From assembly GCA_027859235.1 (NCBI GenBank), contig JAQIBE010000275.1, positions 1 to 44,212 on the forward strand: DNA of 44,212 nucleotides. Direction: 5' to 3'. The notes beneath the pieces were generated by a model. That model saw nothing but the letters and a program-made list of their open reading frames with translations, did not search any database and had not been told where the DNA came from. Positions within the stretch are counted from its first letter, which is position 1; every line of letters begins with the position of its first letter. The translations under genes and the position numbers were made by a program. Of this stretch, positions 1 to 44,212 are shown piece after piece. The stretch is from Desulfobulbaceae bacterium. Lineage in GTDB: Bacteria; Desulfobacterota; Desulfobulbia; Desulfobulbales; SURF-16.

Positions 1-48
1 CCGGCGGAAGGCGAGCGATGCCGAAGGCCAGGGCTGTCAGGGGTGTCA

Positions 49-110
49 TTTTCGCCCACTCCGCTGGCTCGGTTCCTTTTTAGACAAGTAGCCAGCGAAG
101 TGGGCGAAAA
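49..110. repeat. 21-bp inverted repeat with competing hairpin
   Basis: The arms at 49-69 and 90-110 are inverted copies with one mismatch (20 of 21) around a 20-base spacer. A second perfect 9-bp pairing, GTTCCTTTT at 72-80 with AAAAGGAAC at 107-115, uses bases 107-110 of the right arm, so the two folds exclude each other. It looks like a dispersed repeat or mobile-element remnant. An open frame at 43-225 runs through it and I do not accept that as a gene. Confidence 0.6.
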
Positions 111-186
111 GGAACAAAAAACAGGGCAGCGGGGCCAACTATACCTAGCGATGTTGGCGGGAATTTGGCGTCAAAAGTCAAAAGCG

Positions 187-200
187 GACTTGACCCCTTT
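187..200. repeat. Left copy of inverted 14-mer flanking the TA module
   Basis: GACTTGACCCCTTT here is the inverted counterpart, 13 of 14 bases, of AAAGGGGTCACGTC at 1313-1326. The pair brackets the toxin-antitoxin genes. Similar sequences mark the borders of dispersed transposase-related elements in some genomes, but no transposase gene is present, so the assignment is inference. Confidence 0.5.
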
Positions 201-301
201 CGACTTTCTTTATGCTTATCCGTAATAAACAAACGACCGAGCTTATGATAAACGGTTGTAGCTCTCCTGGAGGGAATTATGGAAGGCTTCTCACATTAGG
301 G

Positions 302-331
302 TTGACATCCTATATCAACAGTGTGTATCAT
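302..331 (+). promoter_or_regulatory. Sigma-70-type promoter with operator-like dyad, antitoxin-toxin operon
   Basis: A consensus -35 box TTGACA (302-307) is followed after 18 bp by TATCAT (326-331) as -10. The stretch 302-318 is an imperfect dyad (TTGACAT against ATATCAA, 6 of 7 paired) overlapping the -35 box. This fits autorepression by the RHH-type antitoxin downstream. The operator role is inferred. Confidence 0.6.
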
Positions 332-366
332 TTAACTATACAAAAAATAACGTGGAGGGCAGAACA

Positions 367-645
367 ATGCCAGAAATAGAAAGAAGAACTTCGCCGATAA
401 ACTTGAGATGCTTCCAGCGTCAAAAAATACTTATAGATCGAGGGGCAGCAGCACAGCACAAAAGCCGGACAGATTTTATGCTTGAGGTAGCTTGCCGTGA
501 GGCTGAAAATATTCTTTTAGACCAACGTTTGTTTAGTCTTGATGAAAAGCAATTTGCCGCTTTTGAAAAGGCAATTGCTCAACCGAGTGCAGATCCCGCT
601 AAATTGCAACGTTTGCGTGATGTTGTAGCGCCCTGGGACAAATGA
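367..645 (+). CDS. DUF1778-type (TacA-like) antitoxin
   Basis: A 92-residue protein of the DUF1778 antitoxin type. The N-terminal INLRCFQRQKILIDRGA segment fits the ribbon-helix-helix DNA-binding part, followed by the family-typical RTDFMLEVACREAENIL helix. The C-terminal region (around FAAFEKAIAQPSA) is the part that usually wraps the GNAT toxin. I chose ATG at 367 because GGAGGG lies 7 bases upstream; an in-frame GTG at 352 has no such site. Its stop overlaps the toxin start (ATGA), which is typical of translationally coupled type II modules. By family it neutralises the acetyltransferase and represses its own promoter through the dyad at 302-318. The gene is visibly more AT-rich than the housekeeping genes downstream, which suggests acquisition. 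Confidence 0.85.
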   Translation: MPEIERRTSPINLRCFQRQKILIDRGAAAQHKSRTDFMLEVACREAENILLDQRLFSLDEKQFAAFEKAIAQPSADPAKLQRLRDVVAPWDK

Positions 646-1136
646 TTGTCCCTCCTGCACCCATTAGTGCCGATCACGAGCTGCAAGATTTTGACTGTGG
701 CAGAGATAGTCTCAATCATTGGCTAAAAAAACAGGCCTTAAAGAATGAATCTGGGCATGCCTCGCGAACTTTTGTTACGTGCACAGAAAATAACCAAGTT
801 GTTGGGTATTATGCGCTAGCGAGCGGAAGTATCGAGAGAAACGAGGCTCCAGGTAAAATAAAAAGAAAAATGCCAGACCCAATATCTGTATTGGTTTTAG
901 GTCGGCTCGCGGTAGATTTAAGTTGGCAGGGCGATGGGTTTGGTTTAGGACTCCTCAAAGATGCACTGTATCGTTGTTTGAGTGCTGCAAGCGTTATAGG
1001 TGCGCGAGCTGTTTTGGTTCATGCCTTGGATGAAGAGGCTCAGGATTTTTACAAAAAATTTGGTTTTATAGAGTCTCCAGCAAATTCTTTAACGCTCTTA
1101 ATGGGCATTTTCGATATAGAAAAAATATTTAAGTAA
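642..1136 (+). CDS. GNAT acetyltransferase toxin (TacT/AtaT-like)
   Basis: A 164-residue GNAT-fold protein. It shows the family core: an early FDCGRDSLNHWLKKQA segment, the strand VVGYYALASGSI, the LGRLAVD strand, and an acetyl-CoA pyrophosphate loop QGDGFGLGLL at about residues 95-104, followed by a DALYRC helix. The C-terminal DFYKKFGF motif is also typical. Members of this family acetylate the aminoacyl group of charged tRNA and block translation; the tRNA target cannot be read from the sequence. It overlaps the antitoxin by 4 bases and nothing suggests it is broken. The substitution of D for the more usual basic residue in the QGxGxG loop is the only visible oddity. Confidence 0.88.
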   Translation: MIVPPAPISADHELQDFDCGRDSLNHWLKKQALKNESGHASRTFVTCTENNQVVGYYALASGSIERNEAPGKIKRKMPDPISVLVLGRLAVDLSWQGDGFGLGLLKDALYRCLSAASVIGARAVLVHALDEEAQDFYKKFGFIESPANSLTLLMGIFDIEKIFK

Positions 1137-1141
1137 AGAAC

Positions 1142-1190
1142 GCCCTCATTCTTGAGATGGGGCTCTTTATTTGGGCGCATTTTGCCCAAA
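1142..1190 (+). terminator. Tandem hairpins after the TA operon
   Basis: The first hairpin pairs 1142-1149 with 1157-1163 (7 bp, one bulged base) and is followed by TCTTTATTT. The second pairs TTTGGGC (1170-1176) with GCCCAAA (1184-1190). The first resembles a rho-independent terminator and begins 6 bases after the toxin stop. Confidence 0.5.
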
Positions 1191-1543
1191 AAACGGTGAA
1201 GACTAAACCCTCTTTAGCTCAGACTGGAGATTGTGCATAAGTTGTTTCCATTTAAGCGGTTGTAGTAAAATATACAAAAAGGCTTCTAGGTAATTAACAC
1301 CTAGAAAAGAACAAAGGGGTCACGTCTTGATTTGACTCATCTTCTGCTTGATCCTTCGTGATATAGGCGTTGAAGACTCCAAAAAAGCTCAATGCAGATC
1401 GTTTTTAACGATTACTCTTAGCTATTAACATTGCCACATCCAACCTCACGAATTTCTCAACTCACCCCAGTTGAGATGTCTACTGTATATACGTAATAAC
1501 AACACCCTCTCACTAAAACTGTCAGATCGCGTATAACCAATGC
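1191..1543. other. Intergenic stretch with hairpin and right flank repeat
   Basis: There is no convincing gene. A perfect 8-bp hairpin TTCTAGGT (1284-1291) / ACCTAGAA (1299-1306) has a 7-base loop. The right copy of the flanking 14-mer lies at 1313-1326. The remainder up to the convergent RSH gene shows nothing I can name. Confidence 0.4.
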
Positions 1544-3658
1544 TTACTGTTCAAGGACGAATTCATAGATGAAGGATTTCTGTTTATCCAGTTGTGACAG
1601 AAATGTTTTAAGTTCTTTTAATGTCTTAACGGTGAAATGAACTTCCCAGGCCGTTTTATGTTCTTTGCGTTGGTGAATGGCCTGAAGTTTGGTGATGATT
1701 ATTCCCTCTGGTACCGAAGCCAGGGCGGAGAAGACCTGTTTCCTTGAGTGGCCGGCGGGGATATCCAGAATCTGGGGCTTGGCAACCTGAGTTTCCGGCA
1801 GATTCCAGCTGACATCTATCACATCTTCCCGCTGGATGTTGAGTTTTTGCATCCGTTGACATTCGACACGGTGAACAGAAAGCCCACGTTCACTTAAAAG
1901 GCTGTACAGCCTCTTTTCGGTGGGCAGGGGAAGGCAGCAGCGGGAAAATTTTATCCAGGCAGGGTCAAGGGAATCAAGTTCAAGGGTGTTGAGCATTCCC
2001 GTGGGCAGCACGAGTTCCCGTTCGGTGTAGAGTCCATTCTTGAGTTCATAGATGAGTTCCCGTAACCGTAAGACACCTAGGCCGACCTGAGTAAAGAGTG
2101 CATTTCTATTGGCAAGGCTAAAATATTCAAGAATATCATCCAGCCCTTCTTCCTCTATAATGGACTGAGGAATTCCATAGCGCTTGAGTTCCTGTTTGAT
2201 CAGGGATAACCCTGTTGCCTGTGCCAGTTGTTCGCGGCGCTTCCGAAATGTCCGGGCCAGTTCGCTCCGTGCCCGTGGAGATTGGCAATGGCCCTGAAGT
2301 TCAAGGTCAAAATTAACCGGGTCATCCTGGGTGTGGATGAGAACTTTGTCCCCGTCACGCAGAATCGTGTCAGGTGATACATCCTCATGACCGACTTTTG
2401 CACCGATACAGCGGTGACCAATTTCTGTATGCACCTTGAAGGCAAAATCAAGAACGGTTGATTGACGCGGCAGGCAAACCCGTTTGCCGTTCGGGGTAAA
2501 GGTGTATATCTCTGTTTTACCGCTGGCAGCAATCATATCACGGTAGGAGAGATCATCTTCCCCCCCCATGATGTCAAACATTTCGGCAATTTCTTTTTTG
2601 AAGGCGGAGGAAACACTATGCTTTGCATACCAGTCACGGATAATACCGAGTTTTGCCTGGTTCTGCATGGCCTGGGTGCGGATTTTAAACAGGTAGTTCT
2701 GGCCCTTGATATTGGCTCTGGCATGGAGTGATTGATAGCCCGTGGGCTTCGGGTTTGCTATGAAATCACGGATCGTCCGGGGGATTGGCGGGAATTTTTG
2801 GTTTAAAATACCCAGGGTGGAGTAGCAGGTTTGGATATCGTCCACCACGATATATATCTCCAGGGGATTGATGATTTCTGAGGCGAGTCCATCTTCCAGG
2901 GGACGATAATAGGACCATAACCCTTTGGATTTAAGCCTGATCTTCGCATTCACCCATGCCGCATCCATCTCCGTACGGATAGCTTCGACAATGCCAGCCT
3001 CCTGAGCCTTAAGGAGTAATCTGGCAATGGTAACATGGATGCGTGGGGCCTGGCGCGGGTATTTGTAGAAGAGGGCAAGGTTGTATAATTCACGCTTCAG
3101 TCCGAACAGACCCAGCACCCCGGCCATGGGGGCGTACACCCCGAGGGTCTCGTCTGAAATTTTCTGGCGTTTCTGTTTGGGCATGGACTCCATGGTGCGG
3201 AGATTATGCAACCGGTCTGCAAGCTTGACCAGCATGGTTTCAAGTCGTGAGGCAGAACCTGAAAAGAGTTTTCTATGGACGAGGTTGAGGAAGGTCTTTC
3301 GGTCCCCCTTGAAATTGTCAATCTTGGTGCAGCCGTCAACAATGGTTTCGACTTTTGGGCCGAAAAGCTCACCAATGATTTCAAAATCAATATTGGCAAC
3401 ATCTTCAACGGTATCGTGGAGAAGGGCCGCTGCGAGGGTTTCCTGATCAGTAACCCCCAGTTCTTTCGCCATAATCTGGGCAACAAGGCAGGGGTGGCTG
3501 ACATAGGGCTCGCCGGATTTGCGCCGTTGATTCTGGTGGGCATCCACTGCAAAGGAAAAGGCCTTCCAGAAGAGTGGTGCGGGCCCATCTTCCTGATTAC
3601 CCAGGATTTTTTCCATTTCCCGGGTATATTCAGCTATGTTAAAAAGAGGATCACGCAT
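1544..3658 (-). CDS. RSH-family protein: ppGpp hydrolase with degenerate synthetase domain
   Basis: A 704-residue long-form RelA/SpoT homologue. The HD hydrolase domain (about 30-190) keeps every expected residue: H55, H81-D82, E85-D86, D148 and N152 in the segments SHP, LLHDTVED and LADRLHNLRT. The synthetase-like domain (about 240-350) keeps R241, K243 and the KPTGYQSLH segment with Y308. However, the two catalytic acids of the family, D264 and E323 in Rel of Streptococcus equisimilis, align with N264 and L323 (…IINPLEI…, …NYLFKIRT…). A TGS domain follows (about 382-445), then the CC-containing conserved segment and an ACT-like C-terminus. I infer a hydrolase-only enzyme that lowers (p)ppGpp, which implies another synthetase elsewhere. 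The ribosome-binding site is weak (AGGA close to ATG). Confidence 0.9.
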   Translation of the reverse strand: MRDPLFNIAEYTREMEKILGNQEDGPAPLFWKAFSFAVDAHQNQRRKSGEPYVSHPCLVAQIMAKELGVTDQETLAAALLHDTVEDVANIDFEIIGELFGPKVETIVDGCTKIDNFKGDRKTFLNLVHRKLFSGSASRLETMLVKLADRLHNLRTMESMPKQKRQKISDETLGVYAPMAGVLGLFGLKRELYNLALFYKYPRQAPRIHVTIARLLLKAQEAGIVEAIRTEMDAAWVNAKIRLKSKGLWSYYRPLEDGLASEIINPLEIYIVVDDIQTCYSTLGILNQKFPPIPRTIRDFIANPKPTGYQSLHARANIKGQNYLFKIRTQAMQNQAKLGIIRDWYAKHSVSSAFKKEIAEMFDIMGGEDDLSYRDMIAASGKTEIYTFTPNGKRVCLPRQSTVLDFAFKVHTEIGHRCIGAKVGHEDVSPDTILRDGDKVLIHTQDDPVNFDLELQGHCQSPRARSELARTFRKRREQLAQATGLSLIKQELKRYGIPQSIIEEEGLDDILEYFSLANRNALFTQVGLGVLRLRELIYELKNGLYTERELVLPTGMLNTLELDSLDPAWIKFSRCCLPLPTEKRLYSLLSERGLSVHRVECQRMQKLNIQREDVIDVSWNLPETQVAKPQILDIPAGHSRKQVFSALASVPEGIIITKLQAIHQRKEHKTAWEVHFTVKTLKELKTFLSQLDKQKSFIYEFVLEQ

Positions 3659-3866
3659 TCCTGATCACACCCCCGTGGTGATTTGGAGTAAAAGAAGAAC
3701 CAAAAGAGTATCATACACAACCTTTTGCTTTTAACAACATCTTGTTCGTATACTGGTTTTGGAAGATTGGTTTCTTTGCTGTCTAGAACCTGTTATATTT
3801 AAACAAAGTACGCCTGTATCCAAACGTTATATCGTTACGTAATTAAAGTCACAAAAAAGGAATACC

Positions 3867-6053
3867 ATGTCCCGTCGGCCAACAAAGAAAAGGTTTAAGA
3901 AAAAGCGCAGTGAACACAGTCATCAACGTAAATCCGGAAATAATGTCTCCCGCAAAAAAGTGGATCTTGATGCGGATCAGGTGGTCATGGCCATTATGGG
4001 TCGGGATGGGAAGGCGACGAGCAAGGATATCTGGGCTGATCTCAACTGGCCTCGTTCGGCTCGCAAGGATTTTTCTATTCTCCTTAAAAAGATGCTGTCG
4101 CAGAATGTTTTAGTGGATGCGGGTGAGGATTGTTATACGGTCAATCCGCAAGATTTTATGCAGGGTGAGCTGACGGTTAATCCCAAGGGATTTGGTTTTG
4201 TGAAATTGCATGCGAAGCCTGGTGCCGTTCTTGAACCGGACGTGTTTGTGCCCGGCCGTTTTCTTGGTTCTGCCATGCATGGTGATCATGTCCTGATCCA
4301 GCGTACTGCCCTGAAGCAGGGGCGTACGGAAGGGCGAATCGTCATGGTTGTCAAGCGGGGGCTTGAGCGGATTGTTGGTATTCTTGACGGGAACAGGGTG
4401 CGGCCTGATGACAGCCGGATTCGCATTGATGTTGTTGTTGAGGGGGATCTGCTCGGTGCCAAGGATGGTGAGGCGGTGCTGGTCAGCCTCGGTGAATATT
4501 CCCCTGAAGACCGGCAGGTTGCGGGTACGGTGGTTGAGGTCCTGGGTGACCCTGATTCCGGAAAGGTGCAGATGCAGATGGTAATGCGCACCTATAATCT
4601 GGCCCATGAGTTCAGTCAGGATGTGCTGGATCAGGTGGCCGGTGTTTCCGATAAGGTTGAGGTGACGGAGGGCCGCGAGGATCTGCGCGATGTCTTCCAT
4701 GTCACCATTGACGGTATTACAGCCCGTGACTTTGATGATGCGGTCTGCGTGGAGGAGACGGAAAAGGGCTATCGGCTCTATGTCTCCATCGCTGATGTGG
4801 GGCATTATGTTGAATCTGGCTCCCCCCTTGACCGTGAGGCGTATGAACGGGGGACCAGTGTCTATTTCCCCGCCGGCGTCATCCCCATGCTGCCTGAGCG
4901 TCTGTCCAACGGGTTATGCAGCCTCAACCCTGATGAGGACCGCTATGCATTTTCCGCCATCCTTGATTTTGATGCAACGGGGAAACGAATTCACTCCCGT
5001 TTCTGCCGCGGGGTTATTCGCAGCCGCCATCGCTTAACCTATGAATATGTGTGGGGTATGCTCTCGGATACCCTTGAGCCTGACGAGTTCATTGCTGAAC
5101 TTGCTGAACCGGTAGCACGCATGGCAAAACTTGGCAGGCTTCTGACTAAGCGCCGTTTTGGCAGAGGGGCCATTGGTTTTGAAATGCCTGAGGTGGAAAT
5201 TGTCATTGGGGAGGATGACCAGGTCTCATCCCTGGAGCGGCGGGAACGGACTGATGCCCATAAGCTCATTGAAGAATTCATGCTGGCCGCCAACGAGGCG
5301 GTTGCTGAACATTTATCTTCAAAAGACGTGGGTATTCTCTATCGTATCCATGAAACCCCTGATCCCTTGAAGGTTGCAGACTTTGCCGAGTTTGCCTCTA
5401 ATTTCCTCTCTCCCATGCCTAAAGAACCTTCAATCTCTCCCCAGTGGTTTAATAAGATCCTCGATCTGGCGCGGGATACGCCCCGGGAATTTGTCGTGAA
5501 TAATCTCCTCCTGCGCACCATGAAGCAGGCGCGGTACAGTCCTGAAAATGCCGGCCATTTTGGTTTGGCTGCAGATTTTTACGCCCATTTTACCTCACCC
5601 ATTCGCCGCTATCCGGACTTGCAGGTGCATCGGGCCTTGGCGGGTTGGTTGAGCGGCAAAAAGCAGAGTGCTAAGGAAAAAGGGCATCTCGTGGAGATGG
5701 GAGAGTTTCTCTCCACCCGGGAACGTGTGGCCGTGGATGCTGAGCGTGATATCAGTAATCGTCTCAAGGCCCGTTACCTGGTCCAGCATATTGGTACCAG
5801 TTTCCCCGGTATTATTTCAGGGGTTACCTCCTGGGGAATGTTCGTGGAGCTTGATATGCTGGTGAGCGGCGTGGTTGCCATAGATGATTTAGAAGACGAC
5901 ACCTACTTCTTTGAAGAGAAGATGCACCGGCTGGTAGGGCGGCGCACCGGCAAGCACCATAAGCTTGGTGACATTGTGGTGGTGCGGGTGGCTCATGTTG
6001 ATCTCACCACCTATCGGGTGAATTTTGTCCTGGACGAGGATGGGTTGGAATGA
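3867..6053 (+). CDS. rnr: Ribonuclease R
   Basis: A 728-residue RNB-family 3'-5' exoribonuclease. The first 32 residues are very basic (RRPTKKRFKKKR). A winged-helix-like segment and cold-shock RNA-binding domains follow (about 35-230, with ELTVNPKGFGFVKL). The RNB catalytic core begins near residue 270 with DGITARDFDDAV, carrying the metal-binding acids D282, D288, D290 and D291. An S1 domain covers the C-terminal 80 residues (GIISGVTSWGMFVEL). It degrades structured RNA processively and takes part in RNA quality control. Length and domain order match RNase R better than RNase II. The start ATG is preceded by AAAAAAGGAATACC. The gene is divergent from the RSH gene with a 208-base spacer; I see no clear operon partner. 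Confidence 0.95.
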   Translation: MSRRPTKKRFKKKRSEHSHQRKSGNNVSRKKVDLDADQVVMAIMGRDGKATSKDIWADLNWPRSARKDFSILLKKMLSQNVLVDAGEDCYTVNPQDFMQGELTVNPKGFGFVKLHAKPGAVLEPDVFVPGRFLGSAMHGDHVLIQRTALKQGRTEGRIVMVVKRGLERIVGILDGNRVRPDDSRIRIDVVVEGDLLGAKDGEAVLVSLGEYSPEDRQVAGTVVEVLGDPDSGKVQMQMVMRTYNLAHEFSQDVLDQVAGVSDKVEVTEGREDLRDVFHVTIDGITARDFDDAVCVEETEKGYRLYVSIADVGHYVESGSPLDREAYERGTSVYFPAGVIPMLPERLSNGLCSLNPDEDRYAFSAILDFDATGKRIHSRFCRGVIRSRHRLTYEYVWGMLSDTLEPDEFIAELAEPVARMAKLGRLLTKRRFGRGAIGFEMPEVEIVIGEDDQVSSLERRERTDAHKLIEEFMLAANEAVAEHLSSKDVGILYRIHETPDPLKVADFAEFASNFLSPMPKEPSISPQWFNKILDLARDTPREFVVNNLLLRTMKQARYSPENAGHFGLAADFYAHFTSPIRRYPDLQVHRALAGWLSGKKQSAKEKGHLVEMGEFLSTRERVAVDAERDISNRLKARYLVQHIGTSFPGIISGVTSWGMFVELDMLVSGVVAIDDLEDDTYFFEEKMHRLVGRRTGKHHKLGDIVVVRVAHVDLTTYRVNFVLDEDGLE

Positions 6054-6131
6054 CAGAATATTGTTTACCACTCTCTAAGTTAGGCAGTTGTAAAAAAATA
6101 ACATGGCTAACGAAATGTCCATAGCTGCATA

Positions 6132-6181
6132 AGGGGCCATAAAGAAATTGATATAAACGATCAACATTCTTAACGGCCCCT
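6132..6181. repeat. Long interrupted stem-loop between convergent genes
   Basis: Three nested perfect stems: AGGGGCC (6132-6138) with GGCCCCT (6175-6181), AAGAA (6142-6146) with TTCTT (6167-6171), and TTGAT (6148-6152) with ATCAA (6160-6164), around a 7-base loop. There is no U-tract on either side, so it may be a transcript-end protector or a structured RNA rather than a classical terminator. Confidence 0.55.
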
Positions 6182-6207
6182 AAGCTGAAGTTGGGTGGTA
6201 ATCATAT

Positions 6208-6244
6208 AAAAAAAAGCATAGATGTCTGATCTCTACGCGTATGC
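6208..6244 (-). terminator. Probable terminator of rimO transcript
   Basis: On the minus strand, GCAT (6244-6241) and AGAT (6232-6229) pair with ATCT (6223-6220) and ATGC (6219-6216), with an 8-base bulge on one side. Eight T residues follow (6215-6208). The stem is short, so confidence is moderate. Confidence 0.4.
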
Positions 6245-6283
6245 AAGCGCACAGGTATTTGCCCAGAGCCAGGGCAAGACGTT

Positions 6284-7621
6284 CTAGGTGGTCGGGACAA
6301 TATTTCCTACCAGATCATAGGGATGGGCCTCGGTGATTTCCATCTTCACCATGTCCCCCTGTTCGCATTCTCCGTCGGCAATATATACACAGCCGTCAAT
6401 TCCAGGGGCCTGAAAGGTCGTTCTGCCTTCCAGGAGCAGTTCTGTCTCCTCACTGACTCCCTCCACTAATACATCCAGGGTCTGACCGACGTACTGCTGG
6501 TTCAACTCCATGGAAATTCCGGATTGTATTTCCATGAGGTAGTCGAAGCGTGCCTGTTTGACCGATTCCTCAATCTGATCCGGATAGAATTCTGCCTGAC
6601 ACCCCTCTTCATTGGAATAGGTGAAGATCCCGACATTGTTCAACCGATACTGCAGCATGAAGTCCGCGAGGATCTCGACATCCTGGTCCGTTTCCCCTGG
6701 AAACCCCACCATGAAGGTGGTGCGGATGGCAGCTTCAGGGACTTTGGCGCGAATTCGTTCAATCACCGCATGGATATGTTTCTGACCAAAGGGGCGTTTC
6801 ATCCTCTTCAACACCGCATCGGCAACGTGCTGCAGGGGGATATCCAAATAGGAGAGGAGTCTTTTCTCCTGAGCCATCAGGTCGAGGAGTTGATCCGGCA
6901 ACCGGGTGGGGTACAGGTAGAGAAGCCTCAGCCAGGGCAGGGTTGTCTCCTGGAGAATGGCCTGCACGAGGTTTTCCAGCCGATCCCCCTTTGTCCCAAA
7001 GTCAAAGCCGTAGGCGGTGAGGTCCTGCCCCACAAGGGTTACCTCCTTAATCTTGTTTTGATCCAGCAGCTTTGCCTCAGTGATGATATCCGCCACGCTG
7101 CGTGAACGCAACGGGCCGCGGATGGATGGAATCATGCAGTAGGCGCAGCTGTTGGAACACCCCTCGGTTATTTTCAGGTAGGCGCGGTGGGGTGGTGTTG
7201 TCAGGCGGCGGGGGGTGTGACAATCCATCAGATAGGCTGGGGGCGGAATGATCCCGGGAGGGTTGTTGCTCTCAAGCTGCGCCAGGTGCTGGACAATATC
7301 CTGGAACCCGTCGGTACCAATGAACAGGTCGACATTGGTCAATTCACGCTGCAGATTTTCCGCATAACGCTGGACAAGGCAGCCCGTAACCACAAGTCTG
7401 GTCCCCGGCTGTTTGGTTTTGATCTCTTCCAGGTCAAGGATGACATCGATGGCCTCTTCCACTGCTGGCTGAATAAAACCGCAGGTGTTGACCAGGAGGA
7501 TGTCCGCCCCTTCAGGGTCTGTGACAATCTCATAGCCCGCTTCGCTGAGTAACCCCAGCATCACTTCTGTATCAACTCTGTTCTTCGGGCAACCAAGGGT
7601 TACGGCATATAATCTGGTCAT
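6284..7621 (-). CDS. rimO: Ribosomal protein S12 methylthiotransferase RimO
   Basis: A 445-residue radical SAM methylthiotransferase. The N-terminal UPF0004 domain carries cysteines C11, C47 and C81, which bind the auxiliary 4Fe-4S cluster (TLGCPKNRVDTE, VNTCGF, VTGCL). The radical SAM motif is EGCSNSCAYC (C155, C159, C162), followed by a C-terminal TRAM domain. The segments LGCPKNRVD and MIPSIRGPLRSR fit RimO rather than the tRNA enzyme MiaB. The enzyme adds a methylthio group to an aspartate of S12. Its ATG overlaps the stop of the upstream phosphorylase-like gene by 4 bases, so the two are translationally coupled in one operon. Confidence 0.95.
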   Translation of the reverse strand: MTRLYAVTLGCPKNRVDTEVMLGLLSEAGYEIVTDPEGADILLVNTCGFIQPAVEEAIDVILDLEEIKTKQPGTRLVVTGCLVQRYAENLQRELTNVDLFIGTDGFQDIVQHLAQLESNNPPGIIPPPAYLMDCHTPRRLTTPPHRAYLKITEGCSNSCAYCMIPSIRGPLRSRSVADIITEAKLLDQNKIKEVTLVGQDLTAYGFDFGTKGDRLENLVQAILQETTLPWLRLLYLYPTRLPDQLLDLMAQEKRLLSYLDIPLQHVADAVLKRMKRPFGQKHIHAVIERIRAKVPEAAIRTTFMVGFPGETDQDVEILADFMLQYRLNNVGIFTYSNEEGCQAEFYPDQIEESVKQARFDYLMEIQSGISMELNQQYVGQTLDVLVEGVSEETELLLEGRTTFQAPGIDGCVYIADGECEQGDMVKMEITEAHPYDLVGNIVPTT

Positions 7622-8328
7622 TGGGGGAGGTGGTCCATTAATGTGTTGAGTGTTGTTTTGGCCCTTTGCTTAAAACCCTTTGAGCCAATGCCGCTTTTCC
7701 ATGTGTCATGGTGGAGTTCGTCGGAAACCACCATGAGTCCCGCCATTTCGATCTTATAGAAATTGCACACCGTGCACAAGGCGGTAAATTCCATGTCCAC
7801 CGCCTTTATACCCTTTTCAGCATGGTGGATAATGTCTGCGGGGAATTCACGAAAAGGGGCATCGGTGGTCCATATCGGCCCCTGTTGAACCGTGGGGAAG
7901 AGTCCGCGAAGTTCATTGCTGAGGGTTGAGCTTACTGCAGGTTGTTCCTGAAGTGGATAATGGCGTGACACCCCTTCATCACTCACTCCAAATTCCGGCA
8001 GAAACAGGTCACCGATCACCATTTCAGGACTGAGGCTTCCGCACCAGCCAAAGACAATCAGTTTCTGCATGCCCAGGGCAATCAGTTTCTCCACCGTCAT
8101 CACCGCCATGGGGCTCCCTACACAGGGGCCAGCCCAATGGCTAACGGTTTTCTCATGGGTGAAACTCATAAGGGTCGCGTGAAAGAATTGGTGCAGGGTT
8201 CCCCCGCGTTTCTTGGTGATCGTGGCCCCGTAGCTTGCCTCACCGGGGTTCACCAATAGAAGACAGGTGCCCTTGATGTCAGGGTCACGGGACGACTTTC
8301 GTGCATTTATGAGTGGCTGTTCTTGCAT
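7618..8328 (-). CDS. Nucleoside phosphorylase-like protein (PNP/UDP superfamily)
   Basis: A 236-residue member of the purine/uridine phosphorylase superfamily. Seen are the phosphate-binding-type glycine-rich strand LIVFGWCGSL, the substrate-pocket signature KAVDMEFTALCTVC with the DME-type acid, and VVSDEL near the C-terminus, where an Asp normally protonates the purine base. Substrate choice among uridine, purine nucleosides and MTA/SAH cannot be decided. The first about 20 residues are extra relative to the core. It is the first gene of a two-gene operon with rimO, with its TGA inside the rimO start. A role in salvaging nucleosides derived from SAM by radical SAM chemistry is possible but only inferred from the pairing. 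Confidence 0.8.
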   Translation of the reverse strand: MQEQPLINARKSSRDPDIKGTCLLLVNPGEASYGATITKKRGGTLHQFFHATLMSFTHEKTVSHWAGPCVGSPMAVMTVEKLIALGMQKLIVFGWCGSLSPEMVIGDLFLPEFGVSDEGVSRHYPLQEQPAVSSTLSNELRGLFPTVQQGPIWTTDAPFREFPADIIHHAEKGIKAVDMEFTALCTVCNFYKIEMAGLMVVSDELHHDTWKSGIGSKGFKQRAKTTLNTLMDHLPQ

Positions 8329-8351
8329 AAGACCGTCGTGTTTTTAAACGC

Positions 8352-8383
8352 AAAAAAGGCCGCGGATAAAATCCGCAGCCTTT
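8352..8383 (-). terminator. Rho-independent terminator of the atp operon
   Basis: On the minus strand, AAAGGC-T-GCGGAT and ATCCGC-G-GCCTTT form a stem of about 12 bp including one wobble pair around a three-base loop. The descending arm ends in six T residues (8357-8352). It sits 42 bases after the atpE stop. Confidence 0.85.
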
Positions 8384-8424
8384 CTATTACATAAACCGCT
8401 GATGCAGGGCATCAGACAAAGATC

Positions 8425-8766
8425 TTACATGAAGTCTTTGAGTGGGTTTGCGTAAAGAAGAATCAGGGAGATAACAAGACCATAAATAGTCAGGGACTCA
8501 ATAAGAGCCATACCGAGAATCATGGTTACAGTGATCTTTCCAGAAGCTTCTGGGTTACGGGCGGTACCAACACAAGCGCCTTCACAAGCAGAACCCATAC
8601 CAATACCACAACCGAGGGCAGCAAGGCCTACGGAAAGAGCGGCAGCGATACATACGAGAGCCATGTTGGAAATACCAGCAGAAGCTGTAGCGGCAACGTC
8701 AGAAGCCATAGAAACGCTAGCCATACCGAGCACCATCAGAGTTGTCATAACTGTTACTTTTTTCAT
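8425..8766 (-). CDS. atpE: ATP synthase F0 subunit c
   Basis: A 113-residue c subunit with two transmembrane helices and an N-terminal signal-like extension of about 22 residues ([18 protein letters not shown]). The polar loop ARNPEA is intact. The ion-binding carboxylate is E90 in [22 protein letters not shown]. Compared with the Na+-binding ring of Ilyobacter, S91 and Y95 are kept, but the helix-1 glutamine (Q32 there) aligns with M57 in GCGIGMGSA. Coupling to H+ is more likely but the signature is mixed. A strong AGGAGG lies just upstream of the ATG. It is the last gene of atpZ-I-B-E. Confidence 0.95.
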
Positions 8767-8869
8767 TTTATTCCTCCTTAAGGAAAATTTGTTTGGCCTT
8801 CTTCCTTTTTAACTCAAAGCCACCATTGGCTCATTTTATATACTGATCAGCACGAAGGCTGAAGAACTT

Positions 8870-9607
8870 CTAGTGCGCATGCTCCAGGGAGCCTTTAAAG
8901 TAGATAACGGTAAGGAGAACAAATACCATTGTCTGTACAACGGATACTAGCACACCGAGGCATAGGATTGGCAGTGGGCCAAAATACGCGCCGGCCAGCA
9001 GGAAAAGGATCGCCAGCAGGGTCTCTTTCGCCATGATGTTACCGAAAAGACGAATGGACAGCGAGAGCATACGGGCAAAGTTACTGATGAGCTCGATGGG
9101 AAGCATCAGCGGAATCAGCACTGGCATAGGGCCGGTGAAATGCTTGAAATACTTGATCCCATGTGTTCTGAGACCGAGATAGTGATGGTAGAACCAGACG
9201 ATCAGGGTAAGACCCAGGGTAATATTCAGGTTCGATGTTGGAGACATGAAACCCGGCATCAGACCCATGAGGTTGGCAACCAGAATATACAGGGCAAAGG
9301 TTGTAATCATAGGGAAGACCTTGCGGGCATGTTCCTCGCCCAGGTTCTCTGCGTAGAATTCTTCAACAAAACCGATGATGGCTTCCCAGAAGTTTTGTCC
9401 AGCGCCTGGAATCATTTCCAGTTTTCCCAAAGTTAATTTTGGCACAACAATGAGGATCAACATGACCAAAAAGGTGTAGGCCATGTGTGGGGTGGTGAAA
9501 TTTTCAATGCCAAAGGTGGTATTGAGCATTCCTTCAGGCAATCCGTGCGGTACCGGCAGCCCTAATTGTCTAAAAATGATGGACAGGAATAGTATCGGAT
9601 GTTCCAT
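8870..9607 (-). CDS. atpB: ATP synthase F0 subunit a
   Basis: A 245-residue polytopic protein. The essential stator arginine is R186 within ARMLSLSIRLFGNIMAKE, the diagnostic segment of subunit a, which forms the ion half-channels against the c ring. Upstream helices include FALYILVANLMGLMPGF and the conserved SPTSNLNIT. The length is normal. AAGGAGAG precedes the start. It lies between atpI (32 bases upstream) and atpE (103 bases downstream). Subunit b and all F1 subunits are missing from this window, so they must be encoded in a second locus. Confidence 0.96.
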   Translation of the reverse strand: MEHPILFLSIIFRQLGLPVPHGLPEGMLNTTFGIENFTTPHMAYTFLVMLILIVVPKLTLGKLEMIPGAGQNFWEAIIGFVEEFYAENLGEEHARKVFPMITTFALYILVANLMGLMPGFMSPTSNLNITLGLTLIVWFYHHYLGLRTHGIKYFKHFTGPMPVLIPLMLPIELISNFARMLSLSIRLFGNIMAKETLLAILFLLAGAYFGPLPILCLGVLVSVVQTMVFVLLTVIYFKGSLEHAH

Positions 9608-9639
9608 GCTTCTCTCCTTTTCAAATGTACAAAGACCGG

Positions 9640-10080
9640 TTAACTCCCCTGGCCAATCTCTGCAATTGCGCTATCAATGTTTTTTTTTGATAGCGAATCT
9701 CTTCTTAACTGGTTGATCGCGCTGAAACCGATACTGAGTACCACTGAGGACAAACCTAGAAGCATGCCCCCGATGGCCAGCTGGCCATACCTGATCAAAA
9801 AAAACAAAACTAAAGCCAAGGCGGTAAGCCTGGCATAGTACTTCAATAAAAAGGTCACCTTTACGGCTCCCAAAAGACCCTGCATGGCCTTGACCAGATC
9901 ACGTTTCATAAAGAAGAAACTGATGTTGGCAATGAGCCCGCCGATCAAAACAGCCTTCGCTATTTCAACAGTGAAGCAGAGCAGGGATACAAGGATCATA
10001 ACCACAGTCAGGAGCCAGCTTAATCTCTCAATTTTTTTAACTGAGATGTCGCTACTGTTTAGGTTTATCTCCCTTTCCAT
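9640..10080 (-). CDS. atpI: ATP synthase subunit I family protein (AtpI)
   Basis: A 146-residue protein with about four predicted transmembrane helices: WLLTVVMILVSLLCF, VLIGGLIANISFFFM, LTALALVLFFLI and QLAIGGMLLGLSSVVLSIGF. This matches the ATP synthase I family, which helps assemble the c ring. The ATG is preceded by AAGGA located inside atpZ. The coding regions overlap by 29 bases, so translation of atpI is probably coupled to atpZ. The polar C-terminal tail (LRRDSLSKKNIDSA) is probably cytoplasmic. Identity rests on membrane pattern and position rather than on strong motifs. Confidence 0.8.
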   Translation of the reverse strand: MEREINLNSSDISVKKIERLSWLLTVVMILVSLLCFTVEIAKAVLIGGLIANISFFFMKRDLVKAMQGLLGAVKVTFLLKYYARLTALALVLFFLIRYGQLAIGGMLLGLSSVVLSIGFSAINQLRRDSLSKKNIDSAIAEIGQGS

Positions 10081-10303
10081 CGTTCAAATCCTTACGGGTG
10101 GCCAGTGTATATAAATTTTTAAATGCGGCTGCCACGCCAAATCCCAGACCGATTAAGGTGAAGGTTGGTTCATATCTGCCATCCAGCCATTTATCTATAT
10201 AATGCCCACCGATGACACCAATAAAGATACAAAGTCCAACGGTTGCCCCGATGGTACTGAAATCTGTAACCATTTTGGTCACATGTTTTCGCGTTTCACC
10301 CAT
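10052..10303 (-). CDS. atpZ: AtpZ/AtpI-family small membrane protein
   Basis: An 83-residue protein with two transmembrane segments (IGATVGLCIFIGVIGGHYI and FTLIGLGFGVAAAFKNLY) joined by a DKWLDGRYEP turn. The G-x3-D-K-W-L and GxxxGxxxAFKNLY features are typical of the AtpZ (AtpQ/AtpI-like) family encoded at the head of F0 or F1F0 operons. That family is linked to Mg2+/Ca2+ handling or c-ring assembly. It is the first gene of the operon, 84 bases after a plausible promoter at 10387-10415. The ribosome-binding site is weak (GGTGA). Confidence 0.82.
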   Translation of the reverse strand: MGETRKHVTKMVTDFSTIGATVGLCIFIGVIGGHYIDKWLDGRYEPTFTLIGLGFGVAAAFKNLYTLATRKDLNDGKGDKPKQ

Positions 10304-10386
10304 GGAGTCACCAATAGAGTAGGTCTGCTGTAAATCGATGAGGGATTCATTTTATACGTGGATGAAGTCTCTCAAAAGTGGCTGAA

Positions 10387-10415
10387 TCATTAGCATGACC
10401 GATTCGGTTAGTCAA
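10387..10415 (-). promoter_or_regulatory. Candidate promoter of atpZIBE
   Basis: On the minus strand there is a TTGACT -35 box (10415-10410), a 17-bp spacer and a TAATGA -10 box (10392-10387) with an extended TGC just upstream. The spacer contains the small palindrome ACCGAATCGGT. It lies 84 bases before the atpZ start. Confidence 0.45.
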
Positions 10416-10539
10416 ACCATTTTTTACCATTTAATTAAATAACGGAGCAGGTATTTGTACGAGGTCCTTGGCGTACTTCTCTATGCAATCCGCTGATTTA
10501 ACGTCTTTTTAGTGGTTGTTCCAAAAATGGCAAGTTGAG

Positions 10540-11823
10540 CTAGAGCTTTCTGAATACTGATTCAGTTATTTCCAGTGTCCGGCTTAAATCATCCTCGGTA
10601 TGGGCCAGTGAAATGAAGGCCCCTTCAAATTGCGATGGTGCCAGGTAGACCCCTTGGTCGAGCATTTCACGATAATAGGCGCCATATTTATCGGTGTCAG
10701 CTGTCATGGCAGAGTCAAAATCGGTGATGGGACCTTTGGCAAAAAAGGTGGTCATGACCGATCCCTGGCGGTTTAAGCAGGATTCGTGCAGATATTTTGT
10801 GGCGAGTCCGCTCAGTTCTCCGGCGAATTTTTCGGCCTTGGCATCGAGGGCTGCATAGAACCCGGGTTTTCGGAGTTCCTTGAGTGTGGCGATTCCGGCG
10901 GCCATGGCCAGAGGGTTGCCGGATAAGGTTCCCGCTTGATACACAGGCCCTTCTGGAGAGATGTGCCGCATGATCTCGGCCTTGCCGCCATAGGCACCAA
11001 CGGGCAGTCCGCCGCCGATAATTTTACCGAGACAGGTGAGGTCCGGCATGATGTTGAATTTGGCCTGGGCGCCGCCGTAGCTCACGCGAAAGCCGGTGAT
11101 CACTTCATCGAAGATGAGTACGATGCCAAGCTCTTCCGTGAGAGTCCGCACCGCCTGCAGAAATTCCGGTTTGGGCAGGACCACACCCATATTACCCGCC
11201 ACCGGTTCTATGATGACGCAGGCTATGTCCAGTGATGCATCCCGCAGGGTTTTCTCAAGGATCTCTATATTATTATAGGGTATGGAGACGGTGTTCTTGA
11301 CAATGTCCTCGGGAACCCCGGGTGATCCCGGGATGCCGAGGGTGATAACACCGGAACCCGCTTTAACTAGGAAGGAGTCGGCATGGCCATGGTAGCAGCC
11401 GTCAAACTTCACCACGACATTCTTGCCGGTATAGCCCCGGGCAAGGCGCAGGGCGCTCATGGTGGCCTCGGTGCCGGAGGAGACAAACCGTACCATCTCC
11501 ACTGACGGCAGGGCATCCACCACCATTTCGGCAAGGTCTACTTCCAGGGCGCAGGGCGCACCGAAGCTTGTCCCATGTTCCATGGCCTTGGTGATGGCCT
11601 CTGCCACTGCAGGATGATTATGGCCGAGGATCATCGGGCCCCATGAGCAGATGTAGTCGATATACTCATTGCCGTCCGCATCCCATATCTTAGAACCCTT
11701 GGCCCTGGCAATGAAACGCGGGTCACACCCCACGGATTTACAGGCGCGCACCGGGGAATTGACGCCGCCGGGGATGAGCGTTTGGGCCTTGGCAAAGAGG
11801 GTGGCAGAGTTTTCGGTATTCAT
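10540..11823 (-). CDS. hemL: Glutamate-1-semialdehyde 2,1-aminomutase
   Basis: A 427-residue class III PLP aminotransferase fold enzyme that makes 5-aminolevulinate in the C5 tetrapyrrole pathway. Diagnostic segments are IPGGVNSPVRA, the cofactor phosphate-binding VSSGTEATMSALRLAR (about 114-129), the EPVAGN strand, IFDEVITGFR, and the Schiff-base lysine K267 in CLGKIIGGGLPVGAYGG. I chose ATG at 11823 because GGAG is correctly spaced upstream; a TTG 12 bases earlier is unlikely. It is transcribed alone, followed in the same direction by the atp operon. Tetrapyrroles made here would serve haem, sirohaem and B12, the last relevant to the B12-type radical SAM protein at 17467. Confidence 0.95.
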   Translation of the reverse strand: MNTENSATLFAKAQTLIPGGVNSPVRACKSVGCDPRFIARAKGSKIWDADGNEYIDYICSWGPMILGHNHPAVAEAITKAMEHGTSFGAPCALEVDLAEMVVDALPSVEMVRFVSSGTEATMSALRLARGYTGKNVVVKFDGCYHGHADSFLVKAGSGVITLGIPGSPGVPEDIVKNTVSIPYNNIEILEKTLRDASLDIACVIIEPVAGNMGVVLPKPEFLQAVRTLTEELGIVLIFDEVITGFRVSYGGAQAKFNIMPDLTCLGKIIGGGLPVGAYGGKAEIMRHISPEGPVYQAGTLSGNPLAMAAGIATLKELRKPGFYAALDAKAEKFAGELSGLATKYLHESCLNRQGSVMTTFFAKGPITDFDSAMTADTDKYGAYYREMLDQGVYLAPSQFEGAFISLAHTEDDLSRTLEITESVFRKL

Positions 11824-11971
11824 AGATGTCTCCAAAGGTAGGTTGTTTAGGCTATAGTCTGCAGGCTGTCGGGTTAAGGGTGGTGCTGTGAATAAGATGC
11901 CTTACAGTCTAAACACCTAAAGCCTATCCACCTCAATTAAAAACTGCGCAACTATAGCATGGGTTCTCGGC

Positions 11972-12000
11972 AAAAAAAAAGGGAAAAAATGTAAATTCCC
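11972..12000 (-). terminator. Terminator of the lipid/polyketide operon
   Basis: On the minus strand, GGGAA (12000-11996) pairs with TTCCC (11985-11981), followed by an uninterrupted run of nine T residues (11980-11972). The stem is short but the U-tract is strong. It lies 27 bases after the last ketosynthase gene. Confidence 0.65.
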
Positions 12001-12026
12001 TGTTCTGCATGATGAGCCCGGAAAGG

Positions 12027-13115
12027 CTACAGGCTGGTTCTCTCCAGTAATATCCCCGCATTAATTCCCCCGAACCCTGAATTGCAGGAAAGGATGGACG
12101 GATGATGCAGTGGTTGTTCCCTCTCCCCTGTAACCATTGTTGTCCGTGAGTCGGGTGACTGCAGTCCCGGGGTGGCTGGTATTATCCCCTCTTTGAGGCT
12201 GGGGATGCAGAGACACGCCTCCATAACCCCTGCAGCGCCGAGGCAGTGGCCGATACCCCCCTTTACGGAGTGAAAGGGCGGGGGGGATGTGAAAAAGGAG
12301 TTCATGGCGGTGATTTCCATGGCGTCATTATAAACGGTTCCCGTCCCATGGCCGTTGATGCCTCCCACCTTCTTTCTGCCTGCATCGGTCGCGGCCGCAA
12401 AAACTCTGATGAGACCCGAACCCTTTCGGCATGGGGCCGTGATATGCCCCGCGTCCCCTGAAACGCCCCATCCGGTCAGGTGTGCCGCCGGGGTAATCTG
12501 CTGCTTTTTCGCAAGGTCCGGATGACATACCAGCATATATCCCAACCCTTCCCCTAATGATAAACCGGTGCGATCCCTGTCAAAGGGGGTGCAGCCGGTT
12601 TCCGACAGGGCGAGAAGCTGCCCAAAGCCTGAAAGGACAAACAGCGAGAGTATATCAATCCCCACTACAAGGACTGATGCGGCTTCCCCCGTGCAAATTT
12701 TCTGACTGGCCTGGATAAGGCCGATGGTGCCTGAACTACAGGCGGCGCTCACCGTGGTCGCTTCTCCCTGTAGGCCAAGATATTCTTTGAGGTAGGCGGC
12801 TATCTGCCAGCTCTGCAATTCAGGGTTTTGTTTATTGAGGTCATCAATGGCGCCCTTGGTGGTGGCGACAATGAGGTGGCAGGTCGGATCGAGTTGTTCC
12901 CGGGGGAGATCCTGCAGCCCGGCCTCGATGAGGTGGTGAACCCGCTGCGCACTGCCCAGTGGTGCCTGCAGATCAATTTTGCCGACCCAGGTTGAAATCT
13001 CAGCATGATCAAGGGGGGTTAACCCTGTTCTCCTATCGAGAAGTCCCTGCCAGGTTTGCTGCAGGTTGCCGAGGCAGGAGAGGAGCCCGTGGTGGGTGAT
13101 GACCGGGGTGATCAT
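12027..13115 (-). CDS. Beta-ketoacyl-ACP synthase (KS), FabF-like, catalytic triad intact
   Basis: A 362-residue ketosynthase, shorter than FabF (about 410). The catalytic residues are visible: C126 in VSAACSSGT, H256 in NGHGTGT and H290 in KGGIGHCLGAAG. It would condense an ACP- or CoA-bound acyl chain with malonyl-ACP. It is the last gene of the operon and overlaps the upstream KS-like gene by 4 bases. The N-terminus lacks the usual full VVVTGxG strand (it begins ITPVITHHGLLSCLG), so the fold is slightly trimmed. It is probably a dedicated secondary-pathway KS paired with the ACP at 15064-15318. The substrate is unknown. Confidence 0.85.
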   Translation of the reverse strand: MITPVITHHGLLSCLGNLQQTWQGLLDRRTGLTPLDHAEISTWVGKIDLQAPLGSAQRVHHLIEAGLQDLPREQLDPTCHLIVATTKGAIDDLNKQNPELQSWQIAAYLKEYLGLQGEATTVSAACSSGTIGLIQASQKICTGEAASVLVVGIDILSLFVLSGFGQLLALSETGCTPFDRDRTGLSLGEGLGYMLVCHPDLAKKQQITPAAHLTGWGVSGDAGHITAPCRKGSGLIRVFAAATDAGRKKVGGINGHGTGTVYNDAMEITAMNSFFTSPPPFHSVKGGIGHCLGAAGVMEACLCIPSLKEGIIPATPGLQSPDSRTTMVTGEREQPLHHPSILSCNSGFGGINAGILLERTSL

Positions 13116-13846
13116 GTTGGGTCACCGAACTGCAGGTGTACGGTGCCGAAACCACTGTCAATGTCGTAGCGTGTTGGCAGCGTGGTGGTGGTGAAGAGGT
13201 GGTTGAGCTCCAGCCCCATGGACAAGGGGTGGTGGTGTCGTGTGCCGATGGAGCTTGTCGCCTGGTAATGCAGGCGGGACAGGGGTGGGCAGGGTGTTTC
13301 GTTGACCTGAATATACTGCAGCTCCAGCCCTTCCGGACCGAGAAGCCAGGCCACCGCCCCTGGAGGCCATGGGGTAGCCGTTTCACCTTTGCCATCCTCT
13401 AAAAGGGTTGAGTAGGTTTCCGCCTGCACAACAATGGCATGGGTAAGCTGGGCCTGCTCAAGGGCAAACTTGGCCTGGGCTAAGGCCGTGAAGAACGGAT
13501 AGCTGAAGGACGTTTGGGTTACAGCGGGGCCATGGATACCAAAGATGCGGGATGCATACCCGCTGGCAGTGTTAAATACGGAATGGGCAAACAGGGTGGG
13601 GGACAGCGGTTCCTCTGCCACCAGGGCATCAAGGACATCCAGGTTGCATTGCATGGGGCCGTAGGCGGTGCTGATAAAGAGACCTGTTTGTTCGCCGTCA
13701 AAGGTTTGGTCCTTGAGCAGGTCGTGGCAGCAGGCCACGACTCCGGTGGTGAAGAGATCGGCACGGCGGAGCTGGTTTTCCAGTTCCGCAGGGATCTCCA
13801 GGTCGCTGAGGTTCAGGCTGGCGACCGCTGTAAGTTTCGCCGTCAT
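13112..13846 (-). CDS. Ketosynthase-like protein without catalytic Cys (chain-length-factor-like)
   Basis: A 244-residue protein corresponding to the N-terminal part of a ketosynthase. It has TGLFISTAYGPMQ, then LSPTLFAHSVFNTASGYASRIFGIHGP, the usual approach to the nucleophile. The active-site cysteine position aligns with S115 (GPAVTQTSFSYP). The HGTGT and GHxxGAAG histidines are absent. It overlaps neighbours by 4 bases on both sides and sits between two complete KS genes, like a chain-length factor or docking partner in type II PKS and aryl-polyene-type systems. This assignment is by position and fold only. No frameshift is evident, so it does not look like a pseudogene. Confidence 0.7.
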   Translation of the reverse strand: MTAKLTAVASLNLSDLEIPAELENQLRRADLFTTGVVACCHDLLKDQTFDGEQTGLFISTAYGPMQCNLDVLDALVAEEPLSPTLFAHSVFNTASGYASRIFGIHGPAVTQTSFSYPFFTALAQAKFALEQAQLTHAIVVQAETYSTLLEDGKGETATPWPPGAVAWLLGPEGLELQYIQVNETPCPPLSRLHYQATSSIGTRHHHPLSMGLELNHLFTTTTLPTRYDIDSGFGTVHLQFGDPT

Positions 13847-15054
13847 TTGACCCTGGCCTCGATAATGAGTGCGCTGTTGCCGCCGCCGAAGGCGAGGGAT
13901 TGGCTCATGCCGACGGACCCTGCGAGGGTTGACCCCTCTTCTGCGTTACAGGGTGTTACAACGAGCTCGGGGTCCACCTCTATGCAGCCGATTGTGCCGG
14001 GACTATATCCTTCCTGCAGGGCCTGCATGGTCAACACCGCTTCAATGCCGCCTGCTCCTCCCAGGGTATGGCCGGTGACCCCCTTGGTGGAAACCAGCGG
14101 GCATTGGTCGAGATGTACTGTTTTCAAGCCGATGGTTTCAGCCCGGTCGTTCGCCCTGGTGCCGGTGCCGTGACCATTGATAAAGCTGATGTCCGCGCTG
14201 GTGATCCCTCCATCCTTCAGCGCTGTGCTGACGGCGCGAATGAGCCCCCTCGCCTCCGGGTGGGGGGCTGTCGGGTGATAGCCGTCACTTCCCGCACCGT
14301 ATCCCCTGATCCAGCCGCAATGGCGGATCCCCCGTTTGCGGGCAGACTCTTCGTGTTCCAGAATCATGATTCCAGCACCCTCTCCCAGGTTCAGGCCGCC
14401 GCGATTTACGTCAAAGGGCCGGCAGGGTGATTCACTACAGAGGAGCAGACTTGCAAAACCATGGTAGGCTAGGGGGGAGAGTTCATCGGCGCCGCCGGCA
14501 ATGACAATGTCACATTGATCGGCCAGAAGCATATTGCGACCAATGCCGATGGCATCCGTGCCTGAGGCGCAGGCGTTGGTGATCACCGTGGCGGGGCCAT
14601 GGGTTGCCAGGATCTGCTGGGTCATGGTGGCGAGATTGTCGTTGAGGTAGCAGTCCATCGGCCCCTGGTCCTGAACGTTGCCCTGTTTCCAGTTGCGGTA
14701 ATAGTCGTTATTGTGAAAATGGCAGCGTACGGTGGTTCCTAAAACAATGGCCACCCTCTTGGACGGGAGAGACTCCGGGCTGAGGCCGGCCATGGCTAAG
14801 GCGTCGCGAATAGCCGACAGGCAAAATAAGGTGGTGGGGTTGAGGGGCGTGGTGATCTGTCCTGCAAATTGGCTGACGTCAGGGGCTGACCAGCTGGGGT
14901 GTATGGAGAAAACGGGTGCGTTATGAACGGTCGGGAAGGACGGCTGATGCGGTGGTGGACAACGGTTATCGCAGAGGTTGATCCAGCTTTGGTGCAGGTT
15001 TTTGCCGGCGGAGGAACAGCAGCCAAGACCGGTGACGCAGATCGAGTGAGCCAT
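13843..15054 (-). CDS. Beta-ketoacyl-ACP synthase (KS), FabF-like, catalytic triad intact
   Basis: A 403-residue complete ketosynthase. It begins with ICVTGLGCCSSAG and has the nucleophile C162 in VITNACASGTDAIG, H295 in FINGHGTGT and H329 in GVTGHTLGGAGG. Its length is close to FabF. It lies 9 bases after the ACP gene and overlaps the KS-like gene downstream by 4 bases, so the ACP/KS/KS-like/KS order suggests a heteromeric elongation module. The KS at 12027-13115 is only distantly similar to it, so the two are not a recent duplication. Chain length and substrate cannot be predicted. No ketoreductase or dehydratase lies in the operon. Confidence 0.88.
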   Translation of the reverse strand: MAHSICVTGLGCCSSAGKNLHQSWINLCDNRCPPPHQPSFPTVHNAPVFSIHPSWSAPDVSQFAGQITTPLNPTTLFCLSAIRDALAMAGLSPESLPSKRVAIVLGTTVRCHFHNNDYYRNWKQGNVQDQGPMDCYLNDNLATMTQQILATHGPATVITNACASGTDAIGIGRNMLLADQCDIVIAGGADELSPLAYHGFASLLLCSESPCRPFDVNRGGLNLGEGAGIMILEHEESARKRGIRHCGWIRGYGAGSDGYHPTAPHPEARGLIRAVSTALKDGGITSADISFINGHGTGTRANDRAETIGLKTVHLDQCPLVSTKGVTGHTLGGAGGIEAVLTMQALQEGYSPGTIGCIEVDPELVVTPCNAEEGSTLAGSVGMSQSLAFGGGNSALIIEARVK

Positions 15055-15063
15055 TTGCGTAAC

Positions 15064-15318
15064 TTAACTCCCCTGCTTTTCCTTGATATAGGCGGCCAGC
15101 GACGCCACCGAACCAAAGGCGGCTTTACCTTCATTCATATCTTTGATTTGTACGCCGAATTGCTTGTTCACCAGAACAACCAGCTCGACGGCATCAAGGG
15201 AGTCAAGGCCGAGGCCGTCATCGAAGAGAGGCATGGTGTCGCTGATGTCTTCAGGTCTGGTCTGCAGTCGCAGCCCGTGCACCAGCAATTCTTTGATTTC
15301 GCGTTTTATATCGTTCAT
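15064..15318 (-). CDS. Acyl carrier protein
   Basis: An 84-residue acyl carrier protein. The phosphopantetheine attachment serine is S40 in GLGLDSLDAVELVVL, and an acidic helix II follows. I chose ATG at 15318 (MNDIKREIKELL) because it gives a standard ACP length; an in-frame TTG at 15369 would add 17 residues that do not look ACP-like. The ribosome-binding site (GGAA) is close to the start. It is probably a pathway-specific ACP for the flanking ketosynthases and acyltransferases. A phosphopantetheinyl transferase is not in the window. Confidence 0.93.
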   Translation of the reverse strand: MNDIKREIKELLVHGLRLQTRPEDISDTMPLFDDGLGLDSLDAVELVVLVNKQFGVQIKDMNEGKAAFGSVASLAAYIKEKQGS

Positions 15319-15389
15319 TTTTCCATGTGTCGGTGAGGCGGGATTGTTGTGGGGCAGCCTAGCTAACAAGCCGGTTCTGCGTTACGTAG

Positions 15390-16259
15390 CTATTGCTGCC
15401 AGATATCAAAAAAATTACCCCATTGGTGCGGGTATTGTTCCACATAGTCCTGCAACCCCTTGCTGAATCGGGAAACACAGCGGCTGAGTTCCGCTTTTTT
15501 TTCTCGCCCTGCAAAGTGCGGGTGGATTATATCCCAGATCTTCAGGGTATGGCTGGTTGTACCAGTTTTTACTGAAAAGGCAATAATAATAGGTGTATTT
15601 GTAACGGCCGCCAGGTTGTACGCTGCGACCGGCAGATTGATGGGGCTGCCGAGGAATTGTGTTGGCATGGTCTGTCCCCCTTCGGCCCGATCACCCATGA
15701 TGAGAACCAGCTCGCCCTTGGCCAGAATAGCGGCGGCCTCAATCATGCCCCCCATAAACCCTTGGGCATCGATGATTTGAAAGGAACGGGATCTCCCCAT
15801 TTCGTAAAAATGTTTGGTCATGGCCTCCTCATTATGGGCCATGATGGCATGAATCTTGGTGTTCAGCCCGGCCAGGTGTGCCATGGCGGTTTGCCAGGTG
15901 CCCACATGGGCGAGAACAACAACAGCCCCGGAGCCGGAGTCGAGAATATCCTGTAGCCGATCAAGCCCTTCAAAGGTTCCCTCAAAATGGCTGTCCGGTT
16001 TGATGCCGAGCAGGGCACGGTCAATGAGCATCTTGCCCAACCCGATGATAATCTGATACACCTGCACCCGTTTATGCAACCACGATCCGTGCGGAAAGCG
16101 TCTGTTGACATAGGGCCCAAGTCTTTTATGGATCGTGGTGGAGCAGACAACGTAGGCGAGGACGACGGGGTGGAGGACAAGGTAGGCCAACCGTTGCCCG
16201 CCAATGAAGATCATGAGGTAAAAGAACATAGGGCCGAGCTGTTTACCCGTCTTTTTCAT
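15390..16259 (-). CDS. LpxL/HtrB-like lipid acyltransferase
   Basis: A 289-residue protein with an N-terminal hydrophobic anchor (PMFFYLMIFIGGQRLAYL) and the LpxL/HtrB acyltransferase pattern: VVVLAHVGTWQTAM, then GELVLIMGDRAEGG and a segment similar to LGSPINLPVAAYNLA. The family motif is HX4(D/E). Here H118 is followed at the acidic position by Q123, so catalysis may differ. Family members transfer acyl chains from ACP to lipid A precursors; relatives in aryl-polyene and ornithine-lipid-type operons act on other acceptors. The gene overlaps the glycosyltransferase gene upstream by 4 bases. An ACP-bound chain made by the flanking ketosynthases is the likely donor (inference). Confidence 0.8.
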   Translation of the reverse strand: MKKTGKQLGPMFFYLMIFIGGQRLAYLVLHPVVLAYVVCSTTIHKRLGPYVNRRFPHGSWLHKRVQVYQIIIGLGKMLIDRALLGIKPDSHFEGTFEGLDRLQDILDSGSGAVVVLAHVGTWQTAMAHLAGLNTKIHAIMAHNEEAMTKHFYEMGRSRSFQIIDAQGFMGGMIEAAAILAKGELVLIMGDRAEGGQTMPTQFLGSPINLPVAAYNLAAVTNTPIIIAFSVKTGTTSHTLKIWDIIHPHFAGREKKAELSRCVSRFSKGLQDYVEQYPHQWGNFFDIWQQ

Positions 16260-17437
16260 GATGAGAACCTCTGCAGGCGCCCAAGCTGTTTCGCTCCCAG
16301 ATAACTGAGTGCGGCTACGACGAAACCGAGCACCGGCCCGACAAGCAGGGAGCCCATGAGATATTCCAGAAGCCGGTCCCCGACCTGGGCGACTAGCGTC
16401 TCCCGTGTGAATTCATACAGAAACCCGCCGTTAAAGAGATAATAGCCGGCCTGGATGCAGATAAACGGCACAAGCGGCGGTATACAGAGCTGGCTTGCCG
16501 TTACGGCGGCGACCTTGTTGAGATGCAGTTTATGGGTGGTGTAGATGATCGCCAGGGTGTGGATGCCGATGAGGGGTACAGCCCCCAGGAAGATGCCGAC
16601 CCATACGGCGGCGGCAATCTGTATCGGGGTGGCATGTTCGCGGAGGAGTTGGCGTAGCAGCTTGACGGGGTGGAAGAGCTGGTTTGGGGCTTTCTCTTTT
16701 TTGACCAGCTGCGTGTGGCCCATGGGGTAGAGATGGCGCAGGACGAGCCTGAAGTGGAGGAGGGTCAGTCTGGCGTTATCCTTGAATTGATGAAAATGGG
16801 AGATCCGCTCGCCCTTCCTGGGGTAGGTGACCCCTACGTCCACCGACTCAATACCAACTCCTGCCCACGCCAGCCGCACCAGGGATTCAGTCTCAAAGTC
16901 ATACCGCTGGGTGGCCGGGGCGAGCTCGAGGAGCTGTTGCACCGGGTAGAGGCGCATGCCGCTCTGGGTGTCGGGGAGGCTGAAGCTGGTCTCCAGCCGC
17001 ACCCAGAAGTTTGAAAAATCGCGGCCGAAGACGCTGGCTCTGGGGACATTAACACCCGTCATGTCCCGTGCGCCGATGATGATTCGCGGCTGTCCTTCCT
17101 TGATTTCAGCCAGAAGTTTAACCGCCTCTTGGGGATCGTGCTGGCCATCTGCATCCAGGGTGAGTATGTACGGGTAGCCGTTTTCCCGGGCATAACCGGC
17201 TCCGGTGAGAATGGCCGCGCCCTTGCCGAGATTTGTTGGGTGACGGATCAGTTCGCAGCCCAGTTTGGCCGCGTCCATATCAGAAGTGCTGTCGTCCGAA
17301 CCATCATCCACCACCAGCACCTGCCAGCCTATTGCCTTGGCCTGCTGGACGACGGCTTCGAGGGTTGCGCTGTGGTTATAGACCGGGATAACCAGCAGGG
17401 TGCGGCGCTGAAGCTCCTGGCGCTCCTGCTCATTCAT
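16256..17437 (-). CDS. GT2 glycosyltransferase fused to DUF2062 membrane domain
   Basis: About 393 residues from the ATG used here. The N-terminal half is a GT-A family 2 transferase of the dolichol-phosphate-mannose-synthase kind: TLLVIPVYNHSATLE, VLVVDDGSDDST, the LGKGAAILTG segment and the metal-binding TLDADGQHD. The C-terminal part (from about 260) is a DUF2062 region with several hydrophobic helices (IAAAVWVGIFLGAVPLIGIH and onward). The start is uncertain: a GTG at 17470 overlaps the upstream stop as GTGA, and another GTG lies at 17479; ATG 17437 has AAGGA directly abutting it. GT2-DUF2062 proteins recur beside LpxL-like acyltransferases in lipid-type polyketide loci. The sugar donor is unknown. 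Confidence 0.8.
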   Translation of the reverse strand: MNEQERQELQRRTLLVIPVYNHSATLEAVVQQAKAIGWQVLVVDDGSDDSTSDMDAAKLGCELIRHPTNLGKGAAILTGAGYARENGYPYILTLDADGQHDPQEAVKLLAEIKEGQPRIIIGARDMTGVNVPRASVFGRDFSNFWVRLETSFSLPDTQSGMRLYPVQQLLELAPATQRYDFETESLVRLAWAGVGIESVDVGVTYPRKGERISHFHQFKDNARLTLLHFRLVLRHLYPMGHTQLVKKEKAPNQLFHPVKLLRQLLREHATPIQIAAAVWVGIFLGAVPLIGIHTLAIIYTTHKLHLNKVAAVTASQLCIPPLVPFICIQAGYYLFNGGFLYEFTRETLVAQVGDRLLEYLMGSLLVGPVLGFVVAALSYLGAKQLGRLQRFSS

Positions 17438-17466
17438 TCCTTGCCCCGCTTTCACTCCCGGCGTTA

Positions 17467-18726
17467 TCACTCCTGCCACGTGCGCCGGCTCGCCTTGTCG
17501 AGGGACGGCTGATAGGTGCCGTCAGCTATCTCTTTGGCAAGAACCTTGAAGAAGAGACGCGACATGCGCTGGGACTGGGTGAGCTCCTTGTAGAACATCT
17601 CCCAGGCGTAATGGTACATGGTCTGCAGCTCGTCCGGGCTCATCTGCTTGGGCCGGTAGACCACCTCGGCCGTGGTGTATTTTGACCAGTCTTTATGGAG
17701 AATACGGCCCTGTTTTTCGTACCTCTCGGTTGCCGGGGTATGGGGGAAGGGGGTGAGGATGGAAAACTCGGCCATGTCCACATCAATTTCAAGGAGGAAG
17801 TCCACCAGCTTTTTGATGTAGTCCACCGATTGATTGTCGGTTCCCAGGAGCACTGCGGCCTCGACGCCGATGCCGAATTCCTTGAGGCGCCGGATACGGT
17901 TGCGGATATGGTCCGAGGTGTCGAACACCGCCTGGTACACATACCAGCATCCCGCCTCAGCGGCCTTGGCCAGGACCTCGTCATCATCCAGAATGGGGTG
18001 GCTGATCCATTTCTTTTTCAGGGGAATCATGGCCTCAAAGAGCTCGAGGAGCCATTCCTTATCCTGGGCCAGGGAGTTGTCCACCATGAAAATACGGTTG
18101 TTGTCAATGGAAGCCAGTTCCTCGATCACCTTGGCAATGGGCCGGGGGCGAAAGACCTTGCCGCCGAGATACCCTGTGCAGCACGGAAAGCAGTTGAATC
18201 TGCAGCCGCGGGAGGCGTGGGCCAGATCCACCATGGGCACGCCGCGATACACATATTTTTCACGGTTCAGGATGGAACGTCTGGCGGTGCCGACCGATTC
18301 AATGGGCGGCGGGTTCAGGAAGAAATCATACAGGGGGGCAAGTTGGCCCGACTCATGATCCTTTAAGACCCGGGTCAGTCTGCCGTCCTCAACTTCGCCG
18401 AGGAAAACCGAGTCCACATGGCGACCAATCTCGTCGGCATGGAGCATGGTGCAGATCCCGCCGGCAATGGTTTTGATTCCTTTCTCTCTGAATTTTGCGG
18501 CAATCTCAATGCCGCGGGGCAGCTGGCAGGTGAGCATCATGGAGATGAGAACAATGTCGGTGGCCTGATCAAAGTTGATAGGATCGACGTTCTCATCAAT
18601 AAAGGTGATATCGTACTCGTCGGGAATGGCTGCGGCCACACAGACCGGGCCGTGGGGTGGCAGGTGGAATTCGGTCTGTTCTGGGATTTTATGCCAGCGC
18701 GGATATATGAGGATGAGTTTGGGCAT
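17467..18726 (-). CDS. B12-binding-type radical SAM protein
   Basis: A 419-residue radical SAM enzyme with an N-terminal cobalamin-binding-like Rossmann region (LPPHGPVCVAAAI…DITFIDENV…DIVLISMML…KTIAGGICTMLHADEI). The canonical DxHxxG cobalamin motif is not evident. The 4Fe-4S motif is SRGCRFNCFPCC (C175, C179, C182), with an unusual adjacent C183. The C-terminal region (TPFPHTPATERYEKQGRI…YHYAWEMFY) resembles that of class B methylases and cyclases such as the HpnP/BchE type. It may methylate, cyclise or otherwise modify the acyl chain; the reaction cannot be deduced. It is 8 bases from the KS-like gene upstream and overlaps or abuts the glycosyltransferase gene. Confidence 0.85.
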   Translation of the reverse strand: MPKLILIYPRWHKIPEQTEFHLPPHGPVCVAAAIPDEYDITFIDENVDPINFDQATDIVLISMMLTCQLPRGIEIAAKFREKGIKTIAGGICTMLHADEIGRHVDSVFLGEVEDGRLTRVLKDHESGQLAPLYDFFLNPPPIESVGTARRSILNREKYVYRGVPMVDLAHASRGCRFNCFPCCTGYLGGKVFRPRPIAKVIEELASIDNNRIFMVDNSLAQDKEWLLELFEAMIPLKKKWISHPILDDDEVLAKAAEAGCWYVYQAVFDTSDHIRNRIRRLKEFGIGVEAAVLLGTDNQSVDYIKKLVDFLLEIDVDMAEFSILTPFPHTPATERYEKQGRILHKDWSKYTTAEVVYRPKQMSPDELQTMYHYAWEMFYKELTQSQRMSRLFFKVLAKEIADGTYQPSLDKASRRTWQE

Positions 18727-18734
18727 TTTTTTTA

Positions 18735-19232
18735 TTATGGGGTTTGAGTCTGAATATGGAATGAGGCGGTGATCTGTTCCCCATGGTTGCCGGGAATTAC
18801 ATCAAGCTCGCCGTAAAGGAGAAACGAACCCGCCTCCATAAAGGTGAGCCATCTCCTGGCCTCTTTCTGTGCGGCCAGCAGCGGTTCAGGATCAAGGACA
18901 CAAAACACCGGGCCGGTGATCTGATAATGGCTGGCGGCCTCTGCTAAACTGATATTGGCGAGAGTATAGCCGAAAAGAGCCGGGCTTGCAAAGGCAACAC
19001 CGTCCTGTAAACTTTTAGCGTAGGCCAGATCGGTGGCCAGGGAACCGAATTTTGAACCGCCGATGATCCCGCAGCACTCCGGCTTGAATGGGCCGATGTC
19101 GGCGACCTGCAGGGCGCGGCCAATCTCGAGGACGGCCAGCTGGCTCATGGTGTCCATGCGTGACCAGCGGGTGGGAAGGTCGCCAATGATGTGTGTGTCT
19201 TCAGGGGACAGTTCTAGCATGGTCCGGGTCAT
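18735..19232 (-). CDS. Half-length ketosynthase-like protein, catalytic Cys absent
   Basis: A 165-residue protein. Residues 53-120 (CGIIGGSKFGSLATDLAYAK…FASPALFGYTLANISLAEAASHYQITGP) follow the N-terminal ketosynthase pattern. The position of the nucleophile aligns with E116 (GPVFCVLDPEPLL). There is no C-terminal KS half. It overlaps the SPASM radical SAM gene by 4 bases and precedes the B12-type radical SAM gene by 8 bases. It may be a scaffold or chain-length partner recruiting the ACP-bound chain to the radical SAM enzymes. The fold call is my own pattern recognition and needs a structure-based check. Confidence 0.6.
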   Translation of the reverse strand: MTRTMLELSPEDTHIIGDLPTRWSRMDTMSQLAVLEIGRALQVADIGPFKPECCGIIGGSKFGSLATDLAYAKSLQDGVAFASPALFGYTLANISLAEAASHYQITGPVFCVLDPEPLLAAQKEARRWLTFMEAGSFLLYGELDVIPGNHGEQITASFHIQTQTP

Positions 19233-20266
19233 TCCTTGAGCCAGCAGGCCGGGTCAGAGGCCAGATGGTCGCCGGTGGTCTGGTAGGCATTGCCCCGGCA
19301 CCCGTAACAAAATTCCAGGTGTTCGCATGTCTTGCATTTGCCGGTGATATTGGTGCGGATATTCCGTAACTCCTGGATAACAGACGAGTTTCGGAGAATA
19401 TCCTTGAGGGGTTGGTCCCGGATATTTCCCGTGATAATGGAGACCCCGGGGCAGGGGTACACCTCGCCCACCGAGGTCACGGTGCAGGAGTATTCGTGGC
19501 GGGCGCACTGACTGCCGGCAAGGGGCGGGCGGGGCAGCCAGCTGTTGCCGTATTCTGCCTTGTCAATGGCGGCGAGTTGTTCAAACAGCGCCTGCACCTT
19601 GGCCGGCTCAATATGCAGGGAGTCATGCTGGCTGGCACGTCCCTGGTCGGTCATGGTCTCAATATAGGGGATGATGTTGTTGTCCCGGGCCCAGCGCCAC
19701 AGGGTGGGGATTTCTTCATAGTTCTGGGCGCAGATGATGGTCTCGATCCCGAGGGTATGGGCTGCATCGGGGTAGCCGGCCTGTTGCAGGGCCTGGAACC
19801 CTTTCTGGATGTCCTTCCACGTATTTATGCGGCCGGCGAGTTCATCCTGAACAGATTCATCCTGGCTGTTCATCTTCATGGAGATGGCCACCTTGCGTTC
19901 ATAGAGGATCCGGGCCATGTCCGGGCTGATCAGGGTTGCGTTGGTGAAGAGATCCACATCCATGTCAAGGGATCGGATATGGTCGATGATGTCGACTATA
20001 TGGGGGTAGAGTAAGGGTTCGCCGCCGCCGAGGATGATGATTTTGCGCGCCCCTAATGCTGCCGCCTGATCAATAATAGACCGAAGCTCGGCAAGACTGA
20101 GTTCATTGTCAAGGGCAAGGCCTGACTCGGCGTAACAGTAGATGCAGCGGAGGTTGCAGATGCGGGAGAGTTCAAGCTCCAGGGATAAAAGTCCGTGGGC
20201 TGATTTGCACAGGGCTATTTCTTCCTGGGAAAATTCAAGGCCCCAGTGTTCGTTTGGACAACTCAT
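19229..20266 (-). CDS. Radical SAM protein with SPASM-type C-terminus
   Basis: A 345-residue protein. The radical SAM motif is RICNLRCIYCYAE (C37, C41, C44) with the SAM-binding ILGGGEPLL strand. The C-terminal third carries many cysteines (SQCARHEYSC, VYPCPGV, GKCKTCEHLEFCYGCRG, DPACW), which is the SPASM/auxiliary-cluster pattern of PqqE-like and anaerobic sulfatase-maturase-like enzymes. Such proteins usually modify peptides, and some act on small molecules. No obvious precursor peptide gene is nearby, so a lipid or carrier-bound substrate is possible. It lies 101 bases after the AMP-ligase gene and overlaps the half-KS gene by 4 bases. Confidence 0.85.
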   Translation of the reverse strand: MSCPNEHWGLEFSQEEIALCKSAHGLLSLELELSRICNLRCIYCYAESGLALDNELSLAELRSIIDQAAALGARKIIILGGGEPLLYPHIVDIIDHIRSLDMDVDLFTNATLISPDMARILYERKVAISMKMNSQDESVQDELAGRINTWKDIQKGFQALQQAGYPDAAHTLGIETIICAQNYEEIPTLWRWARDNNIIPYIETMTDQGRASQHDSLHIEPAKVQALFEQLAAIDKAEYGNSWLPRPPLAGSQCARHEYSCTVTSVGEVYPCPGVSIITGNIRDQPLKDILRNSSVIQELRNIRTNITGKCKTCEHLEFCYGCRGNAYQTTGDHLASDPACWLKE

Positions 20267-20367
20267 TGTTTTTCTCTATGGTTAGGAGTGGTGCGACGCA
20301 AATGGCGGGGTGTTGTTGGCTCTGTTCTGCTGCCAGAACCTCACGTCTGCCGTCCTAACTCCTCAGT

Positions 20368-21660
20368 TTAAGATCTGTTATCAAAAAAACGCTTCACTTT
20401 ATGGCCTTCGGACATTCGGGCCATAATGGCTTCTGCCGGCTGTTTTTCCACCTCAGGGCGGACCCGTAAGCGGGCCTGGAGGAGGGTCATGATTTCCTTC
20501 ACATTTATAGCATTTTCTTCCGCAACCACAACCTTTATCTCATCGGACAGGTCGTATGCGGCTGAAACTTCAAGGTAGGCCGGACCGAGATTTGGAATTT
20601 CCTGCAGCAGTTGCAGGATGGTGTCGGGATAGATGGTCGTGCCTTTGACCTTGAGGCGTTGGGCCAACCGTCCTTCAATGGGGCCGATACGCGGGCTGGT
20701 CCAGCCGCAGTCGCAGGGACCGGTGTGCATCCGGGTGATGTCGCCGGTCCTGAAACGCACGAGGGGGAAACCTTCCACGCCGAGGGGCGTGACGACAAGC
20801 TCGCCCGCTTCACCCTGGGGAACAAGCTTCCCCTGTTCATCGACAATTTCAGCAATCATGAGCTCAGGGTGGATATGCCCGCCCCTCTGCGCGCAACATT
20901 CACTGATGCCGGTTTCAAGCTCGGTGGCGCCGTAGGAGGCATGGATGGGGGTCTGCCAGATCTGCTGGAGGTCGCGTCCGAGCGGGGTCAGCTCAAAATC
21001 ACCTCTGCGGATGGGCTCGCCGATGGTGATGAGTGATTCGATGGATGATTCTGCCGGATTGTACCCATGCTCCTGAACCCATTGGCCGATCTGCAGGAGA
21101 AAGGAGGGGACGCCGATGATCCCTTTGGGTTTGAGTTGTTCAATGCATTCCCATTGCCGGGCCGGTTGGCCCGGGCCGGAGCGCACCGCTGTGGCGCCTA
21201 AGGTGACAAGGCCGCTGTAGTAGGCCAGCCCGGCGATGAAGCAGCGGTCAAGGGTTACGCCCACGATATAGACATCACCCGGCCGGACCCCGGCGCCGTA
21301 AAAGGCCATGGCCTCATTATAGGCCAACCGGTCAAGGTCATGGTGGGTGTAGGGGATGCGGACAGGACTCCCGGTGGTGCCGGAGGTGAGGGAGAGGTCG
21401 CGGATCTGGGCATCACTTACGGCCTGAAACTGGCGGCTGTTGCCATTGAGGTCAGCCCGGGAGGTGAGGGGCAGGTCTCCCAGGTTTGCCAGACTGATGT
21501 CCTCCGGGGTCACCCCGCAGTCCTGATACAATTTCTTATAATGGCTGCCCTGCATGGCCTGACGAATATGGTTTTGCAGCAGGATGTTCTGCTGCGCTCT
21601 GCATGTATCCGGCGCCATGGTGCGCAGGGCGAGTCCCTGATTAAGTATGGTCTGGTTCAT
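20368..21660 (-). CDS. AMP-dependent ligase, phenylacetate-CoA-ligase (PaaK)-like
   Basis: A 430-residue ANL-superfamily adenylating enzyme of the PaaK subtype. Seen are the P-loop LTSGTTGSPVRI (SGTTG at 93-97), YGATELETG, the LVRFRTGDITR motif with the ribose-binding Asp, the hinge region GRLAQRLKVKGTTIYPD, and a C-terminal subdomain. It probably activates an aryl or fatty acid as an acyl-AMP for loading onto CoA or the ACP, supplying the starter unit of the pathway. It overlaps the PlsC-like gene by 4 bases. Substrate specificity is not predictable by eye. Confidence 0.87.
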   Translation of the reverse strand: MNQTILNQGLALRTMAPDTCRAQQNILLQNHIRQAMQGSHYKKLYQDCGVTPEDISLANLGDLPLTSRADLNGNSRQFQAVSDAQIRDLSLTSGTTGSPVRIPYTHHDLDRLAYNEAMAFYGAGVRPGDVYIVGVTLDRCFIAGLAYYSGLVTLGATAVRSGPGQPARQWECIEQLKPKGIIGVPSFLLQIGQWVQEHGYNPAESSIESLITIGEPIRRGDFELTPLGRDLQQIWQTPIHASYGATELETGISECCAQRGGHIHPELMIAEIVDEQGKLVPQGEAGELVVTPLGVEGFPLVRFRTGDITRMHTGPCDCGWTSPRIGPIEGRLAQRLKVKGTTIYPDTILQLLQEIPNLGPAYLEVSAAYDLSDEIKVVVAEENAINVKEIMTLLQARLRVRPEVEKQPAEAIMARMSEGHKVKRFFDNRS

Positions 21661-22478
21661 GATCCTTGTTGCTGCTGTGCCAATTCATGCCTAATGCATT
21701 GGGATGTCTGTTGACATAGTTTTTTGACGGCTCGCCGTGGTGCATCCTCCGGGTCTGGGGTAAGCGGCGGCAGAAGGATGACCTTGGGGCGGTGGGGGGA
21801 GAGAAAATGACATCCCGGGGCCATGACCTTGTTGGTATCTACAAAGCAGACGGGGACAATAGCACACTTGGCTTCCACGGCTAATCTGAAGGCACCTCTG
21901 TGGAATGTCCCAAGTTTACCATCTTTTGAGCGATGTCCCTCTGGCCAGATTATGATATTACAATTTCTGTTGAGAAGATGATGAGCCTGCTTTTGCATGA
22001 ACTCCCAACCGTTTTGAGTATTGATATATTCTGCGTGATTCATCATGTAGCGGAAAAAAGGGATCTTAAAGGGCCATGCCTTGGAGATTATAGAGGTCTC
22101 TGCGGTGACCATCCCGAAACAATAGGGCTCAATGGCTGAAAGATGGTTGGCCACAAAAATAACAGGACCCGCATACCCCCCGGACTTATCAATGAGCTGG
22201 GTCGGCGCCATGCAGGGGATGCAGCGGACCACAACCCAGCCGTACAAGCGGATTCCTGCCCGGAAAAAAGTCGAAGACGGCCTCTGTCTCAGCCGTGCTG
22301 CAACGTATGCTGAGGGTGGAATGAACACCAGAACAAAGAGGGTGGTAAGCAGAAAAAGAGGCCAGAAATAGAGGTTCAGAAGAAGCTTTTTGCTGATATA
22401 GAGAATCTTTGCTTTGATTGCAGCGCTCCTTGGGTGAAAATCATAAACTGCATGGGTAGTAAGGATGAGTCTCCTCAT
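21657..22478 (-). CDS. PlsC-like 1-acylglycerol-3-phosphate acyltransferase family protein
   Basis: A 273-residue protein with an N-terminal transmembrane stretch (LYFWPLFLLTTLFVLVFI) and acyltransferase motifs. Motif I is NHLSAIEPY (NHX4D with E in place of D), and motif III is WPEGHRSKDGKLGTFHRGA (EGxR). A PIVPVCFVDT-type strand follows. It transfers an acyl group to a phospholipid or related acceptor at the inner membrane. It is the first gene of the overlapping operon, 48 bases after the DksA-like gene. There is no clear ribosome-binding site before ATG 22478. With the LpxL-like gene it gives the operon two acyltransferases of different families. Confidence 0.85.
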   Translation of the reverse strand: MRRLILTTHAVYDFHPRSAAIKAKILYISKKLLLNLYFWPLFLLTTLFVLVFIPPSAYVAARLRQRPSSTFFRAGIRLYGWVVVRCIPCMAPTQLIDKSGGYAGPVIFVANHLSAIEPYCFGMVTAETSIISKAWPFKIPFFRYMMNHAEYINTQNGWEFMQKQAHHLLNRNCNIIIWPEGHRSKDGKLGTFHRGAFRLAVEAKCAIVPVCFVDTNKVMAPGCHFLSPHRPKVILLPPLTPDPEDAPRRAVKKLCQQTSQCIRHELAQQQQGS

Positions 22479-22525
22479 TTATCAGCGTTCAGCATGTCTG
22501 TCAATAGAATGGGAATAGGACGCTG

Positions 22526-22873
22526 TTACGACCCTTCCAGTTCCTCGGCACAGCCTACACAGAGGGTGGATTCCGGCATGAGGAGGATTCTCCCCAGGGG
22601 GATGGGGTTGCCGCATTCATAGCAGGAACCGAAATCCGGGTCATCAACCTTGGTAAGGGCATGCTGCAGACGGCCGAGTTTACAGGTGGCGTTGCCGAGT
22701 GCGGCCTCATTGATGGCCTTGGTGCCGATGGCCTCCATGCGGGACAGGCGGCCAACCGCATTGTCAGGGGAGATGGGTTTTACCAGAAGCCGCAACGACT
22801 CAATTTTCTCTTTGGTTTCAATGAGTTCAGTGCTGATACGTTGTTTGATTTCGGCGCGTTTGCGGTCATTCAT
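22526..22873 (-). CDS. DksA/TraR-family C4 zinc-finger protein
   Basis: A 115-residue protein with an N-terminal coiled coil (RAEIKQRISTELIETKEKIE), the family signature VGRLSRMEAIG, and a four-cysteine zinc finger (C84, C87 in SCYECG; C105, C108 in LCVGCA). Members bind the RNA polymerase secondary channel and, with ppGpp, tune promoters. It is shorter than E. coli DksA (151) and resembles the short DksA-like regulators. It is in the same orientation as the lipid operon and 48 bases upstream of it, so it could be its first gene or a separate transcript. Confidence 0.85.
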   Translation of the reverse strand: MNDRKRAEIKQRISTELIETKEKIESLRLLVKPISPDNAVGRLSRMEAIGTKAINEAALGNATCKLGRLQHALTKVDDPDFGSCYECGNPIPLGRILLMPESTLCVGCAEELEGS

Positions 22874-22927
22874 AATTTTAATCGCGTGTTTTTTTAATGA
22901 TGAAAAGGAGCTTGTCTGTCTACGTGA

Positions 22928-23077
22928 ACCACGGAACTGTGGGACAGTTTAGGACCGCTTGCAGAGGAAGAGGGTCTTCATGTTCAGAACCCTGAGGATA
23001 CCTCTGCTGCAGATTTTTTCAAGAGACTTGATATCGCCATGCAATTAACCCGGGAGTGTAATCTTAACCGCCGTTAA
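22928..23077 (+). other. Possible decayed coding remnant
   Basis: Between the DksA-like gene and the response-regulator gene, one plus-strand frame stays open from after TGA (22925-22927) to TAA (23075-23077). It reads TTELWDSLGPLAEEEG… to …MQLTRECNLNRR, with protein-like composition. It has no ATG or ribosome-binding site at its start. It may be the tail of a lost gene or chance. The function is not recognised. Confidence 0.25.
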
Positions 23078-23131
23078 GTGGCCATCCCGTCAGGGAGACA
23101 GCAGAGGCTGGTGCTTGAGGCAAGAGGAAGA

Positions 23132-24487
23132 CTATTCTTCAATGTATAATTTTTTGATCTTGCGCCATAAGGAAACGCGGTCAATACCCAGGGCCTTAGC
23201 GGCTTCAGTCTTGTTAAATCCTGTTTCTTTCAAGATCCACTCAATATACGATTTTTCCACCTCTTCCATGGAGGCATATTTTCCCACCGTTTTGCGAAAG
23301 GTCTGCATATCGAGACTGCGCAGGTCATCGGGGATTTCACCAAGGCCCAGGGTGGAGCTGTTGGCCAGGGCAACCCCCCGTTCAATAATATTTTCAAGCT
23401 CACGCACGTTGCCGGGGAAATCATACCGTTCAAGAGTCTCTATGACCTCTGGGGCGACCTGCTCGACTTGTTTATGCATGGACGCATTGTATCTGTCCAG
23501 GAAAAACTGGACCAGAAGCGGGATATCATCCTTACGTTCGGAAAGGGGCAGGATTTTTAACGACACCACATTGATCCGATAAAAAAGATCCTGCCTGAAA
23601 TGACCCGCCTTCACCTCTTGGTCGAGATCCCGGTTTGTGGCGGCCAGAAAACGGACATTCACCTGCACAGGTTTGGTGCCGCCCACCTGCATCACTTCCT
23701 GTTCCTGGAGTACGCGGAGGAATTTGACTTGCATGGAGAGGGGCATTTCCGTGATCTCATCGAGAAACAGGGTGCCGCCGTCAGCCATTTCCACCAACCC
23801 CTTCTTGTCGCTGTCAGCCCCGGTAAAGGCGCCTTTTTTATGGCCGAACAATTCGTTGGTTAAGAGCTCTTCGCTAAAGGCACCGCAATTGATCGACAGC
23901 ATGGTTTCAGCATGGCGCGGGCTGCAGTTATGAATATATTTAGCCAGGAGTTCTTTTCCGGTCCCGGACTCGCCACTGATAACGACATTGGTGTCGGTTG
24001 CGGCAATCTGCTGCGCCATATCAAGCAGACTTTTCATCTGACGATTATGGGTGATGAGTTGTGGTTGTGCCTCCGTACGGTTGACCTGCCGGCGTAATTG
24101 CTCAATTTCAGTTACCAGTTGGTATTTTTGAATGGCCTCCCGCACCACCTTGCGGACCTGATCAAGTTTGAACGGCTTGGCAATATAATGATAGGCTCCA
24201 GCCTTGAGAGATTCCACTGCAGAATCAATGGTGGAAAACCCGGTTATCATAATGACCTCGGTCTTGGGATACGTACCCTTCACGCGCTGTAAGACCTGAT
24301 TGCCGTCAACCTGGGGCATCTGGAGATCGGTGAGGACAAGTGCAAATTCCTGCTTCTCCAGATAGGCCAGGGCCTGCTTGCCGCTTTTGGCACTGGTGAC
24401 CTGATACCCTTCTTTCGTGAGGACGTGACCGAGGTTTTTTAAGGCAACAGGTTCATCGTCAACAATTAATATTTTTACGTCAGACAT
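23132..24487 (-). CDS. NtrC-family sigma-54-dependent response regulator
   Basis: A 451-residue regulator with three domains. The receiver (1-120) has acidic D10 and D11, phospho-acceptor D54 in LVLTDLQMPQ, and the KPF lysine near 104. The AAA+ domain (about 145-385) has Walker A GESGTGKE (172-179) and the sigma-54-contact loop GAFTGA (219-224), both intact. A Fis-type HTH (about 415-451) contains NKTEAAKALGIDRVSLWRK. It should activate sigma-54 promoters after phosphorylation by the adjacent kinase, whose gene it overlaps by 13 bases. The probable target is the sigma-54 promoter at 26114-26129 with the dyads at 25947 and 26034, just beyond the kinase gene (inference). A relic of a paralogous HTH lies at 35992-36108. 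Confidence 0.93.
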   Translation of the reverse strand: MSDVKILIVDDEPVALKNLGHVLTKEGYQVTSAKSGKQALAYLEKQEFALVLTDLQMPQVDGNQVLQRVKGTYPKTEVIMITGFSTIDSAVESLKAGAYHYIAKPFKLDQVRKVVREAIQKYQLVTEIEQLRRQVNRTEAQPQLITHNRQMKSLLDMAQQIAATDTNVVISGESGTGKELLAKYIHNCSPRHAETMLSINCGAFSEELLTNELFGHKKGAFTGADSDKKGLVEMADGGTLFLDEITEMPLSMQVKFLRVLQEQEVMQVGGTKPVQVNVRFLAATNRDLDQEVKAGHFRQDLFYRINVVSLKILPLSERKDDIPLLVQFFLDRYNASMHKQVEQVAPEVIETLERYDFPGNVRELENIIERGVALANSSTLGLGEIPDDLRSLDMQTFRKTVGKYASMEEVEKSYIEWILKETGFNKTEAAKALGIDRVSLWRKIKKLYIEE

Positions 24488-25827
24488 GACGCCTCCTTGG
24501 CTGGCAGGATAATGGTAAAGACCGCTCCCTGGCCCATGTTGTCAATATTGATGCTACCGCCGTGTTGGACGATAATGTCATGGATGATAAAGAGACCCAG
24601 GCCGGAACCCTGGCCGGTGTCCTTTGTGGTGAAAAAGGGATCAAATATTTTTCCGTGAAGCTGACGAGGGATTCCAGGGCCAGTGTCACTGATGGATATT
24701 TTCAAGCCCGCCTGGTTTTGCCAGGCCCGAATCTTGATTTTGCCGGTGCCGTTCAAGGCATCGCAACTATTATTTAAGAGATTGATGAACACCTGCTGAA
24801 TTTTTTGCTTGTCGGCAAAGATGAGAAGATCCTCGGCAATGGCGAGTTGGATCTCAATATCCTTGCTCACCTGACCGTGCAGCAGATCTAAGATTTCCTG
24901 CAAAAGGGGCTTGAGTGGATAATGATCCCGGTGAAATTTCTCTTCACGGGCTAAGGATAATAAGGTCTTGATAATGGCCGAAGCCCGACTGGTTTCCGTG
25001 GTGATCTGGGTCAATAATTCCTGGGAGAAGTCATCATGGTCACCGAGTTCCTCTGCCAGGATTTGGGCTGAACTGGATATGTTTGATAAGGGGTTATTAA
25101 ACTCATGGGCAACGCCAGCGAGCATGGTGCCCAGTGAGGCCAGTTTCTCCGAGCGAACTAACTGTTGCTGCCGGGCTTTTAATTCCCGGCTCATTTGATT
25201 AAACCCGTTGATCAGGCTGTTAATCTCGCGACTGGTACTGGTAAAAGGCGCTTCAATAAAATTTCCGGTGGCAATGGTGGCGGCATGTTGTTCCAACTGT
25301 TTTAATGAAGAGACAATACCTCTGCCGAGTAAGGCTGCAATAGAGCTGAACAACAGAACCAGAAGCGGGAGCATTAAGATCAGGGAGTTGCGAATGAGAC
25401 CCAGGAGATGGTGGATGGTTTGATGTTCGCGGACAATAAGTTCTTCGGCAAGGGTGGTGAGCTGATCGCCATGGGTACGAATTTCTGCAGCTATGAGCGC
25501 TGTATGGGGCTGATGCTGCTGAAACTCATTAAAGGTTGTGGTGTAGGAGTTCAGGGCGTTTCGTACTGCGTTAATCTCTGAGGGTGAGCTGAGCCGAATG
25601 AAGAGTTGCTCGTTTTCGTTGAGATGGTGTGTGGCGGTCTGCAGGTGGGCTGCCCATTTCGCAATGGTTTGTTGGTCTTTGTACAGGAAGAAGTTCATTT
25701 CTATCATCCGAATTCCAAGGATGTTTTCCAGGAACGCATCCGTCTTTTCAATATTGAAAAGCTTTTTCTCCACCGTCCGCACAATCCCATAGGTGATCAC
25801 CGAACTGCCGATCATAAAGGTCAGCAC
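24475..25827 (-). CDS. Membrane sensor histidine kinase, N-terminus cut by an in-frame amber
   Basis: A 450-residue open frame from GTG 25827. It starts inside the first transmembrane helix (LTFMIGSSVITYGIV). A periplasmic sensor of about 120 residues follows, then TM2 (LILMLPLLVLLFSSIAALL), a HAMP-like linker (about 168-220), HisKA with H241 in AHEFNNPL, and an HATPase domain with NLLNNSCDAL, DTGPGI and GQGSGLGL. The N-terminus looks incomplete: the same frame continues upstream across a TAG (25837-25839) to ATG 25878, which has GGAG 7 bases before it. It is therefore either a nonsense-mutated kinase, one restarting downstream, or one with readthrough. It is paired with the sigma-54 regulator downstream. 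Confidence 0.85.
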   Translation of the reverse strand: MLTFMIGSSVITYGIVRTVEKKLFNIEKTDAFLENILGIRMIEMNFFLYKDQQTIAKWAAHLQTATHHLNENEQLFIRLSSPSEINAVRNALNSYTTTFNEFQQHQPHTALIAAEIRTHGDQLTTLAEELIVREHQTIHHLLGLIRNSLILMLPLLVLLFSSIAALLGRGIVSSLKQLEQHAATIATGNFIEAPFTSTSREINSLINGFNQMSRELKARQQQLVRSEKLASLGTMLAGVAHEFNNPLSNISSSAQILAEELGDHDDFSQELLTQITTETSRASAIIKTLLSLAREEKFHRDHYPLKPLLQEILDLLHGQVSKDIEIQLAIAEDLLIFADKQKIQQVFINLLNNSCDALNGTGKIKIRAWQNQAGLKISISDTGPGIPRQLHGKIFDPFFTTKDTGQGSGLGLFIIHDIIVQHGGSINIDNMGQGAVFTIILPAKEASCLT

Positions 25828-25836
25828 CAGGAAAAA

Positions 25837-25878
25837 CTAAAACGTTATTTTGCTACGGATACCGCCAGGTTGCCGCAT
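25837..25878 (-). other. Upstream 5' end of the kinase gene with in-frame TAG
   Basis: Reading from ATG 25878 gives MRQPGGIRSKITF, then TAG (25837-25839), then FFLVLTFMIGSS joined to the kinase frame. The basic segment before a hydrophobic helix is a normal inner-membrane kinase N-terminus, and GGAGAATTATT precedes the ATG. The real start is thus probably here and the stop interrupts codon 14. Confidence 0.65.
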
Positions 25879-25946
25879 AATAATTCTCCGCTGAAGACGA
25901 TCTTTATACATCTGTTCATCACCTGCCAAGCCACCCTACAACGATA

Positions 25947-25963
25947 TGTTTCATTTTGCAACA
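25947..25963. promoter_or_regulatory. Distal activator-site dyad (UAS A)
   Basis: TGTTTCATTTTGCAACA is an imperfect palindrome. Its reverse complement, TGTTGCAAAATGAAACA, nearly matches that of the dyad at 26034-26050. It lies about 160 bp upstream of the sigma-54 -24 element, a typical place for an NtrC-type enhancer site. Confidence 0.55.
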
Positions 25964-26033
25964 GCAGGTTCGTTCGTGCAACGTCGGCTGGAAACCCTGC
26001 TGTTCTGGGGTAGGCTCCCTTGATGTTGCTTCG

Positions 26034-26050
26034 CGTTGCATTCTGCAACA
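26034..26050. promoter_or_regulatory. Proximal activator-site dyad (UAS B)
   Basis: CGTTGCATTCTGCAACA contains the perfect 6-bp dyad GTTGCA-TTC-TGCAAC. It is centred about 73 bp upstream of the -24 element and 87 bp from UAS A, about eight helical turns, so both sites would face the same side of the helix. Confidence 0.6.
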
Positions 26051-26113
26051 AAAGTCCGGGGGGGGTAAAAGCCGTGAATCCCCCAACAGCACGGATTAGT
26101 TCATTTTTTGAAG

Positions 26114-26129
26114 TGGCACAGGATATGCA
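26114..26129 (+). promoter_or_regulatory. Sigma-54 (-24/-12) promoter
   Basis: TGGCACAGGATATGCA matches TGGCAC-N5-TTGCA with one mismatch and has exactly 10 bases between the invariant GG (26115-26116) and GC (26127-26128). Transcription would begin near 26140 and run into the Usp-like gene and the genes beyond it. Confidence 0.75.
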
Positions 26130-26190
26130 GTCCAGTTGAGTCAGTGAGTGATGCAGAGATGAACGTAAAGAGTTGACAACAGGGAGCGGC

Positions 26191-26607
26191 GTGGCACAGA
26201 ATACAATAAGTAATAAAAAAGTGCTCCTCGTTACCAATGCTTCGGTTTTGAGCCAGGAGATGATTCTCCACGGTCTCAACTTGAGCAAAAGGATGGATGC
26301 CTCTCTTGAGATTCTTCATCTTTTAAAAAAGGTAACGGTTGCTGCTGCCGCGCAAAGTTTTAAGTCTCATTTAGCCAAGCTTCATTCCACTGAGCCGGTG
26401 GCCTATATCCCTTTGTTGAATGACCGGGGGCTCACCACCGAAACCGTTGAGTACGCCAGAAACAGGCGCAATATTTTTTGCATTATTCTCTGCCTGAAAG
26501 GGGAAGGCGCGCCGCAAAAGAAAGGCCAGCGTCAAAAGAAATTTGCCGAAGTGACACAATTATTGAACTGTCCTGTCGTGCTGTATACAGAGAGTCCAGT
26601 TTCTTAA
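26191..26607 (+). CDS. Universal-stress-protein-like small protein
   Basis: About 138 residues from GTG 26191 (VAQNTISNKKVLLVTNAS). I chose it over a TTG at 26173 because GGGAG lies 4 bases upstream. The pattern KKVLLVTNA…HGLNLSKRMDASLEILHLL…CIILCL…LLNCPVVLYTES suggests an alpha/beta Usp-type fold: first strand, an amphipathic helix, then a late strand ending in CPVVLY. The ATP-binding G-x2-G-x9-G(S/T) motif is not evident. It is the first gene behind the sigma-54 promoter, so it may be a signalling or stress component of that regulon. The family call is moderate. Confidence 0.6.
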   Translation: MAQNTISNKKVLLVTNASVLSQEMILHGLNLSKRMDASLEILHLLKKVTVAAAAQSFKSHLAKLHSTEPVAYIPLLNDRGLTTETVEYARNRRNIFCIILCLKGEGAPQKKGQRQKKFAEVTQLLNCPVVLYTESPVS

Positions 26608-26634
26608 AGCGTTTAATAGTTAGGAGTTGAAAAC

Positions 26635-26877
26635 ATGAAAATTCTCATTGGTATCACGCAAGATCTGGACGGAGTTAAAGATACATTATCCTCCCAATAT
26701 AAAGGCTTAGGTGTTTCCACCCAGGCAGGCCCTTTTAAAACCCGGGAAGAGGCCTTGAACTGGCAAGCTTTTATGATGAACAGGCGGGATAATTATGAAG
26801 AAATTAAAATTCAACAAGGATCTGTAGCTGATGCCTACTGGTTTGGCATTACCGTCGAGAGTTCAAGCCTTCACTAG
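26635..26877 (+). CDS. Uncharacterised 80-residue protein
   Basis: A small soluble protein with an excellent ribosome-binding site (TTAGGAGTTGAAAAC before ATG), 27 bases after the Usp-like gene. The composition is balanced: it starts MKILIGITQDLDGVKDTLSS, has a central REEALNWQAFMMNRRDNYEE segment, and ends DAYWFGITVESSSLH. It has no transmembrane segment, signal peptide or cysteine. I recognise no family. Being between the Usp-like and LCIB-like genes on the sigma-54 transcript suggests an accessory or regulatory role in the same system. Confidence 0.75.
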   Translation: MKILIGITQDLDGVKDTLSSQYKGLGVSTQAGPFKTREEALNWQAFMMNRRDNYEEIKIQQGSVADAYWFGITVESSSLH

Positions 26878-26919
26878 GATCTCTACGGTTTAATACTATT
26901 ACTCAGGCGATAACAAAAT

Positions 26920-28101
26920 ATGAATACCTCCTATCAGCAATCCCATATCATCCGCAAATTGGCCCCGTTTAAGATTGATGGTCTGGCCATACCCTACGCC
27001 GAATTTGCGCCAAAGCTCTTCAATCTCTGTATGACCCTGGGGTTTCGCAAGGGCTTGATTATGCCGTCCCGGGCCTTTTGTTCCGATGAGAATCAGGGGT
27101 GGCCGATTATTCTCCTCACCAAACATTTTGGCACCTTTCCTTTTAACCATGGCCGGGTTGGTGGTATTGTTGCCACGGATCGCCATGGGCCCCATGCCCA
27201 CCATGGTGAGGATTCCGTGATCGTTCAGGCCAGTCATGTGGGTTATGACCCCGGTACAGGAGCCTATGGCACCTATATCCGGCCCAAGATGGCAGGCACC
27301 TGTGTCTCGGTTTCCTGCGGCAAGATTACCCATGTGATCACCCCCTATCTGGAGCAGTATCAATTTGCCAAGGAGCGGATCTTTCTCAGTCTGGATGATA
27401 AGGGGCAGCATTTGATTACGGTTAAAAATTCATTTGTCGATTTTGATATTCATCCGGTCAAGAACGGTCTGGTTTTGAACCTGGAAAGTATTGTTAAAAC
27501 CGATCCCCTCGGTAAAATAATACCCATTGCCGCCATCAGCACCAGCCAGACCTATGAGGTTTCGGAAGATTTTCGCAAGAAAATCGATGCTACAGGTTAT
27601 GTCTGGAAGAAAGGGGAAGGGGAAAGTATCGGTGAACTGCTCACCTCGGAACTCTTTTATTTCCGGGAGGAGTTTCATGAAAAGGACGAAGCCATTCTGC
27701 TGGAGCGGAATCTGATAGAGTTTATGCCCACCATTGTCACCTCGCGCAATCCACCCCTGCGGGCTGCCAAGATTAATATTCAATTGGAATTTGCCCGGAC
27801 CGTGGAATCCATTCGCCGGGGGGCGGAATACGCGGGTAAAAACCTGCTCTATATCGCCGGTTTGAATGTTGATATCTCAGAGCATGACGACTATCCGGCG
27901 ACCACCTATTTTGTGCCGTGGGCCGCACATATTCAACTGAAAGACGGTACCCCGGCCGAATATGCCCATCCCCTTGAGCAGGATCGACTCTTTGAACTCA
28001 TCATGGCCCAGGATAGTAAAAATCCTGAGCAGGCTGATTTGAAAGAACAGATTGCTAAAATGCTCAAGGCACCCCGGTTTGATATTCACTCACCGAAGTA
28101 A
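26920..28101 (+). CDS. LCIB-like (theta-type) carbonic anhydrase candidate
   Basis: A 393-residue soluble protein. Residues 50-135 follow the LCIB/theta-carbonic-anhydrase layout: C54 in FCSDEN (family C-x-D-E), the glycine pair in HGRVGGIVATD, the HAHHG segment, H106 in ASHVGYDPGTGAYG (family PHIxI…G), then RPKMAGTCVSVSCG with C133 (family S-x-CG). The family zinc ligands are Cys, His, Cys in this order, matching C54, H106 and C133. I compared from memory, without a search. The C-terminal about 250 residues are unassigned. There is no signal peptide. The ribosome-binding site is weak. It sits between the small orphan gene and the Ehr-type complex, 150 bases upstream of the latter. Another zinc hydrolase is possible. 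Confidence 0.6.
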   Translation: MNTSYQQSHIIRKLAPFKIDGLAIPYAEFAPKLFNLCMTLGFRKGLIMPSRAFCSDENQGWPIILLTKHFGTFPFNHGRVGGIVATDRHGPHAHHGEDSVIVQASHVGYDPGTGAYGTYIRPKMAGTCVSVSCGKITHVITPYLEQYQFAKERIFLSLDDKGQHLITVKNSFVDFDIHPVKNGLVLNLESIVKTDPLGKIIPIAAISTSQTYEVSEDFRKKIDATGYVWKKGEGESIGELLTSELFYFREEFHEKDEAILLERNLIEFMPTIVTSRNPPLRAAKINIQLEFARTVESIRRGAEYAGKNLLYIAGLNVDISEHDDYPATTYFVPWAAHIQLKDGTPAEYAHPLEQDRLFELIMAQDSKNPEQADLKEQIAKMLKAPRFDIHSPK

Positions 28102-28194
28102 CCACCACGACATGTCATAATCCATGCTGAACGTTCAGGCCGTGGGGCGCTCCCCCGTGGCGACGACTATATTGTAAACCAAGAGTTAAAGAGG

Positions 28195-28223
28195 TTCCGG
28201 GGCCAGAACGGCCCCGGAATTTT
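28195..28223 (+). terminator. 10-bp hairpin with T-run before the Ehr genes
   Basis: TTCCGGGGCC (28195-28204) and GGCCCCGGAA (28210-28219) form a perfect 10-bp stem with a 5-base loop, followed by TTTT. It looks like an intrinsic terminator or attenuator between the LCIB-like gene and the membrane complex, 28 bases before the latter's start. Confidence 0.7.
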
Positions 28224-28251
28224 AGATATAAATATATTGGGAGGAGAATGA

Positions 28252-30210
28252 ATGGACACCTTGTTTGTGTCAATGGCCGTAATTATTGCCGGAGGGGCTG
28301 CAGGACTGCTCCTTTGCCGGCAATTTACCCTGATGAAGTTGGTGGCCATTGCCACCACCTCCGTCGGTTGCGGCATTGGACTACTTTTTACTGTACCGAA
28401 GCTGCTCAGTGGCGGAGCAGAGCTTGCTGTGACCTATAATTGGTTACACGTCTTCACTCTGGCCTTTAAGTTGGATAGCGTTTCGCTTTTCTTTTTGATT
28501 CCAATCTTTCTGGTTCCACCTCTGACCCTGCTGTACAGCTTCCATTATCTTGAGAATAAAGACAAGAAGCTCAGGGTTGGCGTCAGCTATTTTTTCTTCA
28601 GCGTTCTGGTGGCCTCCATGGCCCTTGTGGTTATGGCAGATAACATGATCACCTTTCTCCTGGCCTGGGAGCTGATGTCCCTGTCCTCCTTCTTCCTGGT
28701 CATGTATGACTACGAGGTCTATGAAAATCGCAAGGCGGGCTATCTCTACCTCATCTTTGCCCAGGGCGGCGCCATGCTGCTGTTCGCCACCTTTGCCCTG
28801 ATTTACCGCCATACCGGAAGTTTTGACTTTGCAAGCTTTGCCAGTATCCCCGATGCAAGCAAGCTGCTTGTCTTTATCTTGGCCTTTCTGGGTTTTGGTT
28901 CCAAGGCCGGTATCTTTCCCTTACATATCTGGTTGCCCAAGGCCCACCCTGCGGCTCCGAGCCATGTCTCGGCCATTATGTCCGGGGTGATGATTAAGAT
29001 GGGAATCTACGGCATTTTCAGAATCTATCTGCTCCTTGATGCCCCCACCCCTGTTATTGGTCAGATTGTCCTGGCAACCGGCATGGTGACCGGTATCCTT
29101 GGCGTGGTTTACGCCTTGGCCAAACAGGATATCAAACAGCTCCTGGCCTACAGTTCTGTTGAAAATATCGGCATCATCCTCATCGGCCTTGGTATTGGTA
29201 TGGTGGGTGTCTCCGAGCAGAATCAAGCCATGGCCTTCTTTGGTTTTGCCGGGGCCCTGCTCCATGTCTTTAATCATTCCATCTTCAAGTCCTTACTCTT
29301 TATGGGTGCCGGTTCGGTGCTGCATAAGGCCAAGACCAAAAACATCGAGGAGCTCGGCGGTCTCATGAAACGGATGCCCGTCACCGGCCGGACGTTTCTG
29401 GCAGGTTCCGTGGCTATTTCGGGGCTACCGCCCTTTAGTGGTTTTATCGGTGAGTTCCTCATCTATTACGGGGCGTTTCAAGGTCTTTCCAGTCAGAATC
29501 TGCCCTATATTATGACCATCCTTGCCATTGTTTCCCTCGCTGTAATCGGTGGTTTGGCCACAGCCTGCTTTACCAAGGTTGTGGGGCTCGGTTTCCTGGG
29601 CGAGCCACGCACGGCACAGGCGGCGAATGCCAAAGAGTCGGGCTTTGCCATGGGCTTCGTTATGTCCATTATGGCGCTGGCCTGCCTGGTTATCGGTGTG
29701 CTGCCTGAACCCTTTGTGCGTCTGGCCTTCCTGGGGATACAGGATGTCCCTGCTGCTGCGGGTTTTAATACGGACAGTTTTATTGTCATCATCCAGCATA
29801 TCTCCAAGACCGCCGCCTTATTTATTGGTCTGCTGCTGCTCGTCTCTCTGTTTCGCAAAATGATGTATGTCAAAAAAGAGATCGGTTCTGGTCCCACCTG
29901 GGGTTGTGGTTTTACTCAGCCCACCGTGCGGATGCAATACACCGGCACCTCTTATGCTGCGGAAATGATAGGTTTCTTCAAACCCTTTGTGCCGGTGAAG
30001 ACTGTGTACACGGGTATTCGCAAAATATTCCCCGGTAAAACCACCTGGGAGTCAGAGGTTGTGGATATTGCAGAGTCTAATTATCAGCTCCGTTTAATTA
30101 CGCCGATGCTGACCTTGCTCGGCAAATTACGCTGGATTCAGCATGGCAATATTCAGCTTTATATCGGCTATATTATCGTCGCTATAATTGTCTTATTGCT
30201 CTTTTTATAA
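28252..30210 (+). CDS. Ehr-type complex, antiporter-like subunit 1 (HyfB/NuoL-like)
   Basis: A 652-residue polytopic protein of the complex I/Mrp antiporter family, comparable with HyfB or HycC. Conserved landmarks are LLAWELMSLSSFFLVMYD (the glutamate of TM5), FLGFGSKAGIFPLHIWLPKAHPAAPSHVSA (the TM7 lysine region), KQDIKQLLAYSSVENIGIILIG and HVFNHSIFKSLLFM, which hold the ion-channel lysines and histidines. GAGGAG precedes the start. It is the first gene of a six-gene membrane complex and presumably forms one ion-translocating half-channel in the inner membrane. No long NuoL-type lateral helix is obvious, although the last hydrophobic segment is separated by a long cytoplasmic stretch (MMYVKKEIGSG…). 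Confidence 0.9.
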   Translation: MDTLFVSMAVIIAGGAAGLLLCRQFTLMKLVAIATTSVGCGIGLLFTVPKLLSGGAELAVTYNWLHVFTLAFKLDSVSLFFLIPIFLVPPLTLLYSFHYLENKDKKLRVGVSYFFFSVLVASMALVVMADNMITFLLAWELMSLSSFFLVMYDYEVYENRKAGYLYLIFAQGGAMLLFATFALIYRHTGSFDFASFASIPDASKLLVFILAFLGFGSKAGIFPLHIWLPKAHPAAPSHVSAIMSGVMIKMGIYGIFRIYLLLDAPTPVIGQIVLATGMVTGILGVVYALAKQDIKQLLAYSSVENIGIILIGLGIGMVGVSEQNQAMAFFGFAGALLHVFNHSIFKSLLFMGAGSVLHKAKTKNIEELGGLMKRMPVTGRTFLAGSVAISGLPPFSGFIGEFLIYYGAFQGLSSQNLPYIMTILAIVSLAVIGGLATACFTKVVGLGFLGEPRTAQAANAKESGFAMGFVMSIMALACLVIGVLPEPFVRLAFLGIQDVPAAAGFNTDSFIVIIQHISKTAALFIGLLLLVSLFRKMMYVKKEIGSGPTWGCGFTQPTVRMQYTGTSYAAEMIGFFKPFVPVKTVYTGIRKIFPGKTTWESEVVDIAESNYQLRLITPMLTLLGKLRWIQHGNIQLYIGYIIVAIIVLLLFL

Positions 30211-30242
30211 CGGCCCTGGCCGCAATTGGTCAGTGCGAAGTA

Positions 30243-30284
30243 TGAAAGTTTCAGTCCTGGATGTCTCTATGACGTAAACTTTCA
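30243..30284. repeat. 9-bp inverted repeat between two Ehr genes
   Basis: TGAAAGTTT (30243-30251) and AAACTTTCA (30276-30284) are perfect inverted copies 24 bases apart, within the 105-base gap between the first and second complex genes. It may be an mRNA stem affecting relative expression or a protein-binding dyad. Confidence 0.5.
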
Positions 30285-30315
30285 CAAAAGCTGAAAGAAA
30301 ACGAAGGAAATTACA

Positions 30316-31233
30316 ATGGAATCAATATTATCATTTTGCTTTGCGGTCTTGATAGCGCCCCTTTTGCCTGCGGTAATCCAGAAGGTAAAGGCCTATTTTG
30401 CCGGCAAGCAGGGACCTCCCCTGCTTATTAATTATTACACCACGATCAAGCTCTTTAAAAAGGGGTCCGTCTATTCAACCAGCACCAGTTTTGTCTTTAA
30501 AATGGGGCCGGTGGTGGGGTTTACCACCAGTCTGATGATGCTGCTCTTCTTCCCCATGGGTGAGGTGAGTCCTCTGTTGTCATTCCATGGGGATGTGCTC
30601 ATCCTCTTTTACCTCATGGGGCTTGGGCGCTTCTTTACGATTTTAGCAGCTCTGGATACCTCATCACCCTTTGAAGGCATGGGTGCGGCGCGTGAGGCAT
30701 TCTTCTCCACATTGGCTGAAGCCACGGTCTTCTGTATTCTCATCCTCTTCTTTAGGTTGACCGGGAGTCTGAGCTTCAACGAATTCTTTTCCGGTCCCCA
30801 TGCCATGAATCTCATGGGTGAATATGGAGCGCTCTTGATTCTGGTTGTCGTGGGGCTGTATATTGTCATGCTCACTGAGAACTCACGGGTTCCGGTGGAT
30901 GACCCTGCCACCCATCTTGAGCTCACCATGATCCATGAGGTTATGATCCTTGACCATAGCGGCCCTGATTTGGCCCTTATTGAAATGGGAGCCTGGTTTA
31001 AGCTCCTCTTTTACTCAGGCTTTCTCGCCCGGATTATTGACCCCTTTCACTCCGAAAACGTCATCGTCAATGCTCTGCTTTTTTACGCGGTGGTGATCTT
31101 TGTTTACGTCACTGTTGGTGTGGTGGAATCTATTACTGCCCGCTACAAGATGAATCTTGTGCCTAAATTTATCCTGACACCATTTATCCTTGTCTTTTTT
31201 GTTACCATTTTAACCATGGGGGTCCTGCAATGA
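30316..31233 (+). CDS. Ehr-type complex, HycD/NuoH-like membrane subunit
   Basis: A 305-residue protein with about eight transmembrane segments, equivalent to HycD, HyfC or NuoH, the subunit joining the peripheral arm to the membrane arm. Diagnostic segments are KVKAYFAGKQGPPLLINYYTTIKLFKKG, LDTSSPFEGMGAAREAFFSTLAE and ENSRVPVDDPATHLELTMIHEVMILDHSGPDL, with the acidic residues of the quinone-entry/E-channel region. AAGGAA lies before the ATG. The stop overlaps the next start as ATGA. Confidence 0.93.
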   Translation: MESILSFCFAVLIAPLLPAVIQKVKAYFAGKQGPPLLINYYTTIKLFKKGSVYSTSTSFVFKMGPVVGFTTSLMMLLFFPMGEVSPLLSFHGDVLILFYLMGLGRFFTILAALDTSSPFEGMGAAREAFFSTLAEATVFCILILFFRLTGSLSFNEFFSGPHAMNLMGEYGALLILVVVGLYIVMLTENSRVPVDDPATHLELTMIHEVMILDHSGPDLALIEMGAWFKLLFYSGFLARIIDPFHSENVIVNALLFYAVVIFVYVTVGVVESITARYKMNLVPKFILTPFILVFFVTILTMGVLQ

Positions 31234-31916
31234 TCCAGTTATCCAATGCTCTCGTCTCTGTTAGCCATGTAGGGGATGTCCTGCTGACCATGACGGTCTT
31301 GTCTGTGCTGCTCTCTCTCGGCTCAAACAGGCTTGGGGCCCTCGTGAAAATTATGGCTTTTCAAGGGATTGTGGTTTCTCTGATTCCATTCTTTTTAGAG
31401 CATCATGGACAGATGAGTACCGGTTCTATTATTCTTCTGCAAATCATGCTTTTGATTAAGGGTCTCCTTATTCCAGGCTTCATGTATGCTGCAGTAAAAA
31501 AGATCAAAATTAAGTTGGAGGTTGAGCCCATCATTGGCTACAACGCCTCTCTCTTTGCCGGGCTTATTTTTATTCTGCTGGCGGCGTTTATCACCAACCG
31601 GTTACAGATTTCCCTGCCGGTGAAAAATGAGTTGCTCATGATTGCCGCCATCACGACGCTTGCTGCTGGTCTCTTCCTTATTATGAGCCGCCATAAGGCG
31701 TTGACTCAGGTCATCGGCTATCTCATGATGGAAAATGGCATTTATCTGATTGGTACAGCCCTGGCCAAACAAACACATACTATGTATGTCGTTGAGTTTG
31801 GCGTATTGCTGGATTTACTGGTCGGCATCATGATCATGGGAATTATTGTTCATAATATCAACTCCTCCTATGACGATGTTGATACGGCCCTTTTGGGTCA
31901 ACTTAAGGATAATTAA
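31230..31916 (+). CDS. Ehr-type complex, HyfE-like membrane subunit
   Basis: A 228-residue protein with about six to seven predicted helices, corresponding to HyfE. The C-terminal half contains the NuoK-like signature YLMMENGIYLIGTAL with the buried glutamate, followed by VVEFGVLLDLLVGIMIMG. It is translationally coupled to the HycD-like gene (ATGA overlap). The presence of a HyfE-type subunit makes the complex Hyf/Ehr-like rather than the smaller Hyc/Ech types. Function in isolation is unknown; it completes the membrane arm between the antiporter-like units and the HycD-like subunit. Confidence 0.88.
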   Translation: MIQLSNALVSVSHVGDVLLTMTVLSVLLSLGSNRLGALVKIMAFQGIVVSLIPFFLEHHGQMSTGSIILLQIMLLIKGLLIPGFMYAAVKKIKIKLEVEPIIGYNASLFAGLIFILLAAFITNRLQISLPVKNELLMIAAITTLAAGLFLIMSRHKALTQVIGYLMMENGIYLIGTALAKQTHTMYVVEFGVLLDLLVGIMIMGIIVHNINSSYDDVDTALLGQLKDN

Positions 31917-31985
31917 AAAAAGGTAAATGTTCAGCGTTGAGCAGTAGTGCAGTCCTCTCTGGATAATTTAAAAGAAGGTTTGAAA

Positions 31986-33416
31986 ATGTTAGAACTTATA
32001 ATGCTTATTCCCTTATTGACCGGGATTATCGCCATGTTCCTGCCTGTTCGGTTAGGGCGTGGCATCCTGATCGTGACCGCGTTATTGCATCTGCAATTAA
32101 CGGTCTTTGCCTGGCTTGGTAAAATTACTCCGGCCCTGCCTCAATATTTTACGGTGACCAATGAAGGGATGCTGATCCTGCTGGTGACCTCATTTGTCTT
32201 TCTGTTCATCTCCATCTATGCCATCTCGTATATGAGTGAGGCTGAAATTTCCAGCGAGCCGATCTATAATGGCTGTACGCTGCTCTTTTTGGCCACCATG
32301 TCAATGGTGACCATGGCTGACCATCTCATTGTCTTGTGGATTGCCATTGAAGCCACCACCCTGATGAGTGCCCCCTTGATCTTCCTGCATCGATCCAAAA
32401 CAGCCCTCGAGGCCACCTGGAAATATGTAATGATCTGCTCGGTGGGTATTGCCCTGGCCCTGCTCGGTTGTTTCTTTGTGGTGCTCGCCATGGATCTTGG
32501 CGGGGTGCATGTTCCCATCACCTTTACGTCCTTAGGGACCGTAGCGCAGCAGCTTGATCCGGTTTGGCTCAAGGCGGGATTTATCTTTCTGGTTATCGGT
32601 TACGGAACCAAGATGGGTCTTGCCCCCATGCATACCTGGCTACCTGATGCCCATAGTGAGGCCCCAAGCCCTGCTTCAGCCCTCCTGTCCGGTGCGCTTC
32701 TCAATTGTGCCTTCCTGGGTGTATATCGCGGCCATCAACTCATGTATCAGGCGGGACTCGGTGCTTTTTCATCTAATATCCTTATCGGTTTCGGCCTGTT
32801 TTCCATGCTCATCGCCGCTATCTTCATCTTTAATCAGACCGGTTATAAGCGGATGCTGGCCTATTCCAGTATTGAGAATATGGGCATCATCGCCTTCGGT
32901 GTCGGTATTGGCGGCTTAGCCACCTATGGTGCCATGCTCCATCTGATCCATCATTCCCTGATTAAATCATCCCTCTTTCTCTCGTCCGGCAATATCCTGC
33001 TGGGGTACGGCAGTAAGTTGGTGAACAAGACGGGGAATATGGCCAAACTCTTCCCCAAGACCTTCACTGCATTTTTTGCAGGTTTTGCCGGAATCTCAGG
33101 GTTTCCACCCTTTGGTATCTTTATCAGTGAGCTCCTCATCATTATGGGTGCTTTTCAGCAGGGCAGGATGATCTCGGTCAGTATCTTTATCCTGGCCCTT
33201 GTTCTGATCTTTGCCGGGGCGTCGCGTCTGGTCACCAAGATGTGTTTTTCTCGATGTAATGATCCTGAGATCCTGGTGGAAGAAAACCTGGCACGGACCT
33301 TACCTTCTTATGCGCTCCTGCTGACTTCAATTGTCCTCTGCATCTGGTTGCCGGACAGCTTATATCAAACAATACTCTCGGCAATCGCCACAATCGGAGG
33401 TGGAGTCAATGGGTAA
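31986..33416 (+). CDS. Ehr-type complex, antiporter-like subunit 2 (HyfF-like)
   Basis: A 476-residue polytopic protein of the antiporter family, corresponding to HyfF. Landmarks are ADHLIVLWIAIEATTLMSAPLI, GYGTKMGLAPMHTWLPDAHSEAPSPASALLSG, YKRMLAYSSIENMGIIAFG and HLIHHSLIKSSLFL. I moved the start to ATG 31986, preceded by AAGAAGG at 7 bases; an upstream GTG (31947) would add a hydrophilic leader without support. With the 652-residue subunit this gives the complex two antiporter-like pumps. It overlaps the large-subunit gene by 8 bases. Confidence 0.92.
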   Translation: MLELIMLIPLLTGIIAMFLPVRLGRGILIVTALLHLQLTVFAWLGKITPALPQYFTVTNEGMLILLVTSFVFLFISIYAISYMSEAEISSEPIYNGCTLLFLATMSMVTMADHLIVLWIAIEATTLMSAPLIFLHRSKTALEATWKYVMICSVGIALALLGCFFVVLAMDLGGVHVPITFTSLGTVAQQLDPVWLKAGFIFLVIGYGTKMGLAPMHTWLPDAHSEAPSPASALLSGALLNCAFLGVYRGHQLMYQAGLGAFSSNILIGFGLFSMLIAAIFIFNQTGYKRMLAYSSIENMGIIAFGVGIGGLATYGAMLHLIHHSLIKSSLFLSSGNILLGYGSKLVNKTGNMAKLFPKTFTAFFAGFAGISGFPPFGIFISELLIIMGAFQQGRMISVSIFILALVLIFAGASRLVTKMCFSRCNDPEILVEENLARTLPSYALLLTSIVLCIWLPDSLYQTILSAIATIGGGVNG

Positions 33417-34914
33417 ATTACTGCAAATACAAAATAATGAACGGCTCAACCGGGCCGATATCCCCCATCTTGAATTTGATGTCTTTCGTCAGGAATTAGT
33501 GGATTTTGTCGAGAATGGGGGGCAGATTGTCCAGTTCTTCGCCTACGAAGATCAGGGTGCAATGAAACTCCTCGCGGTCATGCGCAACGATAAGCTGTTC
33601 GTTGCCGGCTGTGACGGACCGGATCATTTTGATTCGCTGACCGCGGAATCGGAAAAATTCCACATGTTTGAGCGGGAGATCGGTGAACAATACGGCCTTA
33701 AGGCCGAAGGGCATCCTTGGTTGAAGATGGTGCGCTACCATGAGAATTATACGGGTAAGAAGGATGTCTTTGATAACGATTATACTCAGGATATCCCGGG
33801 CAACTATCCCTATTTTCAAGTGGAAGGCGAGACCGTCCATGAGGTAGCGGTTGGCCCGGTTCATGCCGGGATTATTGAGCCGGGTCATTTTCGGTTTCAA
33901 TGCTGCGGTGAAAGGGTCTTCCATCTGGAAATTCAACTGGGTTATCAGCATCGTGGCGTAGAAAAACTCCTGCAAACGGTGCCCTTTAAACGGCTGCCCA
34001 TTATTGCGGAAACCATTGCTGGAGATACCACGATTGGTCATAGTCTCTGTCAGTCTCAGGCCATTGAGTCCTTAGCGGATCTCAAGGTGGATGAGGGTGC
34101 TTCCATCGTGCGCACTATTGCCCTGGAGCTTGAACGAATTGCCAATCATATTGGTGATCTCGGGGCCTTGAGTCTTGATGTGGCCTTTAATCCTCCGGCC
34201 GCCTATTTTGGCCGGATCAGGGGTGAATACCTCAACCTGAGTCAAGTCCTCTGCGGCAGCCGTTTTGGCCGTGGTCTTGTGCGCCCCGGTGGTGTGACCC
34301 ATGTGATGCAGGAGGAGCAGCGCCAGTTGATCCGGGAGAAATTAGCGGAGCTTACCCCGGAAGTGATTCATGTAAGTGATCTCATCTTCACGGCGCCCAG
34401 TGTTCTCGGTCGTTTTGATAACGCCGGTACGGTGAGTCATGAGAATGGCGAAAAAATAGGCCTGGTGGGTTATGCAGGCCGAGCCTGTGGTCTGCCCTAT
34501 GATGCCAGGGTGACCTTTCCCACCGAATGTTACGGCGATCTGCCGGCCAATACCAACGAGAAGACCGATGGTGATGTCTGCTCAAGGGCCACGGTTCGGC
34601 GGGAAGAAATTATGCATTCCACCGCTTTGATTAATACCCTTTTGGACAGGAGTGCAGAGGCGGCAAGTTATATCCCTGAGGAGATTAAACTGGCTGCGGA
34701 TTCCTTTGTGGTTTCCCTCAATGAGGGGTGGCGCGGTGAGGTTTCCCACTGCATTCTCACCGATGATAAGGGTGAAATCCTGCGCTATAAGGTTAAAGAC
34801 CCATCCTTTCATAACTGGACGGGGCTGGCCCTGTCCCTGCGTGATCAAGGGATTTCTGAATTTCCATTATGTAATAAGAGCTTCAACCTGTCTTACTGCG
34901 GGTTTGATATATAA
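33409..34914 (+). CDS. Ehr-type complex, HycE-like large subunit without NiFe ligands
   Basis: A 501-residue fusion of a NuoC-like N-terminus (1-about 125) and a NuoD-like large subunit (about 140-501: ETVHEVAVGPVHAGIIEPGHFRF, LEIQLGYQHRGVEKL). In catalytic group 4 hydrogenases the N-terminal motif CGxC follows ER(V/I); here the equivalent stretch is AETIAGDTTIGHS, with A204 and T207 at the Cys positions. The C-terminal DPCxxC motif is replaced by SFNLSYCGFDI, which keeps a single Cys. The NiFe centre therefore cannot form. This matches the energy-converting-hydrogenase-related (Ehr) class, whose substrate is unknown. The start is at 33409 with GGAGG and GGAG upstream; no maturation protease site is expected. 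Confidence 0.92.
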   Translation: MGKLLQIQNNERLNRADIPHLEFDVFRQELVDFVENGGQIVQFFAYEDQGAMKLLAVMRNDKLFVAGCDGPDHFDSLTAESEKFHMFEREIGEQYGLKAEGHPWLKMVRYHENYTGKKDVFDNDYTQDIPGNYPYFQVEGETVHEVAVGPVHAGIIEPGHFRFQCCGERVFHLEIQLGYQHRGVEKLLQTVPFKRLPIIAETIAGDTTIGHSLCQSQAIESLADLKVDEGASIVRTIALELERIANHIGDLGALSLDVAFNPPAAYFGRIRGEYLNLSQVLCGSRFGRGLVRPGGVTHVMQEEQRQLIREKLAELTPEVIHVSDLIFTAPSVLGRFDNAGTVSHENGEKIGLVGYAGRACGLPYDARVTFPTECYGDLPANTNEKTDGDVCSRATVRREEIMHSTALINTLLDRSAEAASYIPEEIKLAADSFVVSLNEGWRGEVSHCILTDDKGEILRYKVKDPSFHNWTGLALSLRDQGISEFPLCNKSFNLSYCGFDI

Positions 34915-34991
34915 ACGGTATTTCTGAGACAGGGTTCAGGGGGAGGGGGGTCCTCTTCTTCTGCCTGTCTTCAGACTCCTGAGGAAAAAAA

Positions 34992-35735
34992 ATGTTAAAA
35001 GTCATTAAAAATAGATTGGAACAGGGGCATCGGACAACGAAATACCCCAAAGCTCAAATTGAGCTGTATAAGCGGTTTCGGGGGTTGCCGAAGATCGACA
35101 CGAAATGTGCGGATGGTTTAGTGCAGCGCTGTGCAGCTGCCTGCCCGCAGGATGCCATTGATACCAAGACCAAGCAGATTGACCTTGGCCGGTGTGTATT
35201 CTGCGGCCTGTGCGAGACCTTGTCTGAGGGGCAGTTTGTTAAATTTAGTCAAAATTTTGAGCTGGGAACCTCCAGTCGCGATGATCTCTTCACCCATGGT
35301 GATCTGCCGGCCCTGGCTGAACACTCCCAAAAACATTTTAAAAAGCTTTTTGGTCGTTCTCTGCAGCTGCGGCAGATCTCGGCCGGAGGGTGCAACGCTT
35401 GCGAAGCGGACATCAATGTGCTCAATACGCCTTTCTTTGATTTGCAACGCTTTGGTATTCAGTTTGTCGCTTCCCCCCGGCATGCAGATGGTATCCATGT
35501 CACCGGGCCGATATCCGAAAACATGCGTCAGGCAACCCTGACGACCTGGGAAGCGGTTCCTGGGCCGAAGGTAGTCATTGCCAGTGGGGCCTGTGCCATT
35601 TCAGGCGGGCCGTTTCACGGCAGTCCTGAAATTGTCGGTGATCTGAACAGCTTGATCCCGGTGGATCTCTATATCCCCGGGTGCCCCCCTCATCCCCTCA
35701 CCACCCTGCATGCGTTGCTGAATTTTTTCAAGTAG
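34992..35735 (+). CDS. Ehr-type complex, ferredoxin-NuoB-like fusion small subunit
   Basis: A 247-residue fusion. The C-terminal NuoB/HycG-like domain keeps all four ligands of the proximal N2-type cluster: C134 and C137 (GGCNACEAD), C201 (ASGACAISGG) and C231 (PGCPPHP). The N-terminal NuoI/HycF-like ferredoxin domain (about 33-85) is degraded: motif one has only C39, C47 and C51 (KCADGLVQRCAAACP), and motif two, C68, C71 and C74, has S78 in place of the fourth Cys. By the usual crossed ligation only one 4Fe-4S cluster can form there. It is the last gene of the complex, preceded by GAGGAAAAAAAATG and followed by a strong stem-loop. Confidence 0.9.
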   Translation: MLKVIKNRLEQGHRTTKYPKAQIELYKRFRGLPKIDTKCADGLVQRCAAACPQDAIDTKTKQIDLGRCVFCGLCETLSEGQFVKFSQNFELGTSSRDDLFTHGDLPALAEHSQKHFKKLFGRSLQLRQISAGGCNACEADINVLNTPFFDLQRFGIQFVASPRHADGIHVTGPISENMRQATLTTWEAVPGPKVVIASGACAISGGPFHGSPEIVGDLNSLIPVDLYIPGCPPHPLTTLHALLNFFK

Positions 35736-35752
35736 GGTTGGGTTGTTATGAC

Positions 35753-35810
35753 TTTGAAGCCGTCCGGGTTATTGGCCGTAAGATGTGCCAAGCCCGGCTC
35801 GGCTTCATTT
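35753..35810. repeat. Degenerate direct repeat, copy 1 (copy 2 at 36236-36295)
   Basis: Both copies begin TTTGAAGCCGTCC and continue with recognisable similarity for about 57 bases to a CATTT or GCATTT end. Copy 1 folds into the strong stem-loop at 35756-35806; copy 2 has lost most of the pairing and ends in a T-run. On the minus strand both encode a similar peptide around DGFK. They bracket the HTH relic at 35992-36108. Confidence 0.5.
35756..35806 (+). terminator. Strong three-tier stem-loop after the Ehr operon
   Basis: Nested perfect stems: GAAGCCG (35756-35762) / CGGCTTC (35800-35806), CCGGG (35764-35768) / CCCGG (35793-35797) and TTGGC (35772-35776) / GCCAA (35787-35791), with a 10-base loop. 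It is followed by ATTTG, so the U-tract is weak. It may act as a terminator or protect the 3' end of the operon transcript. It lies 20 bases after the small-subunit stop. Confidence 0.6.
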
Positions 35811-35991
35811 GCTCGTACCTTCTGTTGAAATCTAATTTCAAAAAGGGAGCCGCGGAAATGCAGCAGGAGCTCTTCGTTGTAAGCGTAGCTTCTGTGCAAT
35901 GCAGTGTTTCGTTATAATACTTAAAAGGTTGCTGGCGGTTTTCTCTCTGCCTTTCCGTAATCTTGTCCTGTATTTTCTTGGCTGAATGGAA

Positions 35992-36108
35992 TCAGGAAAT
36001 ATCAAAACCCTTTTTCTCAAATCGTTGCAATTTCCGCCATAGTGATACCCGGTCTATGCCAATTATTTTGGCGGCCTGGGTTTTATTGCCGTCAACACTC
36101 TTGGTCAT
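35992..36108 (-). pseudogene. Relic of an NtrC-family regulator (Fis-type HTH only)
   Basis: The minus-strand frame ends …SVDGNKTQAAKIIGIDRVSLWRKLQRF… before its stop, a complete Fis-type recognition helix pair. It shares GIDRVSLWRK exactly with the intact regulator at 23132-24487. Upstream of residue 31 the frame loses any similarity to a sigma-54 activator; no AAA+ or receiver domain remains, and no ribosome-binding site is visible. It is probably the 3' remnant of a deleted paralogue, formerly a regulator gene next to the Ehr locus. Confidence 0.7.
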
Positions 36109-36235
36109 GGTATTTATAGTACGAGGAAGAATACGGCTCAACGTGATGACTGGTATTGTTTTTTCTATTAAGTGGAAGTGGGGATTTTGGGGACGCATTG
36201 GGTCTGCTGTACAGATTGATCTGAGTGCTTTTTAT

Positions 36236-36295
36236 TTTGAAGCCGTCCCTGTAGTTTTCCGTTATATAGTACAAGCCTCGCGTGGCTGCATTTTT
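36236..36295. repeat. Degenerate direct repeat, copy 2 (copy 1 at 35753-35810)
   Basis: See copy 1. This copy keeps TTTGAAGCCGTCC at its left end and an AAGCCT…GGCTGC-type right end followed by TTTTTTT, so it may still act as a weak terminator in the plus direction. Confidence 0.45.
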
Positions 36296-36311
36296 TTCCC
36301 TTGATTATATT

Positions 36312-36352
36312 CATAATCGCACTAATACAAGCATTGTATTAGTGTGATTATG
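36312..36352. repeat. 19-bp inverted repeat upstream of trkA
   Basis: The arms 36312-36330 and 36334-36352 are inverted copies with a single mismatch, which is a G-T wobble in one RNA strand, and a 3-base GCA loop. T-rich sequence (GTTTTCCTCTTTT) follows. It could be a terminator or a large operator about 150 bases before trkA. The rest of 35811-36500 shows no gene apart from the relic and repeats listed. Confidence 0.65.
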
Positions 36353-36500
36353 GTTTTCCTCTTTTGCGGATCATGAGTCATATAGCGTTGGATTGGCGTT
36401 CATTGCTTGTTTTATGGTGATGAGTGTACTTATTAATCTCTGTTCTTCTACGCGGCGAGCTTGAAAAGAGTAGTGCCGGGTCTCTCCCTTACGTGGTTTT

Positions 36501-37832
36501 ATGGATATTTTAATTTACGGGGCTACTGAGATCGGGCATATGGTTGCCACGCATCTCTGTCAAGACCATAATGTCACGGTCATTGATGCCTTAAAATCCC
36601 CTCCTGAAAAATTCACAAATCTTGATATCGGTTTTATCAGCGGCAGTGGTGCTGATGTCACTGCCCTGGAGCAGGGAAATGTTGACAAAATTGATCTCTT
36701 CATCGCCTGTTCCGGTCTCGATGAGGCGAATGTTGTTGCCTGCTGGACCGTGAAGAAAATTGCCGACCCGGAGACCATCTGTTTTGTCCACTCCAAAGAG
36801 CTGTACAAGAATCTCAATTCGACCGATAAATACAAGTCGCGCTATGATATCGATGTGGTCATCTGGCCTCAATATCTGCTGACCCAGGATATCTTTCGAA
36901 TTATCTCCGTGCCTGATGCCATTGATGTGGAACATTTTGCTGAAGGGCAGGGTAAGCTTTTTGAATATCGAATTAAGGAGAATTCCACCCTGATCAACAT
37001 CAAGGTGATGGACTGTCCCTTTCCGCCGGATGTTCTTATTGTCGGGATCACCCGTGACAATGAGCTCTTTATACCTGACGGCTCAACCGTTATTCTCTAC
37101 GATGATAAGGTCATTTTTCTCGGCACAGGGCCCGCTCTGGATCTCCTCTCCGCCAGGATCTTCGAGCAGAGTAACCCGATTAAAACCGCCACCGTGATCG
37201 GCGGCGGCAATGTCGGCTTTCTCCTGGCCACAAAACTGGAACAGGCCGGGATAAAGGTGAAACTCATTGAGCAGGACCCGGACCGTTGTCTCTTTCTTGC
37301 CGATAATCTCAAAAAAAGTCTTATCCTGCATGGGAACGGAACCGACCTGGAGCTCCTCGAAGGCGAAATGATCGGCCAGTCCGATGTTGCGGTTATGGTA
37401 ACGAATAATGATGAAAAGAATCTTCTCTGCTCCCTGATGATTAAACAGCTGGGTTGTGAACGGATCATCACTCGCGTTGAAAATGCTCGGAATATGAATC
37501 TCTTTGAACGGGTGGGCATTGATGTGGTTGTGTCGCCCCGGGAATCGGCATTAACCGAATTGCTTAATCGTGTGCAGCGCCATAATATTGATATCCTGGC
37601 GCTCGTCGAGGGGGGGCAGGGAGAACTCCTGCGGATTGCCCTGCCTGATGATTTTGTTGAGACAAGGGTTATGGACATTCATTTTGACGTGAGCGCCATT
37701 ATTGGTGTTATTCAACGGGGAAGGCGTATTATCATTCCCAACGGTATGACCATGATTCAGCCAGGAGATCTGCTTAAAGTTTTTACCATGGCGCAAAATG
37801 CCGAAATAATAAAAAAGCAATTCAGTCAATGA
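36501..37832 (+). CDS. trkA: Trk potassium uptake regulatory NAD-binding protein TrkA
   Basis: A 443-residue cytoplasmic protein with two RCK_N/RCK_C pairs. The second nucleotide-binding motif is intact (VIGGGNVGFLLA, about 233-244, followed by KLIEQD with the ribose-binding acid). The first is altered: GATEIG at residues 8-13 instead of GxGxxG. It gates the TrkH channel in response to nucleotides. The ribosome-binding site is poor. The stop overlaps the trkH start as ATGA. The altered first site suggests that only one nucleotide site per subunit follows the usual rule. The 19-bp dyad at 36312 may regulate the pair. Confidence 0.93.
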   Translation: MDILIYGATEIGHMVATHLCQDHNVTVIDALKSPPEKFTNLDIGFISGSGADVTALEQGNVDKIDLFIACSGLDEANVVACWTVKKIADPETICFVHSKELYKNLNSTDKYKSRYDIDVVIWPQYLLTQDIFRIISVPDAIDVEHFAEGQGKLFEYRIKENSTLINIKVMDCPFPPDVLIVGITRDNELFIPDGSTVILYDDKVIFLGTGPALDLLSARIFEQSNPIKTATVIGGGNVGFLLATKLEQAGIKVKLIEQDPDRCLFLADNLKKSLILHGNGTDLELLEGEMIGQSDVAVMVTNNDEKNLLCSLMIKQLGCERIITRVENARNMNLFERVGIDVVVSPRESALTELLNRVQRHNIDILALVEGGQGELLRIALPDDFVETRVMDIHFDVSAIIGVIQRGRRIIIPNGMTMIQPGDLLKVFTMAQNAEIIKKQFSQ

Positions 37833-39286
37833 AGTTAAGTAATATCGCAGGTGCCCTGGGCATCATCCTTACGGCCTTTGGGATTATCCTGCTCACGCCC
37901 ATTATTGTTGCTCTCCTGGCCCACGAACAACAGTTTATAATGCCGTTTGTTGTGGCCTCCGGCTGTTCTGTCGCCCTTGGGCTGATGTTTCAGAAGTATG
38001 GGGGCTGGTCGCGCAATTTTGATGACCTGCGCCGAACCGAAGGGCTGCTCATTGTGACCCTGGCCTGGGTCGTAACGGCCGCAGCCGGCGCGGTTCCCTA
38101 TCTCTTCTTCGGCTTGAACCCGTTAGATGCCTATTTTGAGTCCGTATCCGGCATCACCACCACCGGGGCGACCATTCTCATTGATTTCTCCCTCTATCCC
38201 AAATGTTTTTTCTTCTGGCGCAGCCTGACGCAGTGGCTTGGCGGAATGGGGATTATCGTCCTCTTTGTCGCGATTCTGCCCCAATTTGCGGTGGCTGGCC
38301 GGCAGATGTTTTTTGCCGAGGCCCCCGGCCCCACCGAGGAAAAGGTAACACCGCGTATCACTCAGACGGCGAAGGCGCTGTGGCTGGTCTATTTCCTGTT
38401 GACCGTATTGGAAATAATCTGTCTCCGGCTCAGCGGTTTGCCGTTCTTTGATGCGGTGTGTAATAGTTTAACCACCATGGCGGCCGGCGGGTTTTCCCCC
38501 CACCCGCAATCAATCATGGGGTACGGCAACTCAGCAGTGGTCTGGGTTGTCACCGGTTTCATGTTTCTGGCCGGGAGTAATTTTGCCCTCCAATATCGTC
38601 TGCTTATCCACTTCAGTCCGAAGTCCCTCTTGCGCAATGAAGAGTTCCGCTTTTACGCCGGTATTATCCTTACGGCCGCCATTCTGCTTTGTATCGTTTT
38701 GGTTAACAGCGGTAATCCGGGTCTCGCAGATTCTATTCGCGACAGCCTGTTTCAGATCATCTCCATCATCACCACGGCTGGTTTTTCTTCAGCAGATTTT
38801 GCCCTGTGGAGTGTGGCGGCCCAGACGATACTTTTTACCATGATGCTGGTGGGGGGGTGTGCCGGGTCTGCCGGAGGCGGCGTAAAGGTTATTCGTGTCC
38901 TCTTCGGGTTTAAATATCTGCGTCGGGAGATCAGCCAGATTATCCATCCCCAGGCCGTGCTTCCCCTTAAGATCGATCATAAATCTGTTCCGAATGATGT
39001 TCAGCGCCAAATTCTTGGATTTCTCCTGTTTTATTTGGTGCTCGCAACGATATCAGGTCTTATGGTTACGATTATTGAAGGTGACGGTACGGTGGGGCTG
39101 GTGGGAACCGCAGCCACCATTGGCAATATCGGCCCTGGTTTTGGGAGTATCGGGCCCATGGGTAGTTTTGGTACACTTTCCCCGTTGACTAAAATCATAT
39201 TCATCATCAATATGATTGTCGGACGTCTGGAGCTCATTCCTTTCCTCGCCATGCTCCATCCTGATTTTTGGGTGCGCCGCAAGTAG
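37829..39286 (+). CDS. trkH: Trk potassium transporter membrane subunit TrkH
   Basis: A 485-residue SKT-superfamily channel with four pore repeats. The selectivity-filter segments are visible: SVSGITTTGATI, LTTMAAGGFSPH, IISIITTAGFSSAD and TIGNIGPGFG. Each contains the expected glycine. The sequence GGCAGSAGGGVKVIR, just before the fourth pore, is also typical. It mediates K+ uptake through the inner membrane with TrkA and is translationally coupled to it by the 4-base overlap. Confidence 0.95.
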   Translation: MKLSNIAGALGIILTAFGIILLTPIIVALLAHEQQFIMPFVVASGCSVALGLMFQKYGGWSRNFDDLRRTEGLLIVTLAWVVTAAAGAVPYLFFGLNPLDAYFESVSGITTTGATILIDFSLYPKCFFFWRSLTQWLGGMGIIVLFVAILPQFAVAGRQMFFAEAPGPTEEKVTPRITQTAKALWLVYFLLTVLEIICLRLSGLPFFDAVCNSLTTMAAGGFSPHPQSIMGYGNSAVVWVVTGFMFLAGSNFALQYRLLIHFSPKSLLRNEEFRFYAGIILTAAILLCIVLVNSGNPGLADSIRDSLFQIISIITTAGFSSADFALWSVAAQTILFTMMLVGGCAGSAGGGVKVIRVLFGFKYLRREISQIIHPQAVLPLKIDHKSVPNDVQRQILGFLLFYLVLATISGLMVTIIEGDGTVGLVGTAATIGNIGPGFGSIGPMGSFGTLSPLTKIIFIINMIVGRLELIPFLAMLHPDFWVRRK

Positions 39287-39357
39287 TTGTGGGAAAAGAC
39301 GGTGCCCTCTTCGTTGCTTGAGGATTGAGGGGGATTTCGTGCTTAGCTCAATCGACC

Positions 39358-40794
39358 CTAGAGTTTTAAGACCATTTCCACCGGACAATGGTCTGAGCCC
39401 ATGATGTGGGGTAGGATGGCCGCCGATTTCACCCGGTCTGTACTCTTCGCATCAACAATAAAATAATCAATCCGCCAGCCTATATTCCGCGCCCTCGCAT
39501 TGAACCGGTAGCTCCACCAGGAGTAGTGTTCAGGTCCAGTGTTGAACATGCGGAAGGTATCGATATAGTTTGTGCTGAGGAACTGATCCATCCATTGCCG
39601 TTCTTCCGGGGTAAACCCCGGGTTCTGCATATTTGTTTCGGGGTTGGCCAGGTCTATTTCCTTGTGGGCAACGTTGAGATCACCACAGAGAACCACGGTT
39701 TTCCTTGTGGCCAGCTCATCAATAAAACCATGGACGGCCTCGTTGAAGCCTATCTTGTAATCCATCCGTTTCAGCCCGTGCTGGGAGTTGGGGAAGTAGC
39801 AGTTGACAAGGAAGTAGGTGGCAAACTCCAGGGTGAGGGTGCGCCCTTCGTTGTCAAATTCAGGGTGGCCTATGCCGGTAATCACCTGCAGCGGGGTGTG
39901 TCTGGTGTAGATGGCCACCCCGGAGTACCCCTTTTTCTCGGCGCTGGCGAAATATACTTCGTATCCCTGGATGTTTTTGAGCTCGTCGGATAATTGCTCG
40001 GGGTGGGCCTTGGTTTCCTGGAGGGCTAAGACGTCTGGCCCCAATCCTTCAATAAGATCAATAAACCCCTTTTTCTCAGCAGCCCGGATACCATTGACGT
40101 TCCACGACAGGAGACGCAGATACCGTGTTTTCTTTTGCGTGATACGGCGGCGTGGGGTGACACCTGTCTGCGGGCATTCAGGTTGCAGGAGGCAGCGGTC
40201 ACAATGGGGGGAGACGGGTTTGCAGGTTCCCTGGCCAAAGGCGACAAGGGTCGAATTCACCGTAAGCCAATACTCCCCGGGGAGTTTCTTGCGCAGGGCC
40301 CTTTCGGTTTGTTCCGGGGTCTTGGTGTCCACATACCCCCAGATGTTCATGATGCGGTGGACGTGGGTGTCTACGCAGATGGCGGGTTTTTTAAAGGCCA
40401 CCGCCAGCACCAGGTTTGCTGTTTTACGTCCCACCCCGGGCAGGGTCAGGAGATCGTCCATCTCGTCTGGAACTTTATTGGCAAAGGGGCTAAGGGCTTC
40501 GGGGAGTTTACTCAGGTATTTCGCCTTGTTTTTGTAGAACCCCACGGGATAAATAAGTCGGCGCAGTTCTTCCTCACTGAGTGCTGCAAGTTCCGCCGGG
40601 GTAGACCCTTTTGCGAATAAACGGGCGCTGGCCTTAGCCGTGGTTTCGTCCTTGGTGCGGGCCGAGAGTATGGTGGCTACCAGAACTTTAAAGGGGTCAC
40701 GGGTTTGCACACCAATGAGGTCAACCACTGGAACCTGGTAGGTTGCTACTTCTTTTTGTAATCTGGGGAGGAAGGTGTGAATATCAATAGTCAT
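39358..40794 (-). CDS. Endonuclease III-exonuclease III fusion protein
   Basis: One uninterrupted 478-residue frame holds two base-excision-repair enzymes. Residues 1-about 215 are endonuclease III (Nth): helix-hairpin-helix LPGVGRKTANLVL with catalytic K124, D142 in VDTHVHRI, and the iron-sulfur ligands C191, C198, C201 and C207 (CX6CX2CX5C). Residues about 226-478 are exonuclease III/AP endonuclease (XthA): LRLLSWNVNGIRA, ALQETK with E260, the strand VVLCGDLNVAH, RIDYFIV and GSDHCPVEM. The linker RRRITQKKTRY is only about 12 residues. The protein should remove oxidised pyrimidines and process the abasic site. It is transcribed alone, convergent with trkH. Confidence 0.93.
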   Translation of the reverse strand: MTIDIHTFLPRLQKEVATYQVPVVDLIGVQTRDPFKVLVATILSARTKDETTAKASARLFAKGSTPAELAALSEEELRRLIYPVGFYKNKAKYLSKLPEALSPFANKVPDEMDDLLTLPGVGRKTANLVLAVAFKKPAICVDTHVHRIMNIWGYVDTKTPEQTERALRKKLPGEYWLTVNSTLVAFGQGTCKPVSPHCDRCLLQPECPQTGVTPRRRITQKKTRYLRLLSWNVNGIRAAEKKGFIDLIEGLGPDVLALQETKAHPEQLSDELKNIQGYEVYFASAEKKGYSGVAIYTRHTPLQVITGIGHPEFDNEGRTLTLEFATYFLVNCYFPNSQHGLKRMDYKIGFNEAVHGFIDELATRKTVVLCGDLNVAHKEIDLANPETNMQNPGFTPEERQWMDQFLSTNYIDTFRMFNTGPEHYSWWSYRFNARARNIGWRIDYFIVDAKSTDRVKSAAILPHIMGSDHCPVEMVLKL

Positions 40795-40888
40795 TCTGGG
40801 TGCCTGGGAAATTTCATGTGTTGGTAGTTTCGCCTATTTTAACGGCTATGAATGAAATGTCAAAATGGGGAATAATCGTTGTTTGCCC

Positions 40889-40916
40889 TTGACATTCTCT
40901 TCCTTCGCGCTAAGAC
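40889..40916 (+). promoter_or_regulatory. Candidate promoter of the carbonic anhydrase-SulP genes
   Basis: A consensus TTGACA (40889-40894), a 16-bp spacer and TAAGAC (40911-40916) as a weak -10 box. It lies 114 bases before the carbonic anhydrase start, in an otherwise featureless 236-base gap. Confidence 0.4.
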
Positions 40917-41030
40917 TAGCCAAACTTTTTCTACCTTGAAAAAGAGTTTTAAGTACGAGTTTAAAGCATAATGCTGTGATCAATTGTATTGATTAACATA
41001 ATTTCAGGTTGCAAAGGTTAGGAGAGGAAA

Positions 41031-41621
41031 ATGGGACAAGCGCAAAGGGTAAATTGTGATGAAGCCTTAATAAAACTTATGGACGGCAATAAGCGTTTTG
41101 TTGATGCCATGGTGTCGCATCCAAATCAAAATGCCGAACATAGAGTGCTTCTGGGCAATGGTCAAGCGCCATTTGCTGCCGTACTTGCCTGTGCCGATTC
41201 ACGGGTACCACCGGAGGTGTTGTTTGATCAGGGCCTCGGTGATCTCTTTGTGGTGCGGGTAGCAGGTAATATCATTAATGATCAGCTCTTGGGTAGTTTG
41301 GAATATGCGGCGGCTCATTTGCATACCCCTCTTATTATGGTCATGGGACATACCAGTTGCGGCGCCATTGGTGCTGTGGCACAGGGAGCAGAGCTCGAAG
41401 GACACATGTCCAGTTTAGTGCCTGCAATACAGCCTGCTGTTGACAAGGTGCGAGGTATGGAGGGTGATTTGACGGATAATGCGGCGCGGGAGATCGCAAG
41501 AATGACTGCGGATCAACTTCGGACCTCAGACCCTGTTCTTGCTCCTATGGTTGCTGACGGGAAGTTAAAAGTTGTTGCTGGATTCTATGATCTTGAATCC
41601 GGCATTATTAAGTTACTGTAG
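41031..41621 (+). CDS. Beta-class carbonic anhydrase
   Basis: A 196-residue enzyme with all beta-CA signatures: ACADSRVPPE (zinc ligand C54, and the D56-R58 dyad) and GHTSCGAI (zinc ligands H107 and C110). VVRVAGNIIND is also characteristic. It interconverts CO2 and bicarbonate in the cytoplasm. AGGAGAGG precedes the start. Its neighbour downstream, in the same direction with a 137-base gap, is a SulP transporter, a pairing known for bicarbonate uptake systems. It is of a different class from the LCIB-like protein at 26920, so the window may encode two unrelated carbonic anhydrases. Confidence 0.95.
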   Translation: MGQAQRVNCDEALIKLMDGNKRFVDAMVSHPNQNAEHRVLLGNGQAPFAAVLACADSRVPPEVLFDQGLGDLFVVRVAGNIINDQLLGSLEYAAAHLHTPLIMVMGHTSCGAIGAVAQGAELEGHMSSLVPAIQPAVDKVRGMEGDLTDNAAREIARMTADQLRTSDPVLAPMVADGKLKVVAGFYDLESGIIKLL

Positions 41622-41758
41622 ATTATTATTCTGGTGCCCGTTCAGAAGTGAGGGGTGATTTCGTCCATGGTGATGAGACCACTAATCGTTTCTGAGTGAG
41701 CATCAATTTATTTTTATTGGACTTTGGGAAAAGTTCAAATGGGAGAGGAAGGAAAAAC

Positions 41759-43963
41759 ATGCTTACAAAAATATTTCCGTTTTTAGATTGGTTTAAGGAC
41801 TATGACGGTGGAAAATTTAAAATTGATCTGATGGCGGGTATTACCGTTGCCCTGGTCTTGATTCCACAGTCCATGGCCTATGCTCAGCTTGCTGGTTTAC
41901 CGGCCTATTATGGCCTGTATGCGGCGTTCCTGCCACCCATGGTGGCTGCACTTTTCGGTTCCAGTCGTCAGTTGGCCACAGGGCCGGTTGCGGTTGTCTC
42001 CCTCATGTCGGCAGCATCCCTTGAGCCGCTCGCCACAGCCGGTGGGCCTCAGTTTATTGCCTATTCCATTATTTTGGCCTTAACGGTTGGTCTGTTCCAG
42101 CTTTCCCTTGGCGTGTTGCGCCTCGGTCTGGTGGTCAACTTTTTATCCCATCCGGTTATTAACGGTTTCACCAATGCGGCGGCGATCATCATTGCCTCGT
42201 CGCAGTTTTCCAAGTTCTTCGGTGTCTATGTTGATAAGGCACCTCATCATTACGAGACCATGGCCCGGGTTGCTCAGGCCGCCATGGATTACACCCATCT
42301 GCCCACCCTGATGTATGGTGTCGGTGCAGTGGTTATTATGGCGGTTTTGAAGAAGATCAATCCCCGTATTCCCAATGTCTTGGTGGCCGTTGCGTTGACC
42401 ACCGTCATTTCTCTTTTGACGGGCTTTAATAATGACGCCCATGTTGATGTGAGCAAGGTTAATCTTGATGGTTTTAGTAATAAGATCGAAGTCTTTAACA
42501 ATGCCGTGGCTGAAATTGAAACCCTTGGGCATGAGCGCGCTTCAATGGGCCTCGCTGTGGATGAACAGAAGAAGCTTGAGATTGCCGGCCATGGTAAATC
42601 CATGGAATTGATCCAGCTTGAGGCCAAGGTGGCCCTGCTTACGGCTCAAATGAATCAGGCAAAACATCATGCCCATCTGTCTCGCACCGAGTTACGCGGG
42701 ATGAAGTTTGAAGCGGCTGAGACTGGTAAAGGTGAAAATGTTCAGTATGCCTTTTATCCCAAGGGTGCAGCTGTCGGGGTTGACACCGATGGTGGAACCT
42801 GGCGTTTGAAGGTTGGCAATAAAACACTGAATACAGCAAATTTGAAGATTATGGGTGGTGGCGCGATTGTTGGTGAGATTCCTAAGGGCTTGAGCTTTGC
42901 CATACCAGGAACCGTTAGAGATCCGATAACCAAAGAAGTTGTTGGTGAGTCTCTTCTGAGCCTTAAAACCTTTATGAAGTTATTTCCCACTGCTATTATT
43001 ATCTCCCTCCTGGGCTTCATGGAAGCCATTGCCATTGCCAAGGCCATGGCGGCACAAACTGGTCAGAAGCTTGATCCGAATCAGGAACTTATAGGTCAGG
43101 GCCTTGGTAATATTATCGGTTCCTTTGGTGGTTCCTATGCGGTTTCCGGTTCTTTCTCCCGTTCGGCAGTTAACCTGCAGGCCGGTGCGGTTTCCGGGAT
43201 TTCTTCGGTTGTGACATCCCTCATGGTTGTCCTGACCTTATTCTTCTTCACCCCTCTGCTCTATCATCTCCCACAGGCAACACTTGCTGCGGTTATTATG
43301 ATGGCGGTTATTGGTCTGCTGAATGTGAAGGGCTTTGCCCATGCCTGGAAGGCACAGTGGTATGATGGCGTGATTGCTATCCTTAGTTTCTGCGTTACCC
43401 TGTATTTTGCCCCTCATCTTGATAAGGGTATTATGGTGGGTGTGGCGTTGTCCATGGCAGTATTCCTGTATAAATCCATGCGGCCTGTGGTTGCGGAACT
43501 TTCCATGAGTGAGCATCCTGGAGCCTTACGGAACGCGGAGTATTGCAGCCTGAAGGGGTGTAAGCACATCTCTGTTGTTCGTTTTGACGGCGCCCTGTTC
43601 TTTGCCAATGCCTCCTATCTTGATGAGCAGGTGGCCAAGTTTAGAACAGAGCATCCAGATCTGCGTTATATTCTCCTTGATGCCAAGGGGATCAACGAGA
43701 TGGATGCCTCCGGTGAAGAAGCCCTTGCTCAGCTTGTTGCCCGGGTGCGGGCGGCTGGTCTCGGCTTTGCTATGTCCGGTGTGAAGGGCCAGGTTATGGC
43801 TGTACTGAGGCGTACTGGTCTGGCGGGCAAGATTGGCGTGGATTCCTTCTACCCCACGGCTAATATTGCGGTGAAGGCCATTGTTAAAGAGATCCATACT
43901 GGTAGCGATCTGCCAGAGGGTGGTTGTGGTAATTGTCCCTTGACCCAATATATCCCTAAATAA
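41759..43963 (+). CDS. SulP-family anion transporter with large inserted domain
   Basis: A 734-residue SulP protein. The membrane domain begins DLMAGITVALVLIPQSMAYAQLAGLPAYYGLYAA, the family signature, and resumes after the insertion with VGEIPKGLSFAIPG and LLGFMEAIAIAKAMA. A C-terminal STAS domain (about 600-720) contains LLDAKGINEMDASGEEAL. Residues about 225-368 are an extra hydrophilic block absent from ordinary SulP proteins. It includes an alpha-helical, coiled-coil-like part (MELIQLEAKVALLTAQMNQA) and a beta-rich part. I chose ATG 41759, with GAGGAAGG upstream. Bicarbonate is the likely substrate given the carbonic anhydrase upstream; sulfate is the alternative in a sulfate reducer. 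Confidence 0.9.
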   Translation: MLTKIFPFLDWFKDYDGGKFKIDLMAGITVALVLIPQSMAYAQLAGLPAYYGLYAAFLPPMVAALFGSSRQLATGPVAVVSLMSAASLEPLATAGGPQFIAYSIILALTVGLFQLSLGVLRLGLVVNFLSHPVINGFTNAAAIIIASSQFSKFFGVYVDKAPHHYETMARVAQAAMDYTHLPTLMYGVGAVVIMAVLKKINPRIPNVLVAVALTTVISLLTGFNNDAHVDVSKVNLDGFSNKIEVFNNAVAEIETLGHERASMGLAVDEQKKLEIAGHGKSMELIQLEAKVALLTAQMNQAKHHAHLSRTELRGMKFEAAETGKGENVQYAFYPKGAAVGVDTDGGTWRLKVGNKTLNTANLKIMGGGAIVGEIPKGLSFAIPGTVRDPITKEVVGESLLSLKTFMKLFPTAIIISLLGFMEAIAIAKAMAAQTGQKLDPNQELIGQGLGNIIGSFGGSYAVSGSFSRSAVNLQAGAVSGISSVVTSLMVVLTLFFFTPLLYHLPQATLAAVIMMAVIGLLNVKGFAHAWKAQWYDGVIAILSFCVTLYFAPHLDKGIMVGVALSMAVFLYKSMRPVVAELSMSEHPGALRNAEYCSLKGCKHISVVRFDGALFFANASYLDEQVAKFRTEHPDLRYILLDAKGINEMDASGEEALAQLVARVRAAGLGFAMSGVKGQVMAVLRRTGLAGKIGVDSFYPTANIAVKAIVKEIHTGSDLPEGGCGNCPLTQYIPK

Positions 43964-43991
43964 GCTCTTTACTTAAATAGTTTAGAGTTTG

Positions 43992-44027
43992 AAAGCCCGT
44001 GTGCCTCTTTGGTGCGCGGGCTTTTTT
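43992..44027 (+). terminator. Rho-independent terminator after the SulP gene
   Basis: AAAGCCCGTGTGCC (43992-44005) pairs with GGTGCGCGGGCTTT (44011-44024), including wobble pairs and one mismatch, around a 5-base loop. A run of six T (44022-44027) follows. Confidence 0.85.
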
Positions 44028-44083
44028 GCGTTGGGGAAATGAGATTCCTATGGTTATGAAATAATCAGGGTATGGGGTGTGGT

Positions 44084-44212
44084 CTAATCTCGTCGGGATC
44101 TGGCCGAGGTTGTTCTTGACCGGGCCAGTATCCAGCCACCCAAAAGGAGACAGGCTCCCCCGCCCAGGGCAAGGGGATGGGGGATTTCATTCCAGAAGAA
44201 ATAGCCGTAAAT
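44084..44212 (-). CDS. DMT/EamA-family permease, C-terminal end (partial)
   Basis: The minus strand is open from the window edge to TAG (44086-44084), 42 residues. It encodes a last transmembrane helix and tail: IYGYFFWNEIPHPLALGGG, then ACLLLGGWILARSR and a basic end. The FxxxEIPxPLxLxGxxLILxGxxL pattern is that of the final helices of EamA/drug-metabolite transporters. The gene begins outside the window, is convergent with the SulP gene, and its substrate is unknown. Confidence 0.65.
   Translation of the reverse strand: MYGYFFWNEIPHPLALGGGACLLLGGWILARSRTTSARSRRD

Follow-up and report, generated by a model that had tools for sequence, protein, structure and literature searches.

Organization of the locus

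The window described here (the whole stretch of DNA that was analysed, 44,212 nucleotides from a Desulfobulbaceae bacterium) contains an open reading frame for an LCIB-like protein of 393 amino acids, followed by six open reading frames for the subunits of an Ehr complex. An initial annotation had placed the LCIB-like gene directly 5' of six Ehr genes on the same strand, and all of these reading frames were found as it described them. The features of the locus are:

23132-24487, - strand: response regulator of the NtrC type, a sigma-54 activator that carries the GAFTGA motif, encoded divergently from the LCIB-Ehr unit
24475-25827, - strand: sensor histidine kinase, partner of the NtrC-type response regulator
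26114-26129, + strand: sigma-54-type promoter-like site TGGCACAGGATATGCA (one mismatch), 5' of the usp-orf80-LCIB-Ehr unit
26173-26607, + strand: small universal-stress-protein-like gene, the first of the unit (PF00582, E=0.0012, under the cut-off)
26635-26877, + strand: orf80 family, a conserved small protein of 80 amino acids
26920-28101, + strand: carbonic-anhydrase-like protein of predicted LCIB fold (presumed zinc site C54, D56, H106, C133)
28252-30210, + strand: HyfB-like antiporter-type membrane subunit of Ehr (HyfB family, 4e-171)
30316-31233, + strand: HyfC/NuoH-like membrane subunit (PF00146, NADHdh, 9e-29)
31230-31916, + strand: HyfE-like membrane subunit (NF008556, 3e-23)
31947-33416, + strand: HyfF-like antiporter-type membrane subunit (HyfF family, 1e-97)
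33409-34914, + strand: Ehr large subunit, HycE/NuoD-like, without NiFe cysteines (Complex1_49kDa, 5e-30)
34992-35735, + strand: Ehr small subunit, a ferredoxin-like domain fused to one that is HycG/NuoB-like (Oxidored_q6, 6e-27)
36311-36353, + strand: terminator-like hairpin 3' of the Ehr genes (from a consensus scan only)
36501-37832, + strand: TrkA potassium-uptake subunit (PF02254)
37829-39286, + strand: TrkH potassium transporter (PF02386)
41031-41621, + strand: beta-carbonic anhydrase (PF00484, 4e-38)
41696-43963, + strand: SulP/STAS anion transporter, a candidate for bicarbonate (PF00916, 3e-94; PF01740, 1e-15)

The beta-carbonic anhydrase and SulP transporter of this window were missed in the initial annotation, as were the conserved sigma-54-type promoter and the NtrC-type two-component system.

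In related genomes a sigma-54-type site is found at a near-fixed distance 5' of the first gene of the unit, and several of these sites are perfect. Because this conserved promoter-like site precedes the joint unit, the LCIB-like gene appears, as judged from sequence, to sit inside the Ehr unit, between the site and hyfB. A histidine kinase and response regulator pair accompanies type A Ehr at 32-33 of 74 loci, a sigma-54 activator domain recurs among the genes that flank type A Ehr, and one or two copies of the orf80 family lie 5' of many such loci. A 14-bp hairpin (approximately 28195-28222) was considered as a terminator between the LCIB-like gene and hyfB and was rejected, being absent from the terminator scan and not conserved in relatives; the window has no match to an Rfam family.

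The LCIB-like protein

The assignment of this protein to the LCIB type had been proposed on first inspection from the layout of its residues, and was borne out by structure prediction and by the conservation of the presumed zinc ligands. When an AlphaFold2 model of the window protein (pLDDT 83, pTM 0.83) was searched with Foldseek, the top eight matches were all LCIB, LCIC or PtLCIB4 structures (E 2e-7 to 2e-3, prob 1.00), and its alignment to the LCIB fold with VIA-align gave a Z score of 22.6 (rmsd 3.2 over 226 residues), as compared to 5.7 for the next unrelated structure. On the strength of the model, the product of 26920-28101 is an LCIB-fold protein. Searches of PDB sequences with the window protein and two profiles returned no LCIB match, which was found by the fold search alone. 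The PF18599 profile likewise scores the window protein below its threshold (E=0.01; 15.6 bits vs a cut-off of 25), and matches 66 of 66 homologues at E<=0.1, at best with 1.1e-7.

All 66 aligned LCIB-like sequences of the main family have the same six residues (C54, D56, E57, H106, C133, G134) without exception, and C54, D56, H106 and C133 are presumed to be the metal ligands. The protein shares with LCIB/LCIC and PtLCIB4 (PDB 5b5y, 5k5w and 5b5x) both the fold and a layout of the C-x-D / H / S-x-C-G type; it differs from them in sequence (12-16% identity), in length (393 residues vs approximately 240 in the solved chains), and in being a bacterial protein encoded with an Ehr complex.

The Ehr complex

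The subunits were identified with Pfam and NCBIfam profiles (HyfB, HyfE, HyfF, NADHdh, Complex1_49kDa and Oxidored_q6), and their PDB matches are HycE and HycG of E. coli FHL and Pyrococcus Mbh. The large subunit resembles those of group 4 hydrogenases. Its likely start is the ATG at 33409, overlapping the end of hyfF, a correction that was made because the listed reading frame begins at a TTG (33331). The VCGICG motif of HycE aligns with IAGDTTIG in this subunit, and no cysteine occurs in the equivalent motif in the variants listed for 75 aligned type A large subunits; the NiFe site is missing, in agreement with the earlier statement that the subunit cannot hold NiFe. The small subunit retains cysteines for a proximal 4Fe-4S cluster (C134, C137, C201 and C231) and for one further cluster. 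Conserved charged residues are kept in the antiporter-like subunits HyfB and HyfF (in the former, E140, K218, K249 and E401). To our knowledge, no substrate has been established for Ehr complexes.

Conservation of the LCIB-Ehr linkage

The pairing was surveyed in 198 genomes of the order. Type A Ehr is present in 49 of the 59 genomes with an LCIB-like gene, as against 28 of the 139 without one, and in 38 of the 49 genomes that have both, they are neighbours on one strand. Adjacency (within 10 kb, on one strand) would be expected by chance in approximately 0.25% of genomes, and therefore the pairing exceeds chance; the initial annotation, which had called for such a survey, is upheld on this point. 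Two gene orders are found, with the LCIB-like gene 5' of hyfB or (in four genomes) 3' of the small subunit, and, when starred branches alone are counted, the LCIB tree requires at least seven changes of the Ehr-linked label. LCIB also adjoins a second Ehr subtype in another family (loci L215 and L216), the large and small subunits being 45-51% identical. Across the order, this more distant Ehr subtype showed no positive co-occurrence with LCIB (5 of 59 vs 26 of 139 genomes; p 0.09, a value that, like the other linkage p-values, ignores shared ancestry).

Since 36 of 74 type A loci (some of them cut by contig ends) show no LCIB gene, Ehr can probably work without it. Outside this group, LCIB genes are often found where there is no Ehr.

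Neighbouring candidate genes for inorganic carbon

Both of the additional candidate inorganic-carbon genes of the window recur at type A Ehr loci far above background (SulP, p ~2e-10; beta-carbonic anhydrase, p ~1e-6; neither value corrected for relatedness). The beta-carbonic anhydrase gene lies directly 3' of the Ehr small subunit gene in several relatives, and SulP directly flanks Ehr in other genomes. The window SulP gene is the only one found in this genome; its pairing with beta-carbonic anhydrase in several genomes makes it a candidate carrier for bicarbonate, as opposed to sulfate. This genome encodes acetyl-CoA synthase. The Wood-Ljungdahl pathway uses CO2, not bicarbonate. The beta-carbonic anhydrase has no obvious signal peptide; an enzyme that looks cytosolic would 'short-circuit' a stored bicarbonate pool, which speaks against a simple bicarbonate-accumulating pump.

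Comparison with known systems

In the cyanobacterial NDH-1MS complex, redox-driven proton pumping pulls CO2 hydration (PMC6981117); like the locus described here, it combines a membrane machine of the complex I family with a carbonic-anhydrase-type protein. The latter, CupA, is described as helical and unlike known carbonic anhydrases (PMC6981117), whereas the partner encoded in the Desulfobulbaceae locus has a predicted LCIB fold; the membrane arm of the latter is of Hyf/Ehr type with a hydrogenase-like large subunit, and no Cup-type family (CupA/CupB) was found among the Pfam matches of the locus proteins scanned. The DAB2 or MpsAB systems (DabA, PF10070, with DabB, PF00361; PMC13144422) likewise encode a zinc protein of carbonic anhydrase type, in this case beta-type, beside a PF00361 antiporter-like subunit. 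They differ in being two-protein, proton-gradient-driven systems without iron-sulfur subunits (PMC13144422); DabA has no match among the scanned window proteins, and was found only beside gammaproteobacterial relatives of LCIB, which adjoin DabA/DabB or SulP.

The Ehr complexes of Geobacter and of candidate phyla (PMC7894505, PMC6349859) are also Hyf/Hyc- or Ech-like, with a large subunit that lacks the Ni/Fe residues. Proposals for these are linked to formate (in Geobacter, formate raises Ehr, PMC7894505, and elsewhere Ehr has been suggested to form a complex with FDH, PMC6349859), whereas the Desulfobulbaceae complex is accompanied by carbonic anhydrase and SulP. A 2024 review notes a carbonic anhydrase of Desulfocapsa sulfexigens beside a 'formate hydrogenlyase', and finds the former hard to explain (PMC10880623). 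This is probably the same locus type, as genome G083 of this order has a beta-carbonic anhydrase gene directly 3' of the Ehr small subunit gene; in its relevant part, the review takes the complex for a formate hydrogenlyase and does not describe LCIB, a missing NiFe site, a promoter or conservation across genomes.

Proposed function and alternatives

Membership of type A Ehr in an inorganic-carbon module is well supported. The initial annotation had suggested an energy-coupled device for the conversion of CO2 and bicarbonate, and of this the link between Ehr and inorganic carbon is supported (through SulP, beta-carbonic anhydrase, the shared sigma-54-type promoter-like site and the gammaproteobacterial DabA/DabB or SulP neighbours), while a simple bicarbonate-accumulating pump is disfavoured by the cytosolic-looking beta-carbonic anhydrase, and about half of the type A loci show no LCIB gene. 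Physical and energetic coupling of LCIB to Ehr may be envisaged as follows. The LCIB-like protein would act as a zinc enzyme on CO2 and bicarbonate, converting each into the other, and as the dedicated cytoplasmic partner of the type A Ehr complex. A low-potential donor (for example, ferredoxin) would feed electrons into the small subunit, and their passage along its iron-sulfur sites would drive HyfB and HyfF; the proton from CO2 hydration would be removed by Ehr pumping, making hydration one-way, as proposed for NDH-1MS (PMC6981117) and DAB2 (PMC13144422). SulP might bring bicarbonate in, and the beta-carbonic anhydrase might give CO2 back to the Wood-Ljungdahl pathway. This whole reading, a sigma-54-controlled inorganic-carbon module in which an LCIB enzyme partners type A Ehr and pumping drives one-way hydration, is preferred tentatively, at somewhat short of an even chance. 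In its favour are the predicted fold with its invariant residues, the linkage kept in two gene orders and with a second Ehr subtype, the promoter-like site, the SulP and beta-carbonic anhydrase neighbours, the charged residues of HyfB and HyfF, and acetyl-CoA synthase in this genome; against it count the type A loci that lack LCIB, the LCIB genes that lack Ehr, the zinc-less copy of one genus, the cytosolic-looking beta-carbonic anhydrase, and the use of CO2 by the Wood-Ljungdahl pathway. A bolder statement we consider unlikely: that type A Ehr is a redox-driven complex for CO2 hydration or bicarbonate dehydration in which the LCIB-fold protein is the catalytic subunit. Anaerobes would then have arrived independently at the NDH-1MS principle, and an Ehr complex would have its first assigned substrate.

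An algal-type carbonic anhydrase relative is encoded repeatedly with Ehr in sulfur-cycling bacteria of the Desulfobulbales type, in many cases next to a second carbonic anhydrase and a transporter of bicarbonate type, and Ehr may be part of their inorganic-carbon machinery; the place of this relative within the Ehr unit, close to those two genes in the window, offers a concrete and testable role of this kind for Ehr. If coupled, it would represent a third design of energy-coupled carbonic anhydrase, beside NDH-1MS and DAB, in Wood-Ljungdahl anaerobes, for which the literature compared describes no active CO2-handling complex of such a kind.

Alternatively, the carbonic anhydrases and SulP might only balance CO2 and bicarbonate for carbon fixation. 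Ehr would then transfer electrons on its own account, linked for instance to ferredoxin or formate, and would share their regulation, without physical coupling, since both contribute to autotrophic growth. Acetyl-CoA synthase, present in 13 of the 14 genomes examined for it, would fit this explanation, as would the formate effect and FDH-Ehr proposal (PMC7894505, PMC6349859) and the lack of LCIB at about half of type A loci. However, formate dehydrogenase is absent from the 25 most frequent of 118 families matched by 100 proteins flanking Ehr (which leaves room for single occurrences), none of the scanned window proteins was recognisable as a carbon-fixation enzyme, and LCIB lies between promoter and hyfB inside the Ehr unit, in a linkage that outlasts rearrangement; such a division of labour is somewhat unlikely, and still has to be taken seriously.

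The LCIB-like protein might instead be a structural or CO2/bicarbonate-sensing subunit, and not an enzyme, that gates proton or electron flow through Ehr in response to pH or inorganic carbon. The copy beside Ehr in one genus has lost C54, D56 and C133 in seven of seven sequences and H106 in six of seven, and keeps the same position at Ehr; for that genus, at least, this favours a role in structure or regulation. LCIB/LCIC are among the best matches of its model. These matches are weak and partial (prob 0.9; best TM 0.19-0.28), the degenerate copy may simply be decaying, and the invariance of the presumed zinc residues in the 66 other aligned sequences points to catalysis as the main role, so that a subunit of this kind seems improbable. 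(Given the partial LCIB/LCIC match, the zinc-less copies are classed as degenerate and not as a new fold.)

Finally, a module for pH or ion homeostasis under stress, with Ehr as a mover of protons or sodium, TrkAH as the route of potassium uptake, and bicarbonate buffering by the carbonic anhydrases together with SulP, would accommodate the Usp-like gene within the unit, the Mrp-like subunits, and TrkA/TrkH in the window and at four other type A loci, but is very doubtful, as Trk is found at only 5 of 74 such loci, a terminator-like hairpin lies between Ehr and Trk, and in gammaproteobacteria the relatives of LCIB keep company with DabA/DabB and SulP.

Gene layout

The window corresponds to contig C113, from a draft genome of 2.85 Mb, and its relevant genes are arranged as follows:

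Upstream, divergent from the unit: histidine kinase and NtrC-type regulator with a GAFTGA motif
Upstream of the LCIB-like gene, + strand (ORF listing): Usp-like gene, then an 80-aa gene
26920-28101, + strand: LCIB-like gene
28252-35735, + strand: six Ehr genes
Downstream of the Ehr genes: TrkA, TrkH
Downstream region, opposite strand: DNA-repair gene
41031-41621, downstream of Ehr: beta-carbonic anhydrase (beta-CA)
41696-43963, downstream of Ehr: SulP/STAS transporter

The last two went unmentioned in the initial annotation's finding.

Fold and site of the LCIB-like protein

The match of the LCIB-like protein to PF18599 (E=0.01, under the cut-off) is weak as sequence evidence, and PDB sequence searches gave no match; PF18599 is matched by all 66 aligned homologues (45-87% identical to the window protein) at E<=0.1, with a best value of 1e-7. 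The LCIB-type assignment made initially was borne out by structure prediction (pLDDT 83, pTM 0.83): the top eight Foldseek matches are all LCIB, LCIC or PtLCIB4, with a Z of 22.6 against the LCIB family and 5.7 for the next unrelated chain, so that the predicted model settles the fold as LCIB. Of the proposed C-x-D-E / H / S-x-C-G layout, C54, D56, E57, H106, C133 and G134 are invariant in 66/66 sequences, and the family pattern marks these conserved residues as putative zinc ligands.

Linkage of LCIB to Ehr across genomes

Homologues were recovered at 80 loci in a search of the genome collection, most of them in Desulfobulbales-type bacteria and gammaproteobacteria. Ehr clusters were classed as type A (large subunit at least 60% identical) or as a more distant type B (43-50%). 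Across 198 genomes of the window's order, the LCIB-like gene occurs in 59 and type A Ehr in 77; the suggested association holds there, with both present in 49 (Fisher p 7e-17, relatedness not accounted for) and adjacent on one strand in 38; contig ends interrupt several of the other 11. Two gene orders make up the 38: in 34, LCIB precedes the large subunit by 5.0-5.9 kb, and in four it comes after the Ehr small subunit. LCIB is absent from 20 type B loci within the order; in the wider phylum, the LCIB genes of loci L215 and L216 adjoin type-B-like Ehr and that of L218 adjoins type A. Counted by starred branches, the LCIB tree requires at least seven changes of the Ehr-linked state; repeated gain, or loss and rearrangement with linkage kept, is predicted by a functional tie. 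On contig C18 of genome G132 (L127/L112), type A and type B clusters stand in tandem with SulP between them and LCIB upstream.

The Ehr complex

Among solved structures, the Ehr large subunit is best matched by HycE of E. coli formate hydrogenlyase and by the membrane-bound hydrogenase of Pyrococcus. As the initial annotation had held, the subunit appears unable to bind NiFe: across 75 aligned type A sequences, cysteine-free IAGDTTIG-type sequences replace the first NiFe motif, VCGICG. The small subunit retains four proximal-cluster cysteines, its ferredoxin-like part has five nearly invariant cysteines, and conserved charged residues are kept in HyfB and HyfF. From this pattern, electron transport and ion movement are probably retained in the complex, which cannot, however, be a NiFe hydrogenase.

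Many type A loci are preceded by one or two copies of an approximately 80-aa family, orf80 (26635-26877 in the window; L088 3337-3936; L093 9526-10154), also where LCIB is missing; it matches no Pfam family above cut-off and may serve Ehr as a regulator or as a small subunit. In the type B loci (L194-L213), which lack LCIB, the small subunit is mostly followed by a second HyfB-like one.

Inorganic-carbon neighbours

Around type A Ehr, the stretches of up to 20 kb that were analysed contain SulP at 11/74 loci (0.7 expected from gene density) and window-type beta-CA at 6/74 (about 0.3 expected if each genome has one such gene). Direct contact is seen in several genomes, where SulP or beta-CA is the next gene after the Ehr small subunit, or SulP directly precedes hyfB; the window's SulP is the only one found in its genome. 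Beta-CA and long SulP also recur as a pair away from Ehr; this pair, recurrent within the order, is a candidate bicarbonate transporter set. In these pairs (41031-43963; G093 C1 129048-131113; G096 C4 425780-427815), an insert separates the two Pfam halves of the long SulP. LCIB relatives without Ehr, gammaproteobacterial and other, neighbour SulP or DabA/DabB (SulP 7/69 and DabA 2/69 flanking proteins).

Proposed mechanism and alternatives

The best reading, though somewhat short of an even bet, is that the locus is an inorganic-carbon handling module in which a low-potential donor would drive Ehr, Ehr would pump protons, and this pumping would pull CO2 hydration at LCIB, with NDH-1MS (PMC6981117) and DAB2 (PMC13144422) as analogues. 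The main difficulties are that an apparently cytosolic beta-CA would drain the bicarbonate pool, that many Ehr loci lack LCIB, and that the Wood-Ljungdahl pathway uses CO2, not bicarbonate. Because the acetyl-CoA synthase family CdhC is encoded by the window's genome and 12/13 relatives tested, their metabolism probably requires or yields CO2. The system may run in reverse, with proton-driven bicarbonate dehydration supplying CO2. There are three rivals to this reading: co-regulation alone, a structural or sensing role for LCIB, and homeostasis of pH and ions.

By its sequence features, usp-orf80-LCIB-Ehr is one regulated unit with a predicted sigma-54-type promoter: a -24/-12 site (TGGCACAGGATATGCA) lies at 26114-26129, and in most type A loci that possess usp or orf80, a like site sits approximately 60-100 bp upstream of whichever of these opens the unit, perfectly matched in some. 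Sites with two mismatches are frequent by chance; with at most one, they occur at 19/64 type A vs 1/20 type B loci. A two-component system of the histidine kinase/NtrC kind is near the unit in 32-33/74 type A loci, LCIB, where upstream, lies between the promoter-like site and hyfB, and the terminator scan found a strong terminator-like hairpin 3' of the Ehr small subunit. Between LCIB and hyfB (28195-28222) lies a strong hairpin rich in GC; absent from the scan's results and not conserved in relatives, it might tune LCIB vs Ehr amounts.

In seven genomes of genus g40 (L102-L108), the LCIB position holds a copy of 26-31% identity that has lost C54, D56 and C133 in 7/7 cases and H106 in 6/7, and a model of which matches LCIB/LCIC only partially; its persistence at Ehr suggests either a regulatory or structural function at that place or ongoing decay. 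In some of the seven genomes, another divergent LCIB copy is present elsewhere.

Relation to earlier reports

Ehr has been linked to formate (PMC7894505, PMC6349859); no link to carbonic anhydrase appeared in the open-access papers found on Ehr, and earlier reports elsewhere are possible. A 2024 review (PMC10880623) found carbonic anhydrase genes recurring beside formate hydrogenlyase or formate dehydrogenase in Wood-Ljungdahl organisms, naming Desulfocapsa sulfexigens, and deemed this hard to explain. Since LCIB, Ehr and beta-CA stand in a row in genome G083, which may be that of this species, the 'formate hydrogenlyase' of D. sulfexigens is probably a type A Ehr lacking the NiFe site.
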